This document shows, in pieces, positions 1 through 43,668 of a stretch of DNA of 43,668 bases. Source of the DNA: a virus; IMG/VR virus record IMGVR_UViG_3300009609_000016, positions 1 to 43,668 of that record, one strand, 5' to 3'. The notes below the pieces were generated by a model that saw only the letters and a program-made list of their open reading frames with translations, was not told the DNA's origin and did no database searches. Position 1 is the stretch's first letter; every line of letters begins with the position of its first letter. A program made the position numbers and the translations under genes.

Positions 1-69
1 GGGTACGCCGTTGGAGTTGACGGAACGTCCGACGCGGTAGATCCCCAAGCGCCCCGCACCACTGGCTGA
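1..69 (+). CDS. 3' end of zinc-ribbon-like small protein (split by the window edge)
   Basis: This is the C-terminal part of the gene seen whole at 43354-43614, repeated here because of the terminal redundancy. The reading frame ends with TGA at 67-69. It includes the codons for AVDPQ, which form the boundary motif discussed in the findings. It is not a separate gene. Confidence 0.85.
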   Translation, partial: GYAVGVDGTSDAVDPQAPRTTG

Positions 70-123
70 CCACGCGCGACTGAGTCTTTGTGCGTTGTCG
101 GCCACTCCGATGCCCTGCTGGAC
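1..123. repeat. Terminal direct repeat, left copy
   Basis: Bases 1-123 are identical to bases 43546-43668. The repeat carries the 3' end of the plus-strand gene that starts near 43354, and one copy of the 14-base boundary motif (34-47). It shows that the contig closes on itself (unique length 43,545 bp), or that the virion DNA has a short direct terminal repeat. The sequence alone cannot separate the two. Confidence 0.97.
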
Positions 124-175
124 GCAGGAACAGATGAAGGCACTCTGTTTTCCCAGCACCGGAGCGGCCGAACTT
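70..175. other. Convergent intergenic region
   Basis: This region lies between the end of the plus-strand group and the end of the long minus-strand block, so a bidirectional terminator would be expected. It starts with CCACGCGCGA, the companion motif of the boundary repeats. There is a small 5-bp hairpin (CCTGC/GCAGG) near 112-126, but no T-tract follows it. I see no convincing intrinsic terminator. Confidence 0.5.
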
Positions 176-502
176 CTATCGCCGACTGAGAACAGTAATC
201 AATCGAGACGATCGCCCGAGTATCTGTGACTGGCCATCGAACACCGCAGCCGTGACGGTCATCGATTCGCCAGCCGGTACGCGACGCCATTCGATCCAGT
301 GCGTCTTCCGCGCCTGCTCGCCGTCGAGTTGAATCTGGCTGGACTGCACCACGTCGCCGCGATCAATGTCTGGTTCCACTTGCACCATGATCCTGACGGC
401 CTGATCCTCCCAGACAATCGCGGGAGCGTGGACGATGGACACGCGCGGAGACGGGGCCATCAGGGCCACGATCAACAGGGCAGCGACAAGGCTGTAACGC
501 AT
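176..502 (-). CDS. Small predicted exported protein
   Basis: 108 aa. The N-terminus is a classic Sec signal: MRYS, then a hydrophobic stretch of about 12 residues, with likely cleavage after V-H-A near residue 26. The mature part is short, charged and beta-rich in appearance, with no motif I recognise. ATG start at 502, 7 bases after the stop of the upstream gene. It is the last gene of the leftward block. One of seven signal-peptide genes in this phage. Function unknown. Confidence 0.7.
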   Translation of the reverse strand: MRYSLVAALLIVALMAPSPRVSIVHAPAIVWEDQAVRIMVQVEPDIDRGDVVQSSQIQLDGEQARKTHWIEWRRVPAGESMTVTAAVFDGQSQILGRSSRLITVLSRR

Positions 503-509
503 CGGTCAT

Positions 510-878
510 TCAGTCGCCGTTGTTTTTGTACGCGTACGTCTCGACGTTCCGCCGCTGGTCTACTGTGCCGTGGTTCCACACGCGCCCAGGTGAGCCGTCG
601 CTGTCGGTGCCCCGGAAGAACGCGCCTGGATGCTTCGGGTGCATGAACTCGATCATGGCAAAGTTCGCCACGTCCATCAGGTACTCGGTGTTGCCAGTCT
701 CGGCGTATTTCTCCAGCCGCAGGCGTAGCGAGTCCAGCGCGTTGACCTTGTGCGGGTACGCATCGGCCACCCGCCCGTACTTGCAGAACGACACCGCCAT
801 CCGGTTGACCATGCCGTCGAGGAATTGCGCGCTGTACTCCGTCTCTGGGATGCCCGGTATCAGTTTCACTGTCACCAT
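510..878 (-). CDS. Conserved-looking helical phage protein
   Basis: 122 aa. The ATG at 878 is preferred over the GTG at 884 because GAGG lies 5 bases ahead of it. The middle is helical, with a charged RLRLEKY segment followed by TGNTEYLMDVANFAMIEF. That segment style is seen in phage proteins of unknown role; I recall it from the family only loosely. No catalytic motif is evident, and a nucleotide-metabolism role would be a guess. Confidence 0.7.
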   Translation of the reverse strand: MVTVKLIPGIPETEYSAQFLDGMVNRMAVSFCKYGRVADAYPHKVNALDSLRLRLEKYAETGNTEYLMDVANFAMIEFMHPKHPGAFFRGTDSDGSPGRVWNHGTVDQRRNVETYAYKNNGD

Positions 879-885
879 ATGCACC

Positions 886-1053
886 TCATTCCCTGTCGTC
901 GTCCTCGTCGCCGTCGTCCAAGTTCCACGTCTTGCCGCAGACGTTGCAGAAGTAGGCCTGCGGTTCGACTTCTTCGACCATGTGGCCGGATTCCGAGCAG
1001 CCAGGGCACATCACTTCCATGCCCTTGCGCTTCGGACCCTCACGCCGTGGCAT
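886..1053 (-). CDS. Zinc-ribbon microprotein
   Basis: About 55 aa from the ATG at 1053 (later in-frame ATGs at 1020 and 1011 are possible). It shows CPGC and, about 20 residues later, CNVC, a Cys4 zinc-ribbon arrangement. The C-terminal tail is strongly acidic (DDGDEDDD). The start overlaps the end of the preceding zinc-ribbon gene by 14 bases. The likely role is nucleic-acid or protein binding; nothing more specific can be said. Confidence 0.65.
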   Translation of the reverse strand: MPRREGPKRKGMEVMCPGCSESGHMVEEVEPQAYFCNVCGKTWNLDDGDEDDDRE

Positions 1054-1198
1054 TGGCCTTGTTCGTCTGCACACAGGGGCCGTGATGCGTGACCGTGGTC
1101 ACGTCGTTGATAGTGCTCACAATCAGCACGGGTTCACCGCACGTGGGGCAGACCACGCCAATCGAGGACCAATCGCCCACGTCGTCCTTAGTCGGCAT
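1040..1198 (-). CDS. Zinc-ribbon-like microprotein
   Basis: 52 aa from the ATG at 1198, which overlaps the end of the HExxH gene. It contains CPTC in the first third, and THHGPC in the last third could complete a metal site. It is one of two adjacent Cys-rich microgenes at the end of the late block. Function unknown. Confidence 0.6.
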   Translation of the reverse strand: MPTKDDVGDWSSIGVVCPTCGEPVLIVSTINDVTTVTHHGPCVQTNKANATA

Positions 1199-1505
1199 CG
1201 ACGTTGACCGGCCTTCTGCGCCGCTTGGTCCGCACGTACGCCCTCCACCATCGCGCCTTGGTGGGCTCATCCATCCGTAGCACCAGGGCACGCGCGGTCC
1301 GCGTAACGGTGCGCTCGCCGAGCCGAGGACGGGCCCGATGCAAAAGCTCGTGACAGAGCGTCTCCAGAATCGCCGGCCGCGGGTCGATGTAGATGTTCTG
1401 ACCATCCTGCAACCCGTCTACTTGGAACCGCTCGCTGTTGAGACTGCATTCCCACACCCTACCCCTGCGCATTTCGTCCATCAGGTCGTCCAGCGTGACC
1501 TTCAT
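1188..1505 (-). CDS. Putative zinc metallopeptidase-like protein (HExxH)
   Basis: 105 aa. The motif HELLH near residues 52-56 sits in a helix after ILETLC, as in zincin-fold proteins, where the two His bind zinc and Glu is catalytic. The N-terminal half has short beta segments (ECSLNSERFQVDGL). The C-terminus is rich in Arg and Lys. The start ATG at 1505 overlaps the upstream stop as ATGA. Small HExxH proteins occur in phages, but a protease role here is inferred from the motif alone. Confidence 0.65.
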   Translation of the reverse strand: MKVTLDDLMDEMRRGRVWECSLNSERFQVDGLQDGQNIYIDPRPAILETLCHELLHRARPRLGERTVTRTARALVLRMDEPTKARWWRAYVRTKRRRRPVNVDAD

Positions 1506-1768
1506 CGCCTCTTCTTTGCTGGCTTCTCTTCGACCAGCTTGTAGGCTGGCAATGTGACTGTGCGCCCGTCCGAGCCCTGCACGCGCTTGGTCGTGCGCGT
1601 CGCCCTCCCAGCCTTGACCAACAACTTCAGCCGTCTCGCCGCCGCTGACCGATCGATGTTCAACATTTCGCCGAACTCGCCAGTCGTGATTGAGTCCGGG
1701 TCATGGATGCACAGGTCGATGTTTGCCTCTTGTAGTGCGTGCAGCCATTCGTCGCGACTAATCCCCAT
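1502..1768 (-). CDS. Winged-helix DNA-binding protein
   Basis: 88 aa. Residues about 25-60 read as a helix-turn-helix (TTGEFGEMLNIDRSAAARRL) followed by LVKAGRATR and a beta wing, as in MarR-like or replication-terminator-like winged helices. The tail is basic (KPAKKRR). The ATG at 1768 directly follows the stop of the phosphoesterase gene. Probably a regulator; its target is unknown. Confidence 0.7.
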   Translation of the reverse strand: MGISRDEWLHALQEANIDLCIHDPDSITTGEFGEMLNIDRSAAARRLKLLVKAGRATRTTKRVQGSDGRTVTLPAYKLVEEKPAKKRR

Positions 1769-2638
1769 TCACTCCTCCGGTGAGCGGTCCATCGACTTGA
1801 CGAACGAGCGCACGTAGAACACGCCCTCGTCGTTGTAGCGAATCACCAGCCCGCCGAATTGCGGTTCGGTCAGTCTGGCGCCGGCAATCTTCCACGCGAA
1901 CGGCGTCTTGCCCTGCCAACACGGCGTGACAACGGCGGTTGCTCGGCCTCGCTTGGTGGGCAGCTCAATCGCGGAGTACCTATGCCGATGCGAGCGCACG
2001 ATGATGTCAGGCGGGACTCGGCCCCACTGCGCAGCCTCGTTGAACTCCGCAGCCAGTTCCGCGTTCACCGCCGATGTCTCACGCGCCGAACTCGACGTCG
2101 TGCCGATGTGATGCAGGAGATGCACGAGCGGACCCTGTTCACCGCCGACGCGCTTCCACAGGTCGTATCTGGCGTACTGACCTTGCTGGTTCGGCTTCGC
2201 GCCAAGCTCCTCGGCGAGTTCCTCTTCATACACGCCGGACTTGCCGACGTGTGCCTCGGTGCCCCGAATGTGGAAGTAGGTACCGCCCGTCTTCAGGCAG
2301 CGATCCACTTCTGGCTTGATGGCCGCCATCGCGATCTTCTTTTGGTCTTTGGTGTTGTGGCTGATTTGCGTAGTGGAGTTGTGATGCACGCCATCGATCG
2401 CGTCACCGTTGTGAACGAGGTCGTACGGTTCGCCGTTGGTGGCTTCTGGCATCCACACATCCCAGAACTCGCGCCAGAACGCCCAGACCTTCTGCTGAAA
2501 CTCTGACGGGACGTAGAAGCCGCCATCGTCCAGCCCGATGCCCATCGCTGGATACAACCCGAGCCGACACCCAGAGTGCGTGTCGCTGAAGACGACCAGG
2601 TTCCGAATGTGCGAGCGCGTGCCCGATTTGCGAGCCAT
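1769..2638 (-). CDS. Calcineurin-like metallophosphoesterase
   Basis: 289 aa from the ATG at 2638. It has the ordered metal-binding motifs of the family: SDTH (D-x-H) near residues 18-21, NGDAIDG (GD), RGTEAH in place of GNHE, and SHRHR (H-x-H) near residue 215. These ligands hold a di-metal centre that hydrolyses phosphomono- or diesters. It lies just after the lysis genes. Phage members may act on nucleotides, nucleic acids or host signalling phosphates; the substrate cannot be read from sequence. No strong ribosome binding site is seen. Confidence 0.85.
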   Translation of the reverse strand: MARKSGTRSHIRNLVVFSDTHSGCRLGLYPAMGIGLDDGGFYVPSEFQQKVWAFWREFWDVWMPEATNGEPYDLVHNGDAIDGVHHNSTTQISHNTKDQKKIAMAAIKPEVDRCLKTGGTYFHIRGTEAHVGKSGVYEEELAEELGAKPNQQGQYARYDLWKRVGGEQGPLVHLLHHIGTTSSSARETSAVNAELAAEFNEAAQWGRVPPDIIVRSHRHRYSAIELPTKRGRATAVVTPCWQGKTPFAWKIAGARLTEPQFGGLVIRYNDEGVFYVRSFVKSMDRSPEE

Positions 2639-2666
2639 CAGCGCGGTACGTTGAATCGCGTACCCA

Positions 2667-2852
2667 TTACGTTGGTTCGGTCTGCCCAACCGGTGTCGTC
2701 GTCATCTGCCGCATCGCAATCGCGATGGCGCCCTGCACCAGCGGAACGAACTTCACGTACTCCGGAGGAATGACATCGCCGATTCCTGGCATCATCAGAA
2801 TGGCCGCGACCATCGCGAGGCCGTTCACGACATGACTTCGATAGCCCTTCAT
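2667..2852 (-). CDS. Small membrane protein, holin candidate
   Basis: 61 aa. The ATG at 2852 is chosen because GGAGGA lies 9 bases ahead and it forms an ATGA overlap with the upstream stop. There are two hydrophobic segments (around GLAMVAAILMMPG and VPLVQGAIAIAM) separated by IPPEYVKF, with a basic N-terminus. The size, topology and position a few hundred bases from the lysozyme suit a class II-like holin. This is an inference. Confidence 0.6.
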   Translation of the reverse strand: MKGYRSHVVNGLAMVAAILMMPGIGDVIPPEYVKFVPLVQGAIAIAMRQMTTTPVGQTEPT

Positions 2853-2992
2853 TCGCGCCATTCCTCCATCGGATTGAAGTCGAGACACCGCCGACATTGC
2901 CGCACGCCCCGCCAGCCCACTGACGAGACATACGGCCGCCAGTCGTGCGTCCACCACCAGCACCACAGCGAGAGCAAGAGCCGCCACAGCAT
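2849..2992 (-). CDS. Tiny Trp-rich membrane-associated protein
   Basis: 47 aa from the ATG at 2992, joined to the upstream stop as TGATG. A hydrophobic Trp-rich segment (LLLSLWCWWW) is followed by a basic part with CRRC and an acidic end. Position in the lysis cluster suggests a membrane or lysis accessory role, but no family is recognised. Confidence 0.5.
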   Translation of the reverse strand: MLWRLLLSLWCWWWTHDWRPYVSSVGWRGVRQCRRCLDFNPMEEWRE

Positions 2993-3192
2993 CAGTCCGA
3001 CTCCGGTTGCGTCTGGCCGTACAGCGGATCCGGCGTGGGGCTCGGCGTCAACCACGTGGAGCGCCAGAGCACCGTCCAACCCTGTTTCTTCGCCGTCGTG
3101 ATCGCGTAGTCGTCCTCGATGATTTCCTTGAAGTCGTGTTGCCTGGTCACGGCGTTCCAGATGAACACGAGACACATCGGCACTTGGTCCAT
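2992..3192 (-). CDS. Small hypothetical protein in lysis cluster
   Basis: 66 aa from the ATG at 3192, which follows the lysozyme stop by one base. It reads as an alpha/beta mini-domain (CLVFIWNAV, KKQGWTVLWRSTW) with a Pro-rich tail. The junctions with both neighbours are tight, which supports it as a gene. No motif recognised. Confidence 0.6.
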   Translation of the reverse strand: MDQVPMCLVFIWNAVTRQHDFKEIIEDDYAITTAKKQGWTVLWRSTWLTPSPTPDPLYGQTQPESD

Positions 3193-3193
3193 G

Positions 3194-3628
3194 TCATTCC
3201 GGCTCAACTCCGGTACGAAGTGCCTCAACGACCCAGTCGCCACGACGCGGGCCAACGTCGGTGTACCACTTGGAATCTTCAAGCTCCGAGGCGGCCACTT
3301 CATGCAGGCCGGCAGCCATTGCAGCGATGGCCTTCTTGAACCCATAGAGTTTGCCGATGCCGACGTTGAAACACAGGTCGCACCACACCCGCTGACGCAC
3401 CGCATCCAGTTCCACAAACCACGGAAACGACGCCGTAAGCTGGCCCAGAACCATGTCAATGTCGTTCTTCAACAGGTAGAACGCTTCGGCCTGCGTGATG
3501 CCGCGGTCCTCCAGATTGCGACCACAACCGATGGTGAGCTTCCCCGCCGTGCAGGTGTAAACGCGCAGCTTGAAACCTTCGTGTCTGACCAGTTGCGTGA
3601 CCAGCCGCTCACGCGATTCGTCCGTCAC
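3194..3628 (-). CDS. Endolysin, T4-type lysozyme (GH24)
   Basis: 144 aa, GTG start overlapping the upstream stop as GTGA. It cleaves the beta-1,4 bond between MurNAc and GlcNAc in peptidoglycan. The GH24 triad spacing is exact: E17 (HEG), then 8 residues, C26 where T4 lysozyme has Asp20, then 5 residues, T32 (KLTIGCG). The E-C-T variant is known among phage endolysins. The C-terminal helical lobe is present (QRVWCDLCFNVGIG). No signal peptide or SAR anchor is visible, so a holin is expected. Confidence 0.93.
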   Translation of the reverse strand: MTDESRERLVTQLVRHEGFKLRVYTCTAGKLTIGCGRNLEDRGITQAEAFYLLKNDIDMVLGQLTASFPWFVELDAVRQRVWCDLCFNVGIGKLYGFKKAIAAMAAGLHEVAASELEDSKWYTDVGPRRGDWVVEALRTGVEPE

Positions 3629-3837
3629 GACGCCACACGCTCGATGACGCGATCCATCTTCGCGTTCAGCGTCTCGAGCGATTCACCGATGGCCTGGTGC
3701 CGCTCGTCTAGCCGCTTCTGACGTTCCTCGCAGGACTTCTCGTGGGTGTTGACCCGGCCCTCGAGCCGCAAGGCCCAGACCAAGCCGGCCACGGCTATCA
3801 TCGCGATGGTCACAATCGTGCCCGGATCTGGTGTCAT
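3625..3837 (-). CDS. Membrane-anchored coiled-coil protein in lysis cassette
   Basis: 70 aa. One N-terminal membrane segment (TIVTIAMIAVAGLVWAL) is followed by a charged heptad-like helix (RLDERHQAIGESLETLNAKMDRVIERV). The layout resembles phage holin-accessory or inner-membrane spanin-like proteins. It stops inside the lysozyme start (GTGA). The ATG at 3837 follows a TAG directly. No outer spanin lipoprotein was seen nearby, so the exact lysis role is open. Confidence 0.65.
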   Translation of the reverse strand: MTPDPGTIVTIAMIAVAGLVWALRLEGRVNTHEKSCEERQKRLDERHQAIGESLETLNAKMDRVIERVAS

Positions 3838-3984
3838 CTACGCCGCCTGTCTCTCGACCGTCTCCGTGATCGTGACTACGAAGCGATCCTTGTTGATGCC
3901 GCGATACCGATAGGCCGCGAGATACACGGCGATCAACCGCTGTTGCTCTCGTTCGATCGCCGCGATCTCGTCGGCGGTCTTCAC
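3838..3984 (-). CDS. 48-aa helical microprotein
   Basis: GTG at 3984 overlaps the upstream stop as GTGA. A longer in-frame extension exists but would run far into the upstream gene. The protein is mostly one charged helix (EIAAIEREQQRLIAVYLAAY) followed by a short beta-like segment. No family recognised. Confidence 0.55.
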   Translation of the reverse strand: MKTADEIAAIEREQQRLIAVYLAAYRYRGINKDRFVVTITETVERQAA

Positions 3985-4355
3985 CCGATCCGCACGTTCT
4001 GTGGCACCGCAGGCACCGCGATGATCAGCAGCGACAACGGCACACTGGGCGCACTCGACAGGACTTGCCCGTTCAGTGTCACCGTGGCCGTAATCGCCAA
4101 GCTGTGCCCGCCCGTCGTGAGCGCCGGCAATCGCGCGCCACACAGGAACGGACTCGCGGTCCCTGAGCACGTCACGCCAGGCAGGATGGTGGCCGCCGAT
4201 GCGCCGTCGATGGAGTGGTACGTGTAGCCCTGCACCGCGGCGAGGCTGGCCCCTGGCTGATCCCAGATGACGCGCTCAGTCCCGACGACTGGCGTCTGCG
4301 CAGAGGCGAGGACCGGAATCAGCACGAGCGCGAGGGTGAGTAGGGTTCGGGTCAC
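3981..4355 (-). CDS. Predicted exported protein, fibronectin- or Ig-like
   Basis: 124 aa. The GTG at 4355 is chosen: AGGAG lies about 7 bases ahead, it forms GTGA with the fibre gene stop, and it starts exactly at a Sec signal (TRTLLTLALVLIPVLASA, cleavage A-S-A before Gln). The mature part is beta-rich with two Cys about 9 residues apart and ends in a PAVPQNVRIG linker typical of the start of a fibronectin-type domain. Probably a surface or adhesin-like component; function inferred only. Confidence 0.65.
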   Translation of the reverse strand: MTRTLLTLALVLIPVLASAQTPVVGTERVIWDQPGASLAAVQGYTYHSIDGASAATILPGVTCSGTASPFLCGARLPALTTGGHSLAITATVTLNGQVLSSAPSVPLSLLIIAVPAVPQNVRIG

Positions 4356-5962
4356 TGGACGTTCTCCTTGGGGGAATACTGCAACCACGCAAATCTGAGC
4401 ACGCGGATGCGCTTGTCGTTGAGCGGCACGGACTCTTCGGCCGCGGCGCCTGCGAGCCCGATCTCTTCGGTCTGCCCTGATGTGATGTACGCGCCGGGCG
4501 GAATGTTGTCGGTGGTGCTACTGTCACCGTCCAGATCGAGGATGTCTACACCGAGCGGAGTCGCACGGACGGAACTTTCACCGGCACACGAGGCATCCGG
4601 TGTCATCGCGGCAGTGCAGAGACGGAAGTCGCCCGCTGCCGCATTCGCGAGTCGCGGGTCGGTATCGACGCACAACGGAGTCACGGTGCATTGGTTCGCG
4701 TATGCCGCCTTGAAGGCGGTCAGGTCCATCTCGTCGCCATCGGTGCCTTCGTAGAACTCGGTGGTCGTGTTGTAGTAGACGTTGTGCTCGAAATCGAGCG
4801 CCGTCGAGGCGGGCATGCTCGTCGTATCTGAATAGACCATTCGCGCAGCGGTATGAAAGATGTTGTTGTAGACCAAACACCCGTCATACGAGCCCAAGTT
4901 CAACGCTGCCGCCATGTTGTAGAACGTGTTGTTGACGATGCGACAGTTCAAGGCCCCGGGCTGGGCTCGTGATTCAATGCCGATAAGGCCCGGGCTGTCG
5001 CAGGTGTTTTGGTAGATGTAGACGTCTTCCTCGAAGTCCGGATCATCAATCGACCACACGAAGCAGTTGATCGTCGTGTCGGTGACTTTATTGAACCGGA
5101 ACGTGCCGGACGCAATGCCGACCCCGTTGTTCTTGACGATCCATCCCGACGCGGACCCGCTGCACTCGTTGTGCTCGACCAGAAAATTGGACGAGTGATA
5201 GACCGTGAAGCAGGTCCCATTCAGCGAGCCTATGAGATTCTGAAAGTCTGAGACCGAGTTGTTCCGCGCGACGCAGTTGGTGCAGAAGTTGAAGCGGATG
5301 GCCTCCCAGTTGTCGGTCCACACCGTCTGGATGCTAGAGATGATGACGCCCTCGACCCACACGCCCGTGGCGCTGCCCAGCAAGATGGGGCCGGTGTCCG
5401 GGATCGCCGCCCACTGGCTCCCGTCCGTGCATTCGTCAGTCGCGCCGTTGGTCGGGTCTTCGCCGCACGCCACAATCGTCCAGCTGTGGCCGGCGTTGCG
5501 ATCGGCATACCACTTGACGTAATCGCTCTCGAACGCCCCGATGGATGGCGAGTTTGCCGTGTCACTCGTGAGTGTGCATGTCCCGACACAGATGATGGTG
5601 ATGAGGTTGTCGCTGGCTGTGCCTTCCGCGACAGGGGAATACACGCCCTCATAGCGGCAGACGAGCCCAGAGCCCGTGCAGGTGCCGGCGAAGTCATATG
5701 TCCCGCCGAAGACGTAGACCGTATCCCCCGCCGCTGCGGCCTTGGTCGTGTCGCCATCGGCATCGGTGAAGCGATTCGCGTTGCCCCATGTCGCGATGAT
5801 CAGGTTTTCATAACACGTCGAGCCCGCCTCGTTTCCAGCGATGTAGTTGAGTGAGCCCTTCGCTGTGGTGTCGTCGCCGCCGCTGCCATCACCGACACAG
5901 AGCGTTGCCGCATGTGCAGACGAGGCCCAGAGCAACACGCACAGGACGAGCGCGTGCCTCAA
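4352..5962 (-). CDS. Right-handed beta-helix protein with signal peptide (putative tail fibre/spike)
   Basis: 536 aa, TTG start overlapping the upstream stop as TTGA. The first 18 residues are a Sec signal ending S-A-H-A. The middle (about 210-400) has the short N-rich turns of a parallel beta-helix (NNSV, EHNECSG, YIYQNTCDS, RIVNNTFYN, LVYNNIFH), as in pectate-lyase-like phage spikes. It is Cys-rich, which would suit disulfides after export. Position in the tail block points to a receptor-binding or glycan-degrading fibre, but a cleavable signal is not expected for a cytoplasmically assembled tail. No catalytic site is assigned. Confidence 0.75.
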   Translation of the reverse strand: MRHALVLCVLLWASSAHAATLCVGDGSGGDDTTAKGSLNYIAGNEAGSTCYENLIIATWGNANRFTDADGDTTKAAAAGDTVYVFGGTYDFAGTCTGSGLVCRYEGVYSPVAEGTASDNLITIICVGTCTLTSDTANSPSIGAFESDYVKWYADRNAGHSWTIVACGEDPTNGATDECTDGSQWAAIPDTGPILLGSATGVWVEGVIISSIQTVWTDNWEAIRFNFCTNCVARNNSVSDFQNLIGSLNGTCFTVYHSSNFLVEHNECSGSASGWIVKNNGVGIASGTFRFNKVTDTTINCFVWSIDDPDFEEDVYIYQNTCDSPGLIGIESRAQPGALNCRIVNNTFYNMAAALNLGSYDGCLVYNNIFHTAARMVYSDTTSMPASTALDFEHNVYYNTTTEFYEGTDGDEMDLTAFKAAYANQCTVTPLCVDTDPRLANAAAGDFRLCTAAMTPDASCAGESSVRATPLGVDILDLDGDSSTTDNIPPGAYITSGQTEEIGLAGAAAEESVPLNDKRIRVLRFAWLQYSPKENVQ

Positions 5963-6717
5963 AAGATGCCCCCGCCGATGATCGATCGGTGACTCGGCTC
6001 TGTCGCCGCTGCACCCGCTTGCCGGATCGCAAAATGCGAGAGCGCGCGATCATCCGAGGCCGCTTGCGTGAACCCCACGCTGCGCGACCCTTGACCAGCC
6101 GTCGTCTCGTACACCACTTTGGCGGCTTCCAGCCCGCCGTACGTATGGTCCGGCCCTGCCGTCGAGTTCGCCCCGGTCGCCATGCTCGACGCATTACCGT
6201 ACCCGGTGTAGCCGCCAGCGAATCGGACACTATTCGTCCCTGGCGATCCGTCGTCTACCGACTGCTCCGCCAGCACGTCGTCACCCTCAAGGAGCACGAT
6301 CCCGGTCGTATAGATTTCCGTGTCGCCGCCTGCGGTGACGGTGCACACGATGCCGTACAGGACATCGGTGTCATTGGTCCGCGTCACCGTCAATGTCTGC
6401 ATCCCGCTCGGTACACTCGACCCGAGAAACCAGATTTGCACCTGTCCTGGCTCGCCTGCTGCGTCGTGGGCGTCTGCCGACGTGTTCTCAACCAGCGCCG
6501 AGCCGCCATAGTCCACCGACGTGACCTTGTCGGCATCGGCGTGGAAGTTGACCACAAAGAGCACGATGCCGCGAGGCGTGCCGGCGGGCGTATGCGAGAT
6601 GGTGAACGTGTCTGAACTGGCCGATTCGGACGATTCCGTGCAGGCGTCGAAGGCGACTTGAGCCGCGACAGGCTGCGCCCACAGCAGCAGACAGACGAGA
6701 AACAGATAGCGCGTCAT
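5959..6717 (-). CDS. Predicted exported beta-sandwich-like structural protein
   Basis: 252 aa. The ATG at 6717 has GAGG just upstream and lies 5 bases after the previous stop. It starts with a Sec signal (MTRYLFLVCLLLWAQPVAA, cleavage V-A-A before Gln). The mature protein is Ser/Thr/Gly-rich with alternating beta strands, similar in feel to lectin-like or carbohydrate-binding sandwiches (FTISHTPAGTPRGIVLFVV, QIWFLGSSVPSGMQTLTV). It sits between two other signal-peptide genes. Likely a fibre-associated or surface protein; family not identified. Confidence 0.65.
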   Translation of the reverse strand: MTRYLFLVCLLLWAQPVAAQVAFDACTESSESASSDTFTISHTPAGTPRGIVLFVVNFHADADKVTSVDYGGSALVENTSADAHDAAGEPGQVQIWFLGSSVPSGMQTLTVTRTNDTDVLYGIVCTVTAGGDTEIYTTGIVLLEGDDVLAEQSVDDGSPGTNSVRFAGGYTGYGNASSMATGANSTAGPDHTYGGLEAAKVVYETTAGQGSRSVGFTQAASDDRALSHFAIRQAGAAATEPSHRSIIGGGIF

Positions 6718-6722
6718 GGACC

Positions 6723-7802
6723 TCACCGATAGCACCAGCTCGCCGTCACGGTTGCGCCATCCACGGCCGTCGTGCTGTTGATCGCGATGCCCTCGTTGAT
6801 CCGGATCGTGATGCCGTTGGCAAACGACATCCCACCAGGGAAGCTATGCACGCTCCCGGCGCCGTTGGTCGCCGTCGAGTTCAGCGGGATCGGGAAGGTG
6901 TATTTCGGCGTGTCGTTCTCGTCCACATCGGCGGCGTCGTCGTCGTAGATGCGGACGTAGGCCACGGCCGTGTTGATCCCGAAGACCGAAAAGGAGTCGA
7001 GATAGCCCGCCGAACTCTTGATCTCCACTTCGTCGGTGCCGTCCGACACGTAGTTCACAGGGGTGCAGGCCCCGCCATACACCACGGCGGCATTCGTCAC
7101 CGGGTCAATGAGGATGGTATGCAGCCCGGTAAACGAGCCTTCGGTTGCGGCTGTGATGACGGTCGGCGTACCGCCCACGTCTCCCTGTACGTCGATGTTG
7201 CCGATGTTCGCCGTGCCAGCGGCAATCGAAGCGACATCCACGTTGCCGATGTTGTTATCGCCCGCCGCAATCGAGGCCACATCGACGTCGCCGATGTTGT
7301 TGTTCCCGGCCGCGATGGTCAGGACATCCACCGCGTTGGCATCACCGGTCTGGCTAATTGAGACCGTGCCAGCCGAACCGCCGCCACCGCCGCCTCCACC
7401 AGTCGAGAGCGCCAGCACCTTCACCGTGGTGTCGGTCGCCGAGAACCCCGAGTTCGCGTTGATTTTGATGTGCGTGCATCCCGCGACATTGACTGTCCAG
7501 ATGCCCACGAGATCCGTCACCGAATAGGCAACATCGGTCTGCCCGTCCAGTGTCAGCGCCAACTCGTCATCGGTGTCGTAGGTCGTGCCTCCATCGACGG
7601 AGCACTGCACTTCCCACACGCCCGAGTAGGTGTCCAGCGTTTGAATACGGGCCGCCGCCATGCCGCCGACGTTGACCACGATTGAGGTCGTCGTCGCGGT
7701 GAGGGTGCCAGAGCCGGCTTGTGTCGCCAGTCGAGTAATCGGCTGCGCCCACGCCGGAGCGGCCATCAGCAGCAAGGCCAGGACGAGAATGTGAACGCGC
7801 AT
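6723..7802 (-). CDS. Predicted exported repeat-bearing structural protein
   Basis: 359 aa. The ATG at 7802 is chosen over upstream ATG/TTG codons: AAGGAG lies 8 bases ahead and a Sec signal begins there (MRVHILVLALLLMAAPAWA). Near residues 160-210 are three 15-residue repeats of the form AAGxxNIGxVDVASI. The flanks are beta-rich. Similar NIGNVD repeats occur in phage head- or tail-fibre-like proteins. Two Cys near the end and several before could form disulfides. Function inferred as fibre or surface decoration. Confidence 0.68.
   Translation of the reverse strand: MRVHILVLALLLMAAPAWAQPITRLATQAGSGTLTATTTSIVVNVGGMAAARIQTLDTYSGVWEVQCSVDGGTTYDTDDELALTLDGQTDVAYSVTDLVGIWTVNVAGCTHIKINANSGFSATDTTVKVLALSTGGGGGGGGSAGTVSISQTGDANAVDVLTIAAGNNNIGDVDVASIAAGDNNIGNVDVASIAAGTANIGNIDVQGDVGGTPTVITAATEGSFTGLHTILIDPVTNAAVVYGGACTPVNYVSDGTDEVEIKSSAGYLDSFSVFGINTAVAYVRIYDDDAADVDENDTPKYTFPIPLNSTATNGAGSVHSFPGGMSFANGITIRINEGIAINSTTAVDGATVTASWCYR
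7191..7325 (-). repeat. Three 45-base coding repeats
   Basis: Three imperfect in-frame 45-base units encode AAG-x-x-NIG-x-VDVASI-like 15-mers in the exported protein above. Variation is mostly at the first residues of each unit. They are short tandem coding repeats, typical of fibre shafts, and not a CRISPR array. Confidence 0.8.
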
Positions 7803-7825
7803 CAACTGAACTCCTTGTGTGGTCA

Positions 7826-8464
7826 TCAAAATCCGCCCATGCTGTGCAACTGCCGCAAAATCTCGTCTCGCTCCTGAGGACTCAGCGCCGGATCGTCCAA
7901 CTTGGCCGCGTGTGCTTGCCCACCCGTGTACGAATCCATCAGGCCAGACGCCACCATCAGCGGCAGCGATGCCGCGCCCGCGATGCGACTGAGAAATCCA
8001 GCACCGCGCATCAGTGGACCGCCGGGCTGACGCGCGCCAACGGGTAACAGTTCTCCACCGAATCGCACCATCCGCTGCACGGCTGGATTCGTGGACCGCT
8101 GCGCCATCGCGGCCACTTTGGGTACCTGTGACGCCGCCGCCGCCGTGGCCGCAGACGTCGCCGCGCCCTTCACGTCACCCCTGAGCACGTCACCGGCCGC
8201 GTCGAGCGCAATCACGCCAGGCGTCAGTCGTCCGACCTTGGACTTCGCCGCGCCCTCGACCGCCTTCGCCGCCCTGTTCACGCCGTGAACAACAGATGGC
8301 GTTGTCTTCGCCGCACCGATTCCGGCTGCCGCGATTGGCGTCAGGAACGTGCCGCCATCGTCTGCGGGCTTCGGCTCAGCAGCCAACGCCGCGCTGATGT
8401 CGGCCTCTGTGAAGTCATCCGGGAACTCGTGGACGACGCCGTTGAACTCGACGCGCTGTGGCAT
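7826..8464 (-). CDS. Putative internal virion / DNA ejection protein
   Basis: 212 aa, start joined to the upstream stop as TAATG. It begins with a small beta/helix motif (VEFNGVVHEFPDDFTEADISAAL) seen at the start of podovirus internal proteins, then Ala/Gly-rich helices (AAGIGAAK, GAATSAATAAAASQV) with membrane-active character. It is the first of four consecutive genes of this type. The role as an ejection protein is inferred from composition and position between the hub and fibre genes. Confidence 0.55.
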   Translation of the reverse strand: MPQRVEFNGVVHEFPDDFTEADISAALAAEPKPADDGGTFLTPIAAAGIGAAKTTPSVVHGVNRAAKAVEGAAKSKVGRLTPGVIALDAAGDVLRGDVKGAATSAATAAAASQVPKVAAMAQRSTNPAVQRMVRFGGELLPVGARQPGGPLMRGAGFLSRIAGAASLPLMVASGLMDSYTGGQAHAAKLDDPALSPQERDEILRQLHSMGGF

Positions 8465-9600
8465 TACGGCAGCCTCACCGGACGGCCCTGCGCATCACGG
8501 CCCCACTTCTGTACAGTCCCAGAATCTGGCGCAGCAGCCGCTTGGCCCGCCCCTGCGTCGTCGCCATACAGTTGCTTGGCGAGCCGATAGATGCGCTCCA
8601 GTTCCTGGGCCGCTCGCGTGTCCGAGATGTTCGGGCTGTTGAGTTCTGATGCCGCGTTCTGGAGCAACGTCAACTCAGGCCCAGACAGCGCACCGAACCC
8701 CGTCGCGCCCGTGGCCGACTGGTTCTTCATCTCGTTGAGCAGATCGACAATCGCCCTGCCTCTCAGGCGATCCAGCGCCCCCTTGGCCGTGGCCGTCTTG
8801 GACCCAGGAATCAGTTGCGCGAGCGGATTGCGCACACCGAACAGATTCGCCGTCTCAGGCCTCAGCGTCGCCTTCCCTTGCGCATCGAAGTCCGCGAGTT
8901 CCTTGAGCACATCCACCGTCGCGCCCGATGTCACCCGCGCCGCGTCTCGCGAACGCTTGTCGGCCTTGGCCTTGTCGTCGGACTTCTGCTTGGCCGCGTC
9001 TACCTGTGTCTGCAAGAGGTCATTTCGCAGCGCCGTCGTTTCCGCTTTCCCAGACTGCGCCGCGCCGGCAATCGCCGCGCGCAACTCGTTGCTCTCACGC
9101 GCACGCTCGGCCGCTGCCTGTCGATTGAGTTCGGCCTGCTCTGCCCGCGCCTGTTCCGCCGCCCGCGCACTGAGGTACTGAGAGCCGCCGCGCATCCGCA
9201 ACTCGGGAATCACCTCGTACTGCGGCACGCCGGATTCGTCATCGCCGAGGAACTGGCCCTGTTTCGGTGTCTCTCGGACCTGACCGCCGAACCCGTGCTC
9301 GCGCAGGAGTGCGGCCGTTGACGTATCCACGGCATCATCCGGTAGTGCGGCGCTCGCAATCGTGGTGGCACGCCGGAACCCGCGCTCGTGCGCCAAGTCC
9401 TCCTGCTGGCTCTTGCGAATGGCTTCACTGGATGCCAGTTGCCGCTCTTGCAGCCGCTGCCCAGTCTCGCCACGTGCCGCCGCCTGCCGTGCGAGCTCCA
9501 TCTGCTCCTCGGCCTGCTTCTGCGCAAATCGACGCAGCAAGATCGCCTGAAGCGTGTCGCCCGCTTCGCCCGCCGCCCCGCCCCAGCCGAACCCTGCCAC
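8464..9600 (-). CDS. Putative internal virion protein, helical
   Basis: 378 aa, GTG start directly after a TAG. Long charged coiled-coil region at about 25-75 and 165-240 (Gln/Glu/Arg/Ala-rich, such as QAEEQMELARQAAARGE), and a Gly-rich first segment. No enzyme motif. Composition and context fit a podovirus ejection protein that leaves the capsid with the DNA. Inference only. Confidence 0.55.
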   Translation of the reverse strand: MAGFGWGGAAGEAGDTLQAILLRRFAQKQAEEQMELARQAAARGETGQRLQERQLASSEAIRKSQQEDLAHERGFRRATTIASAALPDDAVDTSTAALLREHGFGGQVRETPKQGQFLGDDESGVPQYEVIPELRMRGGSQYLSARAAEQARAEQAELNRQAAAERARESNELRAAIAGAAQSGKAETTALRNDLLQTQVDAAKQKSDDKAKADKRSRDAARVTSGATVDVLKELADFDAQGKATLRPETANLFGVRNPLAQLIPGSKTATAKGALDRLRGRAIVDLLNEMKNQSATGATGFGALSGPELTLLQNAASELNSPNISDTRAAQELERIYRLAKQLYGDDAGAGQAAAAPDSGTVQKWGRDAQGRPVRLP

Positions 9601-10239
9601 CTACCACCGCCTCGCGGGATCGCTCGGGTCCAACTGATTGGATCCGGAATACACGTCACCGGGCGCGTCATACAGACCGCTGTTGATGTTCCATGACCCA
9701 GGCGCACGAGACGACGACACGCCGTTGCCGCCGCCACCGCCCAAGAACGGCAGCAGCTTCCCAAGCACGCCGAGCACTGACGATCCGAGCCCCAATCCGC
9801 CGAGCGTCTTCTCGAGCCCGCCCGCTTCGGCGAACTCGCGATTCGGTGGGGCCTGATAGCGCGGGGCCTGCGGCTCCTCTGCCGCCAGCAATGCCAGCAG
9901 CGCCTCACGATTGCCCCCCGTGAGGTTCGACGGCCGCGCGCCTCCGGTCACAGTCGGCATCCGAGCCGCGATGTTCGGATTCCCAGGCGTGATCTGCTGG
10001 TCCGTGGTGTTGTTCAGCAGTTGCGACAGCACCGCGGCCTTGCGCTTGCGGTCCTCGGCTTCGCGGGCGAATCGCGCGGATTCGGTCCCGGCCGAGAATC
10101 GATCGCGTGCGCCCTGTTGACGCAGCGCCTGATTCCGCAGGTTGATCTCGTCTTGGGAGAGCCGCGAGTTTTCAGAGCCTCTCGACGCGCTGCCGAAGAC
10201 CGACCCCAGATCGCCGAAGATGCCCGTCCAGTTCGCCAT
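9601..10239 (-). CDS. Putative internal virion protein
   Basis: 212 aa. The ATG at 10239 has GAGGG about 8 bases upstream. Helical, charged N-terminal half (RFAREAEDRKRKAAVLSQLL) and a Gly-rich hydrophobic segment near 150-170 (LGLGSSVLGVLGKLLPFLGGGGG) that could insert in membranes. It ends Pro/Asp-rich. Fits the same group of ejection-type proteins. Confidence 0.55.
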   Translation of the reverse strand: MANWTGIFGDLGSVFGSASRGSENSRLSQDEINLRNQALRQQGARDRFSAGTESARFAREAEDRKRKAAVLSQLLNNTTDQQITPGNPNIAARMPTVTGGARPSNLTGGNREALLALLAAEEPQAPRYQAPPNREFAEAGGLEKTLGGLGLGSSVLGVLGKLLPFLGGGGGNGVSSSRAPGSWNINSGLYDAPGDVYSGSNQLDPSDPARRW

Positions 10240-10249
10240 CGTCAGTCCC

Positions 10250-11014
10250 TCAAATCGCGTTGAGCAGTGCCGCCAGAGCCGCCAGATTGCCTTGCTGGTT
10301 CAGCGCCGAGTACGAAAACGCTTGCGAGTCGTTGAAATGGCTGTCCTGCATCGCCATCAGTTCGCGCTGAATCTCGCGTGCCGATTCCGCGTCCCCGCTC
10401 GCCAGCGCCATCCCGAGCAGGCTCTGCAACGCCTGACGCCGCTGATTCAGTTCCGCGCCGAGCACCTCACCCACGCCTTGCGCTTCGGACTCGCCGCGCG
10501 CCTGCTCGATGCCCAGCCGATTTGTTTCCGCCGCGCCGGAGTCCGCCAACCCACCACTCGCGAGCACTTCCGCGCTCGAGCCACGCTGCCGCTCTGCGCT
10601 GCGCTGCAACGCCAAGCGCCGGCCGGCAAGGTTCTCGCGGATGCCTGGGTCGTCAACGGTCGGGGCTTTGCCGAGCGCCCCGAGTTGCTCCCGCAGGATG
10701 TTCCGCATGTCCTGCGTCCATTGGTTGACCGGACGTGGCTGACCGAAGCTGCTGGAGTACGGCGAATTGCCACCGAGGGACTGACCATCCTGGCCGGTGC
10801 CGGTCATGCCTTGGAGATTGGCCGGCATCGTCCCGCCGCTTCCGCTTGGCGACGCAATGCTTGCTGACCCGCCCCCGCTTGAGGTGAACATCCCGCCGCC
10901 AGCGCTCTGCATCTGGCCGGTGGCCGGATCGATGTCGTCGTCCTCGAGCGAGCGCGTGTTCTTGCGCCAATCGAACTCGTCGCCGTCGTCGTCAAAAGTC
11001 CAGTCGATGGGCAT
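10250..11014 (-). CDS. Putative internal virion protein, low-complexity N-terminus
   Basis: 254 aa, ATG at 11014 following a TAA directly. The N-terminal 90 residues are acidic, then Ser/Gly-rich and probably disordered. The C-terminal 160 residues are helical with many Gln/Arg/Glu (EIQRELMAMQDSHFNDSQAF). It resembles podovirus proteins encoded between tail hub and ejection genes. No motif. Confidence 0.55.
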   Translation of the reverse strand: MPIDWTFDDDGDEFDWRKNTRSLEDDDIDPATGQMQSAGGGMFTSSGGGSASIASPSGSGGTMPANLQGMTGTGQDGQSLGGNSPYSSSFGQPRPVNQWTQDMRNILREQLGALGKAPTVDDPGIRENLAGRRLALQRSAERQRGSSAEVLASGGLADSGAAETNRLGIEQARGESEAQGVGEVLGAELNQRRQALQSLLGMALASGDAESAREIQRELMAMQDSHFNDSQAFSYSALNQQGNLAALAALLNAI

Positions 11015-11605
11015 TTACAGCAGCTCCAGTTCGATTTCGTTCGCGTCCGTCCGATCCGTGCTCCCGATGTTCAACGCCGCGCCAGAGTCTTGATACGCCT
11101 CGATGTGCACCGCGTCGCCTGGTGACACCGGGATGCTAAACGTCGTCGTCAGGCGCGTGGGACCACCAGCAGTGGCCGCACGCACGAACGCCGGACGCCG
11201 CACAATCGAGTCGTTCACTTTCACGCGGACCCCGCGATCCCCGTCCGCATCCGTCGCAAAGATGAGCCGCACGCGCCCGCGAAGCCATCGCGAGGGGCCA
11301 CTCAGTTCGCCGGGAATCAGGAACCGATCCGTCCGCACGGTCTTGCTGTGCCCGCTCGTTGGCCACGACACGATCCCGCTCACGCCGCGCAAGTCGTCTT
11401 CGCTGTTGAATGACACCGCCTCGAAATTGCCGGAGGTCGTGTGGCTCTGCGTGGTCGAATGAAACGCCATCAGCACACGATGCGCGGTGCGGTCGTCGTC
11501 GGTGTGGCCGACCTGCATCTGCTTCGACAGTTGCGACGTCAGCGAATTGAAGACGTCCTGCATCCGCTGATCGAGATCGGTGAGGTGCGGGAGGGCAATC
11601 TTCAC
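11015..11605 (-). CDS. Putative virion protein with jelly-roll-like C-terminus
   Basis: 196 aa, GTG start as GTGA with the upstream gene. The N-terminus is a short helix (DLDQRMQDVFNSLTSQLSKQM) like a trimerising stalk. The rest is beta-rich and ends with FSIPVSPGDAVHIEAYQDSG, which has the look of TNF/C1q-like or carbohydrate-binding jelly rolls in phage fibres. It may be a tail-tip or appendage protein. No signal peptide. Confidence 0.55.
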   Translation of the reverse strand: MKIALPHLTDLDQRMQDVFNSLTSQLSKQMQVGHTDDDRTAHRVLMAFHSTTQSHTTSGNFEAVSFNSEDDLRGVSGIVSWPTSGHSKTVRTDRFLIPGELSGPSRWLRGRVRLIFATDADGDRGVRVKVNDSIVRRPAFVRAATAGGPTRLTTTFSIPVSPGDAVHIEAYQDSGAALNIGSTDRTDANEIELELL

Positions 11606-13587
11606 GGATACACCACCGGCCCAGGCTCAATCAGCACCCGCAGTTCATCGATTTCCCACGTCTGCGTGCTCGCTGCGCTGTCCCCGATCCGGAGCCGCAA
11701 CGCACTCGCGAAGTCATCCGTGAGCGCATCCTCGTACACCCGACGTCGGCGTGTCTCAGACCCATCCGCCGTCATCGTCACATCGAAGGTCTGCGCGGAC
11801 TGCGCGCCGTAATCCTGCGTGACCGTCAAGCGCAACGTCTGCGATCCCACCGTGCCCATGACCGAGGCGCCGCGCATCCGCACCGTGCGGTCGTGGCCGG
11901 CGAAGTGGCGATCCGGCAAATCCACGTACGCTTGGAATGTCACGCTATCGTCGGAAGTGACTGGCGATGTTTCCCAGTACGGCGTGAGGTACAGCAGCTT
12001 CGCCGCGCCGCCACTGGTGCGATGCGCAACATACGGCCGGAGGTCGATGTTGGTAGACCCGCCCGACACGCCGCTCGGATACAACACGCACGCCGTGCCT
12101 ACCGCGAAGTCGCCCTGATACACCGACCAGCCATCGCGGACATATCCCGGCCGCTCCACTCGTCCAAGGAACGCATGGAAGACCAGCGCGTGATACGTGG
12201 CGGAACCAGATCCGCGCATGACCCACCAGATTGCCTGCCGGGTGGCTTGGCAGTACAGCCCGAAACACAGGGCCGGCCGACCGACCGCGATCTGGTCGTT
12301 CCCGGCAGCCGCCGAGTACATGTCCTTCAGGTCTTCACCGAGAAACTGCACGCCAGACGACCCGTATCGATACGGCCCGAACAACGACATCCAATAGAGC
12401 GCCGGGGCGCCAGACTCATCCGCGCCGACGAAAATGCACTCCTGAAACAGCGGCCCATTGAACGTGTCTTTGGTGATCCACGACACGCGGAACGGCGCGG
12501 TGTTCACTTGTGTCGGGACCAGCCGACAGAAGGCGTCATTGCGGAACGCGAAGATGTGCCCCTGGAACGGTTGCGTCAGCCCAATCAGCGACGAGTTGTC
12601 ATCGTCCAGGTCCAGCCAGTTCTTCTGCTCGACGGTGTTCGGGACAAATTCCTCATCGAAGAAGTTGTCATCCGTCGTCCCACGCACCGGAGAGAAATAG
12701 ATGCGACCCGCCGTCGTGCCGCCAATCAGCCGGTTCTCGTCGGTCGTCAGATAACTCACCGCCGTCCAGTTGGTGTACCGTCCCGCCAACGGCGCCGCGT
12801 CATTCGTGCTGTAGGTCGTCGTCGCTGCGCTATCGGCATAGGTGGTCGTGGCGACGACGATCCACGCCGAGAGCACGTACCAGACCGCGTTGTCCAGCGA
12901 CACCTCCACGCGCCAATGGGTGGCGTGCTCGACGGTCGAGGGCTTCGTCACAGTCGCGTTGGTGTCCGCGCCGCTCGGGGTGAACGATGTTGACGCGGAT
13001 GCCTCCCCCATGAGCCGCGTGACGCTGCCGGACTGATAGCCCATGCGGGCGCGGTAGTACCGCAGGGTCGCCGTATACGCCCCGGCCCCGCCGCCGTCCG
13101 CGACGGTCGGCGCAGACGGCGTGCCCATGCCCGCACGGCGCAACGTCGTGCCGTCCCAGACATGCAGGCGGTTCGTTGAGGCGTTCGGGTACGCCACAAT
13201 CAGATTGCCGCTCCGCATCTGCGCGAAGCGCACAGTCGCCGTGGTGGGTGAGTCAATCGCATCCGCCACCGTGATCTCGACCCACTGCGTAGCGGCTGGC
13301 GCGAGGTACGCCAACTGCCCCGTCGAATCCACCGCGTAGAGCGTCCCGCCCGACCCGCGATAGAGCGATCGAATCGTTCCAGAGAACGGACCACCGGCAC
13401 TGAACGTCAGGCCGAGCGCCGTCGAGCCCGGCCGCTTCTTCGCGAATCCCACGCGATCGAGGTCCACGTTCAGGCACTCTTTCGCCTTCGTCCACGGGAT
13501 CCCGCCAAAGTCAGGTGACACACCCGTCGCGGGCGTGCTGCCGTCCCGACCGCGAATCGACGTGAAGACGTGACCCTGTTTCGACAT
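11602..13587 (-). CDS. Large tail/neck structural protein, beta-propeller-like
   Basis: 661 aa from the ATG at 13587 (1-base TGATG overlap with the upstream gene). Repeating beta-blade-like segments with aromatic turns (LIGGTTAGRIYFS, GHIFAFRNDAFCRL, LYWMSLFGPYRYG) recall podovirus DNA-stabilisation or tail-hub proteins of the P22 gp10 kind. The N-terminus SPDFGGIPWTKAKECLNVDLD is typical of such hubs. It is the largest tail-region gene and no tape-measure protein is present, which supports a short tail. Assignment by pattern only. Confidence 0.65.
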   Translation of the reverse strand: MSKQGHVFTSIRGRDGSTPATGVSPDFGGIPWTKAKECLNVDLDRVGFAKKRPGSTALGLTFSAGGPFSGTIRSLYRGSGGTLYAVDSTGQLAYLAPAATQWVEITVADAIDSPTTATVRFAQMRSGNLIVAYPNASTNRLHVWDGTTLRRAGMGTPSAPTVADGGGAGAYTATLRYYRARMGYQSGSVTRLMGEASASTSFTPSGADTNATVTKPSTVEHATHWRVEVSLDNAVWYVLSAWIVVATTTYADSAATTTYSTNDAAPLAGRYTNWTAVSYLTTDENRLIGGTTAGRIYFSPVRGTTDDNFFDEEFVPNTVEQKNWLDLDDDNSSLIGLTQPFQGHIFAFRNDAFCRLVPTQVNTAPFRVSWITKDTFNGPLFQECIFVGADESGAPALYWMSLFGPYRYGSSGVQFLGEDLKDMYSAAAGNDQIAVGRPALCFGLYCQATRQAIWWVMRGSGSATYHALVFHAFLGRVERPGYVRDGWSVYQGDFAVGTACVLYPSGVSGGSTNIDLRPYVAHRTSGGAAKLLYLTPYWETSPVTSDDSVTFQAYVDLPDRHFAGHDRTVRMRGASVMGTVGSQTLRLTVTQDYGAQSAQTFDVTMTADGSETRRRRVYEDALTDDFASALRLRIGDSAASTQTWEIDELRVLIEPGPVVYP

Positions 13588-14177
13588 CAGGGCGCGCTCT
13601 CCGCAACCGCGTTGAACGCCGTGGCCGCCGCCTGTGCCGCCTGCACCAGCGCCGCGAAACTCGTGGACCCAGTCGTGCCAGCCGATGACATGCCCAACGC
13701 GCGCCCGAGGCACGCCTCTGCAAAACTGAAATAGCTATAGAGCAGCAGCATCCCCCTGTTGACCATCTGCGCGTTCGGCGCATTGCTGCGCCCAGCGAGC
13801 CGTTCGCCAGGCAAGAGCACCAGCGCCGCCGCATCGGCTGGTGAGACGTGCATTGGTGGCGTGCCAGACCCGATGCCACCGGCGATCCGGTGATAGTTCG
13901 GAAAGGGATTCGGCGGCTTGTTCGTCAGGTGCTCGATGAAATACTCCATCGTCCGGCCGTCATCCGTGGCCAGCGCGATCGTCCGCATCTTCCAGATCTG
14001 ACCCGCAGGCACCGGCTCACCGAAGACATGCGCCGAGTTCGCGTTGGGCGGATACGTGCCTGGATTGGCCGCGTCGTTGCTCCAGAGCGTTTGGCCCCAG
14101 CCGTAGACCGGCACGCACTCCTGCGCCCCTGCCGGCGCCGGCAGACAGACCGCGATGAGCAACAGCAGTCGGCGCAT
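13587..14177 (-). CDS. Predicted exported protein in tail region
   Basis: 196 aa. The ATG at 14177 forms TAATG with the upstream stop and starts a textbook Sec signal (MRRLLLLIAVCLPAPAGA before Gln). Mature part: Gly/Pro/Asn-rich with Cys, then an Ala-rich helical C-terminus. It lies between the adaptor-like and hub genes, where a cytoplasmic virion protein would be expected. Function unknown. Confidence 0.65.
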   Translation of the reverse strand: MRRLLLLIAVCLPAPAGAQECVPVYGWGQTLWSNDAANPGTYPPNANSAHVFGEPVPAGQIWKMRTIALATDDGRTMEYFIEHLTNKPPNPFPNYHRIAGGIGSGTPPMHVSPADAAALVLLPGERLAGRSNAPNAQMVNRGMLLLYSYFSFAEACLGRALGMSSAGTTGSTSFAALVQAAQAAATAFNAVAESAP

Positions 14178-15142
14178 TAGGTACCAGCCGGAAACCAAGC
14201 GCCCAAAGCCGAGTACTCATGCAGCCGTGGCGTCCATGTCGGCCGCCAGTCGGGATGCCCCACAAGGAACGTCTGAAGCGCCGCGTCGCCTTCCTTTACC
14301 TGTGACTGCAACATCTGCCAGCGGTTCGGGTCGTCGGACTTCCGCAGCTCGCGCAGTTCCGCCATGTCGACCACGAGATCCTCAAAGTCCACCGGCAGGA
14401 GGAATTCATCGGTGTCGTTCGCCATCTCGGGAATCGACCGCAGGACATCGGCGGTGTACGTCACGACCGCTGCCGGCGTGTTGTAGAGCTGAAACGTGGT
14501 GAACTTGGGCGCCACGTCACCAATGGCGATCCTCGACAGTTCCGTGCCACCCGTCGCGTCTTCGTGCAAGGTGACGATGCCGACCGCCGCCGCCGAGAGA
14601 TAGAACTTCGTGATGTGGATGAAATTGGTAATCGTGGACGAGAGCGTGATCGCCGTCGTGCCAGTCATCGAGACGGACGCTGTGCGGTAGTACCCACCCG
14701 TGATGAACCCTTCGATGTACGCGGTGTTCGTATCGCTCGCGCTGGTCGAATCGACAAAGATTTCCGAGGCGTCCGATGGCTGCGTATGCACCGACGACAG
14801 GCCGCGCGGAATCCACGCCCACGGGGTGCCAGTCGTGGGATCTGGTGCCATCGCATCCAGCCAGTCGGGTGTCTGGTACACCATCCGCCGATCGTTGGTC
14901 GTCTCCGTGATGCGGTTGATGCGCGCAATCCCCTGCTCCGGCAAGGCGTACAGCTTCTGGCTCGCGACACTGGCGAACGTGATCACGCCGTAGCGCAGCG
15001 ACTCGCGGCCAGGCTTGCGCAGAATCGCCCGGTGCGCCTCGTTCAGCGTTTCCTTGTAGCGCGTGGCGGTGGCGGTGTTCAGCGTGGAGTCTTTCGCCCC
15101 ACGCCTCCGAGCCAGCCGCTGCTGCGCGTTCAGGAATGTCAC
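14177..15142 (-). CDS. Putative head-tail adaptor or tail structural protein
   Basis: 321 aa, GTG start as GTGA. N-terminal helices (TRYKETLNEAHRAILRKPG), then a beta-rich insert (about 65-230), then a helical C-terminus with FEDLVVDMAELRELRK. This helix-beta-helix plan and its location downstream of capsid genes are typical of podovirus adaptor-like proteins. No family is firmly recognised. Confidence 0.5.
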   Translation of the reverse strand: MTFLNAQQRLARRRGAKDSTLNTATATRYKETLNEAHRAILRKPGRESLRYGVITFASVASQKLYALPEQGIARINRITETTNDRRMVYQTPDWLDAMAPDPTTGTPWAWIPRGLSSVHTQPSDASEIFVDSTSASDTNTAYIEGFITGGYYRTASVSMTGTTAITLSSTITNFIHITKFYLSAAAVGIVTLHEDATGGTELSRIAIGDVAPKFTTFQLYNTPAAVVTYTADVLRSIPEMANDTDEFLLPVDFEDLVVDMAELRELRKSDDPNRWQMLQSQVKEGDAALQTFLVGHPDWRPTWTPRLHEYSALGAWFPAGT

Positions 15143-15645
15143 GCCGACACCAGCGCCTGCTTCGCCAGCTCATTCGCCATCGCGACAATCGACGGCATCG
15201 TGAGATTCAGGTTGCGCTCGAACCGCGCATCGCCGGGATTCTGTCCGGGTGCCACGTACGGCGCGATGGTCAGCCGAGACATGCGCCCCACCGCATCGGC
15301 CTTCGGCAGCACGCACACCAGCATCGTGGAGCCGTCGTTCTTGGTAATGGTCGCCTTCGCGATGGGCTGAATCGCGTTCAGCGCGTCCACTTCTTCCTTG
15401 GTCAGCGGCGAATCGTTGTAGTTGATCGAGCCGAAGTACATCTCGCACTTCAGCGTCGAGGCCCACGGCTCGCCATTCCCTTGCAGGAAGATGCTGTTCG
15501 TGACGTAGTTCGGGTTTTCCTTCGGTGCCGTGCGCTGGTTCTGGATCTCGGCGTTCTTCGCCTGCTGTTCGAGAATCGACAACATGCGCTCGGCCGTCGA
15601 GAGCTTGTCGATTTCCTTGAGATCCACGTCGCTGTAACGAGACAT
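15139..15645 (-). CDS. Hypothetical virion-region protein
   Basis: 168 aa. The ATG at 15645 is chosen because AGGAG lies 8 bases upstream; a GTG two codons earlier overlaps the previous stop. Helical N-terminus with DLKEIDKLSTAERMLSILEQQAKNA, then an alpha/beta part with KATITKNDGSTMLVCVLP. Probably a structural or assembly protein by position. Function unknown. Confidence 0.6.
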   Translation of the reverse strand: MSRYSDVDLKEIDKLSTAERMLSILEQQAKNAEIQNQRTAPKENPNYVTNSIFLQGNGEPWASTLKCEMYFGSINYNDSPLTKEEVDALNAIQPIAKATITKNDGSTMLVCVLPKADAVGRMSRLTIAPYVAPGQNPGDARFERNLNLTMPSIVAMANELAKQALVSA

Positions 15646-15647
15646 GC

Positions 15648-16337
15648 TCACACTCCTACTGATTCAGGGGCATACGTAGGTGCCCCGATTTCATAGCCGT
15701 AGACCTTCTCCGGCTCGCGATAGCACGAGGGCCCCTCGATCACGAGGTCCACGCCAGCGCCCTGCGCCCGGCCGATCCAATACGCAATTCCCTTGTGTGA
15801 GTACTGGAAGCTCGATTCGAACCGTGTGCCGATCCCGTTGAGCACGATCCGCTGGAATCCCTCCATCAGCGCGAGCCCGATCATCCAATCGACGCTGACC
15901 GTGAACCGCGTGCTGCCACCGAAGAACGCCTGCACCGCCTCGCGAGGGAACCGCGCCGAGTCGGGCACGTCGGGATGTGTCTCCAGCAGATAGATCGGTT
16001 TCCCGCCGCGCTGACGGGTGTACCAGTCCCACGCCTCTGGACGCTTCGCGCGGATGCCCTTGTGAAAGTCAGTCGGCTCAACAGGATGCAGATCGAACCA
16101 GCGATCCCAATCGGTCAGCGACTCCCGCCAGTAGAACGTGTTGCAGCGGGTCACGCCCCAAAGCTCCGCGTGCGGCCATCGCGCCTTCGGTGAGAGGTGG
16201 CCGATGCGCCGGCCGGTGATGATGACCGTTCGCACGCCATCGTCGGCCTTCGGGTTCGGCCCGAGGTCAGTCTGGATGTCGCCCGTGTATGCGAGATCGC
16301 TGAACCGCGTGTCCCACGTCCGCATCTTGATCTTCAT
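15648..16337 (-). CDS. Rossmann-like protein, second of a tandem paralogous pair
   Basis: 229 aa, ATG at 16337 overlapping the paralogue's stop as ATGA. It starts with a beta strand and glycine turn (RTVIITGRRIGHL) and then ELWGVTRCNTF, WFDLHPVE, KPIYLLETHPDVPDSARFPRE, DWMIGLALMEGFQRIVLNGIG and KVYGYE. The same blocks in the same order are found in the next gene. The fold looks like a nucleotide- or sugar-binding Rossmann protein, similar to glycosyltransferase- or DUF115-like phage proteins, but no catalytic motif is certain. Confidence 0.6.
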   Translation of the reverse strand: MKIKMRTWDTRFSDLAYTGDIQTDLGPNPKADDGVRTVIITGRRIGHLSPKARWPHAELWGVTRCNTFYWRESLTDWDRWFDLHPVEPTDFHKGIRAKRPEAWDWYTRQRGGKPIYLLETHPDVPDSARFPREAVQAFFGGSTRFTVSVDWMIGLALMEGFQRIVLNGIGTRFESSFQYSHKGIAYWIGRAQGAGVDLVIEGPSCYREPEKVYGYEIGAPTYAPESVGV

Positions 16338-17176
16338 GCGTGGGCCAACGCTTCCCACCGACGCAGCGCCGCGTCCGGTGACTCCATCTCGCCAGCAACT
16401 AACCCCTTGGGCGGGAGCTTGTGCGTGAAGTTCTCGGCGGGCCGCAGGCGTTCAGCCCGCACCGTGCCGTCTTTCTGCGTCGTCGCAACCGCCTGCTCGG
16501 CGATCAACTTGGCCGCGTACTTCGCGGGCGTGCTGTGCGACTCGAGCCCGTAGACTTCTGCCGGCGTGTTGAAGGTCGGATGCCCTTCTGGCATCACGAT
16601 CTGCACACCCTTGCCGGCCGCCACGCCGAGCCAGAACTTGAACGCCAACAACTGTTCGTCCCGCTTGTCCCCGTCACCGACAGGGGCGGTGTACTGCACG
16701 CCGAACAATCCGAGATGCGTCACACCTTCCGAGAGCGCCAACGCGATCATGAAGTCCGCCTGCGACCCGAAGTGCAGACGACCGATCATCGCGCGACACT
16801 CGCCGAAGATGCGCTCACGCGGATACCGCACCGACGACGGGATGTCGGCGTGCTTCTCCAGCATGTACAACGGATACGGGCACCGCTGGAGCCATTGCAG
16901 ATAGGTGGGCCACTTCGGTTTCTTGTGCTCGCGCCACACCAGCTCAGGGTGCATTTCAAAGACGCGCGTGATGCGCTTACACCGATTGACCGAGATCGAA
17001 TGTGTCCAGATTTCCCACGTATGGTCGTACCACGGGGCGTGCTCGATGGTTTCCGCGCTCCCGACGAGCGCAATCTTTCTGAGCCGACCGAGTCCGGTCA
17101 GCGGAACGGGCGGGGGAGGGGGCATAAAGCCCCCATCCCCTCGCTTGAGCACTAACGGAGTCGCTTTACGTGTCAT
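16334..17176 (-). CDS. Rossmann-like protein, first of a tandem paralogous pair
   Basis: 280 aa. A Pro-rich N-terminus (MPPPPPVP) precedes RKIALVGSAETIEHA, a beta-strand/Gly turn of a Rossmann start. Blocks shared with the neighbour: EIWTHSISVNRC, VFEMHPEL, PLYMLEKHADIPSSVRYPRE, DFMIALALSEGVTHLGLFGV and EVYGLE. It overlaps the upstream head gene by 11 bases. A sugar-nucleotide or glycosylation role for virion proteins is possible given the position between capsid and tail genes. This is speculative. Confidence 0.6.
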   Translation of the reverse strand: MTRKATPLVLKRGDGGFMPPPPPVPLTGLGRLRKIALVGSAETIEHAPWYDHTWEIWTHSISVNRCKRITRVFEMHPELVWREHKKPKWPTYLQWLQRCPYPLYMLEKHADIPSSVRYPRERIFGECRAMIGRLHFGSQADFMIALALSEGVTHLGLFGVQYTAPVGDGDKRDEQLLAFKFWLGVAAGKGVQIVMPEGHPTFNTPAEVYGLESHSTPAKYAAKLIAEQAVATTQKDGTVRAERLRPAENFTHKLPPKGLVAGEMESPDAALRRWEALAHA

Positions 17177-17756
17177 GCAGTGACGCGATCTGCGGCTTGT
17201 TGAGGGTGTACGGGTAGTTCAACCACACGCTGAATCCGATCTGCACCGTGGATGTCCCCGACGCAGATACGAACGACGTGGCATACAGGCTCGAGGTCGC
17301 CCCCGAGTCGGCCGCATTCACGGCATACGCGCCGAAGATGACCACCGATGCCTCGTCCGAGTCGTTGAAGCCAGCGAACGCCGCGAGGTCGCATACGGCA
17401 ACCGCCGCACCCAGCACTTTGCTGGACGCCACGTTCGACGTGCCGGCCGCCCCGGCATACAACCCGTAAATCTGGGCGTACGCCTTGGTGTCCGACGCGC
17501 TGACCGCCGCCGTGATCACGCCCACGCGAGCCGTCGCCGCGTTGGCGTCGATGAACCGCGTGGCCAGATTCGCCTCGTCGATGTACACCGGCTCACCCGC
17601 CACGAACGCCGACTGACAATCGACGACGACGAACACCTTGTCGCCGATTGCTGTCGTCCAGAGTGATCCGAGTGCCGGATCCGCTACGGACGTGCCCACC
17701 GTCTCAGACGTCGGGAACGGAGCCGCATAACCGCCAAGACCGCGAAGATTTGCCAT
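17166..17756 (-). CDS. Putative head decoration/head-fibre protein
   Basis: 196 aa. The ATG at 17756 has a good ribosome binding site (AAAGGAG). Ala/Ser/Gly-rich beta protein with DPALGSLWTTAIGDKVFVVVD and GEPVYIDEANLATRF, the compact beta style of phage head-decoration proteins. It directly follows the major capsid gene with a 17-base gap. Assigned from position and composition. Confidence 0.55.
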   Translation of the reverse strand: MANLRGLGGYAAPFPTSETVGTSVADPALGSLWTTAIGDKVFVVVDCQSAFVAGEPVYIDEANLATRFIDANAATARVGVITAAVSASDTKAYAQIYGLYAGAAGTSNVASSKVLGAAVAVCDLAAFAGFNDSDEASVVIFGAYAVNAADSGATSSLYATSFVSASGTSTVQIGFSVWLNYPYTLNKPQIASLHDT

Positions 17757-17773
17757 GGTGTCTGCTCCTTTCC

Positions 17774-18742
17774 TTAGCTGATGGTGGTGATCGCGCCGAG
17801 GTGGCGCGGGTTGGTCATGAAGAGATTCGCCTTGGTCTCGATCTTGAAGACCTCGGAGAACTGATTCGCGGGGTTGACGGACGGATAGCCCTTGTTCCAG
17901 TAGCCGTTCAGGTACCCGAGCTTCAGGTAATTCGAGTTCAGCGCGTAGCCCGTCGCCGATGCGCAGTCACCGTCGTAGCTGACCACTGCGCCCTTGAACT
18001 TCAGGACTTCGTTCTTGAACCCGCCATCCCCCACGCTCTTGTCGTTGAACCGCTCGTTGGCGACGAGCAGCGACTCGTAGCCCGCGAAATCGGTCGAGGT
18101 GAACGTGAACCACTCCGGGTGATCGGTGGAGTAGCCGTTGCTGCACGCGCTGTAGATGGTCCGCATCGCCGCGCGCAGGTTGTCGTAGGCCGTCGCCGTC
18201 TGCGTGCCCGCGGTCGTCTGGTTGCGCCAGAACGAATACGTCACACGCGAGATCGATCCGGGCGATCCCGACGTCGGGGTGCCAGCGACGAGCAACTGCA
18301 ACCCACCGAGCTGCAGCGATCCGGTGCCGGTGCCGTCCGAGTGGACGCCGACCGACAACTGATCCAACATCGACTTCTTCAGGTTCTCCAGCGTCGCGGG
18401 CTCGAGGTCGATCTTTTTCTGCCCGCCCTGGTTCTCGGCCTGGTCCTGGGTCGAGAGCACGGCGTGACCGCCGTACATCTTCCAGGGGAAGTCGAACTGA
18501 TCGAAGACATCGATGTGCTGAATCGTCATCGTCCCGTAGGGCGACATCGGTTCAACGGTGCTGTTGAGGGCGTACTCGATCGGCCCCTGAATGGAGGTGC
18601 CGCCGTCGAAGCCCTTGAACGCCTTACCGCTCTTGAGGCGGTCGAGCGTCCAGTACTGGGGGAAAATCTGGTCGTACGGCGTCTTGCCCACGTATGCGGG
18701 CCATGCCACCGCCAGACGTTGCCCCACGGTCACTGTGGCCAT
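17774..18742 (-). CDS. Major capsid protein
   Basis: 322 aa. GAGGA lies about 8 bases ahead of the ATG at 18742. It follows the scaffold-like gene and precedes the decoration-like gene, the normal head order. The sequence has HK97-fold features by style: an N-terminal arm (PQYWTLDRLKSG), an alternating alpha/beta core, LRAAMRTIYSACSNGYSTD and HPEWFTFTSTDFAGYESLL in an A-domain-like region, and NLFMTNPRHLGAI near the end. It matches the Gp13-like class of podovirus capsids as I know them. High confidence in role, moderate in family. Confidence 0.85.
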   Translation of the reverse strand: MATVTVGQRLAVAWPAYVGKTPYDQIFPQYWTLDRLKSGKAFKGFDGGTSIQGPIEYALNSTVEPMSPYGTMTIQHIDVFDQFDFPWKMYGGHAVLSTQDQAENQGGQKKIDLEPATLENLKKSMLDQLSVGVHSDGTGTGSLQLGGLQLLVAGTPTSGSPGSISRVTYSFWRNQTTAGTQTATAYDNLRAAMRTIYSACSNGYSTDHPEWFTFTSTDFAGYESLLVANERFNDKSVGDGGFKNEVLKFKGAVVSYDGDCASATGYALNSNYLKLGYLNGYWNKGYPSVNPANQFSEVFKIETKANLFMTNPRHLGAITTIS

Positions 18743-18752
18743 GTGCTAGTCC

Positions 18753-19817
18753 TCAGCCCCCCAGCACCGCGGCCGCGTGCGCCAGTGCGGCGTACGCGTC
18801 ACCGATGGTCTGTTTGGGGACCGATGCAGAGGCTGCGGCAGGGTTTGCGGCCCCGGCGACAGCTTGCTGTTGCAACTTGGTCAGCACTTGCGCCTCGGTC
18901 TGTTGCTGCTCGGCGGGCAGGACCTTGTCCCGGCGCACTTCACTCCACGCGTACTTGATCGCAATCGCTGCGGTCTTCGGCGAGAGCGCCAACTGTGTGA
19001 GCATGGGATCGGCGTCGATCACCCTCCACACATCCGGCATGTGCGCCTTGAACTTCGGATCGGCAGCCTGTAACGCGGTCACGATCTGATTCGTCGTGGC
19101 GCTGTAGGTCGCCGTTGCCTTCTCCTGCGCGAGTTCCTGCGCGGTCTGTTGCAATGGCGCGATCTCCTTGCGGATTTCGCTCATCCACTGCTTCTTCAAC
19201 CACGCCTCGCGCTGGGCCTGTCGTTCAGCCGAATAAATCGGCCGCGTGCCCACGGTGTTCCCGTTGGCATCCTTGACAGGCAGCTCGAAGTCCGGTTCGG
19301 GCTCGGTGTCTTGCGATTCGGCCTGCCGCTGTTGCTGTTGTGCCGCCAATGACTGGATGGCACTGAGCGCCTGCGGATTCGACCGGATGCGCGCGATGGC
19401 CTGCGGATCCCCATTGAGGGCCGCCCGCCACACCAGCAACCCCGCGCGCTCGTTCGCGTCGATGCTGCTGAAGTCCTTTGCCCACTGGTACTGCTGCTCG
19501 ACTTCTTGGCGAACCCGCGCCTCCGTCTCTTCGGCGGTCTTCTTGCGCAGGCTTTCCTTGATGTCTTGCCACCGCCACTCTGGCGGCTCGCCTTGCGGCT
19601 TCTCCGAGGTATCCGTGCTGACAGGAACCTGCGCGGGATCCGTGGACTGTGCCGGCGTTGTCGCATCCGGAGCGGCGATCGCAGTCGGGGTTTCCGTAAC
19701 AGGGCTGGCGGTTGACGAATCCGCCCAGGCGAGTGCCGCACTGGCATCACCAATCGTTGTCGTCGGTGTCGCTGTCGTTTGCGACTGTGTCGGCGTCGCG
19801 CCCGAAGTCTCTTCCAT
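18753..19817 (-). CDS. Scaffolding protein
   Basis: About 354 aa. The ATG at 19817 has AGGA 5 bases upstream; a GTG one codon earlier is possible. The first 100 residues are Thr/Ala/Pro-rich and disordered. The central part (about 90-240) is Gln/Glu/Arg coiled coil (KKTAEETEARVRQEVEQQYQ, LAAQQQQRQAESQ). The C-terminal helical segment holds IGDAYAALAHAAAVLGG, and its start IGDASAALAWADSS is echoed at the N-terminus. Size, composition and position before the capsid gene are those of phage scaffolds. Confidence 0.78.
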   Translation of the reverse strand: MEETSGATPTQSQTTATPTTTIGDASAALAWADSSTASPVTETPTAIAAPDATTPAQSTDPAQVPVSTDTSEKPQGEPPEWRWQDIKESLRKKTAEETEARVRQEVEQQYQWAKDFSSIDANERAGLLVWRAALNGDPQAIARIRSNPQALSAIQSLAAQQQQRQAESQDTEPEPDFELPVKDANGNTVGTRPIYSAERQAQREAWLKKQWMSEIRKEIAPLQQTAQELAQEKATATYSATTNQIVTALQAADPKFKAHMPDVWRVIDADPMLTQLALSPKTAAIAIKYAWSEVRRDKVLPAEQQQTEAQVLTKLQQQAVAGAANPAAASASVPKQTIGDAYAALAHAAAVLGG

Positions 19818-19877
19818 CACGTCCTACTGCCGCTGTGTCGTCGCGGCGCACGTCCGAAAATGCGAGCAGAAAAGCAA

Positions 19878-19926
19878 AAGGGCCACCGACCAACGACGCG
19901 GTTAGCGTCATCAGTCAGCGGCCCTT
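19878..19926 (-). terminator. Very strong intrinsic terminator-like hairpin
   Basis: On the minus strand the arms 19926-19905 and 19899-19878 pair over 22 bp (with G-U wobbles) around a 5-base loop at 19904-19900. The outer 7 bp are AAGGGCC/GGCCCTT. A T-rich tract (TTTTGCTTTT) follows. It lies between the last portal-side gene and the scaffold gene. It would end or thin transcription just ahead of the capsid genes unless antiterminated. Confidence 0.85.
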
Positions 19927-20006
19927 CGCTGATCTGCCCTTGTCGGCTCTGGAACCCGTGGGCTACGGGTGTTCGGGAGCTACCCTATCCAGACCGTGCA
20001 ACCTAA
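19927..20006. other. Intergenic segment upstream of the hairpin
   Basis: 80 bases between the hairpin and the stop at 20007. It contains a second small hairpin (ACCCGT/ACGGGT, 5-base loop, near 19957-19973). I see no good promoter for the scaffold/capsid genes in the 60 bases after the main hairpin or here, which makes the high capsid expression hard to explain without read-through. Confidence 0.5.
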
Positions 20007-20387
20007 TTAATAGTCGCTGTGATACATCTCCACCGGCAACATCACCAAGTCAGACGCCCGCACCCATGCAAGCGTCCTAGCCATGCGTTCATTGCTCACG
20101 CGGATCGGCCATGTGTGCTCGATCGGCATGCCGTCTTCCACGTACGTGGATCTCACGCGCTGTTTCTTGCGCGGAGGCTGCCGAACAAAGGGCTCCCGAG
20201 GGACGACCGTTTTGAACGGCACGGCGTACCACGTCGGAATACACGTCGGGATCGCTGGCACAGAGACCGGCACAATTTCCGCGCGCGGCACTGGAGTCAC
20301 GACCTGGGTGAAGTATCGCCCCCAGATCGGCTCGCATGTCGCGCACAGTTCCTTCGGCGCCGGAGTGCCGCATGTGTAGCAGTGCAT
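20007..20387 (-). CDS. Zinc-ribbon-start hypothetical protein
   Basis: 126 aa. The first 18 residues hold CYTC and CATC, a tight Cys4 zinc knuckle. A Pro/Val-rich stretch follows, then a basic segment (RKKQRVRSTY). The ATG at 20387 follows the stop of a 12-codon frame immediately. It ends just before the hairpin terminator. Function unknown. Confidence 0.65.
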   Translation of the reverse strand: MHCYTCGTPAPKELCATCEPIWGRYFTQVVTPVPRAEIVPVSVPAIPTCIPTWYAVPFKTVVPREPFVRQPPRKKQRVRSTYVEDGMPIEHTWPIRVSNERMARTLAWVRASDLVMLPVEMYHSDY

Positions 20388-20426
20388 TCAGCACTTCTTC
20401 TTGCCCTTGCCGCCGCTTTTCTTCAC
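20388..20426 (-). CDS. 12-residue Lys-rich micro-ORF
   Basis: GTG at 20426 overlaps the upstream stop as GTGA, and its TGA ends exactly where the next ATG begins. The peptide is MKKSGGKGKKKC. The perfect fit between two genes suggests either a translated coupling peptide or chance in a gene gap. No other reading fills this space. Confidence 0.35.
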   Translation of the reverse strand: MKKSGGKGKKKC

Positions 20427-20605
20427 CGCGTGTCTCCGAGTCCAGCCAGCACGTCATCGGGATGCCACACGCCAACCACGGTGCGACACCCTTCGCACTC
20501 CCACATCTCCAACGTGCCCTTCGACAGCGACAGGGCCTCTTTTCGGACGAACTGCGGAGGCTTGATGTCCATCTTCTTCGGGCACGCTGAGTGAAACAAC
20601 TCCAC
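20423..20605 (-). CDS. 60-aa Cys-containing hypothetical protein
   Basis: GTG at 20605 shares one base with the preceding stop (TAGTG). The first part has ACPKKMD, and CEGC occurs near residue 37, a possible zinc site. It ends with AGLGDTR, the same seven residues that end the upstream gene. The DNA behind them is a near-identical 17-mer, so the gene is bracketed by a direct repeat. Confidence 0.55.
   Translation of the reverse strand: MELFHSACPKKMDIKPPQFVRKEALSLSKGTLEMWECEGCRTVVGVWHPDDVLAGLGDTR
20427..20443. repeat. 17-base boundary repeat, copy 1
   Basis: Differs at one base from 20609-20625. Both lie over the last codons of consecutive genes and encode GLGDTR. The two copies are 182 bases apart and bracket the 60-aa gene. 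Confidence 0.85.
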
Positions 20606-20994
20606 TATCGCGTGTCTCCCAGTCCCGCGCGCCGCACCTTGCGCACGAGCGGCGATCCCGTCGCCGTGGTCGCCGGACTGCCGAACACCTGATACGTCAA
20701 TGTGTCCACATCGGCCACCGACAACACGCGGAACGTGCCGTTGTATTCCTTCTGCACGCAGCCGCTCACACGCACGAAGTCGCCGACCACCATCCCGTGC
20801 GCGGTCGCCGTCACCGTCGCGGTGAGGCTGCTCCGCGAAATCGACGCGGATGTGGTCCCGTCGTACGCGCCGGTTTCAATCGGCGGATCCGGGGCTGGCG
20901 AGTGGACCTGATTCACGAGGTTCTCTCGGCCTGCGCGACTGCCCACTGCGCGATTGTCTCGACCGACTCGGGCGTTGCCGTGAACGTAAGCCAT
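20605..20994 (-). CDS. Putative small virion or neck protein, beta-rich
   Basis: 129 aa from the ATG at 20994. The middle reads as a small beta-barrel (TVTATAHGMVVGDFVRVSG, FRVLSVADVDTLTYQVFG), a pattern common in phage minor structural proteins. The N-terminus is basic and the C-terminus ends AGLGDTR. It sits between portal and scaffold genes. Role unknown. Confidence 0.6.
   Translation of the reverse strand: MAYVHGNARVGRDNRAVGSRAGRENLVNQVHSPAPDPPIETGAYDGTTSASISRSSLTATVTATAHGMVVGDFVRVSGCVQKEYNGTFRVLSVADVDTLTYQVFGSPATTATGSPLVRKVRRAGLGDTR
20609..20625. repeat. 17-base boundary repeat, copy 2
   Basis: Partner of 20427-20443, with 16 of 17 bases identical. It covers the 3' end of the 129-aa gene. 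Confidence 0.85.
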
Positions 20995-20995
20995 C

Positions 20996-21235
20996 TCAAT
21001 GCACTCCCGGATTCCGCAGCACGCGCCGCGTACACAAACACTCCATGACCCATTGCGTATCGGTGACGGCGTTGTTGCACACGGGTGGCTGCTGACACCG
21101 TGGACAAATCACCGCCAATTCCAGTTGGCGAAAGGCATCATCAGCGAAGGCCGCGAACTTCGCCAGCCGCGGCTCGGTGATCCGAATCTCGCGCTTCGTC
21201 GCCGGCTGTCCGTTGGGGGCCAGAATCACACTCAT
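20996..21235 (-). CDS. Zinc-ribbon-like hypothetical protein
   Basis: 79 aa, ATG at 21235 overlapping the upstream stop as ATGA. A basic N-terminal half (REIRITEPRLAKFAAF) is followed by CPRC, then C and CLC near the end, giving a possible four-Cys site. One of three adjacent Cys-rich genes after the portal. Confidence 0.6.
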   Translation of the reverse strand: MSVILAPNGQPATKREIRITEPRLAKFAAFADDAFRQLELAVICPRCQQPPVCNNAVTDTQWVMECLCTRRVLRNPGVH

Positions 21236-21651
21236 CGTTCGCCTCGCACGCGCGTCACGCCCACCTCGGTGGCCGGCACGAATCGCTCGATCCACGTCTG
21301 CGGCTCGGCATCGTGGCCGCCCTGTCCACCGATGCGCTCCAGCATCTGCCGCGCGCCGTCGAGTGTCTCGCGCGTGATGCCTGACCAGCGCGTCGTGTGC
21401 GGGCTCTTGTCGGTGCCTGGTACGGGCTGATGACGGACAAATTCCTCAATGCCGTGGGTACGCATATACTGCGCCTTCTCTCGCGGTGAGTAAAATGTCT
21501 GGGGCTCGTGCGCCATGTTCTCGAAGGTCTTGCCCCCAGCCCACGTCACATCAGCCGCGAACGCGCGACGATGGCGCAACGGTTCCATTGGGCACAGGTT
21601 CACGCCGTGCTCGCCTCGCTCCGCATCACGTCCGCATCGATCGCATGTCAT
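21232..21651 (-). CDS. Portal-adjacent protein with N-terminal zinc ribbon
   Basis: 139 aa, ATG at 21651 as ATGA with the upstream gene. It begins MTCDRCGRDAERGEHG with another Cys at residue 20. A central MAHEPQTFYSPREKAQYMRTHG segment and a helical stretch (ETLDGARQMLERIGG) follow. Phage genes with a short zinc ribbon next to the portal are common, but their role is unknown to me. Confidence 0.6.
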   Translation of the reverse strand: MTCDRCGRDAERGEHGVNLCPMEPLRHRRAFAADVTWAGGKTFENMAHEPQTFYSPREKAQYMRTHGIEEFVRHQPVPGTDKSPHTTRWSGITRETLDGARQMLERIGGQGGHDAEPQTWIERFVPATEVGVTRVRGER

Positions 21652-21848
21652 GCGCCGTACCATCTGCGTTGTGGGGCGCTCGACGCTGGCGCACCGCAAT
21701 TCTCGCAATTGTCATACGCCTGCGTCGTTGACGCGCAGTACTCGCACTTCCGCTTGTATGCGCGCCTGGGCGCGGCTCCAGCCGTACTGCACGACCAATT
21801 GAGATCGTCTTCGTATTCGTTCAACAGTTGTATTTCTGCCTTCGTCAC
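21648..21848 (-). CDS. Zinc-ribbon microprotein
   Basis: 66 aa, GTG start as GTGA with the portal stop. Contains CEYC and, 10 residues on, CENC, a clear Cys4 ribbon. The N-terminal helix is acidic (EIQLLNEYEDDL). Function unknown; nucleic-acid or protein contact is likely. Confidence 0.65.
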   Translation of the reverse strand: MTKAEIQLLNEYEDDLNWSCSTAGAAPRRAYKRKCEYCASTTQAYDNCENCGAPASSAPQRRWYGA

Positions 21849-23902
21849 GCGACCCTGCCCACGCCTTCCAGCCCGCCCGTCCTGTCAGAGCTTCTTTTGT
21901 CGATCCGCTCGGTCTTGCTCGCGGGGCCGCCGTGCTCTGGTGACTGGCTCGCCTGCTGCTGCTCCAGTTCCTGCATGCCCTGATTCACCGTGGCCTGCAC
22001 CATCAGCGCGTCCTTGAGTTCCTGCGGGAAGATATACCCGTCCTGCTCCCACATCGTGATGGCGACTTGCATCGGGACAGGCTGCGCCTGATCGAGTGAG
22101 AGACTGAACGAGGTCTTCGGCGGTTCCGGCTTCTCTTTCACCGCGTCCTGCGGGACCATCTTGCCGGCGTCGTAGCCGAGCGCCGTCACCACCGACCGCG
22201 TCAGTTCGGCCGCGTTGATCAGCGGATCCTTGCGAATCAGGTTGTACTCGTTGACCTTCTGCGTGCGGTACTCGTCGGCGTCCACGTACCGGCCGGAGTC
22301 CGGCTGAATCTTGTACGCGTACTTGCCGGGAAGGGCTCGCCACTGCTGCCAGAGCGCCGCGCCTTGGATGCCGAGAATCTTGGTCAGTTCCTGCGGCGTC
22401 ATCGTGCGTTGCACAATCGCGTCGAACTTCCGAATCAGCCGCACGACATACTCGCGGACGCGGTCCTCGTCTGTTCTCGCTCGAGCACCGGAGTTGCCCT
22501 GCACGAGTCGCGCTTCGGTAGCCGTGGTCTTGCCCTGCTTGAACTGGCCGCGCTGATTGGCTGAAGAGCCCATCGCGTTGTCCCAGTCGTGCTGGATGAT
22601 TTCCTGCGCGGTGTAGTTGTCGCGCGGCTCGGTCCCCGCCTGCGCAATGGCGATCACTCGCTGCGTGCCGCCCTCGCCAATGTGCTCTGATGGGACCGCA
22701 ATCGGTCCATCGTTGATGGCGATCTTCTCGATGAGCGGTTGCCCGAGCGCATCGCTCACTAGCGTGACCGGACGACGGCCGCGGCGATTCCGCATCAGGC
22801 CAGTGCGGAACTTCGTCAACTCCACCGACAGCCGCTCGCCGATCACGAGATCGCTCGGGACATGCGCGGTGTCCGGCATGTCGCGCAAGGTATCGACGTG
22901 AATCGGGTTGCCGATCATCGAGTCGTCCGTCAGCGACCCCTGCGGGTCCAGCGACTGGTACGGGGAATCGACGTGCCACGCTGGCACCTCGGACGACTTC
23001 ACGAGAATCAGGCAACGATACAAGTCGGGGTTGAACACCGCTGGATCGTAGAGGCTCGCCTTGTACCAAATCTCGGTGAACTCGACTTGCGGATCGATCG
23101 CGTCCTTGTCCATCGAGCCGCTGCCGTCGTCGTAATACAACTCGGATGGGTCGTAGCTGGTCCCCCCATAGCCATCGGGCAAGGTCCAGCCGAGACGCTT
23201 GGCGGTGGGAACCGGGATGCAGCCACGCACCGCAAGCCACGGCGCCTTGTCGAAGTCGGTATCGCGGAAATCGGACGGAATGACGAGCCGCTTGAACGAG
23301 ACGGACTCAACATACCGCCGCGACCAGATCGGGACATTGACGGTGACTGTCTCCGGCGGCATCCCGAGCATGCCCGGCCGTGTCGTCGTCGTCGGCAGCG
23401 TGACCTGCTCGTGACCGAGCTTGAGAATGATGAACCCGCCACCCGCGAGCGTATCGACCAGCGTCTTGTGCAGCGCGCGCTTCGCATGCGCCGCCTCGGG
23501 GCCGAGCAGATGATTCAACACCTTCTCGCGCAACGGCAGCACCAGATGCGCGGGGATCTGCGGGTCTTGCGGGTCCACCGGCAGCAGGTTGATTTCCGGC
23601 GTGCGGTGGTACAACTGCGCCTTGCGCCCTTCGACGTGCGAGTAATCCAGCAGCGGATCGAACTCGTCCACCCCAGGTGCCGGAGTCAGCGCCATCGCGT
23701 ACCGCTTCATCGAGCGTTCGGCCTGCGGGTGATAGAGCTTGTCCTTGGCAATCCCGCGGTCCACGCGCGTGCGGAACTGCTCCAAGACTTCCGGCGTCAT
23801 CGGACGGGCCTGGCCTGGCATCCACGGAGCCGTGGGTGGCGTGGCGGCTGGAGCCTCAGCGGGTGATGGTGCGCCGTAGGACGGGGGCACTGGTGTGCTC
23901 AC
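21845..23902 (-). CDS. Portal protein
   Basis: 685 aa, GTG start as GTGA. It follows the terminase region and precedes the scaffold, the standard place for the dodecameric channel through which DNA is packaged and ejected. The Pro/Ala-rich start (about 1-40) is disordered. Portal-like features: an ordered alpha/beta wing (EINLLPVDPQDPQIPAHLVLPLREKV), a stem-like region and C-terminal helices with TQKVNEYNLIRKDPLINAAE. The Gln/Glu-rich end (MQELEQQQASQSPEHGG) is flexible. Length suits podovirus portals. Confidence 0.85.
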   Translation of the reverse strand: MSTPVPPSYGAPSPAEAPAATPPTAPWMPGQARPMTPEVLEQFRTRVDRGIAKDKLYHPQAERSMKRYAMALTPAPGVDEFDPLLDYSHVEGRKAQLYHRTPEINLLPVDPQDPQIPAHLVLPLREKVLNHLLGPEAAHAKRALHKTLVDTLAGGGFIILKLGHEQVTLPTTTTRPGMLGMPPETVTVNVPIWSRRYVESVSFKRLVIPSDFRDTDFDKAPWLAVRGCIPVPTAKRLGWTLPDGYGGTSYDPSELYYDDGSGSMDKDAIDPQVEFTEIWYKASLYDPAVFNPDLYRCLILVKSSEVPAWHVDSPYQSLDPQGSLTDDSMIGNPIHVDTLRDMPDTAHVPSDLVIGERLSVELTKFRTGLMRNRRGRRPVTLVSDALGQPLIEKIAINDGPIAVPSEHIGEGGTQRVIAIAQAGTEPRDNYTAQEIIQHDWDNAMGSSANQRGQFKQGKTTATEARLVQGNSGARARTDEDRVREYVVRLIRKFDAIVQRTMTPQELTKILGIQGAALWQQWRALPGKYAYKIQPDSGRYVDADEYRTQKVNEYNLIRKDPLINAAELTRSVVTALGYDAGKMVPQDAVKEKPEPPKTSFSLSLDQAQPVPMQVAITMWEQDGYIFPQELKDALMVQATVNQGMQELEQQQASQSPEHGGPASKTERIDKRSSDRTGGLEGVGRVA

Positions 23903-24114
23903 TTCGCGGCCTCAGCCTCGGCCAATGCACGTCCGAACGCGCGGCCGTCCTTGGGTGTGCCACACGAGGCGATGATGGTGTCCGTCTCTTGAACCAGGGC
24001 CACGTACTCGTAGACGTTATTGTCCCAGTCCATCGCACGCACGCCTGGATGCTCTGTCTGCACGTCGCGCACGAACTCGCCATCCTTGAACAGCCGGATC
24101 GTGTACATCCTCAT
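23899..24114 (-). CDS. Small hypothetical protein
   Basis: 71 aa, ATG at 24114 overlapping the upstream stop as ATGA. Small alpha/beta domain (MYTIRLFKDGEFVRDVQT, YEYVALVQETD) with an Ala/Glu-rich helical end. It sits between terminase and portal genes. No family recognised. Confidence 0.6.
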   Translation of the reverse strand: MRMYTIRLFKDGEFVRDVQTEHPGVRAMDWDNNVYEYVALVQETDTIIASCGTPKDGRAFGRALAEAEAAK

Positions 24115-24374
24115 GCGCCCTTCACCCGAACCATTGGCGGATTGTGCGAGAAGAACGCCGTGAGGACCCACGTCCCGCCCACTGTCGTATTGTCAATGGA
24201 CATCGCCGTCACCGGCTGTGGGGTCCGTCCACCCCACAGGTCCGCATTGTCGGTCGCCGCCTCAATCGCGTAATCCGCCAAAATGCTGCCGCTCCCCGGT
24301 GTCGCATTGTCCCGCACGATGAAACTCTGCGCCGCCGTCAACCCCGTGCCGCGAAACGTCAGGCCCACGAGCAT
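24111..24374 (-). CDS. Small beta-rich hypothetical protein
   Basis: 87 aa, ATG at 24374, overlapping the upstream gene by 16 bases. The pattern LTFRGTGLTAAQSFIVRDNATPG and WVLTAFFSHNPP is that of small phage structural beta domains. Possibly a minor head protein. Unproven. Confidence 0.55.
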   Translation of the reverse strand: MLVGLTFRGTGLTAAQSFIVRDNATPGSGSILADYAIEAATDNADLWGGRTPQPVTAMSIDNTTVGGTWVLTAFFSHNPPMVRVKGA

Positions 24375-24577
24375 CGGGAACGTCCTCGTCCGCGCCAGCG
24401 TGCGCCGCGCCGTGCATCCTCACTCGGGAACACCACGACCGCATCGGTCGCCACGAACGGATCCGGCAGCGACTGGTTCTCATCCTCGCGTAACGTCTTC
24501 GCGCCACGCGACATCAGGGCCAGCCCGATCGCCATCAGGAGCAGACAGCCCGCGAGCAGCCACAGCGCCACCGTCAC
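24359..24577 (-). CDS. Small single-pass membrane protein
   Basis: 72 aa, GTG start as GTGA. An N-terminal hydrophobic segment (ALWLLAGCLLLMAIGLALM) is followed by a charged tail ending in Arg-rich sequence. There are no positive charges ahead of the segment, so orientation is unclear. An odd element to find between terminase and portal genes. Confidence 0.55.
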   Translation of the reverse strand: MTVALWLLAGCLLLMAIGLALMSRGAKTLREDENQSLPDPFVATDAVVVFPSEDARRGARWRGRGRSRCSWA

Positions 24578-24774
24578 GCGGGCACCGTTCCGCCATCACC
24601 TGGCGCGTACGCGTCGATAATGTGCAGCATCAGCGTGCGCTCACGCGCCGTCATGGCCTCGTCCGCTTGCGCCATCAACAGCGCACTCCGGAGGCTGCGT
24701 CGCTCATCCCTCGCGCGCACGCGCACGCGCTCCAACCACGGCACCCACTTGGCTATGAAATCAGCTTCAGTCAC
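24574..24774 (-). CDS. Small helical protein after terminase
   Basis: 66 aa, GTG at 24774 joined to the terminase stop as GTGA. Helical and charged (DFIAKWVPWLERVRVRARDERRSLRSALLMAQADEA). Function unknown. Translational coupling to the terminase suggests a packaging accessory role. Confidence 0.55.
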   Translation of the reverse strand: MTEADFIAKWVPWLERVRVRARDERRSLRSALLMAQADEAMTARERTLMLHIIDAYAPGDGGTVPA

Positions 24775-26384
24775 GCGATCACCTGTGTCTGCCTGCGCAT
24801 CTGCTGCTCCTGCCACTTCGTCTCGAATCCCCACGTCCCCGGCCCAGGCTCCGTACTCTTGTGAATCCGCGTGGGACTCGGGCGGCTCATCGCGCCGTAC
24901 CGGATGCTCTCGAGGCCATGCACTTGGGGAAACGCCTTCTCGTCAATCTCGTCGAGGTCCAGCGGATCGCTCGGCGCGTTCGGCAACGTGCGCCTGGCAT
25001 ACGTGCAGCTCGGGTGAAACACCAGCCACGGCGATCCCCAGCCCGTGGGCCTCAAGAGTTCATGCACCCGATACCACCCCGGTTTCCGCGATTGATCGGC
25101 GGCACGCACCGGCAGCCCGAAATGCCGCAGGGTTTCGTCCACCGTCTCCCCGTGTGGCGTCCGGAGGCCGTGATGGGTTCTCGTGTCGCCACCGACCACG
25201 ACATACCGCGCCCGCGTCCACCCGACCTCGTCGCGTGTGATCCGCCACCACTCCTTCGCGAAGTCATCCGCCCAGATCCCGGAGTCCTTCCACTCGCGGC
25301 GGATGTAATACCGGCCATCCGGTAAACACACCCACCAGTAGCAGACGAACGGATCGTTGAATCCCCAGTCGAGCGAACAGAACCCCTCGGTTCCAGGCGG
25401 GACATCAATCACCTGCACATGGTAGGGATTCCCCTCGAGGTCGTTCTCGCGCCACTCGGAGAAGAACTGGCCCTCGAAGACATTCTCATCGCCCCACCGC
25501 AACTGCCGGTACCGCGCCTCACCCAACACCGCCAAGGACTCTTCGTAGTCCTCGTCTCGATACGGGTTGTCCGTCAGCAGCCGCTTCTGATAGACCCACT
25601 TCTCTGGCTTGTAGTACTTCTTCAGCGCCGGGAACTGCTCGTAATCCGGTGTCTTGTTGACGAATAAATCCTTCAGCACCGGCCATGCTGGCCCACCGGG
25701 ATTCGTGCCCACATTGAACCGCGCCCCGCCCGCCCTCTTCACCGCGGGCTTACTGGTTCTCGCGCGGGTGCTCAGCTCGAGCAAGTGCTTCGGGTTGAAC
25801 GTCGAGCCCTCGTCGGCGGAAATCTCGTCATACTCGGTCGAGAGCCAGCGAGACAACGCCACCTCGTCGTCCAAGTGCCCCGCTTCAATCAGCGACCGCG
25901 GCCCGTTCGGATGCTGGAACTCCACCATGTACGAGGACGGGTAATACACCCCGCCCAACATCGGCACGTCCATCGCCAGACGGCGCAACTGCGACCGCTC
26001 CAATTCCCCGTAGGTCCGGCGCAGAATCAACCCCTCATAGCCGGGAATCGTCGCCGCCTTCCGCAACATCCCCCACCGGAGGTCGTGACTCTTACTCCCA
26101 CCCGCCGCCCCTCCGATCATCCGGTTCTTCGCCGGACACAACTCGTAATCGACGCCATGACTCGTCGGCACATACAACCAGCGAATCGCGCCGGTCTTGT
26201 CGTCCCGCACCGACACCGCGCAACTCGCCTGCGCCGCCTGACACGCCTCCGTCAGGCACCACCACGCCCCCTCCGCCCACACATACGGACGCTCGCACCA
26301 CCCGCACGGCCCCCCAGGCCCAATCGGATCCTCCGCGACTGACGGCAACGCCGGACGAGACTTGCTCGAAGCCGATCGCCCCAC
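24771..26384 (-). CDS. terL: Terminase large subunit with N-terminal zinc-binding extension
   Basis: 537 aa. The ATPase part has GGAAGGSKS (Walker A-like, 91-99), EYDEISADE (Walker B and catalytic Glu, about 184-192) and GTNPGG (coupling motif, 226-231). The RNase H-like nuclease part starts SLDWGFND with D339, and GGDTRTH with D400. The first 50 residues carry CGWC and CLTEAC (C27, C30, C43, C48), a zinc-ribbon-like addition I do not associate with ordinary terminases. GTG start right after the upstream TAG. It drives DNA packaging with the small subunit at 27366. Confidence 0.92.
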   Translation of the reverse strand: MGRSASSKSRPALPSVAEDPIGPGGPCGWCERPYVWAEGAWWCLTEACQAAQASCAVSVRDDKTGAIRWLYVPTSHGVDYELCPAKNRMIGGAAGGSKSHDLRWGMLRKAATIPGYEGLILRRTYGELERSQLRRLAMDVPMLGGVYYPSSYMVEFQHPNGPRSLIEAGHLDDEVALSRWLSTEYDEISADEGSTFNPKHLLELSTRARTSKPAVKRAGGARFNVGTNPGGPAWPVLKDLFVNKTPDYEQFPALKKYYKPEKWVYQKRLLTDNPYRDEDYEESLAVLGEARYRQLRWGDENVFEGQFFSEWRENDLEGNPYHVQVIDVPPGTEGFCSLDWGFNDPFVCYWWVCLPDGRYYIRREWKDSGIWADDFAKEWWRITRDEVGWTRARYVVVGGDTRTHHGLRTPHGETVDETLRHFGLPVRAADQSRKPGWYRVHELLRPTGWGSPWLVFHPSCTYARRTLPNAPSDPLDLDEIDEKAFPQVHGLESIRYGAMSRPSPTRIHKSTEPGPGTWGFETKWQEQQMRRQTQVIA

Positions 26385-26741
26385 CTACGTCACGTCCACA
26401 GACGGCGAACGCGGGGCCGGATGATGCTCCACGGGCGGAATCGCCTGCACCGGCGCCAACTCCCGCACCGCCTGCACCCGGTTCACGTTCACCCACCACT
26501 CCGAAATGGCCTCACTCCCAGCCGCACTGACCACCACCCGCAACCAGCCGTCTTTCCCCACCGCCAAGACCAACCAGGCTTCCTCGTAACAGAACTGACT
26601 CTGGCAGGCGTAGGCGACGTGATACTGCTTCCCCACCGCGAACACAGGCGAGCCGGTGCGCTTCTCTTGGGCATCAAGCGCCACCGACAACAACACGCAC
26701 GCGATCCACACGAGCAGGACTATCGCTCCAACGCGAGCCAT
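26385..26741 (-). CDS. Predicted exported protein between terminase genes
   Basis: 118 aa. The ATG at 26741 has GGGGGAG upstream and forms TGATG with the previous gene. The Sec signal-like start (ARVGAIVLLVWIACVLLSVALDA before Gln) could also be an uncleaved anchor. The mature part is beta-rich with two Cys 5 residues apart (ACQSQFC) and a Pro-rich tail. It has no business in DNA packaging by its look. A superinfection or surface role is possible. Confidence 0.6.
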   Translation of the reverse strand: MARVGAIVLLVWIACVLLSVALDAQEKRTGSPVFAVGKQYHVAYACQSQFCYEEAWLVLAVGKDGWLRVVVSAAGSEAISEWWVNVNRVQAVRELAPVQAIPPVEHHPAPRSPSVDVT

Positions 26742-26755
26742 CAGGACTCCCCCAC
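26739..26755. repeat. 17-base boundary direct repeat, copy 1
   Basis: CATCAGGACTCCCCCAC occurs here and, identically, at 26909-26925. Each copy holds the stop of one gene, the start of the next and its ribosome binding site (GGGGGAG). The two copies bracket the 56-aa zinc-ribbon gene. Confidence 0.93.
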
Positions 26756-26911
26756 GACGGACACCCAGTCGTAGTCGCACGCCTCACAGCGGCCACCGTC
26801 GAGCGCGTCTGCCTCCACCGGCCGGCGACACAGCGGGCAATACCTCCGCACGTAGTAGGCGTACCGCCACGCCGTCACCCACACCTGCGCATCACCAGTG
26901 AGCAGCGTCAT
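26741..26911 (-). CDS. Zinc-ribbon microprotein (repeat-bracketed)
   Basis: 56 aa, ATG at 26911 with GGGGGAG upstream, stop TGA shared with the next ATG. CPLC (about 25-28) and CEAC (about 43-46) form a clean zinc ribbon. The N-terminal part is aromatic (VTAWRYAYYVRRY). It ends VVGES, and the upstream gene ends MVGES, because both ends lie in the same 17-base direct repeat. Confidence 0.7.
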   Translation of the reverse strand: MTLLTGDAQVWVTAWRYAYYVRRYCPLCRRPVEADALDGGRCEACDYDWVSVVGES

Positions 26912-26925
26912 CAGGACTCCCCCAC
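26909..26925. repeat. 17-base boundary direct repeat, copy 2
   Basis: Perfect copy of 26739-26755, 170 bases away. It spans the junction of the 53-aa gene and the zinc-ribbon gene. Confidence 0.93.
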
Positions 26926-27072
26926 CATGCTCTCCGGATGCCCCACCCCAGTATTCAACCTCAGCCGTAGCGGAATCTCCGGTACCACACGGTGGGAGGG
27001 TGCCATTTGTCCTAAGGATTTCTCGCGCCTGCTAATTTCTTCGCAGACCATCTCAGACAGCTTTAACCTCAT
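26911..27072 (-). CDS. Small hypothetical protein
   Basis: 53 aa from the ATG at 27072, joined as TGATG to the upstream stop. Helical N-terminus (LKLSEMVCEEISRREKSLG), Pro/Arg-rich C-terminus. A longer version from an upstream TTG or GTG is possible. No motif. Confidence 0.5.
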   Translation of the reverse strand: MRLKLSEMVCEEISRREKSLGQMAPSHRVVPEIPLRLRLNTGVGHPESMVGES

Positions 27073-27347
27073 CAGTTCGTAGCCGTCACTCTCACCAGCG
27101 AGACGCGGACTCTCACACACACCGTTTCGTCCTGTCTCGCGCTCGCCGCCGCGATGTCACTGTCAGTGTAAGACGAACATACAGCGAAACCGCTCATCTG
27201 TAAAACCCCCACCCCAGGGACCACCCAGATCGCCGGGTTGAGTTGGAGCCCGACTCGGGGTGCGGGGCCCCCCGTGCATTCCAGTGCCGCACTGACGGGG
27301 GCCGCCTGGCCCTGCGATTTCATTGGCATTTCCGCGTCAGTTAACAT
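27072..27347 (-). CDS. Hypothetical protein, uncertain start
   Basis: About 91 aa from the ATG at 27347 (a GTG at 27353 and later ATGs are alternatives). Low-complexity Ala/Gly/Pro N-terminal half, then a beta-like part ending VRVRVSLVRVTATN. No ribosome binding site stands out. The gene is supported mainly by its tight junction with the next one. Confidence 0.42.
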   Translation of the reverse strand: MLTDAEMPMKSQGQAAPVSAALECTGGPAPRVGLQLNPAIWVVPGVGVLQMSGFAVCSSYTDSDIAAASARQDETVCVRVRVSLVRVTATN

Positions 27348-27365
27348 AATCACTGCTATGCGACG

Positions 27366-27947
27366 CTAACCCTTGCTGTCTCTAGTACTTAGCCTGTGCA
27401 AACCATCGCTAACTGAAGGCGAAAGTGTCGAGGCTGATGGCGAAACGCTGGACAGCTGCGATCCCCTACCCGTCTCGAGCGCAGGGTGAGTGCTCGGCAT
27501 GGTTGTGGGCGGTGTCTGGCTCACGGTAATCACTGGACGCGGTTGTTCGGTGTTGCCTGGGATCGCGACGATGATGGTCAGTCCGCCCTGTGCGCCTGCG
27601 TGGGTTTGTGGCCTGAGGTCTGGGTAGGCGGCCTCGAGCAATTCTCTCGCGGGTCTGTGATCGCCACGTTCTGCGGCGACTTTGCGGGCCTTGCGCCAAT
27701 CGGCGATGGTTTCGTCGGTTTGGCCTCTGAGCTGTCTGGCGACGGATTCAGCCGTGCCGGCGAATTGTTTCAGGGTGTTGCTGACCGTGGCTTGCGAACA
27801 GTTGACGACCTGCGCGATCTCGGTCTGCTTGTAGCCGCCATCGTGCAACTCGAGCACGGTCCTTATATCGGCCGCGGACAATCGCTTGGATCTAGATGTC
27901 GCGACGGCTGTCTCGGTATCAGTTGCGAGCGCCTGTTCGGTGCTCAT
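27366..27947 (-). CDS. terS: Terminase small subunit (putative)
   Basis: 193 aa, ATG at 27947 overlapping the upstream stop as ATGA. Residues about 25-65 form a homeodomain-like helix-turn-helix (ADIRTVLELHDGGYKQTEIAQ, SQATVSNTLKQF), then a helical oligomerisation-type region (RGQTDETIADWRKARKVAAE) and a disordered Ser/Thr/Pro-rich tail of about 70 residues. It lies a few small genes before the large terminase. The small subunit recognises pac/cos DNA. A plain transcription regulator is the alternative. Confidence 0.72.
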   Translation of the reverse strand: MSTEQALATDTETAVATSRSKRLSAADIRTVLELHDGGYKQTEIAQVVNCSQATVSNTLKQFAGTAESVARQLRGQTDETIADWRKARKVAAERGDHRPARELLEAAYPDLRPQTHAGAQGGLTIIVAIPGNTEQPRPVITVSQTPPTTMPSTHPALETGRGSQLSSVSPSASTLSPSVSDGLHRLSTRDSKG

Positions 27948-28159
27948 GCGTACCACTTCGGAACGGCAACATACGCCGCGGCGATTTCTGGATCGGCAAT
28001 CAATCGCAGGAGCAATTGGTCGGCGTAGCTATGGGCATTCTCGATGTCGCCGAGGCCGTCAGGGCCAGCCATCCGGCGCAACTCTGACAGCGCCTCATCG
28101 CGCGTAATGAGCTTGGCTGCAGCCGTGAGAATGGCCTCTTCGTACGCGGTGTCGCTCAT
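27944..28159 (-). CDS. Small helical protein
   Basis: 71 aa, ATG at 28159 as ATGA. All-helical (AYEEAILTAAAKLITRDEALSELRRMA, AHSYADQLLLRLIADPEIAAAYVAV). Second gene of the packaging operon. Function unknown. Confidence 0.6.
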   Translation of the reverse strand: MSDTAYEEAILTAAAKLITRDEALSELRRMAGPDGLGDIENAHSYADQLLLRLIADPEIAAAYVAVPKWYA

Positions 28160-28377
28160 GCCGGCCCCATCGCCTTCGCGTACGCCTCGGGATCGTGCTG
28201 GCGCATCCACCGCAATTCCGCGAGTCTTCGCTTGAATCGCTGCTCTATGAGCTCCGCCTTGTCGTCCTGAAAATTGGGCATGTACGGACGATCAGCCGCA
28301 GGCACCACGCGCGCGGCGCGCTTGTCGGTGCTGTACGTGCGAGTGGTGTCGATTTGGGGTGCGGCGCGTCTCGCCAC
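28156..28377 (-). CDS. Small basic protein, first gene of packaging operon
   Basis: 73 aa, GTG start at 28377. Basic and helical in its second half (LIEQRFKRRLAELRWMRQHDPEAYAKAMG). It is the first gene after the promoter at 28421-28449. The ribosome binding site (AGGTGA) is about 17 bases ahead, so translation may be weak or regulated. Confidence 0.55.
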   Translation of the reverse strand: MARRAAPQIDTTRTYSTDKRAARVVPAADRPYMPNFQDDKAELIEQRFKRRLAELRWMRQHDPEAYAKAMGPA

Positions 28378-28394
28378 ACGGCCATTGTGCGCTC

Positions 28395-28411
28395 ACCTAT
28401 CTAAATAGGGT
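28395..28411. promoter_or_regulatory. Operator-like dyad at start of packaging operon
   Basis: CCTAT, a 4-base centre, then ATAGG (28396-28409): a perfect 5-bp dyad with near-symmetric flanks. It lies just downstream of the -10 box, across the expected transcription start, a usual place for a repressor site. The binding protein is unknown. Confidence 0.5.
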
Positions 28412-28420
28412 AGAGCCGAA

Positions 28421-28449
28421 ATTATACGGTGGGAAAAAGTGTACGTGTT
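28421..28449 (-). promoter_or_regulatory. Promoter of the packaging operon (putative)
   Basis: The minus strand has a perfect TATAAT at 28426-28421 in an AT-rich island of an otherwise GC-rich sequence. The -35 position (AACACG, 17-base spacer) is poor, so an activator may be needed. It drives leftward transcription of the terminase genes. Confidence 0.55.
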
Positions 28450-28459
28450 TCCAGTGGAA

Positions 28460-28945
28460 CTACGCTGCGGCGGTAGCTCTCTTGGACGACGGCCATTCCT
28501 GGGCATGTGACGCGATGAACTCTCGCAACGTGACATGGTCAAGGAACCACTCGCCGCGATGGCGATACTCGGCGAAGGTTCTATGCGCGTCCTTCTCGAT
28601 CGCCGTCAGGTGCGAGGCATCGTCGGCTGGAATCCACCCGAGCGGGACCACGTCATACGGCGTCGATGTCTGGATGGTTCCGTACCGCGTGCAAACGTCT
28701 GCGGCCTTGCCAATTTTGATGAACTCCCCGCAGGCCAAAAAATAGACGCCCCTCTTATGCCTGGTGACTGGTGCGCCCACAGACAAGCCAGACTTGGCAA
28801 CCCTAATGCGAAAGTGCCCCCCATCCCCTCGCCGATCCACGTCCAAGTGGCCGCGCCGAATCCAGTCGCGAACGGTCCTCGGGGTCACCCGCATCATGGC
28901 CGCGTACTCCTTGACGGTCAGCAGCTCGAAAATGTGATCGTTCAT
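28460..28945 (-). CDS. HTH plus GIY-YIG-like (T5orf172/MUG113) fusion protein
   Basis: 161 aa, ATG overlapping the upstream stop as ATGA. Residues about 8-50 are a MerR/excisionase-type helix-turn-helix (LTVKEYAAMMRVTPRTVRDWI, RRGHLDVDRR). Residues about 65-135 match the T5orf172/MUG113 variant of the GIY-YIG fold: GVYFLACGEFIKIGKA, then RYGTIQTSTP, AIEKDAHRTF and GEWF. The family is linked to DNA cutting or site-specific DNA recognition. The DNA-reading head and position next to the packaging promoter suggest homing or regulation. Confidence 0.82.
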   Translation of the reverse strand: MNDHIFELLTVKEYAAMMRVTPRTVRDWIRRGHLDVDRRGDGGHFRIRVAKSGLSVGAPVTRHKRGVYFLACGEFIKIGKAADVCTRYGTIQTSTPYDVVPLGWIPADDASHLTAIEKDAHRTFAEYRHRGEWFLDHVTLREFIASHAQEWPSSKRATAAA

Positions 28946-29076
28946 CGAAGTAGCCCGAATAGAAGACCGGCAAACGCGAGCACGCCGAACATGGACAGCA
29001 AGGCGATGACCCAGATCGGCGTGTCGTCTCGATCTTGTTCGTATTTCTTCCGATACATGCGTTCTTCTGGTCCCAT
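28942..29076 (-). CDS. 44-aa single-pass membrane protein
   Basis: The ATG at 29076 has an excellent AAGGGAGG 4 bases upstream, better than the GTG at 29124 that overlaps the previous stop. A charged N-terminus (MYRKKYEQDRDD) is followed by one membrane helix (WVIALLSMFGVLAFAGLLFGLL). Function unknown. Confidence 0.65.
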   Translation of the reverse strand: MGPEERMYRKKYEQDRDDTPIWVIALLSMFGVLAFAGLLFGLLR

Positions 29077-29120
29077 CGTTCCTCCCTTGGGTGGGCCGTC
29101 AGCGTCGAGATCGGCGTGAG

Positions 29121-29567
29121 TCACGAGGAAGACTCTCCCGCGCGTGGTCGGCCTTCAGCCACGGCGTCAGAACCTTGGGGATCTACCGCAGCGACCGACT
29201 GTGGCAACACGTAGCGATAGCTAACCGCCGACGTTCCGAGCCTGGTTATGACTCGGCGCTTGCACGCCAAAATGCACGCGCCCTGTAGTGCGAGCTTTTT
29301 CTTGTGTGGCTCGACGCCGAGAATGTCGTTGATAATCTCTGACAAGCGCATCGGCTCGCCGCGCGCGGAGAGGGACGCCACAATCTCGCGCTCCCACTTG
29401 CGCGGCTTCCCCGCTGTTGGATGCTCTGTGCGCTTCAATGTTTCTTCAATGGTGTCGGCAATCTCGTGATGGGCGTCGGCATACCCACCAGCGTACGTTT
29501 GGCCTTCACCGCCGCATCTCCGGAGGTCGTGCATCAACTGTAGTATTTCTTCCCGTAGCGTCGCCAC
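29121..29567 (-). CDS. Winged-helix-like protein bracketed by boundary repeats
   Basis: 148 aa, GTG start with GAGGGG upstream. Helical N-terminus, then KWEREIVASLSARGEPMRLSEI and KRRVITRLGTSAVSYRYVL, a winged-helix layout. Its leader holds one TGGGGATCTACCGC (29602-29589, sense) and its 3' end an inverted copy (29189-29176) that codes AVDPQ. The first 21 codons overlap the upstream gene. Probably DNA-binding; target unknown. Confidence 0.65.
   Translation of the reverse strand: MATLREEILQLMHDLRRCGGEGQTYAGGYADAHHEIADTIEETLKRTEHPTAGKPRKWEREIVASLSARGEPMRLSEIINDILGVEPHKKKLALQGACILACKRRVITRLGTSAVSYRYVLPQSVAAVDPQGSDAVAEGRPRAGESSS
29139..29189 (-). repeat. Boundary repeat, site A
   Basis: Contains TGGGGATCTACCGC (29176-29189, plus reading) and the companion CGCGCGTGGTC (29139-29149). 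It lies in the 3' end of the 148-aa gene and is read there as AVDPQ...RPRAG. Confidence 0.9.
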
Positions 29568-29829
29568 GAATCACCCCTCGTTTCCATTGCGGTAGATCCC
29601 CATTGCGCCGCAGCCGCTTCTCGGTGATGGCGAAATAACGATCGGCTATCGCCTGGCGTTGCTCGCGTGTGCCTCTTCCGGTCTTGACGGGCCTTCCCTC
29701 GGCCATTCGATCCTGGCGCCACAGTTTCTCGTACGTGCTGCGACACGGCCGACACTGGAACGTGTGTCTCCTCTCTTGGTACGCAGTGGGCGTGCCCTCT
29801 GCGCCACATGTCCGACACTTGGCCATCAT
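29506..29829 (-). CDS. Zinc-finger protein with basic helical tail
   Basis: 107 aa, ATG at 29829 (a second ATG follows). CRTC near residues 5-8 and CRPC near 26-29 form a Cys4 finger, then a strongly basic helix (RSTYEKLWRQDRMAEGRP) and EQRQAIADRYFAITEKRL. It recalls the finger part of HNH-type phage proteins, but no H-N-H core is present. Its 3' end overlaps the next gene and includes boundary site D. Confidence 0.6.
   Translation of the reverse strand: MMAKCRTCGAEGTPTAYQERRHTFQCRPCRSTYEKLWRQDRMAEGRPVKTGRGTREQRQAIADRYFAITEKRLRRNGDLPQWKRGVIRGDATGRNTTVDARPPEMRR
29589..29602 (-). repeat. Boundary repeat, site D
   Basis: On the minus strand reads TGGGGATCTACCGC, followed by AATGGAAACGAGGGG and the GTG of the 148-aa gene. 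It is the upstream partner of site A. No CGCGCGTGGT companion is present. Confidence 0.9.
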
Positions 29830-30173
29830 TCCTCGTTCACCGTCGAGACAGCGCCGACTGACTGAAACGCACCGAACGTCCGTGTTCTTGTGTTCTCCGC
29901 GTCGGGCAGCGTTGGGACAGCATTCACGCCCTGAGCCTCACCGGCCGATGGCGACTCGGTAATCAGCGCGGCAACAAGCGACTTCACTGATTCTGGTGAC
30001 AAGCGCTTACGCGTCGCTCCAGCGAACGCCTTGAGCGCGTCAGACCACCCGCGAGCGTACTCATCGCTTGGGCTGGTCGATGGTTCGCGCGAGATAGCCA
30101 TCTTACACGCGGCATTGTGGACACCCGTAATCGCGGCGTGACATGTACAAATCAGTCGTGTTCTCGCCACCAT
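29826..30173 (-). CDS. Hypothetical protein
   Basis: 115 aa. ATG at 30173 with GGAGGGAGGT directly upstream; the GTG one codon later has better spacing. Cys-containing N-terminus (LICTCHAAITGVHNAAC), a helical middle (ARGWSDALKAFAGATRKRLS) and a disordered tail. Function unknown. Confidence 0.55.
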   Translation of the reverse strand: MVARTRLICTCHAAITGVHNAACKMAISREPSTSPSDEYARGWSDALKAFAGATRKRLSPESVKSLVAALITESPSAGEAQGVNAVPTLPDAENTRTRTFGAFQSVGAVSTVNEE

Positions 30174-30364
30174 ACCTCCCTCCAGTACCCGACATGGTTA
30201 GCTAGGCTATCGTGCAACTCTTTCTCACCGCGTAGCACGCGGGATAGATGCCCTGCTGACACTTTAAAGATTCTGGCCGCGCTACGCACGCCACCAAGGC
30301 GTTTAACTGCACCGCGTAAATCTTCAAGCACGTCATTTGTAGTCGTGAGATGAGGCGCCCTCAT
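30152..30364 (-). CDS. Cro-like helix-turn-helix protein
   Basis: About 70 aa from the ATG at 30364, which has GGAGG 5 bases upstream. The helix-turn-helix is clear: DVLEDLRGAVKRLGGVRSAAR, IFKVSAGHLSRVLRGEKEL. It is likely a small repressor or antirepressor-type regulator. It overlaps the downstream gene's start by about 20 bases. Confidence 0.72.
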   Translation of the reverse strand: MRAPHLTTTNDVLEDLRGAVKRLGGVRSAARIFKVSAGHLSRVLRGEKELHDSLANHVGYWREVWWREHD

Positions 30365-30375
30365 TCGGCCTCCAT

Positions 30376-30768
30376 TTATAGCGACCCCTTCGGGGACCGC
30401 CATGTATTTGAGCCGTCCACTTCTTCAAGGGTCCGCACGTTCACAGGCAACCAGCCTGACGCACGCAATTGGCGCACCCAACACTCGACGTCCTGATAAC
30501 CACAATCCTTCCCCGCGGTCGCATCCGGCGTTGGAACCGGCCGCGTCGAGTCAATGCGCGCCTGATCTTCTTCCGTTTGCGGTCGGGGGATCGCCGCAAG
30601 GGCAGATTCAACAAAGCGCAAGTCGCGCAGCACCACCGTCAGCAGCGCATTTTCGGCCGCTACGACCTCGTTAGATACGATTTCGCCATTGAACGAGCGC
30701 GGTGTTTGCCGTTGATACGACTCGTATCGCTCCACCAGCAACCTCACCGCTGTCAGTGCGTCACTCAT
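30376..30768 (-). CDS. Hypothetical helical protein
   Basis: 130 aa, ATG at 30768 overlapping the methyltransferase stop as ATGA. Helical N-terminal region (LTAVRLLVERYESYQRQT, NEVVAAENALLTVVLRDLRF) and a C-terminal part with VECWVRQLRASGWLPV. Function unknown. It is co-translated with the methyltransferase. Confidence 0.6.
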   Translation of the reverse strand: MSDALTAVRLLVERYESYQRQTPRSFNGEIVSNEVVAAENALLTVVLRDLRFVESALAAIPRPQTEEDQARIDSTRPVPTPDATAGKDCGYQDVECWVRQLRASGWLPVNVRTLEEVDGSNTWRSPKGSL

Positions 30769-31619
30769 CGATCTCGAGCCTCCGTGATGTGCGCTTCCGC
30801 GTCGAGGATGCGCCTTCCGATCCACTCTGAGATTTGCGGGACGATCGCGTTCCCCAGTCCCTTAAGGCGGTCCACTCGGTTGGGTATCCCATGAGCCACT
30901 CGACCCACGTCGGGCTCAGGAGCCCACCGACCACCCAAGGCAGCGTCTTGCCCATCGTCATCGCATCGCGCGCCGCCCGGAATTCCGGTGAACACGAGTC
31001 GCTCTTGTAGTCCCTGGCTGTTGGGGTCGGCCAGTACCGAGCGTGCTTCGGATCGTCCCGATACAGCCCACGAACGCGAATGTCCAGCGCCGTCAGTCCC
31101 GGTCGGTGGCTCTCCGCAAAGCCGTACGCTCGCGGGGTAGGCCACGATCCAGACGCGATCTCTCCGGTGAGGGGCGCCAACGGCTGACGCTGGTATGCAA
31201 TCCCACTCCGCGTCATACCCGCTCGCGGCCAGGTCTCCGAGAACAACGCCAAGCCCCCGTCCAAGCAACGCTGCGACGTTCTCCACGAGGACGTACCGGG
31301 GTCGAAGCTCGCGAATGAGTCGGAGGTATTCGGACCAGAGTCCGCTGCGCTCTCCGGCCAGCCCAGCGCCTTTGCCGGCCACGCTGATGTCCTGGCAGGG
31401 GAATCCTCCGCAGATGACATCAACGCGCTCAAGTTCGGCTCCAACGGTTCGGACATCCTCGTAGCGCCTCACATGGGGCCAGTGCTTCTCTAGCACCGCC
31501 CGACAAAATGGATCGATCTCGACCTGCCACTTAATCTCGAACCCCGCGCGCTCAAGACCAAGGTCAAACCCGCCGATGCCCGCGAACAAGCTGCCAACGG
31601 TCAGCGCCCACCCGCTCAT
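30765..31619 (-). CDS. DNA (cytosine-5) methyltransferase
   Basis: 284 aa, ATG at 31619 as ATGA, with AAAGG 7 bases upstream. Motifs in canonical order: I (SLFAGIGGFD), IV (GGFPCQDIS, catalytic C75), VI (VENV, about 112-115), VIII (HRRDRVWIV) and X (LGNAIVPQ). It transfers a methyl group from SAM to C5 of cytosine. No partner restriction gene is next to it, so it is probably an orphan used for protection from host restriction or for regulation. The target-recognition region is short. Confidence 0.93.
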   Translation of the reverse strand: MSGWALTVGSLFAGIGGFDLGLERAGFEIKWQVEIDPFCRAVLEKHWPHVRRYEDVRTVGAELERVDVICGGFPCQDISVAGKGAGLAGERSGLWSEYLRLIRELRPRYVLVENVAALLGRGLGVVLGDLAASGYDAEWDCIPASAVGAPHRRDRVWIVAYPASVRLCGEPPTGTDGAGHSRSWAVSGRSEARSVLADPNSQGLQERLVFTGIPGGARCDDDGQDAALGGRWAPEPDVGRVAHGIPNRVDRLKGLGNAIVPQISEWIGRRILDAEAHITEARDR

Positions 31620-31795
31620 CGCTTGCCTTTCTGAGAGGCCGCAAGGGCCTCGAGGACTTTGCGCTGATGGGCATGCCAGCACGGACAGCGAATCATCGCG
31701 CCAATCTTCGATCGCTCGTGCGGGTCAAGCACCCATCCCGACTTGCACATTTCGCACGGCGTGAACGCGGGCACGAGATCACCAACGCGCTTCAT
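31616..31795 (-). CDS. Zinc-ribbon microprotein
   Basis: 59 aa, ATG at 31795 as ATGA, stop as ATGA with the methyltransferase. CEMC (14-17) and CPCWHAH (about 38-44) could bind zinc with Cys and His. The C-terminal helix is basic (QRKVLEALAASQKGKR). Function unknown. Confidence 0.62.
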   Translation of the reverse strand: MKRVGDLVPAFTPCEMCKSGWVLDPHERSKIGAMIRCPCWHAHQRKVLEALAASQKGKR

Positions 31796-31983
31796 GGGTC
31801 AATGTCCTGATTCCCACATTCGTAGCCGCTCGCGAATGCGTCGCTCAGCGCAGATCGAAGATGGTCAATGCGTTGCTGACACTTCTCGCACCAGTGACCG
31901 ACGTCGGGCCGCTGGCAGATGCACAGATCGCCACCGAGTTCTTCGTACAACTGCTCGGCCTCAATTCGCCATGTTTCGCTCAC
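31792..31983 (-). CDS. Cys-rich microprotein
   Basis: 63 aa, GTG at 31983 as GTGA. Contains LCIC then H and CEKC (CxC-x9-CxxC), a possible metal site between two helices (WRIEAEQLYEELG, RIDHLRSALSDAF). Function unknown. Confidence 0.58.
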   Translation of the reverse strand: MSETWRIEAEQLYEELGGDLCICQRPDVGHWCEKCQQRIDHLRSALSDAFASGYECGNQDIDP

Positions 31984-32402
31984 GAGGCCCTGCTTTCCTT
32001 CACCGGCCGCCCCATCTCCGTGGAGAGCTTGCACATCTGGCGGCCGTTGCATTGATCGACGTGCGGACACACCCACGGAGGCCGAACGTCCGCGATCTCG
32101 TTGGCCCATAGAGTGGACACAATGCCCGTGGTCGGATCCTTCGCCACTCGCGGTTTGCGATTCGCGAATGCGATCACCTTCGGCAGACAGCCACGGAACG
32201 CCCCGATGCTGTACCCGCTCTGCGCGATGAAGTCATCCTCGATCGCGAAGAACGCCTGCATGTAGCGCGCGATGTCCTCGTCGCTGTAGATGGCCCGCAG
32301 TCCCTTGAGCAGTGCTCCATCCTTGCCTGGGTTGACCGGATAACGGGCACCGGTCTTGCTCTGATACAGGGTATCGAAGATGGTCAGCAATGATTTACTC
32401 AC
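31980..32402 (-). CDS. Replication-associated protein (putative)
   Basis: 140 aa, GTG at 32402. The block FDTLYQSKTGARYPVNPGKDG, LLKGLRAIYSDEDI, FFAIEDDFIAQSGYSIGAF resembles the C-terminal module of phage replication-initiation/replisome-organiser proteins that I know from other phages. The C-terminal third has CPHVDQCNGRQMC, a possible metal site. It is the best candidate for a replication factor, but no origin-binding domain is attached. Confidence 0.5.
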   Translation of the reverse strand: MSKSLLTIFDTLYQSKTGARYPVNPGKDGALLKGLRAIYSDEDIARYMQAFFAIEDDFIAQSGYSIGAFRGCLPKVIAFANRKPRVAKDPTTGIVSTLWANEIADVRPPWVCPHVDQCNGRQMCKLSTEMGRPVKESRAS

Positions 32403-32586
32403 CGACGTGCAACTCCGAACGGTGGCAGATGACGCGCTCGCGATTCGACCGCAACTCGATGCACCAGCGGTTGTTGCGGATGTGCGTGATGACGACTCCG
32501 CGCCTGCGACGGCCGTCAACTTCGACAATCACGCGCCTGTGACGCAGGTTGTTGTCTTTCGTGACGTGGAAGCCGATGTCTCTCAT
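32395..32586 (-). CDS. Small basic hypothetical protein
   Basis: 63 aa, ATG at 32586. Basic beta-rich mini-domain (HRRVIVEVDGRRRRGVV, WCIELRSNRERVICHRSEL). It is the first gene behind the roughly 400-base leader. Likely nucleic-acid binding by charge; unproven. Confidence 0.55.
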   Translation of the reverse strand: MRDIGFHVTKDNNLRHRRVIVEVDGRRRRGVVITHIRNNRWCIELRSNRERVICHRSELHVGE

Positions 32587-32987
32587 CCCTGTACTCTCTT
32601 ACCCAATGCCTTCGGTTGCCGGTTGTTATTTACAGGCAAAGCTACCGCCGTGATTGGCAGCGACCTTGCCTGCTATGGGCCCATGCCTTTCGGCGCTCGG
32701 CGTCACCACAGGGCGGACTCAGTAAAGGCTGGTCCACTCTCTCAGACTCTCAGGCCCGCCTTACAGGCCCCCGTACCGCGCTCTAAGAGTTGCGCTCCAC
32801 GCTGTGGCTGTGGTACTCGCCGGGTAGCCACTCAGTCACGCACACGCCCGCCCGCCGCCGTGCTGCTCGGGTCCATGTACGCTTGCCGCGAAATATGTGG
32901 GAAGATTGGCGATGGTTTGCCGGTCTGTGCTCCACACAGTCGGTAGACAAGGGGCCGGTGGAGCCTTAGAACTCCATCGGTCCCGTT
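32587..32987 (-). other. Long structured untranslated leader / possible origin region
   Basis: About 400 bases without a convincing gene between the promoter at 33.0 kb and the next start. It contains inverted repeats: GCTCCAC/GTGGAGC (32929-32935 and 32958-32964) and GTGGCT/AGCCAC (32804-32809 and 32826-32831). Tiny frames of 14, 18 and 31 codons exist on the minus strand but none has strong support. It could be a regulatory RNA leader or a replication origin. Confidence 0.5.
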
Positions 32988-33016
32988 ACCATACGCGCAT
33001 CTCATCCGCAAGTCAA
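32988..33016 (-). promoter_or_regulatory. Sigma70-like promoter
   Basis: On the minus strand TTGACT (33016-33011), a 17-base spacer, then TATGGT (32993-32988). This is the best consensus promoter I see in the minus-strand block. It would start transcripts near 32981 and serve the replication/methyltransferase group to the left. Confidence 0.7.
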
Positions 33017-33109
33017 TATTCACAGCCACTGTTCCCTAAGAAATTCACGCACCTTCGTCGGTGGTTCGCCCTACTCCTTGTCGTCCATGTTCCGCGACTC
33101 GCGCCCGAC
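33017..33109. other. Intergenic segment upstream of promoter
   Basis: About 90 bases between the zinc-ribbon gene stop (33110) and the promoter. It includes an AT-richer stretch. Nothing else recognisable; no clear terminator for the upstream operon. Confidence 0.45.
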
Positions 33110-33337
33110 TTACCGCCTCGCGACCTTCAGCCGCCGCCCGCAGTAGCCGCAGAACCGCTGCTGGTTCTCCACTGGCCCATCGGTGAAGAACTCGTACTTC
33201 TCACCGCAGCCGGTGTCCCACACGCCCTCGTCGTCCACGGTCCATCGGCACTTCTCGGCCATCTGCCGATCGTCGTACGACCTCGGATCGAATGGCATCG
33301 GAGGCAGTTCCTCGCCGTTGCTGTTGCGCCTGGTCAT
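33110..33337 (-). CDS. Zinc-ribbon phage protein
   Basis: 75 aa, ATG at 33337 as ATGA. Pattern C-x2-W...WDTGCGEKYEFFTDG...FCGYCGRRL: four Cys arranged as in the small phage zinc ribbons that end with C-x2-CG. Usually of unknown function; binding to nucleic acid or protein is assumed. Confidence 0.75.
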   Translation of the reverse strand: MTRRNSNGEELPPMPFDPRSYDDRQMAEKCRWTVDDEGVWDTGCGEKYEFFTDGPVENQQRFCGYCGRRLKVARR

Positions 33338-33678
33338 GCCGTCACCTTCAACGCGTCCTTGAGTACCGGAATGATGAGCAGGATGTTGCCGGGACTCGTG
33401 TACAGCACCCGCCAGCCCAAGGCCGCCGCCGCGTTCAACTTCTCGTGCTCCTTCAGCAACGCCGCGCCCCTCGTGTGCCGACCCTGCACGAACAACCCGC
33501 CCTGAATCTCGAGCGCCACCCGCTCGCGAGGCCACGCGAAGTCAAACCGCCAGCGACGTGGCGGCGCGAAGACCACTTCCGCCTCGGGCACCGGCAACTG
33601 ATGCTCACGACACATCGCCAGCATCACCGCTGCGTACTTCTCCGCGTTTGATCGCTTCGCCTTGAGCTTGAGCTTCAT
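33334..33678 (-). CDS. PD-(D/E)XK-type endonuclease/resolvase
   Basis: 114 aa. The core WRFDFAWP (D46), VALEIQGG (E57-x-Q59) and the following HTRGAALLKEHEKLNAAAALGWRVLYTSP match phage Holliday-junction-resolvase-like or Vsr/DUF559-like nucleases, where Asp and Glu hold the metal. The N-terminus is basic. It lies next to the methyltransferase. Probably processes recombination or packaging intermediates. Confidence 0.8.
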   Translation of the reverse strand: MKLKLKAKRSNAEKYAAVMLAMCREHQLPVPEAEVVFAPPRRWRFDFAWPRERVALEIQGGLFVQGRHTRGAALLKEHEKLNAAAALGWRVLYTSPGNILLIIPVLKDALKVTA

Positions 33679-33704
33679 CTAGTCCCTGATTGACTGGCGC
33701 GCAC

Positions 33705-34448
33705 TCAAAATAGATCCCCCGCGCGTGACCGGTCCGCGCTGACTCGCACTTGGGGATCTACCGCGTCGCTGTTGGAAAAGCCCAAATCCAGCGCCCCTTG
33801 CAGAAGCCGCTCGGCTGCCACGGCGCAGTACTTCTCTTCCTTCTCGATCAAGATGCAGCGACGACCCAGACGCTTGGCCGCAACTCCTGTTGTGCCAGAC
33901 CCGCCGAACGGATCGAGAATCAGATCGCCTTCGTCGGTGAAATCAGAAATAAATGACGCAGCGAGGGATGCTGGTTTTTGAGTCGGATGCTCGCCGTGCT
34001 CGACATGCGCATACCAGATCCCGTGTTTCCCGCCGCCGTTCCATCGCTTGCGGCCGGAGCGATGCAGTACTAAAACAGGCTCATAACCCATGCCGGGACG
34101 ATCTCCGGTGAACTGCGGTGCGCCGTTGCTTTTTACCCATACACCGAGACGCACGAAATAATCGCACCCGAATACGCCAGGAGCATGCCGGTAGTCGCAT
34201 GTCATCACGACCCACCGGGCGGCCACACTAACAAGGCGATCACAGAGCGCCACGAACTGACCGAAGCCAATAGCCTCAAAGTCTATCGATGCACGCCCAT
34301 GTGCTACCGACGACAAATGATCCGCGTGCGTAATGGCATCGTACGGCGGGTCCGTAATCACATGGTCCACCGACTCGATCAGCGGCAACACCTCCAGGCA
34401 ATCGCCGTGATACAGCGTGACCGCCGCGTCCTGGTAGTACGGCTTCAC
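33705..34448 (-). CDS. DNA adenine-N6 (or cytosine-N4) methyltransferase
   Basis: 247 aa, GTG start as GTGA. Catalytic DPPY (33-36) comes first and the SAM site DPFGGSGTT (179-187) later, the beta-class order; EHPTQKP precedes the SAM site as usual. It methylates the amino group of A or C. The 3' end carries boundary site B (SDAVDPQ...RAG), and an inverted pair of TAGATCCCC arms there could form a hairpin at the stop. No restriction partner is adjacent. Confidence 0.92.
   Translation of the reverse strand: MKPYYQDAAVTLYHGDCLEVLPLIESVDHVITDPPYDAITHADHLSSVAHGRASIDFEAIGFGQFVALCDRLVSVAARWVVMTCDYRHAPGVFGCDYFVRLGVWVKSNGAPQFTGDRPGMGYEPVLVLHRSGRKRWNGGGKHGIWYAHVEHGEHPTQKPASLAASFISDFTDEGDLILDPFGGSGTTGVAAKRLGRRCILIEKEEKYCAVAAERLLQGALDLGFSNSDAVDPQVRVSADRSRAGDLF
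33711..33764 (-). repeat. Boundary repeat, site B, with inverted arm
   Basis: TGGGGATCTACCGC at 33751-33764 (plus reading) shares 20 bases with site C (CTTGGGGATCTACCGCGTCG). A second arm TAGATCCCC lies at 33711-33719, making a 9-bp inverted repeat with a 32-base spacer. On the minus strand it ends at a TTTT and the gene stop, so it may act as a weak terminator. Confidence 0.85.
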
Positions 34449-34618
34449 AAGTTTCCGTGCTTGGCGGCGAATCCCAACGTACTCACCCCCGGTGACGGCT
34501 GCGGCTTCGAGAGAAACAACTGCTCCATCGCTTTGGTGAAGCCTTCACGGGGGCGATTGAGCCATTCACTCTTGTCGCTGACTGGCTTGGGATCTAGTCG
34601 GTTCTCGCGCGTGGTCAT
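34445..34618 (-). CDS. 57-aa hypothetical protein
   Basis: ATG at 34618 as ATGA, stop as GTGA with the methyltransferase. Starts MTTRENRLDPKPVSDKSEWL; the first codons contain the companion motif (ACCACGCGCG) and a TAGATCCC-like stretch. Basic, no motif. Function unknown. Confidence 0.55.
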   Translation of the reverse strand: MTTRENRLDPKPVSDKSEWLNRPREGFTKAMEQLFLSKPQPSPGVSTLGFAAKHGNL

Positions 34619-35109
34619 GTCCTAAGCCCAAGATTCTTCGCGAGCGCTTCGCGGATCGTTGCGGTCAGCACCGCGTCCACTTCGGCCTTGAACTTGTTAC
34701 GCGCCGCGTCGATGTCGGCCTTGAGTGTTTTGTTCAACGTCTCTTCGACTTGGCGCTTTACCGTTTCATCGATGTACGAGCCGCGATTGCTGTAGCTGTC
34801 TTTCGCGTTCAGGATCTTGCTGATGCGGTCTTTCACGGTGGCCGTCCCACGCGCCTCGCCGTACTCGTTCGTGGTCGTCCAGCCCTCGGCCATCACGCGC
34901 TCGACTTCCTTGTTGACGCGCTCTCGGCCGATGCGATCCACGAGTGCCGTGACGGCCTTCTCCACTGAATCAGCAACGGCGTGCTCGACGGCCTTCTCCA
35001 CCGATCCCTGAATCGCCGCCCGTACGTAGTCCTCTGTCACGGCGTGCGACAGGTTGAACGTGATCGGGATGTCTCTCTCGACAAGCCTGTCCGTGGATCT
35101 CTTTGCCAT
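34615..35109 (-). CDS. Helical phage protein
   Basis: 164 aa from the ATG at 35109 (TGATG). Almost wholly helical with regular charged repeats (GSVEKAVEHAVADSVEKAV, VKRQVEETLNKTLKADIDAARNKFKAEVDAVL), resembling other phage coiled-coil accessory proteins. No catalytic motif. Function unknown. Confidence 0.6.
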   Translation of the reverse strand: MAKRSTDRLVERDIPITFNLSHAVTEDYVRAAIQGSVEKAVEHAVADSVEKAVTALVDRIGRERVNKEVERVMAEGWTTTNEYGEARGTATVKDRISKILNAKDSYSNRGSYIDETVKRQVEETLNKTLKADIDAARNKFKAEVDAVLTATIREALAKNLGLRT

Positions 35110-35474
35110 CACTTCACCCTCACAAATACGTCCGTGTAGTGCGGCATCTCGCCGCCAATCCGCCGTAACCGATGGCTGGTGATCAGCTGGTGACATCTGC
35201 CGCAGGCGTGCAATTTCCGCTCGGCCCTCAGCGACTCACCACGAGCTCGCCTGCCCCACCCGCCGATCAAATGGTGTATCTCGGTTGCCCGATGGTCACA
35301 GCGACTCGCCGCCGTCTTCAGCTCCCACACCACCTCGCACTGCCCCTTGGATCTGATCTTGACCTTCGCGCTCTCGGCCTCGTCCTGGGCCTCTCGCGTC
35401 CGCGTACGCGCCGCCTTGGCGTCCGCCTTGGGGGTGCCCTTGCTCAACGCGAAGAGGCTCCAATCGATGCTCAT
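35109..35474 (-). CDS. HNH endonuclease
   Basis: 121 aa, ATG at 35474. The C-terminal half holds CEVVWELKTAASRCDHRATE, IHHLIGGWGRR and LHACGRCHQLITSH: Cys pairs around a beta-beta-alpha metal finger with HH and a final H, as in HNH nucleases. The N-terminal part is a basic helix (KGTPKADAKAARTRTRE). It could act in packaging, recombination or homing. Confidence 0.8.
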   Translation of the reverse strand: MSIDWSLFALSKGTPKADAKAARTRTREAQDEAESAKVKIRSKGQCEVVWELKTAASRCDHRATEIHHLIGGWGRRARGESLRAERKLHACGRCHQLITSHRLRRIGGEMPHYTDVFVRVK

Positions 35475-35476
35475 GG

Positions 35477-36112
35477 CTAGGCGTCGGCCAGTGACGGAAT
35501 CTGCGAACGCTGAGCCGACTTCGGTTCCTCGTCCTTCTCCAGTGTCTTCTTGAACAGCACACCCGTGGCGGTGTGGAACGCGACGACGCCCTCGGGCTGC
35601 ATGAACCCTGGAGCCGCGAGCGACCCTTCGGCGCGCAACTTCGCGATCATGTTGTCCACGATCCGATCGCTGAAGAGGCCGCGATAGAGTTCTGGCACGA
35701 CAGAGCAGCACGCTGGCCGGTCGGTCGGATACTTCTCCCTGTCGCGTTCGTCGGCCCAGCGCGAGACGTTGAACAGGCTGAATCGCTTGTCGCCCTTCAA
35801 GAGCCCGTAGCCGCGCTGAACGCCAGAGCCCCACCACTCGCCAAAGTGACGGCCCTCGCCAAGCGCCCAGAGTTCGTCGGCGTGCTCGGACACCCAGCGC
35901 GCGAATCCGTGATTGTCCATCTCGGGCGTGATGTATCGCGTGCGTGAGCCCGCGTACATGAACAGCGCCCCACGGACGGCAATCGGGCTCGCGCTGATGG
36001 TGTGCGGCTGGACGCTGGAGATACATACCTGCGCGTTCGTGCCGTCAATCTTCTCGGTGATGACGCACTCGCGCGTCAGTCGGCCAATCTTCGGGAACTC
36101 TTCAAAATGCAT
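35477..36112 (-). CDS. RNA ligase family protein
   Basis: 211 aa. Nucleotidyltransferase motif I is TEKIDGTN with nucleophile K21. Motif III-like HFGEWWGSG follows at about 88-96, motif IV is EGVVAFH and motif V is VLFKKTL. This is the set of ATP-dependent RNA ligases that seal 3'-OH/5'-P ends through a ligase-AMP. The C-terminal domain is short. In phages such enzymes repair tRNAs cut by host defences. The gene leader resembles that of two other genes. Confidence 0.85.
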   Translation of the reverse strand: MHFEEFPKIGRLTRECVITEKIDGTNAQVCISSVQPHTISASPIAVRGALFMYAGSRTRYITPEMDNHGFARWVSEHADELWALGEGRHFGEWWGSGVQRGYGLLKGDKRFSLFNVSRWADERDREKYPTDRPACCSVVPELYRGLFSDRIVDNMIAKLRAEGSLAAPGFMQPEGVVAFHTATGVLFKKTLEKDEEPKSAQRSQIPSLADA

Positions 36113-36140
36113 GAATCAGCTTCGCCTTTCCATTGCGGTA
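36113..36140 (-). promoter_or_regulatory. Leader related to boundary-site leaders (site H)
   Basis: On the minus strand TACCGCAATGGAAA, then TGATTC immediately before the ATG of the RNA ligase. The same blocks precede the GTG of the 148-aa gene at 29567, and part of them precede the 43354 gene. It also overlaps a 32-codon frame. Confidence 0.6.
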
Positions 36141-36214
36141 CTCAGGTGCGGCCCGTACTGTGAATCTGCCCCGCGCGCCATCTCTTCTTCTCCTGTCCTG
36201 TTGTGAACAGCCAT
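36116..36214 (-). CDS. Possible 32-aa micro-ORF
   Basis: A frame from the ATG at 36214, with an internal ATG at 36181 preceded by AGGAG. It ends TGA two bases before the RNA ligase ATG region. Acidic then basic. The position and ribosome binding site are suggestive, but there is no other support. Confidence 0.3.
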   Translation of the reverse strand: MAVHNRTGEEEMARGADSQYGPHLSTAMERRS

Positions 36215-36270
36215 CACCGTGTGCCGGTCGATAGAATCCGCGTCAGGGACGTGTGATCGCGCGTGGTCAG

Positions 36271-36648
36271 TCACCGCGACTCGACCAACACATCAACCGC
36301 GACAGGCAACGAGCTGGCGTCAGCCGGTGGGACTGTTGGATCTAACGCCTCGATGTGGTCCGCGATGCTCTGCCGACTCCAGTGATGCATGTCGTTTAGG
36401 TGAATGGCAAGCCCTAGCGCACCCCAACATGAGCGGTCGCCGCACGCCGGACAAACCGGCTTTCCGTTGCGGCACCACGGATAGCGGCTATGTATTTCAA
36501 AGTCGCAACAATGCATCAACTCAGGAGCCACACCGATGGCCTCTGCCACCGCCGACACCGCGCACGCCGACACTCCGCGCACGCCAAACGAACCGAAGGC
36601 CTGGCTGGTATTCATGGCGCCAAGCCTCATCGCTTCCGAAAGTCGCAT
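36271..36648 (-). CDS. Conserved phage protein with Cys cluster and HLND motif
   Basis: 125 aa. ATG with GGAG 7 bases ahead. MRLSEAMRLGAM at the start, CPAC...C in the middle, then AIHLNDMHHWSRQSIADHIE. I know this start and end pattern from many phages (HLND followed by W-x-R and IADW), function unknown. The 3' end has ALDPT over a degenerate boundary motif, and CTGACCACGCGCGA follows the stop. Confidence 0.75.
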   Translation of the reverse strand: MRLSEAMRLGAMNTSQAFGSFGVRGVSACAVSAVAEAIGVAPELMHCCDFEIHSRYPWCRNGKPVCPACGDRSCWGALGLAIHLNDMHHWSRQSIADHIEALDPTVPPADASSLPVAVDVLVESR

Positions 36649-36662
36649 CTCTGCTCTCCGTT

Positions 36663-36929
36663 CTACTGGTCGAATTTCGCTCTGACGTCAACGCGGTGGG
36701 CAGGCTGGTTGTTCAACGCAGGCCCCTCCGTGTGCGTAGCAGTTCCTTCTCGTCCAACTTCTGAATCCAACTCCATCCGGTTTTCTGATCCCACGATCGC
36801 CTCGTGCGCCATTCCTGCCATCGGAGCTTCACGTTGCTCACGAACAACGCGAGGACGCCACGGGCACCACTCATTGAGGACGAACGGGATCGCCACCATC
36901 GCCAGGAACAGCGCATCAGAGCCAATCAC
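36663..36929 (-). CDS. Small membrane protein, reading frame uncertain
   Basis: 88 aa from the GTG at 36929 (GTGA). The first 20 residues (GSDALFLAMVAIPFVLNEW) are a membrane helix. The rest of this frame has weaker GC at third positions than another frame, 36713-36874, which could code 53 aa starting MSGARGVLALFVSNVKL. Either the two genes overlap or a frameshift joins the membrane part to the other frame. Confidence 0.45.
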   Translation of the reverse strand: MIGSDALFLAMVAIPFVLNEWCPWRPRVVREQREAPMAGMAHEAIVGSENRMELDSEVGREGTATHTEGPALNNQPAHRVDVRAKFDQ

Positions 36930-37132
36930 CGCGACCTCTGGTGCTGCCGAGACAGCGACGCCACGCGGTTCCGCTTGTCGCGAGCCTTCCGGTATCGCGC
37001 GAGGCTTCGCTTCGTCTCCCACTTGTGCGTGCCCTTGGGTGACGGATCGTGCCTGATGCCGGACGGGTGACGCTGCACGCGCTTTGGCTTCTTGCCAACC
37101 AGATCAGCGAGGCTCGGCCTGTTGCGCGTCAC
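36926..37132 (-). CDS. Small basic protein
   Basis: 68 aa, GTG start as GTGA. Strongly basic (GKKPKRVQRHPSGIRHD, KWETKRSLARYRKARDKRNRV), consistent with nucleic-acid binding. No family recognised. Confidence 0.6.
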   Translation of the reverse strand: MTRNRPSLADLVGKKPKRVQRHPSGIRHDPSPKGTHKWETKRSLARYRKARDKRNRVASLSRQHQRSR

Positions 37133-37383
37133 GATGCCCTCTGCTGTGGCGTGGCGACCAGGGCCGCACTCGCCGCGCGCTGCCGCTGACACGGGTTACA
37201 GATCGGCTCACCCGAGACATACCGCCGCGCCGGCCGTCCACACGCACACTTGGGCAGGAACAGCGGGCAATCTTCTTGGTGCGGCTGCGTGTCGAGTGCT
37301 TGGCAGTAGTCGCACGAGTCTTCGGGTTCGATGGGGCGCAGTTCCCAGTCCTCGCCCGCGCTGGCATCCCAAATGATTCCCAT
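37129..37383 (-). CDS. Multi-Cys zinc-binding protein
   Basis: 84 aa, ATG at 37383 (TGATG). CDYC, then H and DC, then KCACG and CNPC: at least seven Cys and one His, enough for two zinc sites. It follows the exonuclease gene. Function unknown. Confidence 0.65.
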   Translation of the reverse strand: MGIIWDASAGEDWELRPIEPEDSCDYCQALDTQPHQEDCPLFLPKCACGRPARRYVSGEPICNPCQRQRAASAALVATPQQRAS

Positions 37384-38036
37384 CACAGCACCGCCTGCAT
37401 GACCGCGACGTGGTTGCTCATGGTCAGAATGGCCGCCACTTCGGTGTCCACTTCCGCGAGAAACGCGAGCGCCTGCTTTTCGTACTTCTCGACCTCGGCC
37501 TCCACTCTCGGCACGCGGATCAGTTGCGCCTGCAATCGCTCAGGAAAAAACGGCTGATACGAGAAGAAGTCGCACCACTGCCGGCCGGTGATCCAGAACT
37601 CGTGCAGGATCTGGCGCTGGTACGGCAGCGGGATCTCGCTGGTCTTCAGATATTCCCAATGGGTGGCCGGAATCGGACACTTCACCGACACCAGGCCGTC
37701 GTCACCCACGAACCCGTCCGGCGAACAGCCAGCCATCGCCGTGTCATGCGAGCAGAACCCCACCGCCCGCACCAGCGCCCCCGTCATGGCCTCATAGAGC
37801 GCCAAGGCTTGCGGCTCCCGGTCGATGCCGTCTTGCATCGCCTGCGTCTTGTAGCCGCTGTCGTGCGCCCGCCCAGTCACGCGCTCGAGCGCGAGCTGCA
37901 TCATCAGGTTCGCCCGTGAGGCGGCCCACCCCTTCGACGTGGTCGCAATCGCGTCGTGAGACTTGCTGGCCGTCAACCGGCCTGCTCGCAGCGCGTGCCA
38001 GTCGTCAGACCGCTGGATGACGTCGTGAATGGTCAT
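37383..38036 (-). CDS. YqaJ-type exonuclease (recombinase)
   Basis: 217 aa. QRSDDWHALRAGRLTASK at the start, MQDGIDREPQALALYEAMTG, then CSPDGFVGDDGLVSVKCP: the D...E/x-K metal site of lambda-exonuclease/YqaJ nucleases, with Val-Lys-Cys-Pro at the last strand. It resects double-stranded ends for single-strand annealing recombination. The neighbour upstream is an SSB-like protein, a usual pair. No annealase (Red-beta/RecT) was recognised. Confidence 0.9.
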   Translation of the reverse strand: MTIHDVIQRSDDWHALRAGRLTASKSHDAIATTSKGWAASRANLMMQLALERVTGRAHDSGYKTQAMQDGIDREPQALALYEAMTGALVRAVGFCSHDTAMAGCSPDGFVGDDGLVSVKCPIPATHWEYLKTSEIPLPYQRQILHEFWITGRQWCDFFSYQPFFPERLQAQLIRVPRVEAEVEKYEKQALAFLAEVDTEVAAILTMSNHVAVMQAVL

Positions 38037-38041
38037 GGCGA

Positions 38042-38440
38042 TCAGAAGGGAATATCGCTGTCGTCCATGTCGGCGGCCGGCGGCGGCGCAACCGGCATCG
38101 GACGTGCGGCGCCGTTACCGTTGGCTGGCGGCGCCGCCTTCACGCGGATGGCCTCCACCGTCTCGCCGTTGAACTCCACATTGGTGGCGTAGAGCTTGAT
38201 GCGGAAGCCGGCCCAGTCGTCGGTGTCCGGCGACCCGACCAGATTCGTGATGTTCTTCGCGTTGGTCTTGTTCAGGACAATGCCCTTGTCCTTACCGGCG
38301 AAGTAGACGATCGGCTTCATCTCCTTCTCGCGGCCCACTGGCTCAAACTCGACGCGGTCGATGGTGACGATCGGCTGCTGACCAGCGAGGTCAGACGCCT
38401 TGAGGTAGTTACTGGGGAACGCATCGTTGATGTTTGCCAC
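38042..38440 (-). CDS. SSB-like protein paired with the exonuclease
   Basis: 132 aa, GTG start with GGAGAG upstream. MANINDAFPSNYLKASDLAG, KPIVYFAGKDKGIVLNKTNAKNI and WAGFRIKLYATNVEFNGETVEAIRV match a phage family often found beside YqaJ exonucleases. The tail is disordered and ends DDSDIPF, the acidic tip that SSB proteins use to recruit partners. Likely binds single-stranded DNA during recombination or replication. Confidence 0.78.
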   Translation of the reverse strand: MANINDAFPSNYLKASDLAGQQPIVTIDRVEFEPVGREKEMKPIVYFAGKDKGIVLNKTNAKNITNLVGSPDTDDWAGFRIKLYATNVEFNGETVEAIRVKAAPPANGNGAARPMPVAPPPAADMDDSDIPF

Positions 38441-38449
38441 TGTGCTCTC

Positions 38450-38785
38450 CTATGCAAGCCGCATTTCGGCTTCGATACTTTTGATGACGGCTTTCAGCGA
38501 CCGAATCATCTCGATCACCAGCTTTGTCGTGTCTTGCGCCTCTCGCGCTCGCTGATATTGCGGTGTCGCCTGCGCGCGAATCTTTGCCCTGTTCGCGGCC
38601 TCTTCCCCATCCAGTGCCTTGAGCAGCACACCGTTGTAGTCCGCGTCCGCCTGCCGCATCTCCGCTGAGCAGTTGCCAGACAGCGCCGTCAGCTCAATCA
38701 GCAACTCGCGCGCTCGAGATGGGGCGACCTCGGTATCGCGCAACTCCACCTGAATCGCCTTGACCATGTCGCGAACAGTGGTCAT
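38450..38785 (-). CDS. Helical hypothetical protein
   Basis: 111 aa, ATG at 38785 as ATGA. All-helical, charged (VRDMVKAIQVELRDTEVAPSR, QRAREAQDTTKLVIEMIRSLKAVIKSIEAEM). Coiled-coil likely. Sits upstream of the SSB-like gene. Function unknown. Confidence 0.6.
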   Translation of the reverse strand: MTTVRDMVKAIQVELRDTEVAPSRARELLIELTALSGNCSAEMRQADADYNGVLLKALDGEEAANRAKIRAQATPQYQRAREAQDTTKLVIEMIRSLKAVIKSIEAEMRLA

Positions 38786-38877
38786 TCCTCGTCCTGCCCG
38801 TAATCGAAGTACGGCCCGAAGAACAGCATCCCGCCGACCACCACCACGAGACACACCGCCAGGATCAGCAGGCTCAT
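38782..38877 (-). CDS. 31-aa membrane microprotein
   Basis: ATG at 38877 as ATGA, stop as ATGA. One membrane helix (SLLILAVCLVVVVGGMLFFG) and an acidic tail (DYGQDEE). The two perfect junctions support it. Function unknown. Confidence 0.55.
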   Translation of the reverse strand: MSLLILAVCLVVVVGGMLFFGPYFDYGQDEE

Positions 38878-39200
38878 CGCCATTCAGCCTTCGCGATGGC
38901 GGCAGCGACCATGTCAGGCGTGCGCAGTGCAGGATCGTTGCTGCATGGATCTGGCATCCGAATGAACCCCAGCTCGATGCCGTTCGCGATGAACTGATTT
39001 GCCGCCTTCAGCGCCGCCAGCAGTTCGTCAAAGTTGTTCACCGCGCGACAGATGAACTCGGCGTTGGCCTGATCAACGTAACGGGCAACGACATCGCCAC
39101 TCACGCCGTCATTGCGATGAACAGTCCCGGAGCCAGCACGATAGGTCCACGGCAGCGGGCTGTGTGCGCTACCGGCCGGAGCATCAGTCTTCTTCATCAT
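38874..39200 (-). CDS. Conserved phage protein of unknown function
   Basis: 108 aa. The ATG at 39200 is preferred (ATGA overlap, AAGGG 6 bases ahead). It has HSPLPWTYRAGSGTVH and later ANAEFICRAVNNFDELLAALKAA, a pair of blocks I know from many phage early proteins. No enzymatic motif. Confidence 0.7.
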   Translation of the reverse strand: MMKKTDAPAGSAHSPLPWTYRAGSGTVHRNDGVSGDVVARYVDQANAEFICRAVNNFDELLAALKAANQFIANGIELGFIRMPDPCSNDPALRTPDMVAAAIAKAEWR

Positions 39201-39307
39201 CGCCATCCCTTGATCACCACACGCACACTCGGGATCTGCTCAGACAGGTAATACAGACCCGATCCGATCAGGCCGACACACACCGCGAGCCCGCAGGCCG
39301 TTAGCAC
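39197..39307 (-). CDS. 36-aa membrane microprotein
   Basis: GTG at 39307, stop as ATGA. Membrane helix LTACGLAVCVGLIGSGLYYL, then a short basic tail. It overlaps the upstream coiled-coil gene by 7 bases. Function unknown. Confidence 0.5.
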   Translation of the reverse strand: MLTACGLAVCVGLIGSGLYYLSEQIPSVRVVIKGWR

Positions 39308-39444
39308 TTCTGCTCCAGCGCCGCGATCGCCGCGGTCAAGGCCTTCACCGTCGTCTCGTGCGCGATCCGCGCCTGCCGATAGGTGTCGTCCGCCTTCGCC
39401 AACTGAATCCGCAGACTGTCGATCACGTCGGTTGTCTTCGCCAT
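39301..39444 (-). CDS. 47-aa coiled-coil microprotein
   Basis: ATG at 39444 (TAATG) with GGGAG 8 bases ahead. A single long helix (DVIDSLRIQLAKADDTYRQARIAHETTV in outline) ends in Cys. Probably oligomeric. Function unknown. Confidence 0.55.
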   Translation of the reverse strand: MAKTTDVIDSLRIQLAKADDTYRQARIAHETTVKALTAAIAALEQKC

Positions 39445-39575
39445 TACAGAACTCCCGTCCACTTGAGGACCACGACCACCACGAACGTGGCTCCCGCGAG
39501 TGCCGCCGCGTAGACCGCAGCAATCACGCCGAGTGCCGCGATGGCCGTCATGCAGCCGGAGCCGTCTTTGCTCAT
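39444..39575 (-). CDS. 43-aa membrane microprotein
   Basis: ATG at 39575 as ATGA, stop shared with the next ATG. Ala/Val-rich membrane helix (MTAIAALGVIAAVYAAALAG, TFVVVVVLKW). Third tiny membrane protein in 800 bases. Function unknown. Confidence 0.52.
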   Translation of the reverse strand: MSKDGSGCMTAIAALGVIAAVYAAALAGATFVVVVVLKWTGVL

Positions 39576-39943
39576 CCGACTTTCCTTTCCAACTCGATGA
39601 CCGTGCGAATCGTGGCTCCCGGTGTCGCTTCCGCCTGCGCCGCGATGAGTGCAGGCCCGAGCAGGTCGTGCGCCTGGAATTTCCAGACGTGTGCGTTCTC
39701 CTTGCCCGACAGCCAGCGCGAAAACTGCGCGCGTTCGACGCCCAACTGCTCGGCCGCGTCCTTGTCGATCAGCCCCGACAACTCCACCGCGCGGCCCAAA
39801 ATGCGGCCGAATTTCGCGCGGCCGGCGTCCTCGTCAACTTTTGTGAGAACCGCCTTCGCTGGTACCGGGCGCACGTCATCAAAATTGTGGCGATGACTCG
39901 CCTCGAAGGATTCGACAGCATGGGTGCGTGATGACGAAGCCAC
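39572..39943 (-). CDS. Helix-turn-helix regulator
   Basis: 123 aa, GTG at 39943 with GGAG 7 bases ahead. Residues about 40-85 have ILGRAVELSGLIDKDAAEQLG, VERAQFSRWLSGKENAHVW, an XRE/Cro-like helix-turn-helix. The C-terminal part is helical. Likely an early regulator. Confidence 0.75.
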   Translation of the reverse strand: MASSSRTHAVESFEASHRHNFDDVRPVPAKAVLTKVDEDAGRAKFGRILGRAVELSGLIDKDAAEQLGVERAQFSRWLSGKENAHVWKFQAHDLLGPALIAAQAEATPGATIRTVIELERKVG

Positions 39944-40461
39944 TAGCGATCTCCAGCCTGCTGGCAGTAGGTGCGGCCTTTAACAATCAACGAGATCGCG
40001 GAGATGCTTACCCCGTAGCGTTGCGCGAGCGTCTTCTGCACCACCCCGCCAGCGAAGTAATCAGCGCGGATGGTGGCGGCCTCGGCGTCGGTGAGTTTGG
40101 CCGCAGACGCCGCGCTGCCACGTTGCGTATTGTGGCGACGACGGCCGCGAGCATCCATGTCGGCCATGTTGTCCGCATGCGTTCCCACCAACAGGTGCTC
40201 GGGATTGCAACACGGCGGGTTGTCGCACGTGTGGCGCACAACCATGCCGGTAGGAATCTCTTTGCCGTTCGCCAGCATCCAAGCGAACCGATGCGCAGAC
40301 AGCCGATTCGTGCTGCCGTATCGCTCTGTGACCATGTACCCGTAGCCGCGTTGATTGCGCATGCTGCCGGTCCACGGCCAGCACTCGTTCTCAGCGCCAA
40401 CCGCCACGTTCTTTAGGAAGGCTTGGATTATGGAAAACCGAGCACCATACATCGACGTCAC
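39943..40461 (-). CDS. HNH endonuclease with C-terminal HTH (homing-type)
   Basis: 172 aa, GTG as GTGA. NVAVGAENECWPWTG, GYGYM, AHRFAWMLANG, then VRHTCDNPPCCNPEHLLVGTH: the HNH_3 zinc/beta-beta-alpha nuclease. Residues about 125-165 are a helix-turn-helix (KLTDAEAATIRADYFA, AQRYGVSISAISLIVKG) for DNA recognition. This is the layout of free-standing phage homing endonucleases. A paralogue lies at 41348. Confidence 0.88.
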   Translation of the reverse strand: MTSMYGARFSIIQAFLKNVAVGAENECWPWTGSMRNQRGYGYMVTERYGSTNRLSAHRFAWMLANGKEIPTGMVVRHTCDNPPCCNPEHLLVGTHADNMADMDARGRRRHNTQRGSAASAAKLTDAEAATIRADYFAGGVVQKTLAQRYGVSISAISLIVKGRTYCQQAGDR

Positions 40462-40697
40462 ACCTCTTCGAAAATCAGCCGCTCGAACTCCCGAAGCACC
40501 GTCGCGTGGGCGGTTGCTGCCCTTCGCGCCAAAGCCTGCTGTGCCGCCGCAGCCCTATCTGCGCGTGAGGCCAGACCGTCGCAGTCAGTCGCGGCTAGGA
40601 TCTGCTTTGGCGGCAATGCAGACGGCGCTCGATGGTCGACGGGCATTCGTCGCACGGCATCAGACATCGGCCGACGTGAATACGGGTTCCGGCTCAC
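40458..40697 (-). CDS. Hypothetical helical protein
   Basis: 79 aa, GTG at 40697 as GTGA (an internal ATG is possible). Pro-containing N-terminus then an Ala/Arg-rich helix (LASRADRAAAAQQALARRAA, ATVLREFERLIFEEV). No motif. Confidence 0.5.
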   Translation of the reverse strand: MSRNPYSRRPMSDAVRRMPVDHRAPSALPPKQILAATDCDGLASRADRAAAAQQALARRAATAHATVLREFERLIFEEV

Positions 40698-40993
40698 AAT
40701 GACTCCAGGCCCGTCACCTTGTAGACAAAACAGGCATCCCTTCGGGCCGCGGTCTTCACCAGCAGGCCAGCGTGCTCGAGGGCGTTCACACGGGCAGCCA
40801 CAGATGCCCGCCCATACCCGCACTGCTCGCTGCATTCGCGCTGCGTGCCCCCGTGCGCGCCCTTCACCGAGAACCAGCCCAGCACCGTGGCCGATTGCGG
40901 ACCCGCGATCCGCGCCGCTCGAATGGCCGCATCGCGTGATGTGTCGGAGTGCGATTGAAACGGGAGAGATGGGACGGTGTTGAGATACGGCAT
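40694..40993 (-). CDS. Winged-helix regulator
   Basis: 99 aa, ATG at 40993. QRECSEQCGYGRASVAARVNAL, EHAGLLVKTAARR: helix-turn-helix and wing as in MarR-like phage proteins. The first 35 residues (SHSDTSRDAAIRA) recall a common phage early-protein start. Regulator, target unknown. Confidence 0.68.
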   Translation of the reverse strand: MPYLNTVPSLPFQSHSDTSRDAAIRAARIAGPQSATVLGWFSVKGAHGGTQRECSEQCGYGRASVAARVNALEHAGLLVKTAARRDACFVYKVTGLESL

Positions 40994-40994
40994 G

Positions 40995-41348
40995 TCAGGC
41001 GACTCCTTCGACGTCACAACACGTCATCGACTTCTGCGTGCATGGCTCGTGAATGGCGACGTAAATCTTGCGGTCCAACCTGCCACGCAGCTTCCGCGGC
41101 TCCACGGGGACCAATCGGAAGCCGTGCGTTTTCAGATCGGTATAGCCGTAGATGGTGTAACAGCGATGCGTCCACGAGCAGCGGCGGATCGCAAACGTCA
41201 CCGAACGCAGGTCGCCGTTCTGGTACCGATTCACTTCGCGCACCACTCGCCACGGTCCACCACGAGACGCCAGCACAGAACCGACCACGACATCGGCCAT
41301 CCACGGCAACTGCTGACGCTGAAATCCGTTGCGATAACCGCGAGGCAT
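40995..41348 (-). CDS. Hypothetical basic protein
   Basis: 117 aa, ATG joined to the upstream stop as TGATG. Basic beta-rich protein (VVVGSVLASRGGPWRVVREV, DLRSVTFAIRRCSWTHRCYT) with several Cys and a C-terminal TCCDVEG. It could bind DNA or RNA. Not recognised. Confidence 0.55.
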   Translation of the reverse strand: MPRGYRNGFQRQQLPWMADVVVGSVLASRGGPWRVVREVNRYQNGDLRSVTFAIRRCSWTHRCYTIYGYTDLKTHGFRLVPVEPRKLRGRLDRKIYVAIHEPCTQKSMTCCDVEGVA

Positions 41349-41893
41349 CAGCCAACCCTTTCGATGGAGTCGTATTGCCGACGAGCGCCGCGAACGATCA
41401 TCGAGACGAGCGGCTGAGAGACGCCATGCTTGCGCGCCATCTCGGTGATCGCCCCTCGCCCGTTGCGCGCGACGTGGGTCAGAATCTCGGATACCTGTTC
41501 AGTGGTGAGCTTCCTCGGCATCGTCGGATGCGGCACGGCCAGCAACCCACGAGCAGAGGCGTCGCGCATGTTGTCCGTATGGGTTCCAGGCGAGAGATGT
41601 GATGGATTACAGCAACGCTTCACGTCGCACGAGTGAAGGATGTCCGCGCCGTCTGGAATAGGGCCGTATGTTAGACTCCACGCGACGCGATGTGCGCCCA
41701 TGCGATGACGACCAATGCGGAACGACCCGTAGCCTTCGCCGCTCCGGCCACCCTGCCACAGCCAGCACTCCGTCGCTGCACCAACGGCCACCTTGGGCCA
41801 GAAGCGGCGTATTACTTCAGGTAACTCCGCGACTTGACGCTCTGCCAAGTCGCAGTGGTTCCGATACGAGGCGTTATGTAAACCTTTTGACAT
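41348..41893 (-). CDS. HNH endonuclease with C-terminal HTH, paralogue
   Basis: 181 aa from the ATG at 41893 (a TTG at 41914 directly after a stop is possible). WPKVAVGAATECWLWQGG, SGEGYGSFRIG, GAHRVAWSLTYG, LHSCDVKRCCNPSHLSPGTH: same HNH_3 core as the gene at 39943. The C-terminus has KLTTEQVSEILTHVARNG, ARKHGVSQPLVSMIVRG. Two copies within 2 kb suggest homing elements that have spread within the early region. Confidence 0.87.
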   Translation of the reverse strand: MSKGLHNASYRNHCDLAERQVAELPEVIRRFWPKVAVGAATECWLWQGGRSGEGYGSFRIGRHRMGAHRVAWSLTYGPIPDGADILHSCDVKRCCNPSHLSPGTHTDNMRDASARGLLAVPHPTMPRKLTTEQVSEILTHVARNGRGAITEMARKHGVSQPLVSMIVRGARRQYDSIERVG

Positions 41894-41914
41894 GCTCGTT
41901 GACGCCTTGTGCAA

Positions 41915-42169
41915 CTAGCGCTTAGCGCGACTGACCGGCTCGGCGATTTCGTGGCTGTCCAGTTCGCTGGACGCCCAGACTTCCACGGGGATGCCGGTCT
42001 TGCGCTCCAAGTGCAGGGCGTTGTCGAGTCCGGGCAGACGGCCTCCGGTCAGGAGTCTGGACACGTAGGTCTCGTCCCAGCCCAAGTACTCGGCCATCTC
42101 GCGCTGCATGAACCTGCGCCGGTGCATCCAATCCTTCAACTGCTCGGCTCCCGTCTTCATGGGCTTCAT
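41915..42169 (-). CDS. Cro/CI-type helix-turn-helix regulator
   Basis: 84 aa (ATG at 42169; the ATG at 42160 is possible if transcription starts late). KDWMHRRRFMQREMAEYLGW, DETYVSRLLTGGRLPGLDNAL is a standard XRE helix-turn-helix. It is the first leftward gene of the divergent pair around the palindrome, so it is the Cro-like candidate that opens the early region. No strong ribosome binding site; it could be leaderless. Confidence 0.82.
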   Translation of the reverse strand: MKPMKTGAEQLKDWMHRRRFMQREMAEYLGWDETYVSRLLTGGRLPGLDNALHLERKTGIPVEVWASSELDSHEIAEPVSRAKR

Positions 42170-42196
42170 TCAAACATAGCTTGACACCGGTGTCAA
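42168..42196 (-). promoter_or_regulatory. Leftward early promoter (putative)
   Basis: TTGACA (42196-42191), 17-base spacer, TTGAAT (42173-42168) on the minus strand. The -10 overlaps the first ATG of the Cro-like gene, so either the second ATG is used or the promoter is the alternative TATGTT a little upstream. Confidence 0.45.
42181..42196. promoter_or_regulatory. 16-bp perfect palindrome, candidate operator
   Basis: TTGACACCGGTGTCAA lies between the two divergent regulators. It contains a -35-like TTGACA on each strand, so a bound repressor would block both directions. Typical of a phage repressor/Cro operator. No second clear copy was seen near it. Confidence 0.8.
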
Positions 42197-42210
42197 TACC
42201 CAATTACACT
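42181..42210 (+). promoter_or_regulatory. Rightward promoter (putative)
   Basis: TTGACA (42181-42186), 18-base spacer, TACACT (42205-42210), followed by a T-rich stretch. It would drive the repressor-like gene. The -35 is part of the palindrome. Confidence 0.55.
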
Positions 42211-42273
42211 CTTTTTTCAGTCGGGTGGACAGCGGCGTCCGGGGGTTCCGTGGTAAGTGTTCGGCCACCCCGC

Positions 42274-42723
42274 ATGACGGCCAATAAAGTGATGAAGGCG
42301 AACGTGGACGCCTTGCTGCGCGCTCGCGGTCAGACCCGCAAAGATTTAGCGGTGTGGTGCCGAAAAACGGAGAGCTGGATCAGCAAAATCATGAAGGAAG
42401 ATCGCCGCGAGTTCCCGATGAAGTACTTCGATCGCATCAGCGACTTCTTCGGCATCGCGACGTATCAGCTCTTACAGCCTGGGATCACTCCGCTGACGGA
42501 ACGGCGCAGCAAGCTCCCGCGCCGGAGTGGGCAGGATCGACGTCTCAGTGCGTTGCATCTGACAGCCTCACCACGCCCTCAGTTGACAGTCGCGCTCGAT
42601 CCTGAGGAAGTGGCAAGGCTGCAACGGCTCAGACTGCTTTCCGAAACTGACCGGCAGAAGGTTGACGAACTACTCCGCGAGGTGACACGCAGGCCGCGAG
42701 GCGTCGCGCCCAATACAGAATGA
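42274..42723 (+). CDS. Repressor-like helix-turn-helix protein
   Basis: 149 aa from the ATG at 42274; a GTG at 42250 with GGGGG ahead would add 8 residues. MKANVDALLRARGQTRKDLAVW, RKTESWISKIMKED is an XRE helix-turn-helix, followed by FDRISDFFGIATYQLL. The C-terminal half is helical (LDPEEVARLQRLRLLSETDRQ), possibly for dimerisation. No LexA/CI-type Ser-Lys protease domain is present. First rightward gene of the switch. Confidence 0.78.
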   Translation: MTANKVMKANVDALLRARGQTRKDLAVWCRKTESWISKIMKEDRREFPMKYFDRISDFFGIATYQLLQPGITPLTERRSKLPRRSGQDRRLSALHLTASPRPQLTVALDPEEVARLQRLRLLSETDRQKVDELLREVTRRPRGVAPNTE

Positions 42724-42974
42724 GCCGACGACGTCGCGGAGTGGCCGAGCGGTAGAAAGAGAGCAGCTCGGTTTCATCAGGGCCGAGCGACAGACGACTG
42801 GGCACAAGGGAACCTCCGGGGTCGTAGGTACGCAGGGACGAAGAAAACGAAAAACTGGGAAGGTGTACTTGTAACCCGGACGCGACCTACTGAGCAATAG
42901 GGAAAACACGACAGTGGAAAATTCCCCAGCGGAATATGTGGCTACACAAACTCGACTTACTTGGAGTACCGGAC
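42724..42974 (+). other. Intergenic region with hairpin
   Basis: 251 bases. It has a GCTCGG/CCGAGC hairpin with an 11-base loop near 42768-42790, and a symmetric ATTCC-5-GGAAT element near 42922-42936. A GGCCGAGCGGTAGA stretch looks like the D-arm of a Ser/Leu tRNA but the rest does not fold as a tRNA. No gene with support. Confidence 0.5.
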
Positions 42975-43166
42975 ATGCGACACCATCCAGATCACCCCAG
43001 GAGCTGGCGTGAGATTCAACCCACACTTTCGACCGCCGAGCAGGTTCGGTTCACCACCTACGCCGCCCGCCTCGGATTCACCGAGCTTGCCATCGAACCC
43101 GCCTACGTCGTTGAATCTCTCTTTCACGGCTGGCGGACAGAGTCGGCTGTTGCGGTTGGCGCGTAG
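42975..43166 (+). CDS. Small hypothetical protein
   Basis: 63 aa, ATG with TTGGAG 8 bases ahead. Helical (SWREIQPTLSTAEQVRFTTYAARLGF, ELAIEPAYVVESLFHGW in parts). It is the second gene of the rightward group. No motif recognised. Confidence 0.58.
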   Translation: MRHHPDHPRSWREIQPTLSTAEQVRFTTYAARLGFTELAIEPAYVVESLFHGWRTESAVAVGA

Positions 43167-43287
43167 ACCGCACGCCTACGTGCCCTTTGTGCGGCCCTAC
43201 GTCCCGCCGCTGTTCTCGACGGTGCTGTGGATTGTCTGTGCGGGGGCCGGACTGATCGCGATGGCGTGGTGGGTTAAAACGCATTGA
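43156..43287 (+). CDS. Small membrane protein, start uncertain
   Basis: About 43 aa from a TTG at 43156; a GTG at 43180 is an alternative. Pro-rich start, then a membrane helix (LWIVCAGAGLIAMAWWV). It overlaps the previous gene's end. Support is the clean membrane segment and position. Confidence 0.42.
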   Translation: MARRPHAYVPFVRPYVPPLFSTVLWIVCAGAGLIAMAWWVKTH

Positions 43288-43290
43288 CGA

Positions 43291-43334
43291 CGCGCGTGGT
43301 AGGCTTTCCTACGGGGCGCATGGGGATCTACCGC
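43291..43334 (+). repeat. Boundary repeat, site E
   Basis: CGCGCGTGGT (43291-43300) and TGGGGATCTACCGC (43321-43334), with a small hairpin (GTAGG/CCTAC) between them. It lies just upstream of the 43354 gene, followed by AACGAGG as ribosome binding site. Also readable as a 10-codon frame starting MGIYR. Confidence 0.9.
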
Positions 43335-43353
43335 AGAGAGGCAACGAGGTGAC

Positions 43354-43614
43354 GTGGACATGAATGGCAGCCTACGAAGTGACCGCGTCGGCGTGATGGT
43401 GAAGTGCTTGCGGTGTCACCACATGAAAAAGCCGGTCGGGAGAAGCGCGGCGCTGGGGACATCGTATTGCGATGATGACTGCGCTGGCTATCGCCGTGCG
43501 CCGTATCCTGGGTCGTTGTGGCCGGGTGAAAGCGAAGCCGATTTTGGGTACGCCGTTGGAGTTGACGGAACGTCCGACGCGGTAGATCCCCAAGCGCCCC
43601 GCACCACTGGCTGA
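43354..43614 (+). CDS. Zinc-finger-like small protein bracketed by boundary repeats
   Basis: 86 aa from the GTG at 43354 (GAGG 4 bases ahead; ATG at 43360 also possible). CLRC near residues 18-21 and CDDDC near 39-43 may bind zinc. The rest is Gly/Pro-rich with no motif. Site E lies in its leader and site C, inverted, near its 3' end as SDAVDPQ. Its 3' end is repeated at the window start. Confidence 0.65.
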   Translation: MDMNGSLRSDRVGVMVKCLRCHHMKKPVGRSAALGTSYCDDDCAGYRRAPYPGSLWPGESEADFGYAVGVDGTSDAVDPQAPRTTG

Positions 43615-43668
43615 CCACGCGCGACTGAGTCTTTGTGCGTTGTCGGCCACTCCGATGCCCTGCTGGAC
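43546..43668. repeat. Terminal direct repeat, right copy
   Basis: Identical to bases 1-123. Marks closure of the contig or a genuine short terminal repeat. Confidence 0.97.
43579..43623 (-). repeat. Boundary repeat, site C
   Basis: GCGGTAGATCCCCA (43579-43592, plus reading) and the companion GACCACGCGCG (43613-43623), which directly follows the gene stop. Inverted relative to site E. A redundant copy is at 34-78 because of the terminal repeat. Confidence 0.9.

Follow-up and report, generated by a model that had tools for sequence, protein, structure and literature searches.

T4 spackle, P1 Sim, Lom and Bor of lambda and T5 Llp are phage-encoded proteins targeted beyond the cytoplasmic membrane. 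These are small single proteins, whereas the genome analysed here carries a cassette of predicted fibre-like and beta-helix-like proteins. The closest precedent is XepA of PBSX, a late protein encoded in the lysis cassette that is exported, is absent from particles and consists of beta-sandwich domains joined by a linker; YomS of SPbeta is a relative of its C-terminal domain (PMC6834076). In PMC1266369, XepA is counted among the secreted proteins that lack a classical signal. Our locus shares with these proteins a position in the lysis region and, in a low-confidence model, beta-sandwiches joined by a linker, one of which resembles YomS. Late export and absence from particles are described for XepA. 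However, XepA is a single gene, listed without a classical signal peptide, whereas the locus described here comprises several genes with predicted Sec tags. In the open-access literature that we searched, we found no prior description of such a phage-encoded exported set, though an earlier one may exist.

The window (the whole stretch of DNA analysed) is an entire IMG/VR record of 43,668 bases with nearly every gene on the minus strand. Two identical copies of a 123-base direct terminal repeat lie at 1-123 and 43546-43668, and the window is therefore probably a complete phage genome. The late genes on the minus strand run, 5' to 3', from terminase through portal, scaffold-like protein, capsid, adaptor, nozzle, probable internal virion proteins, the cassette and a small membrane-anchored protein to endolysin, and adjacent genes overlap stop to start, as in a late operon. 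We named terminase and endolysin from PHROG matches and the capsid from matches to annotated capsid proteins; the portal, scaffold, nozzle and internal protein names come from gene order, size and relatives. The adaptor-like tail protein (14177-15142, minus strand; weak PHROG tail match, E = 0.004, with its place beside the nozzle gene conserved in relatives) and the nozzle-like protein (11602-13587, minus strand; named from order and size, homologues in 34 IMG/VR loci) bear no signal. Another signal-less gene (11015-11605, minus strand) matches a family of virion structural proteins, PHROG 13989 (E = 3.3e-5), and is a candidate ordinary tail fibre. The lysis region starts with a short membrane-anchored coiled-coil protein (3625-3837, minus strand) that has weak PHROG matches and a homologue adjoining the endolysin gene in relative G005; the window's endolysin lies at 3194-3628 on the minus strand (PHROG 7, E = 1.6e-14). 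Downstream of the lysis genes, a phosphoesterase-like gene recognised by eye (1769-2638, minus strand) is 60% identical in G011, a genome without this capsid family. Two DNA methyltransferase-like genes (30765-31682 and 33705-34448, minus strand) display the motifs SLFAGIGGFDLGLERAG and DPPY.

The first-pass annotation had assigned signal peptides to seven genes of the window, and all seven open reading frames are present on the minus strand. We measured their N-termini with our own score of the n-, h- and c-regions, calibrated on 88 Escherichia coli K-12 proteins. None of the 11 exported proteins fell below 13.6, and the cytoplasmic maximum was 8.4. Four membrane proteins (MalG, NhaA, PdeC and PspG) fell in the positive range, but in each of them the cut was predicted to lie past residue 32. 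With the cut-off set at 15, 7 of the window's 72 real genes passed, one of them by a doubtful upstream start (2992-3459), versus 0 of 235 shadow open reading frames. We also shuffled the first 30 residues of each N-terminus 2,000 times. The observed score was reached in 0 to 2 shuffles for each of five genes, in 17 for 26385-26741 and in 138 for 176-502. Because no shadow frame matches their scores and shuffles almost never do, composition does not explain the five strong signals.

Each of these five (3981-4355, 4352-5962, 5959-6717, 6723-7802 and 13587-14177) has a basic n-region, a charge-free hydrophobic core and an A-x-A cleavage site. We conclude that they carry predicted Sec signals of textbook form for signal peptidase I. 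The first-pass annotation had noted Gln after most of its cleavage sites; in four of these five genes the residue after the predicted cut is indeed Gln, which also follows the cut placed by eye in 26385-26741. No lipobox with Cys at the cut, as in bacterial lipoproteins of the Llp/Ltp type, was flagged in the window's genes. Four of the five strong genes are adjacent, a run with a chance of 0.007 among approximately 26 late genes. The sixth gene (26385-26741, 118 amino acids, beside the terminase gene; score 16.0) probably encodes a Sec signal or an N-terminal anchor. The seventh (176-502, 108 amino acids; score 14.4) is a doubtful case of either; a somewhat similar small signal-bearing frame was seen by eye in L080. 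Good ribosome sites lie directly upstream of the signal at starts 7802, 4355 and 26741.

The cassette begins with a predicted exported, modular fibre-like protein of 359 amino acids (6723-7802, minus strand; score 20.0, signal at 7746-7802, AAGGAG just upstream of the ATG). Its modules are a signal peptide, a beta-sandwich, a Gly-rich linker, NIGDVDV repeats and a C-terminal beta-sandwich. The N-terminal part is 47% identical to a signal-bearing protein of G002 (31379-32662), and the C-terminal domain recurs in a signal-bearing 840-amino-acid protein of G005. An AlphaFold model with a mean pLDDT of only 49 contains two beta-sandwich domains, and its best single-domain Foldseek match is YomS (TM 0.65, 3.3 Å over 108 columns). 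A profile of the C-terminal domain drew no match among PDB sequences at E values up to 1, and thus no sequence homology to XepA or YomS. When a profile of the fibre family was run against the PDB, the matches were mainly antibodies and were rejected as an artefact of the Gly-rich linker.

The second cassette gene (5959-6717, minus strand; score 18.1, signal at 6661-6717) encodes a predicted exported beta-protein of about 250 amino acids. It has short matches to L053 9225-9965 (E = 0.001) and G019 16573-17277 (40%), and its positional equivalents are just 19 to 23% identical overall. In many second cassette genes the C-terminal end is a short, hydrophobic tail of LLGVxP type (window 5959-6717, L053 9225-9965, L056 18097-18876, L088 7762-8553 and L089 7811-9067). 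These ends were matched with a regular expression chosen after looking and are only noted here; the tail, also present in one partner gene without a signal, is possibly a docking tag.

The third gene (4352-5962, minus strand; score 19.5, signal at 5909-5962) encodes a predicted exported, beta-helix-like protein of 536 amino acids with 19 Cys. Its model (mean pLDDT 43, low confidence) matches mostly right-handed beta-helix proteins at the head of the list, among them alginate epimerases and RbmB, a biofilm lyase. The first-pass annotation had called this protein a beta-helix fibre. The beta-helix part of that name agrees with the model, but nothing shows that the protein is a fibre; by its modules, the fibre-like member is 6723-7802. 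Next comes a small predicted exported protein of 124 amino acids (3981-4355, minus strand; score 17.4, signal at 4299-4355, AAGGAG upstream of its GTG), 35% identical over 110 amino acids to the signal-bearing L070 20992-21825. The fifth strong gene (13587-14177, minus strand; 196 amino acids, score 19.7, signal at 14124-14177) is predicted to be exported too and stands apart, between the adaptor and nozzle genes. L057 and L070 also have signal-bearing genes immediately ahead of their nozzle gene. None of the window's signal-bearing proteins had a PHROG or Pfam match above cut-off.

We searched related phage genomes for the same signals, using capsid, portal and alignment queries to find relatives (a single-sequence nozzle query gave none). 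Homologues of the beta-helix protein were present in L051/L053, L052, G005 (L005/L031) and L094 at 27 to 43% identity, and with the window included, five of five family members carry a strong signal. Besides the window, four or more IMG/VR phages encode the fibre, the second beta-protein and the beta-helix protein, each signal-bearing. In L053/G011 the cassette has four members (454, 246, 516 and 107 amino acids), all tagged, and the three-gene set is also found in G019, G005 and L052. In L053 and L094 the beta-helix gene is preceded, in the window's order, by a gene for a fibre-like product and one for a product of about 240 amino acids, both with signals. G005 keeps the window's order, and L052 has a shuffled one; the second gene of L052 has a non-standard start, after which its signal can be read in frame. 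One small signal-less gene separates the first two cassette genes in G005 and L094. Hence, the signals recognised in the window do recur in relatives as a tagged cassette.

The content of the cassette varies even among relatives with similar capsids. At the cassette place, G002 (capsid 80% identical to the window's) has three consecutive signal-bearing genes: the homologue of the N-terminal part of 6723-7802, one gene without clear homology and one of 1,128 amino acids from a GTG near 33440. At that place G001 (capsid 84% identical) carries just one signal-bearing gene, a different one. Cassette content thus turns over fast while the export signals stay. Many other relatives found via the nozzle have no signal-bearing genes in the parts of their genomes that we examined, and the trait is therefore optional. 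We did not find the cassette in the cultured distant relatives Bradyrhizobium ppBjS10J-1 and Stenotrophomonas BUCT555, or in ct52p938.

Several other exported-looking proteins were seen in the wider group. Myxococcus Mx9 has one signal-like frame near its tail genes, and G001 4777-5163, between the terminase and portal genes, has a Tat-like N-terminus (MNRRSFVQRL). In three distant relatives a lipoprotein-like protein (G006 30867-31796, G007 11691-12553 and G009 12430-13356) lies beside a second exported-looking one, between the portal and scaffold genes. A further distant relative, G008, encodes a signal-bearing 262-amino-acid protein (L038 8593-9381, minus strand) with a PEP-CTERM end (Pfam PF07589, 27.9 bits, cut-off 20.7), which suggests that its host has an exosortase system. 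The group thus includes at least one phage that encodes a protein seemingly built for sorting to the host surface. The capsid's only genome match, an 18-kb contig in an Anaerolineae metagenome-assembled genome, is too weak a basis for assigning a host.

The cassette is not tied to the window's own virion proteins. G011 and G019, both complete carriers with end repeats, have it and lack the window's capsid family. The portal and head-closure proteins of G011 match PHROGs 156 and 578, which we take to be P22-like, and its lysis-side genes are 60 to 71% identical to the window's. In GenBank MW202554 (ctLwi270) a similar trio follows the portal gene, in the order fibre, second protein and beta-helix type and with a predicted signal in each by our score, as in the window. 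The annotations read glycoprotein repeat, concanavalin A-like lectin and endopolygalacturonase, and the feature table notes no signals. The annotated polygalacturonase start of MW202554.1 24079-25638 lies 39 bases inside the frame and drops a probable signal peptide (MRLLAIVTTLLVVMPALVEA). From these gene neighbourhoods, with different heads and several late-operon slots, we conclude that the cassette travels between virion types and is not bound to one tail type. The genes had first been placed in a surface or tail block; their late-operon position stands, but no single tail type goes with them.

Cysteine content also separates the exported proteins from their signal-less kin. The strong signal-bearing proteins have 29 Cys per 1,374 mature residues versus 19 per 4,478 in other late proteins, an enrichment owed mostly to the 19 Cys of 4352-5962. 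The repeats of 6723-7802 (NIGDVDV) and some of its other modules recur in proteins of the metagenomic podoviruses MW202601 and MW202647, 24 to 75% identical in shared stretches but without a signal; in MW202601 the gene lies between the capsid and adaptor-like genes. These repeat fibres have one Cys each versus 4 to 13 in exported versions, or 2 in 1,194 amino acids versus 43 in 3,219 (Fisher p = 1.5e-4, an optimistic value that is uncorrected for relatedness). The contrast is consistent with a fibre family having moved into an oxidising compartment, and the signal-less homologues among structural genes suggest a virion origin of the modules. Even Cys numbers were dropped as evidence of disulfides: cytoplasmic virion proteins show the same.

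We favour, at a probability of roughly 0.55, a late Sec-exported cassette that acts on the envelope, surface glycans or debris. The genes from 7802 to 3981, together with 14177-13587, would be expressed late, alongside the virion proteins and shortly before lysis. Their products, with fibre-, lectin- and beta-helix-like modules, would leave through the Sec machinery of the host, lose their signals to signal peptidase I and gather outside the cytoplasmic membrane, where oxidising conditions would permit disulfides. There, or after release, they would most likely bind host envelope glycans, receptors or debris, and progeny would be freed or spared re-adsorption. The XepA precedent and the YomS match of the 6723-7802 model together favour an exported, mainly non-virion role, as does the mobility of the cassette.

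Perhaps the products are instead exported virion parts? Tail or capsid fibres would then be routed through Sec, fold in the periplasm, acquire their disulfides there and dock only when lysis mixes the compartments, the virion being finished outside the cytoplasm. We regard this as possible but distinctly less probable. The mosaic modules shared with signal-less repeat fibres among structural genes, the higher Cys content of the exported versions and, between the window and G002, an N-terminal domain that is conserved beside a C-terminal part that changes all speak for it. However, the cassette occurs with unrelated head proteins and in different late-operon slots, the signal-less fibre candidate at 11015-11605 is still present, and no separate docking domain is seen in the beta-helix protein, in which the conserved region begins right at the mature start. 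Less likely again are exported matrix enzymes that clear capsule or biofilm for release: the beta-helix protein would be a hydrolase or polysaccharide lyase, and the other products would bind its substrate. The epimerase and RbmB matches and the lectin and polygalacturonase annotations in MW202554 point that way, but model confidence is low, all matches of 4352-5962 to Pfam, NCBIfam and PDB sequences stayed below cut-off, and we recognised no catalytic set.

Among known exported phage proteins, a role in lysogenic conversion or superinfection exclusion is frequent, for example in the Ltp lipoprotein (as cited in PMC11437467), and two HTH genes at 42274 and 41915 look by eye like a repressor/Cro pair. 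That the cassette serves a temperate phage in this way is nevertheless improbable: its genes lie within the late operon, joined by stop/start overlaps and beside the endolysin gene, and we recognised no integrase gene among those of the window. Chance hydrophobic segments would suit 176-502, whose score is matched by 7% of shuffles. For the five strong genes this explanation is refuted by the shadow-frame and shuffle controls and by the signals of their homologues, unless a better predictor disagrees, and we consider it very improbable overall.

Late proteins of tailed phages are usually treated as cytoplasmic. The window's proteins had at first been described as an undescribed phage-encoded secretome; the signals are real and conserved and the set was new to the papers searched, but XepA is the nearest precedent. 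A conserved, mobile cassette whose members are all export-tagged suggests that a stage of infection outside the membrane has been missed by annotation, as at the MW202554 start. Should the proteins attach to virions after lysis, part of assembly would take place outside the cytoplasm; remaining on cells or debris would instead make them a late set of adhesins or shields.
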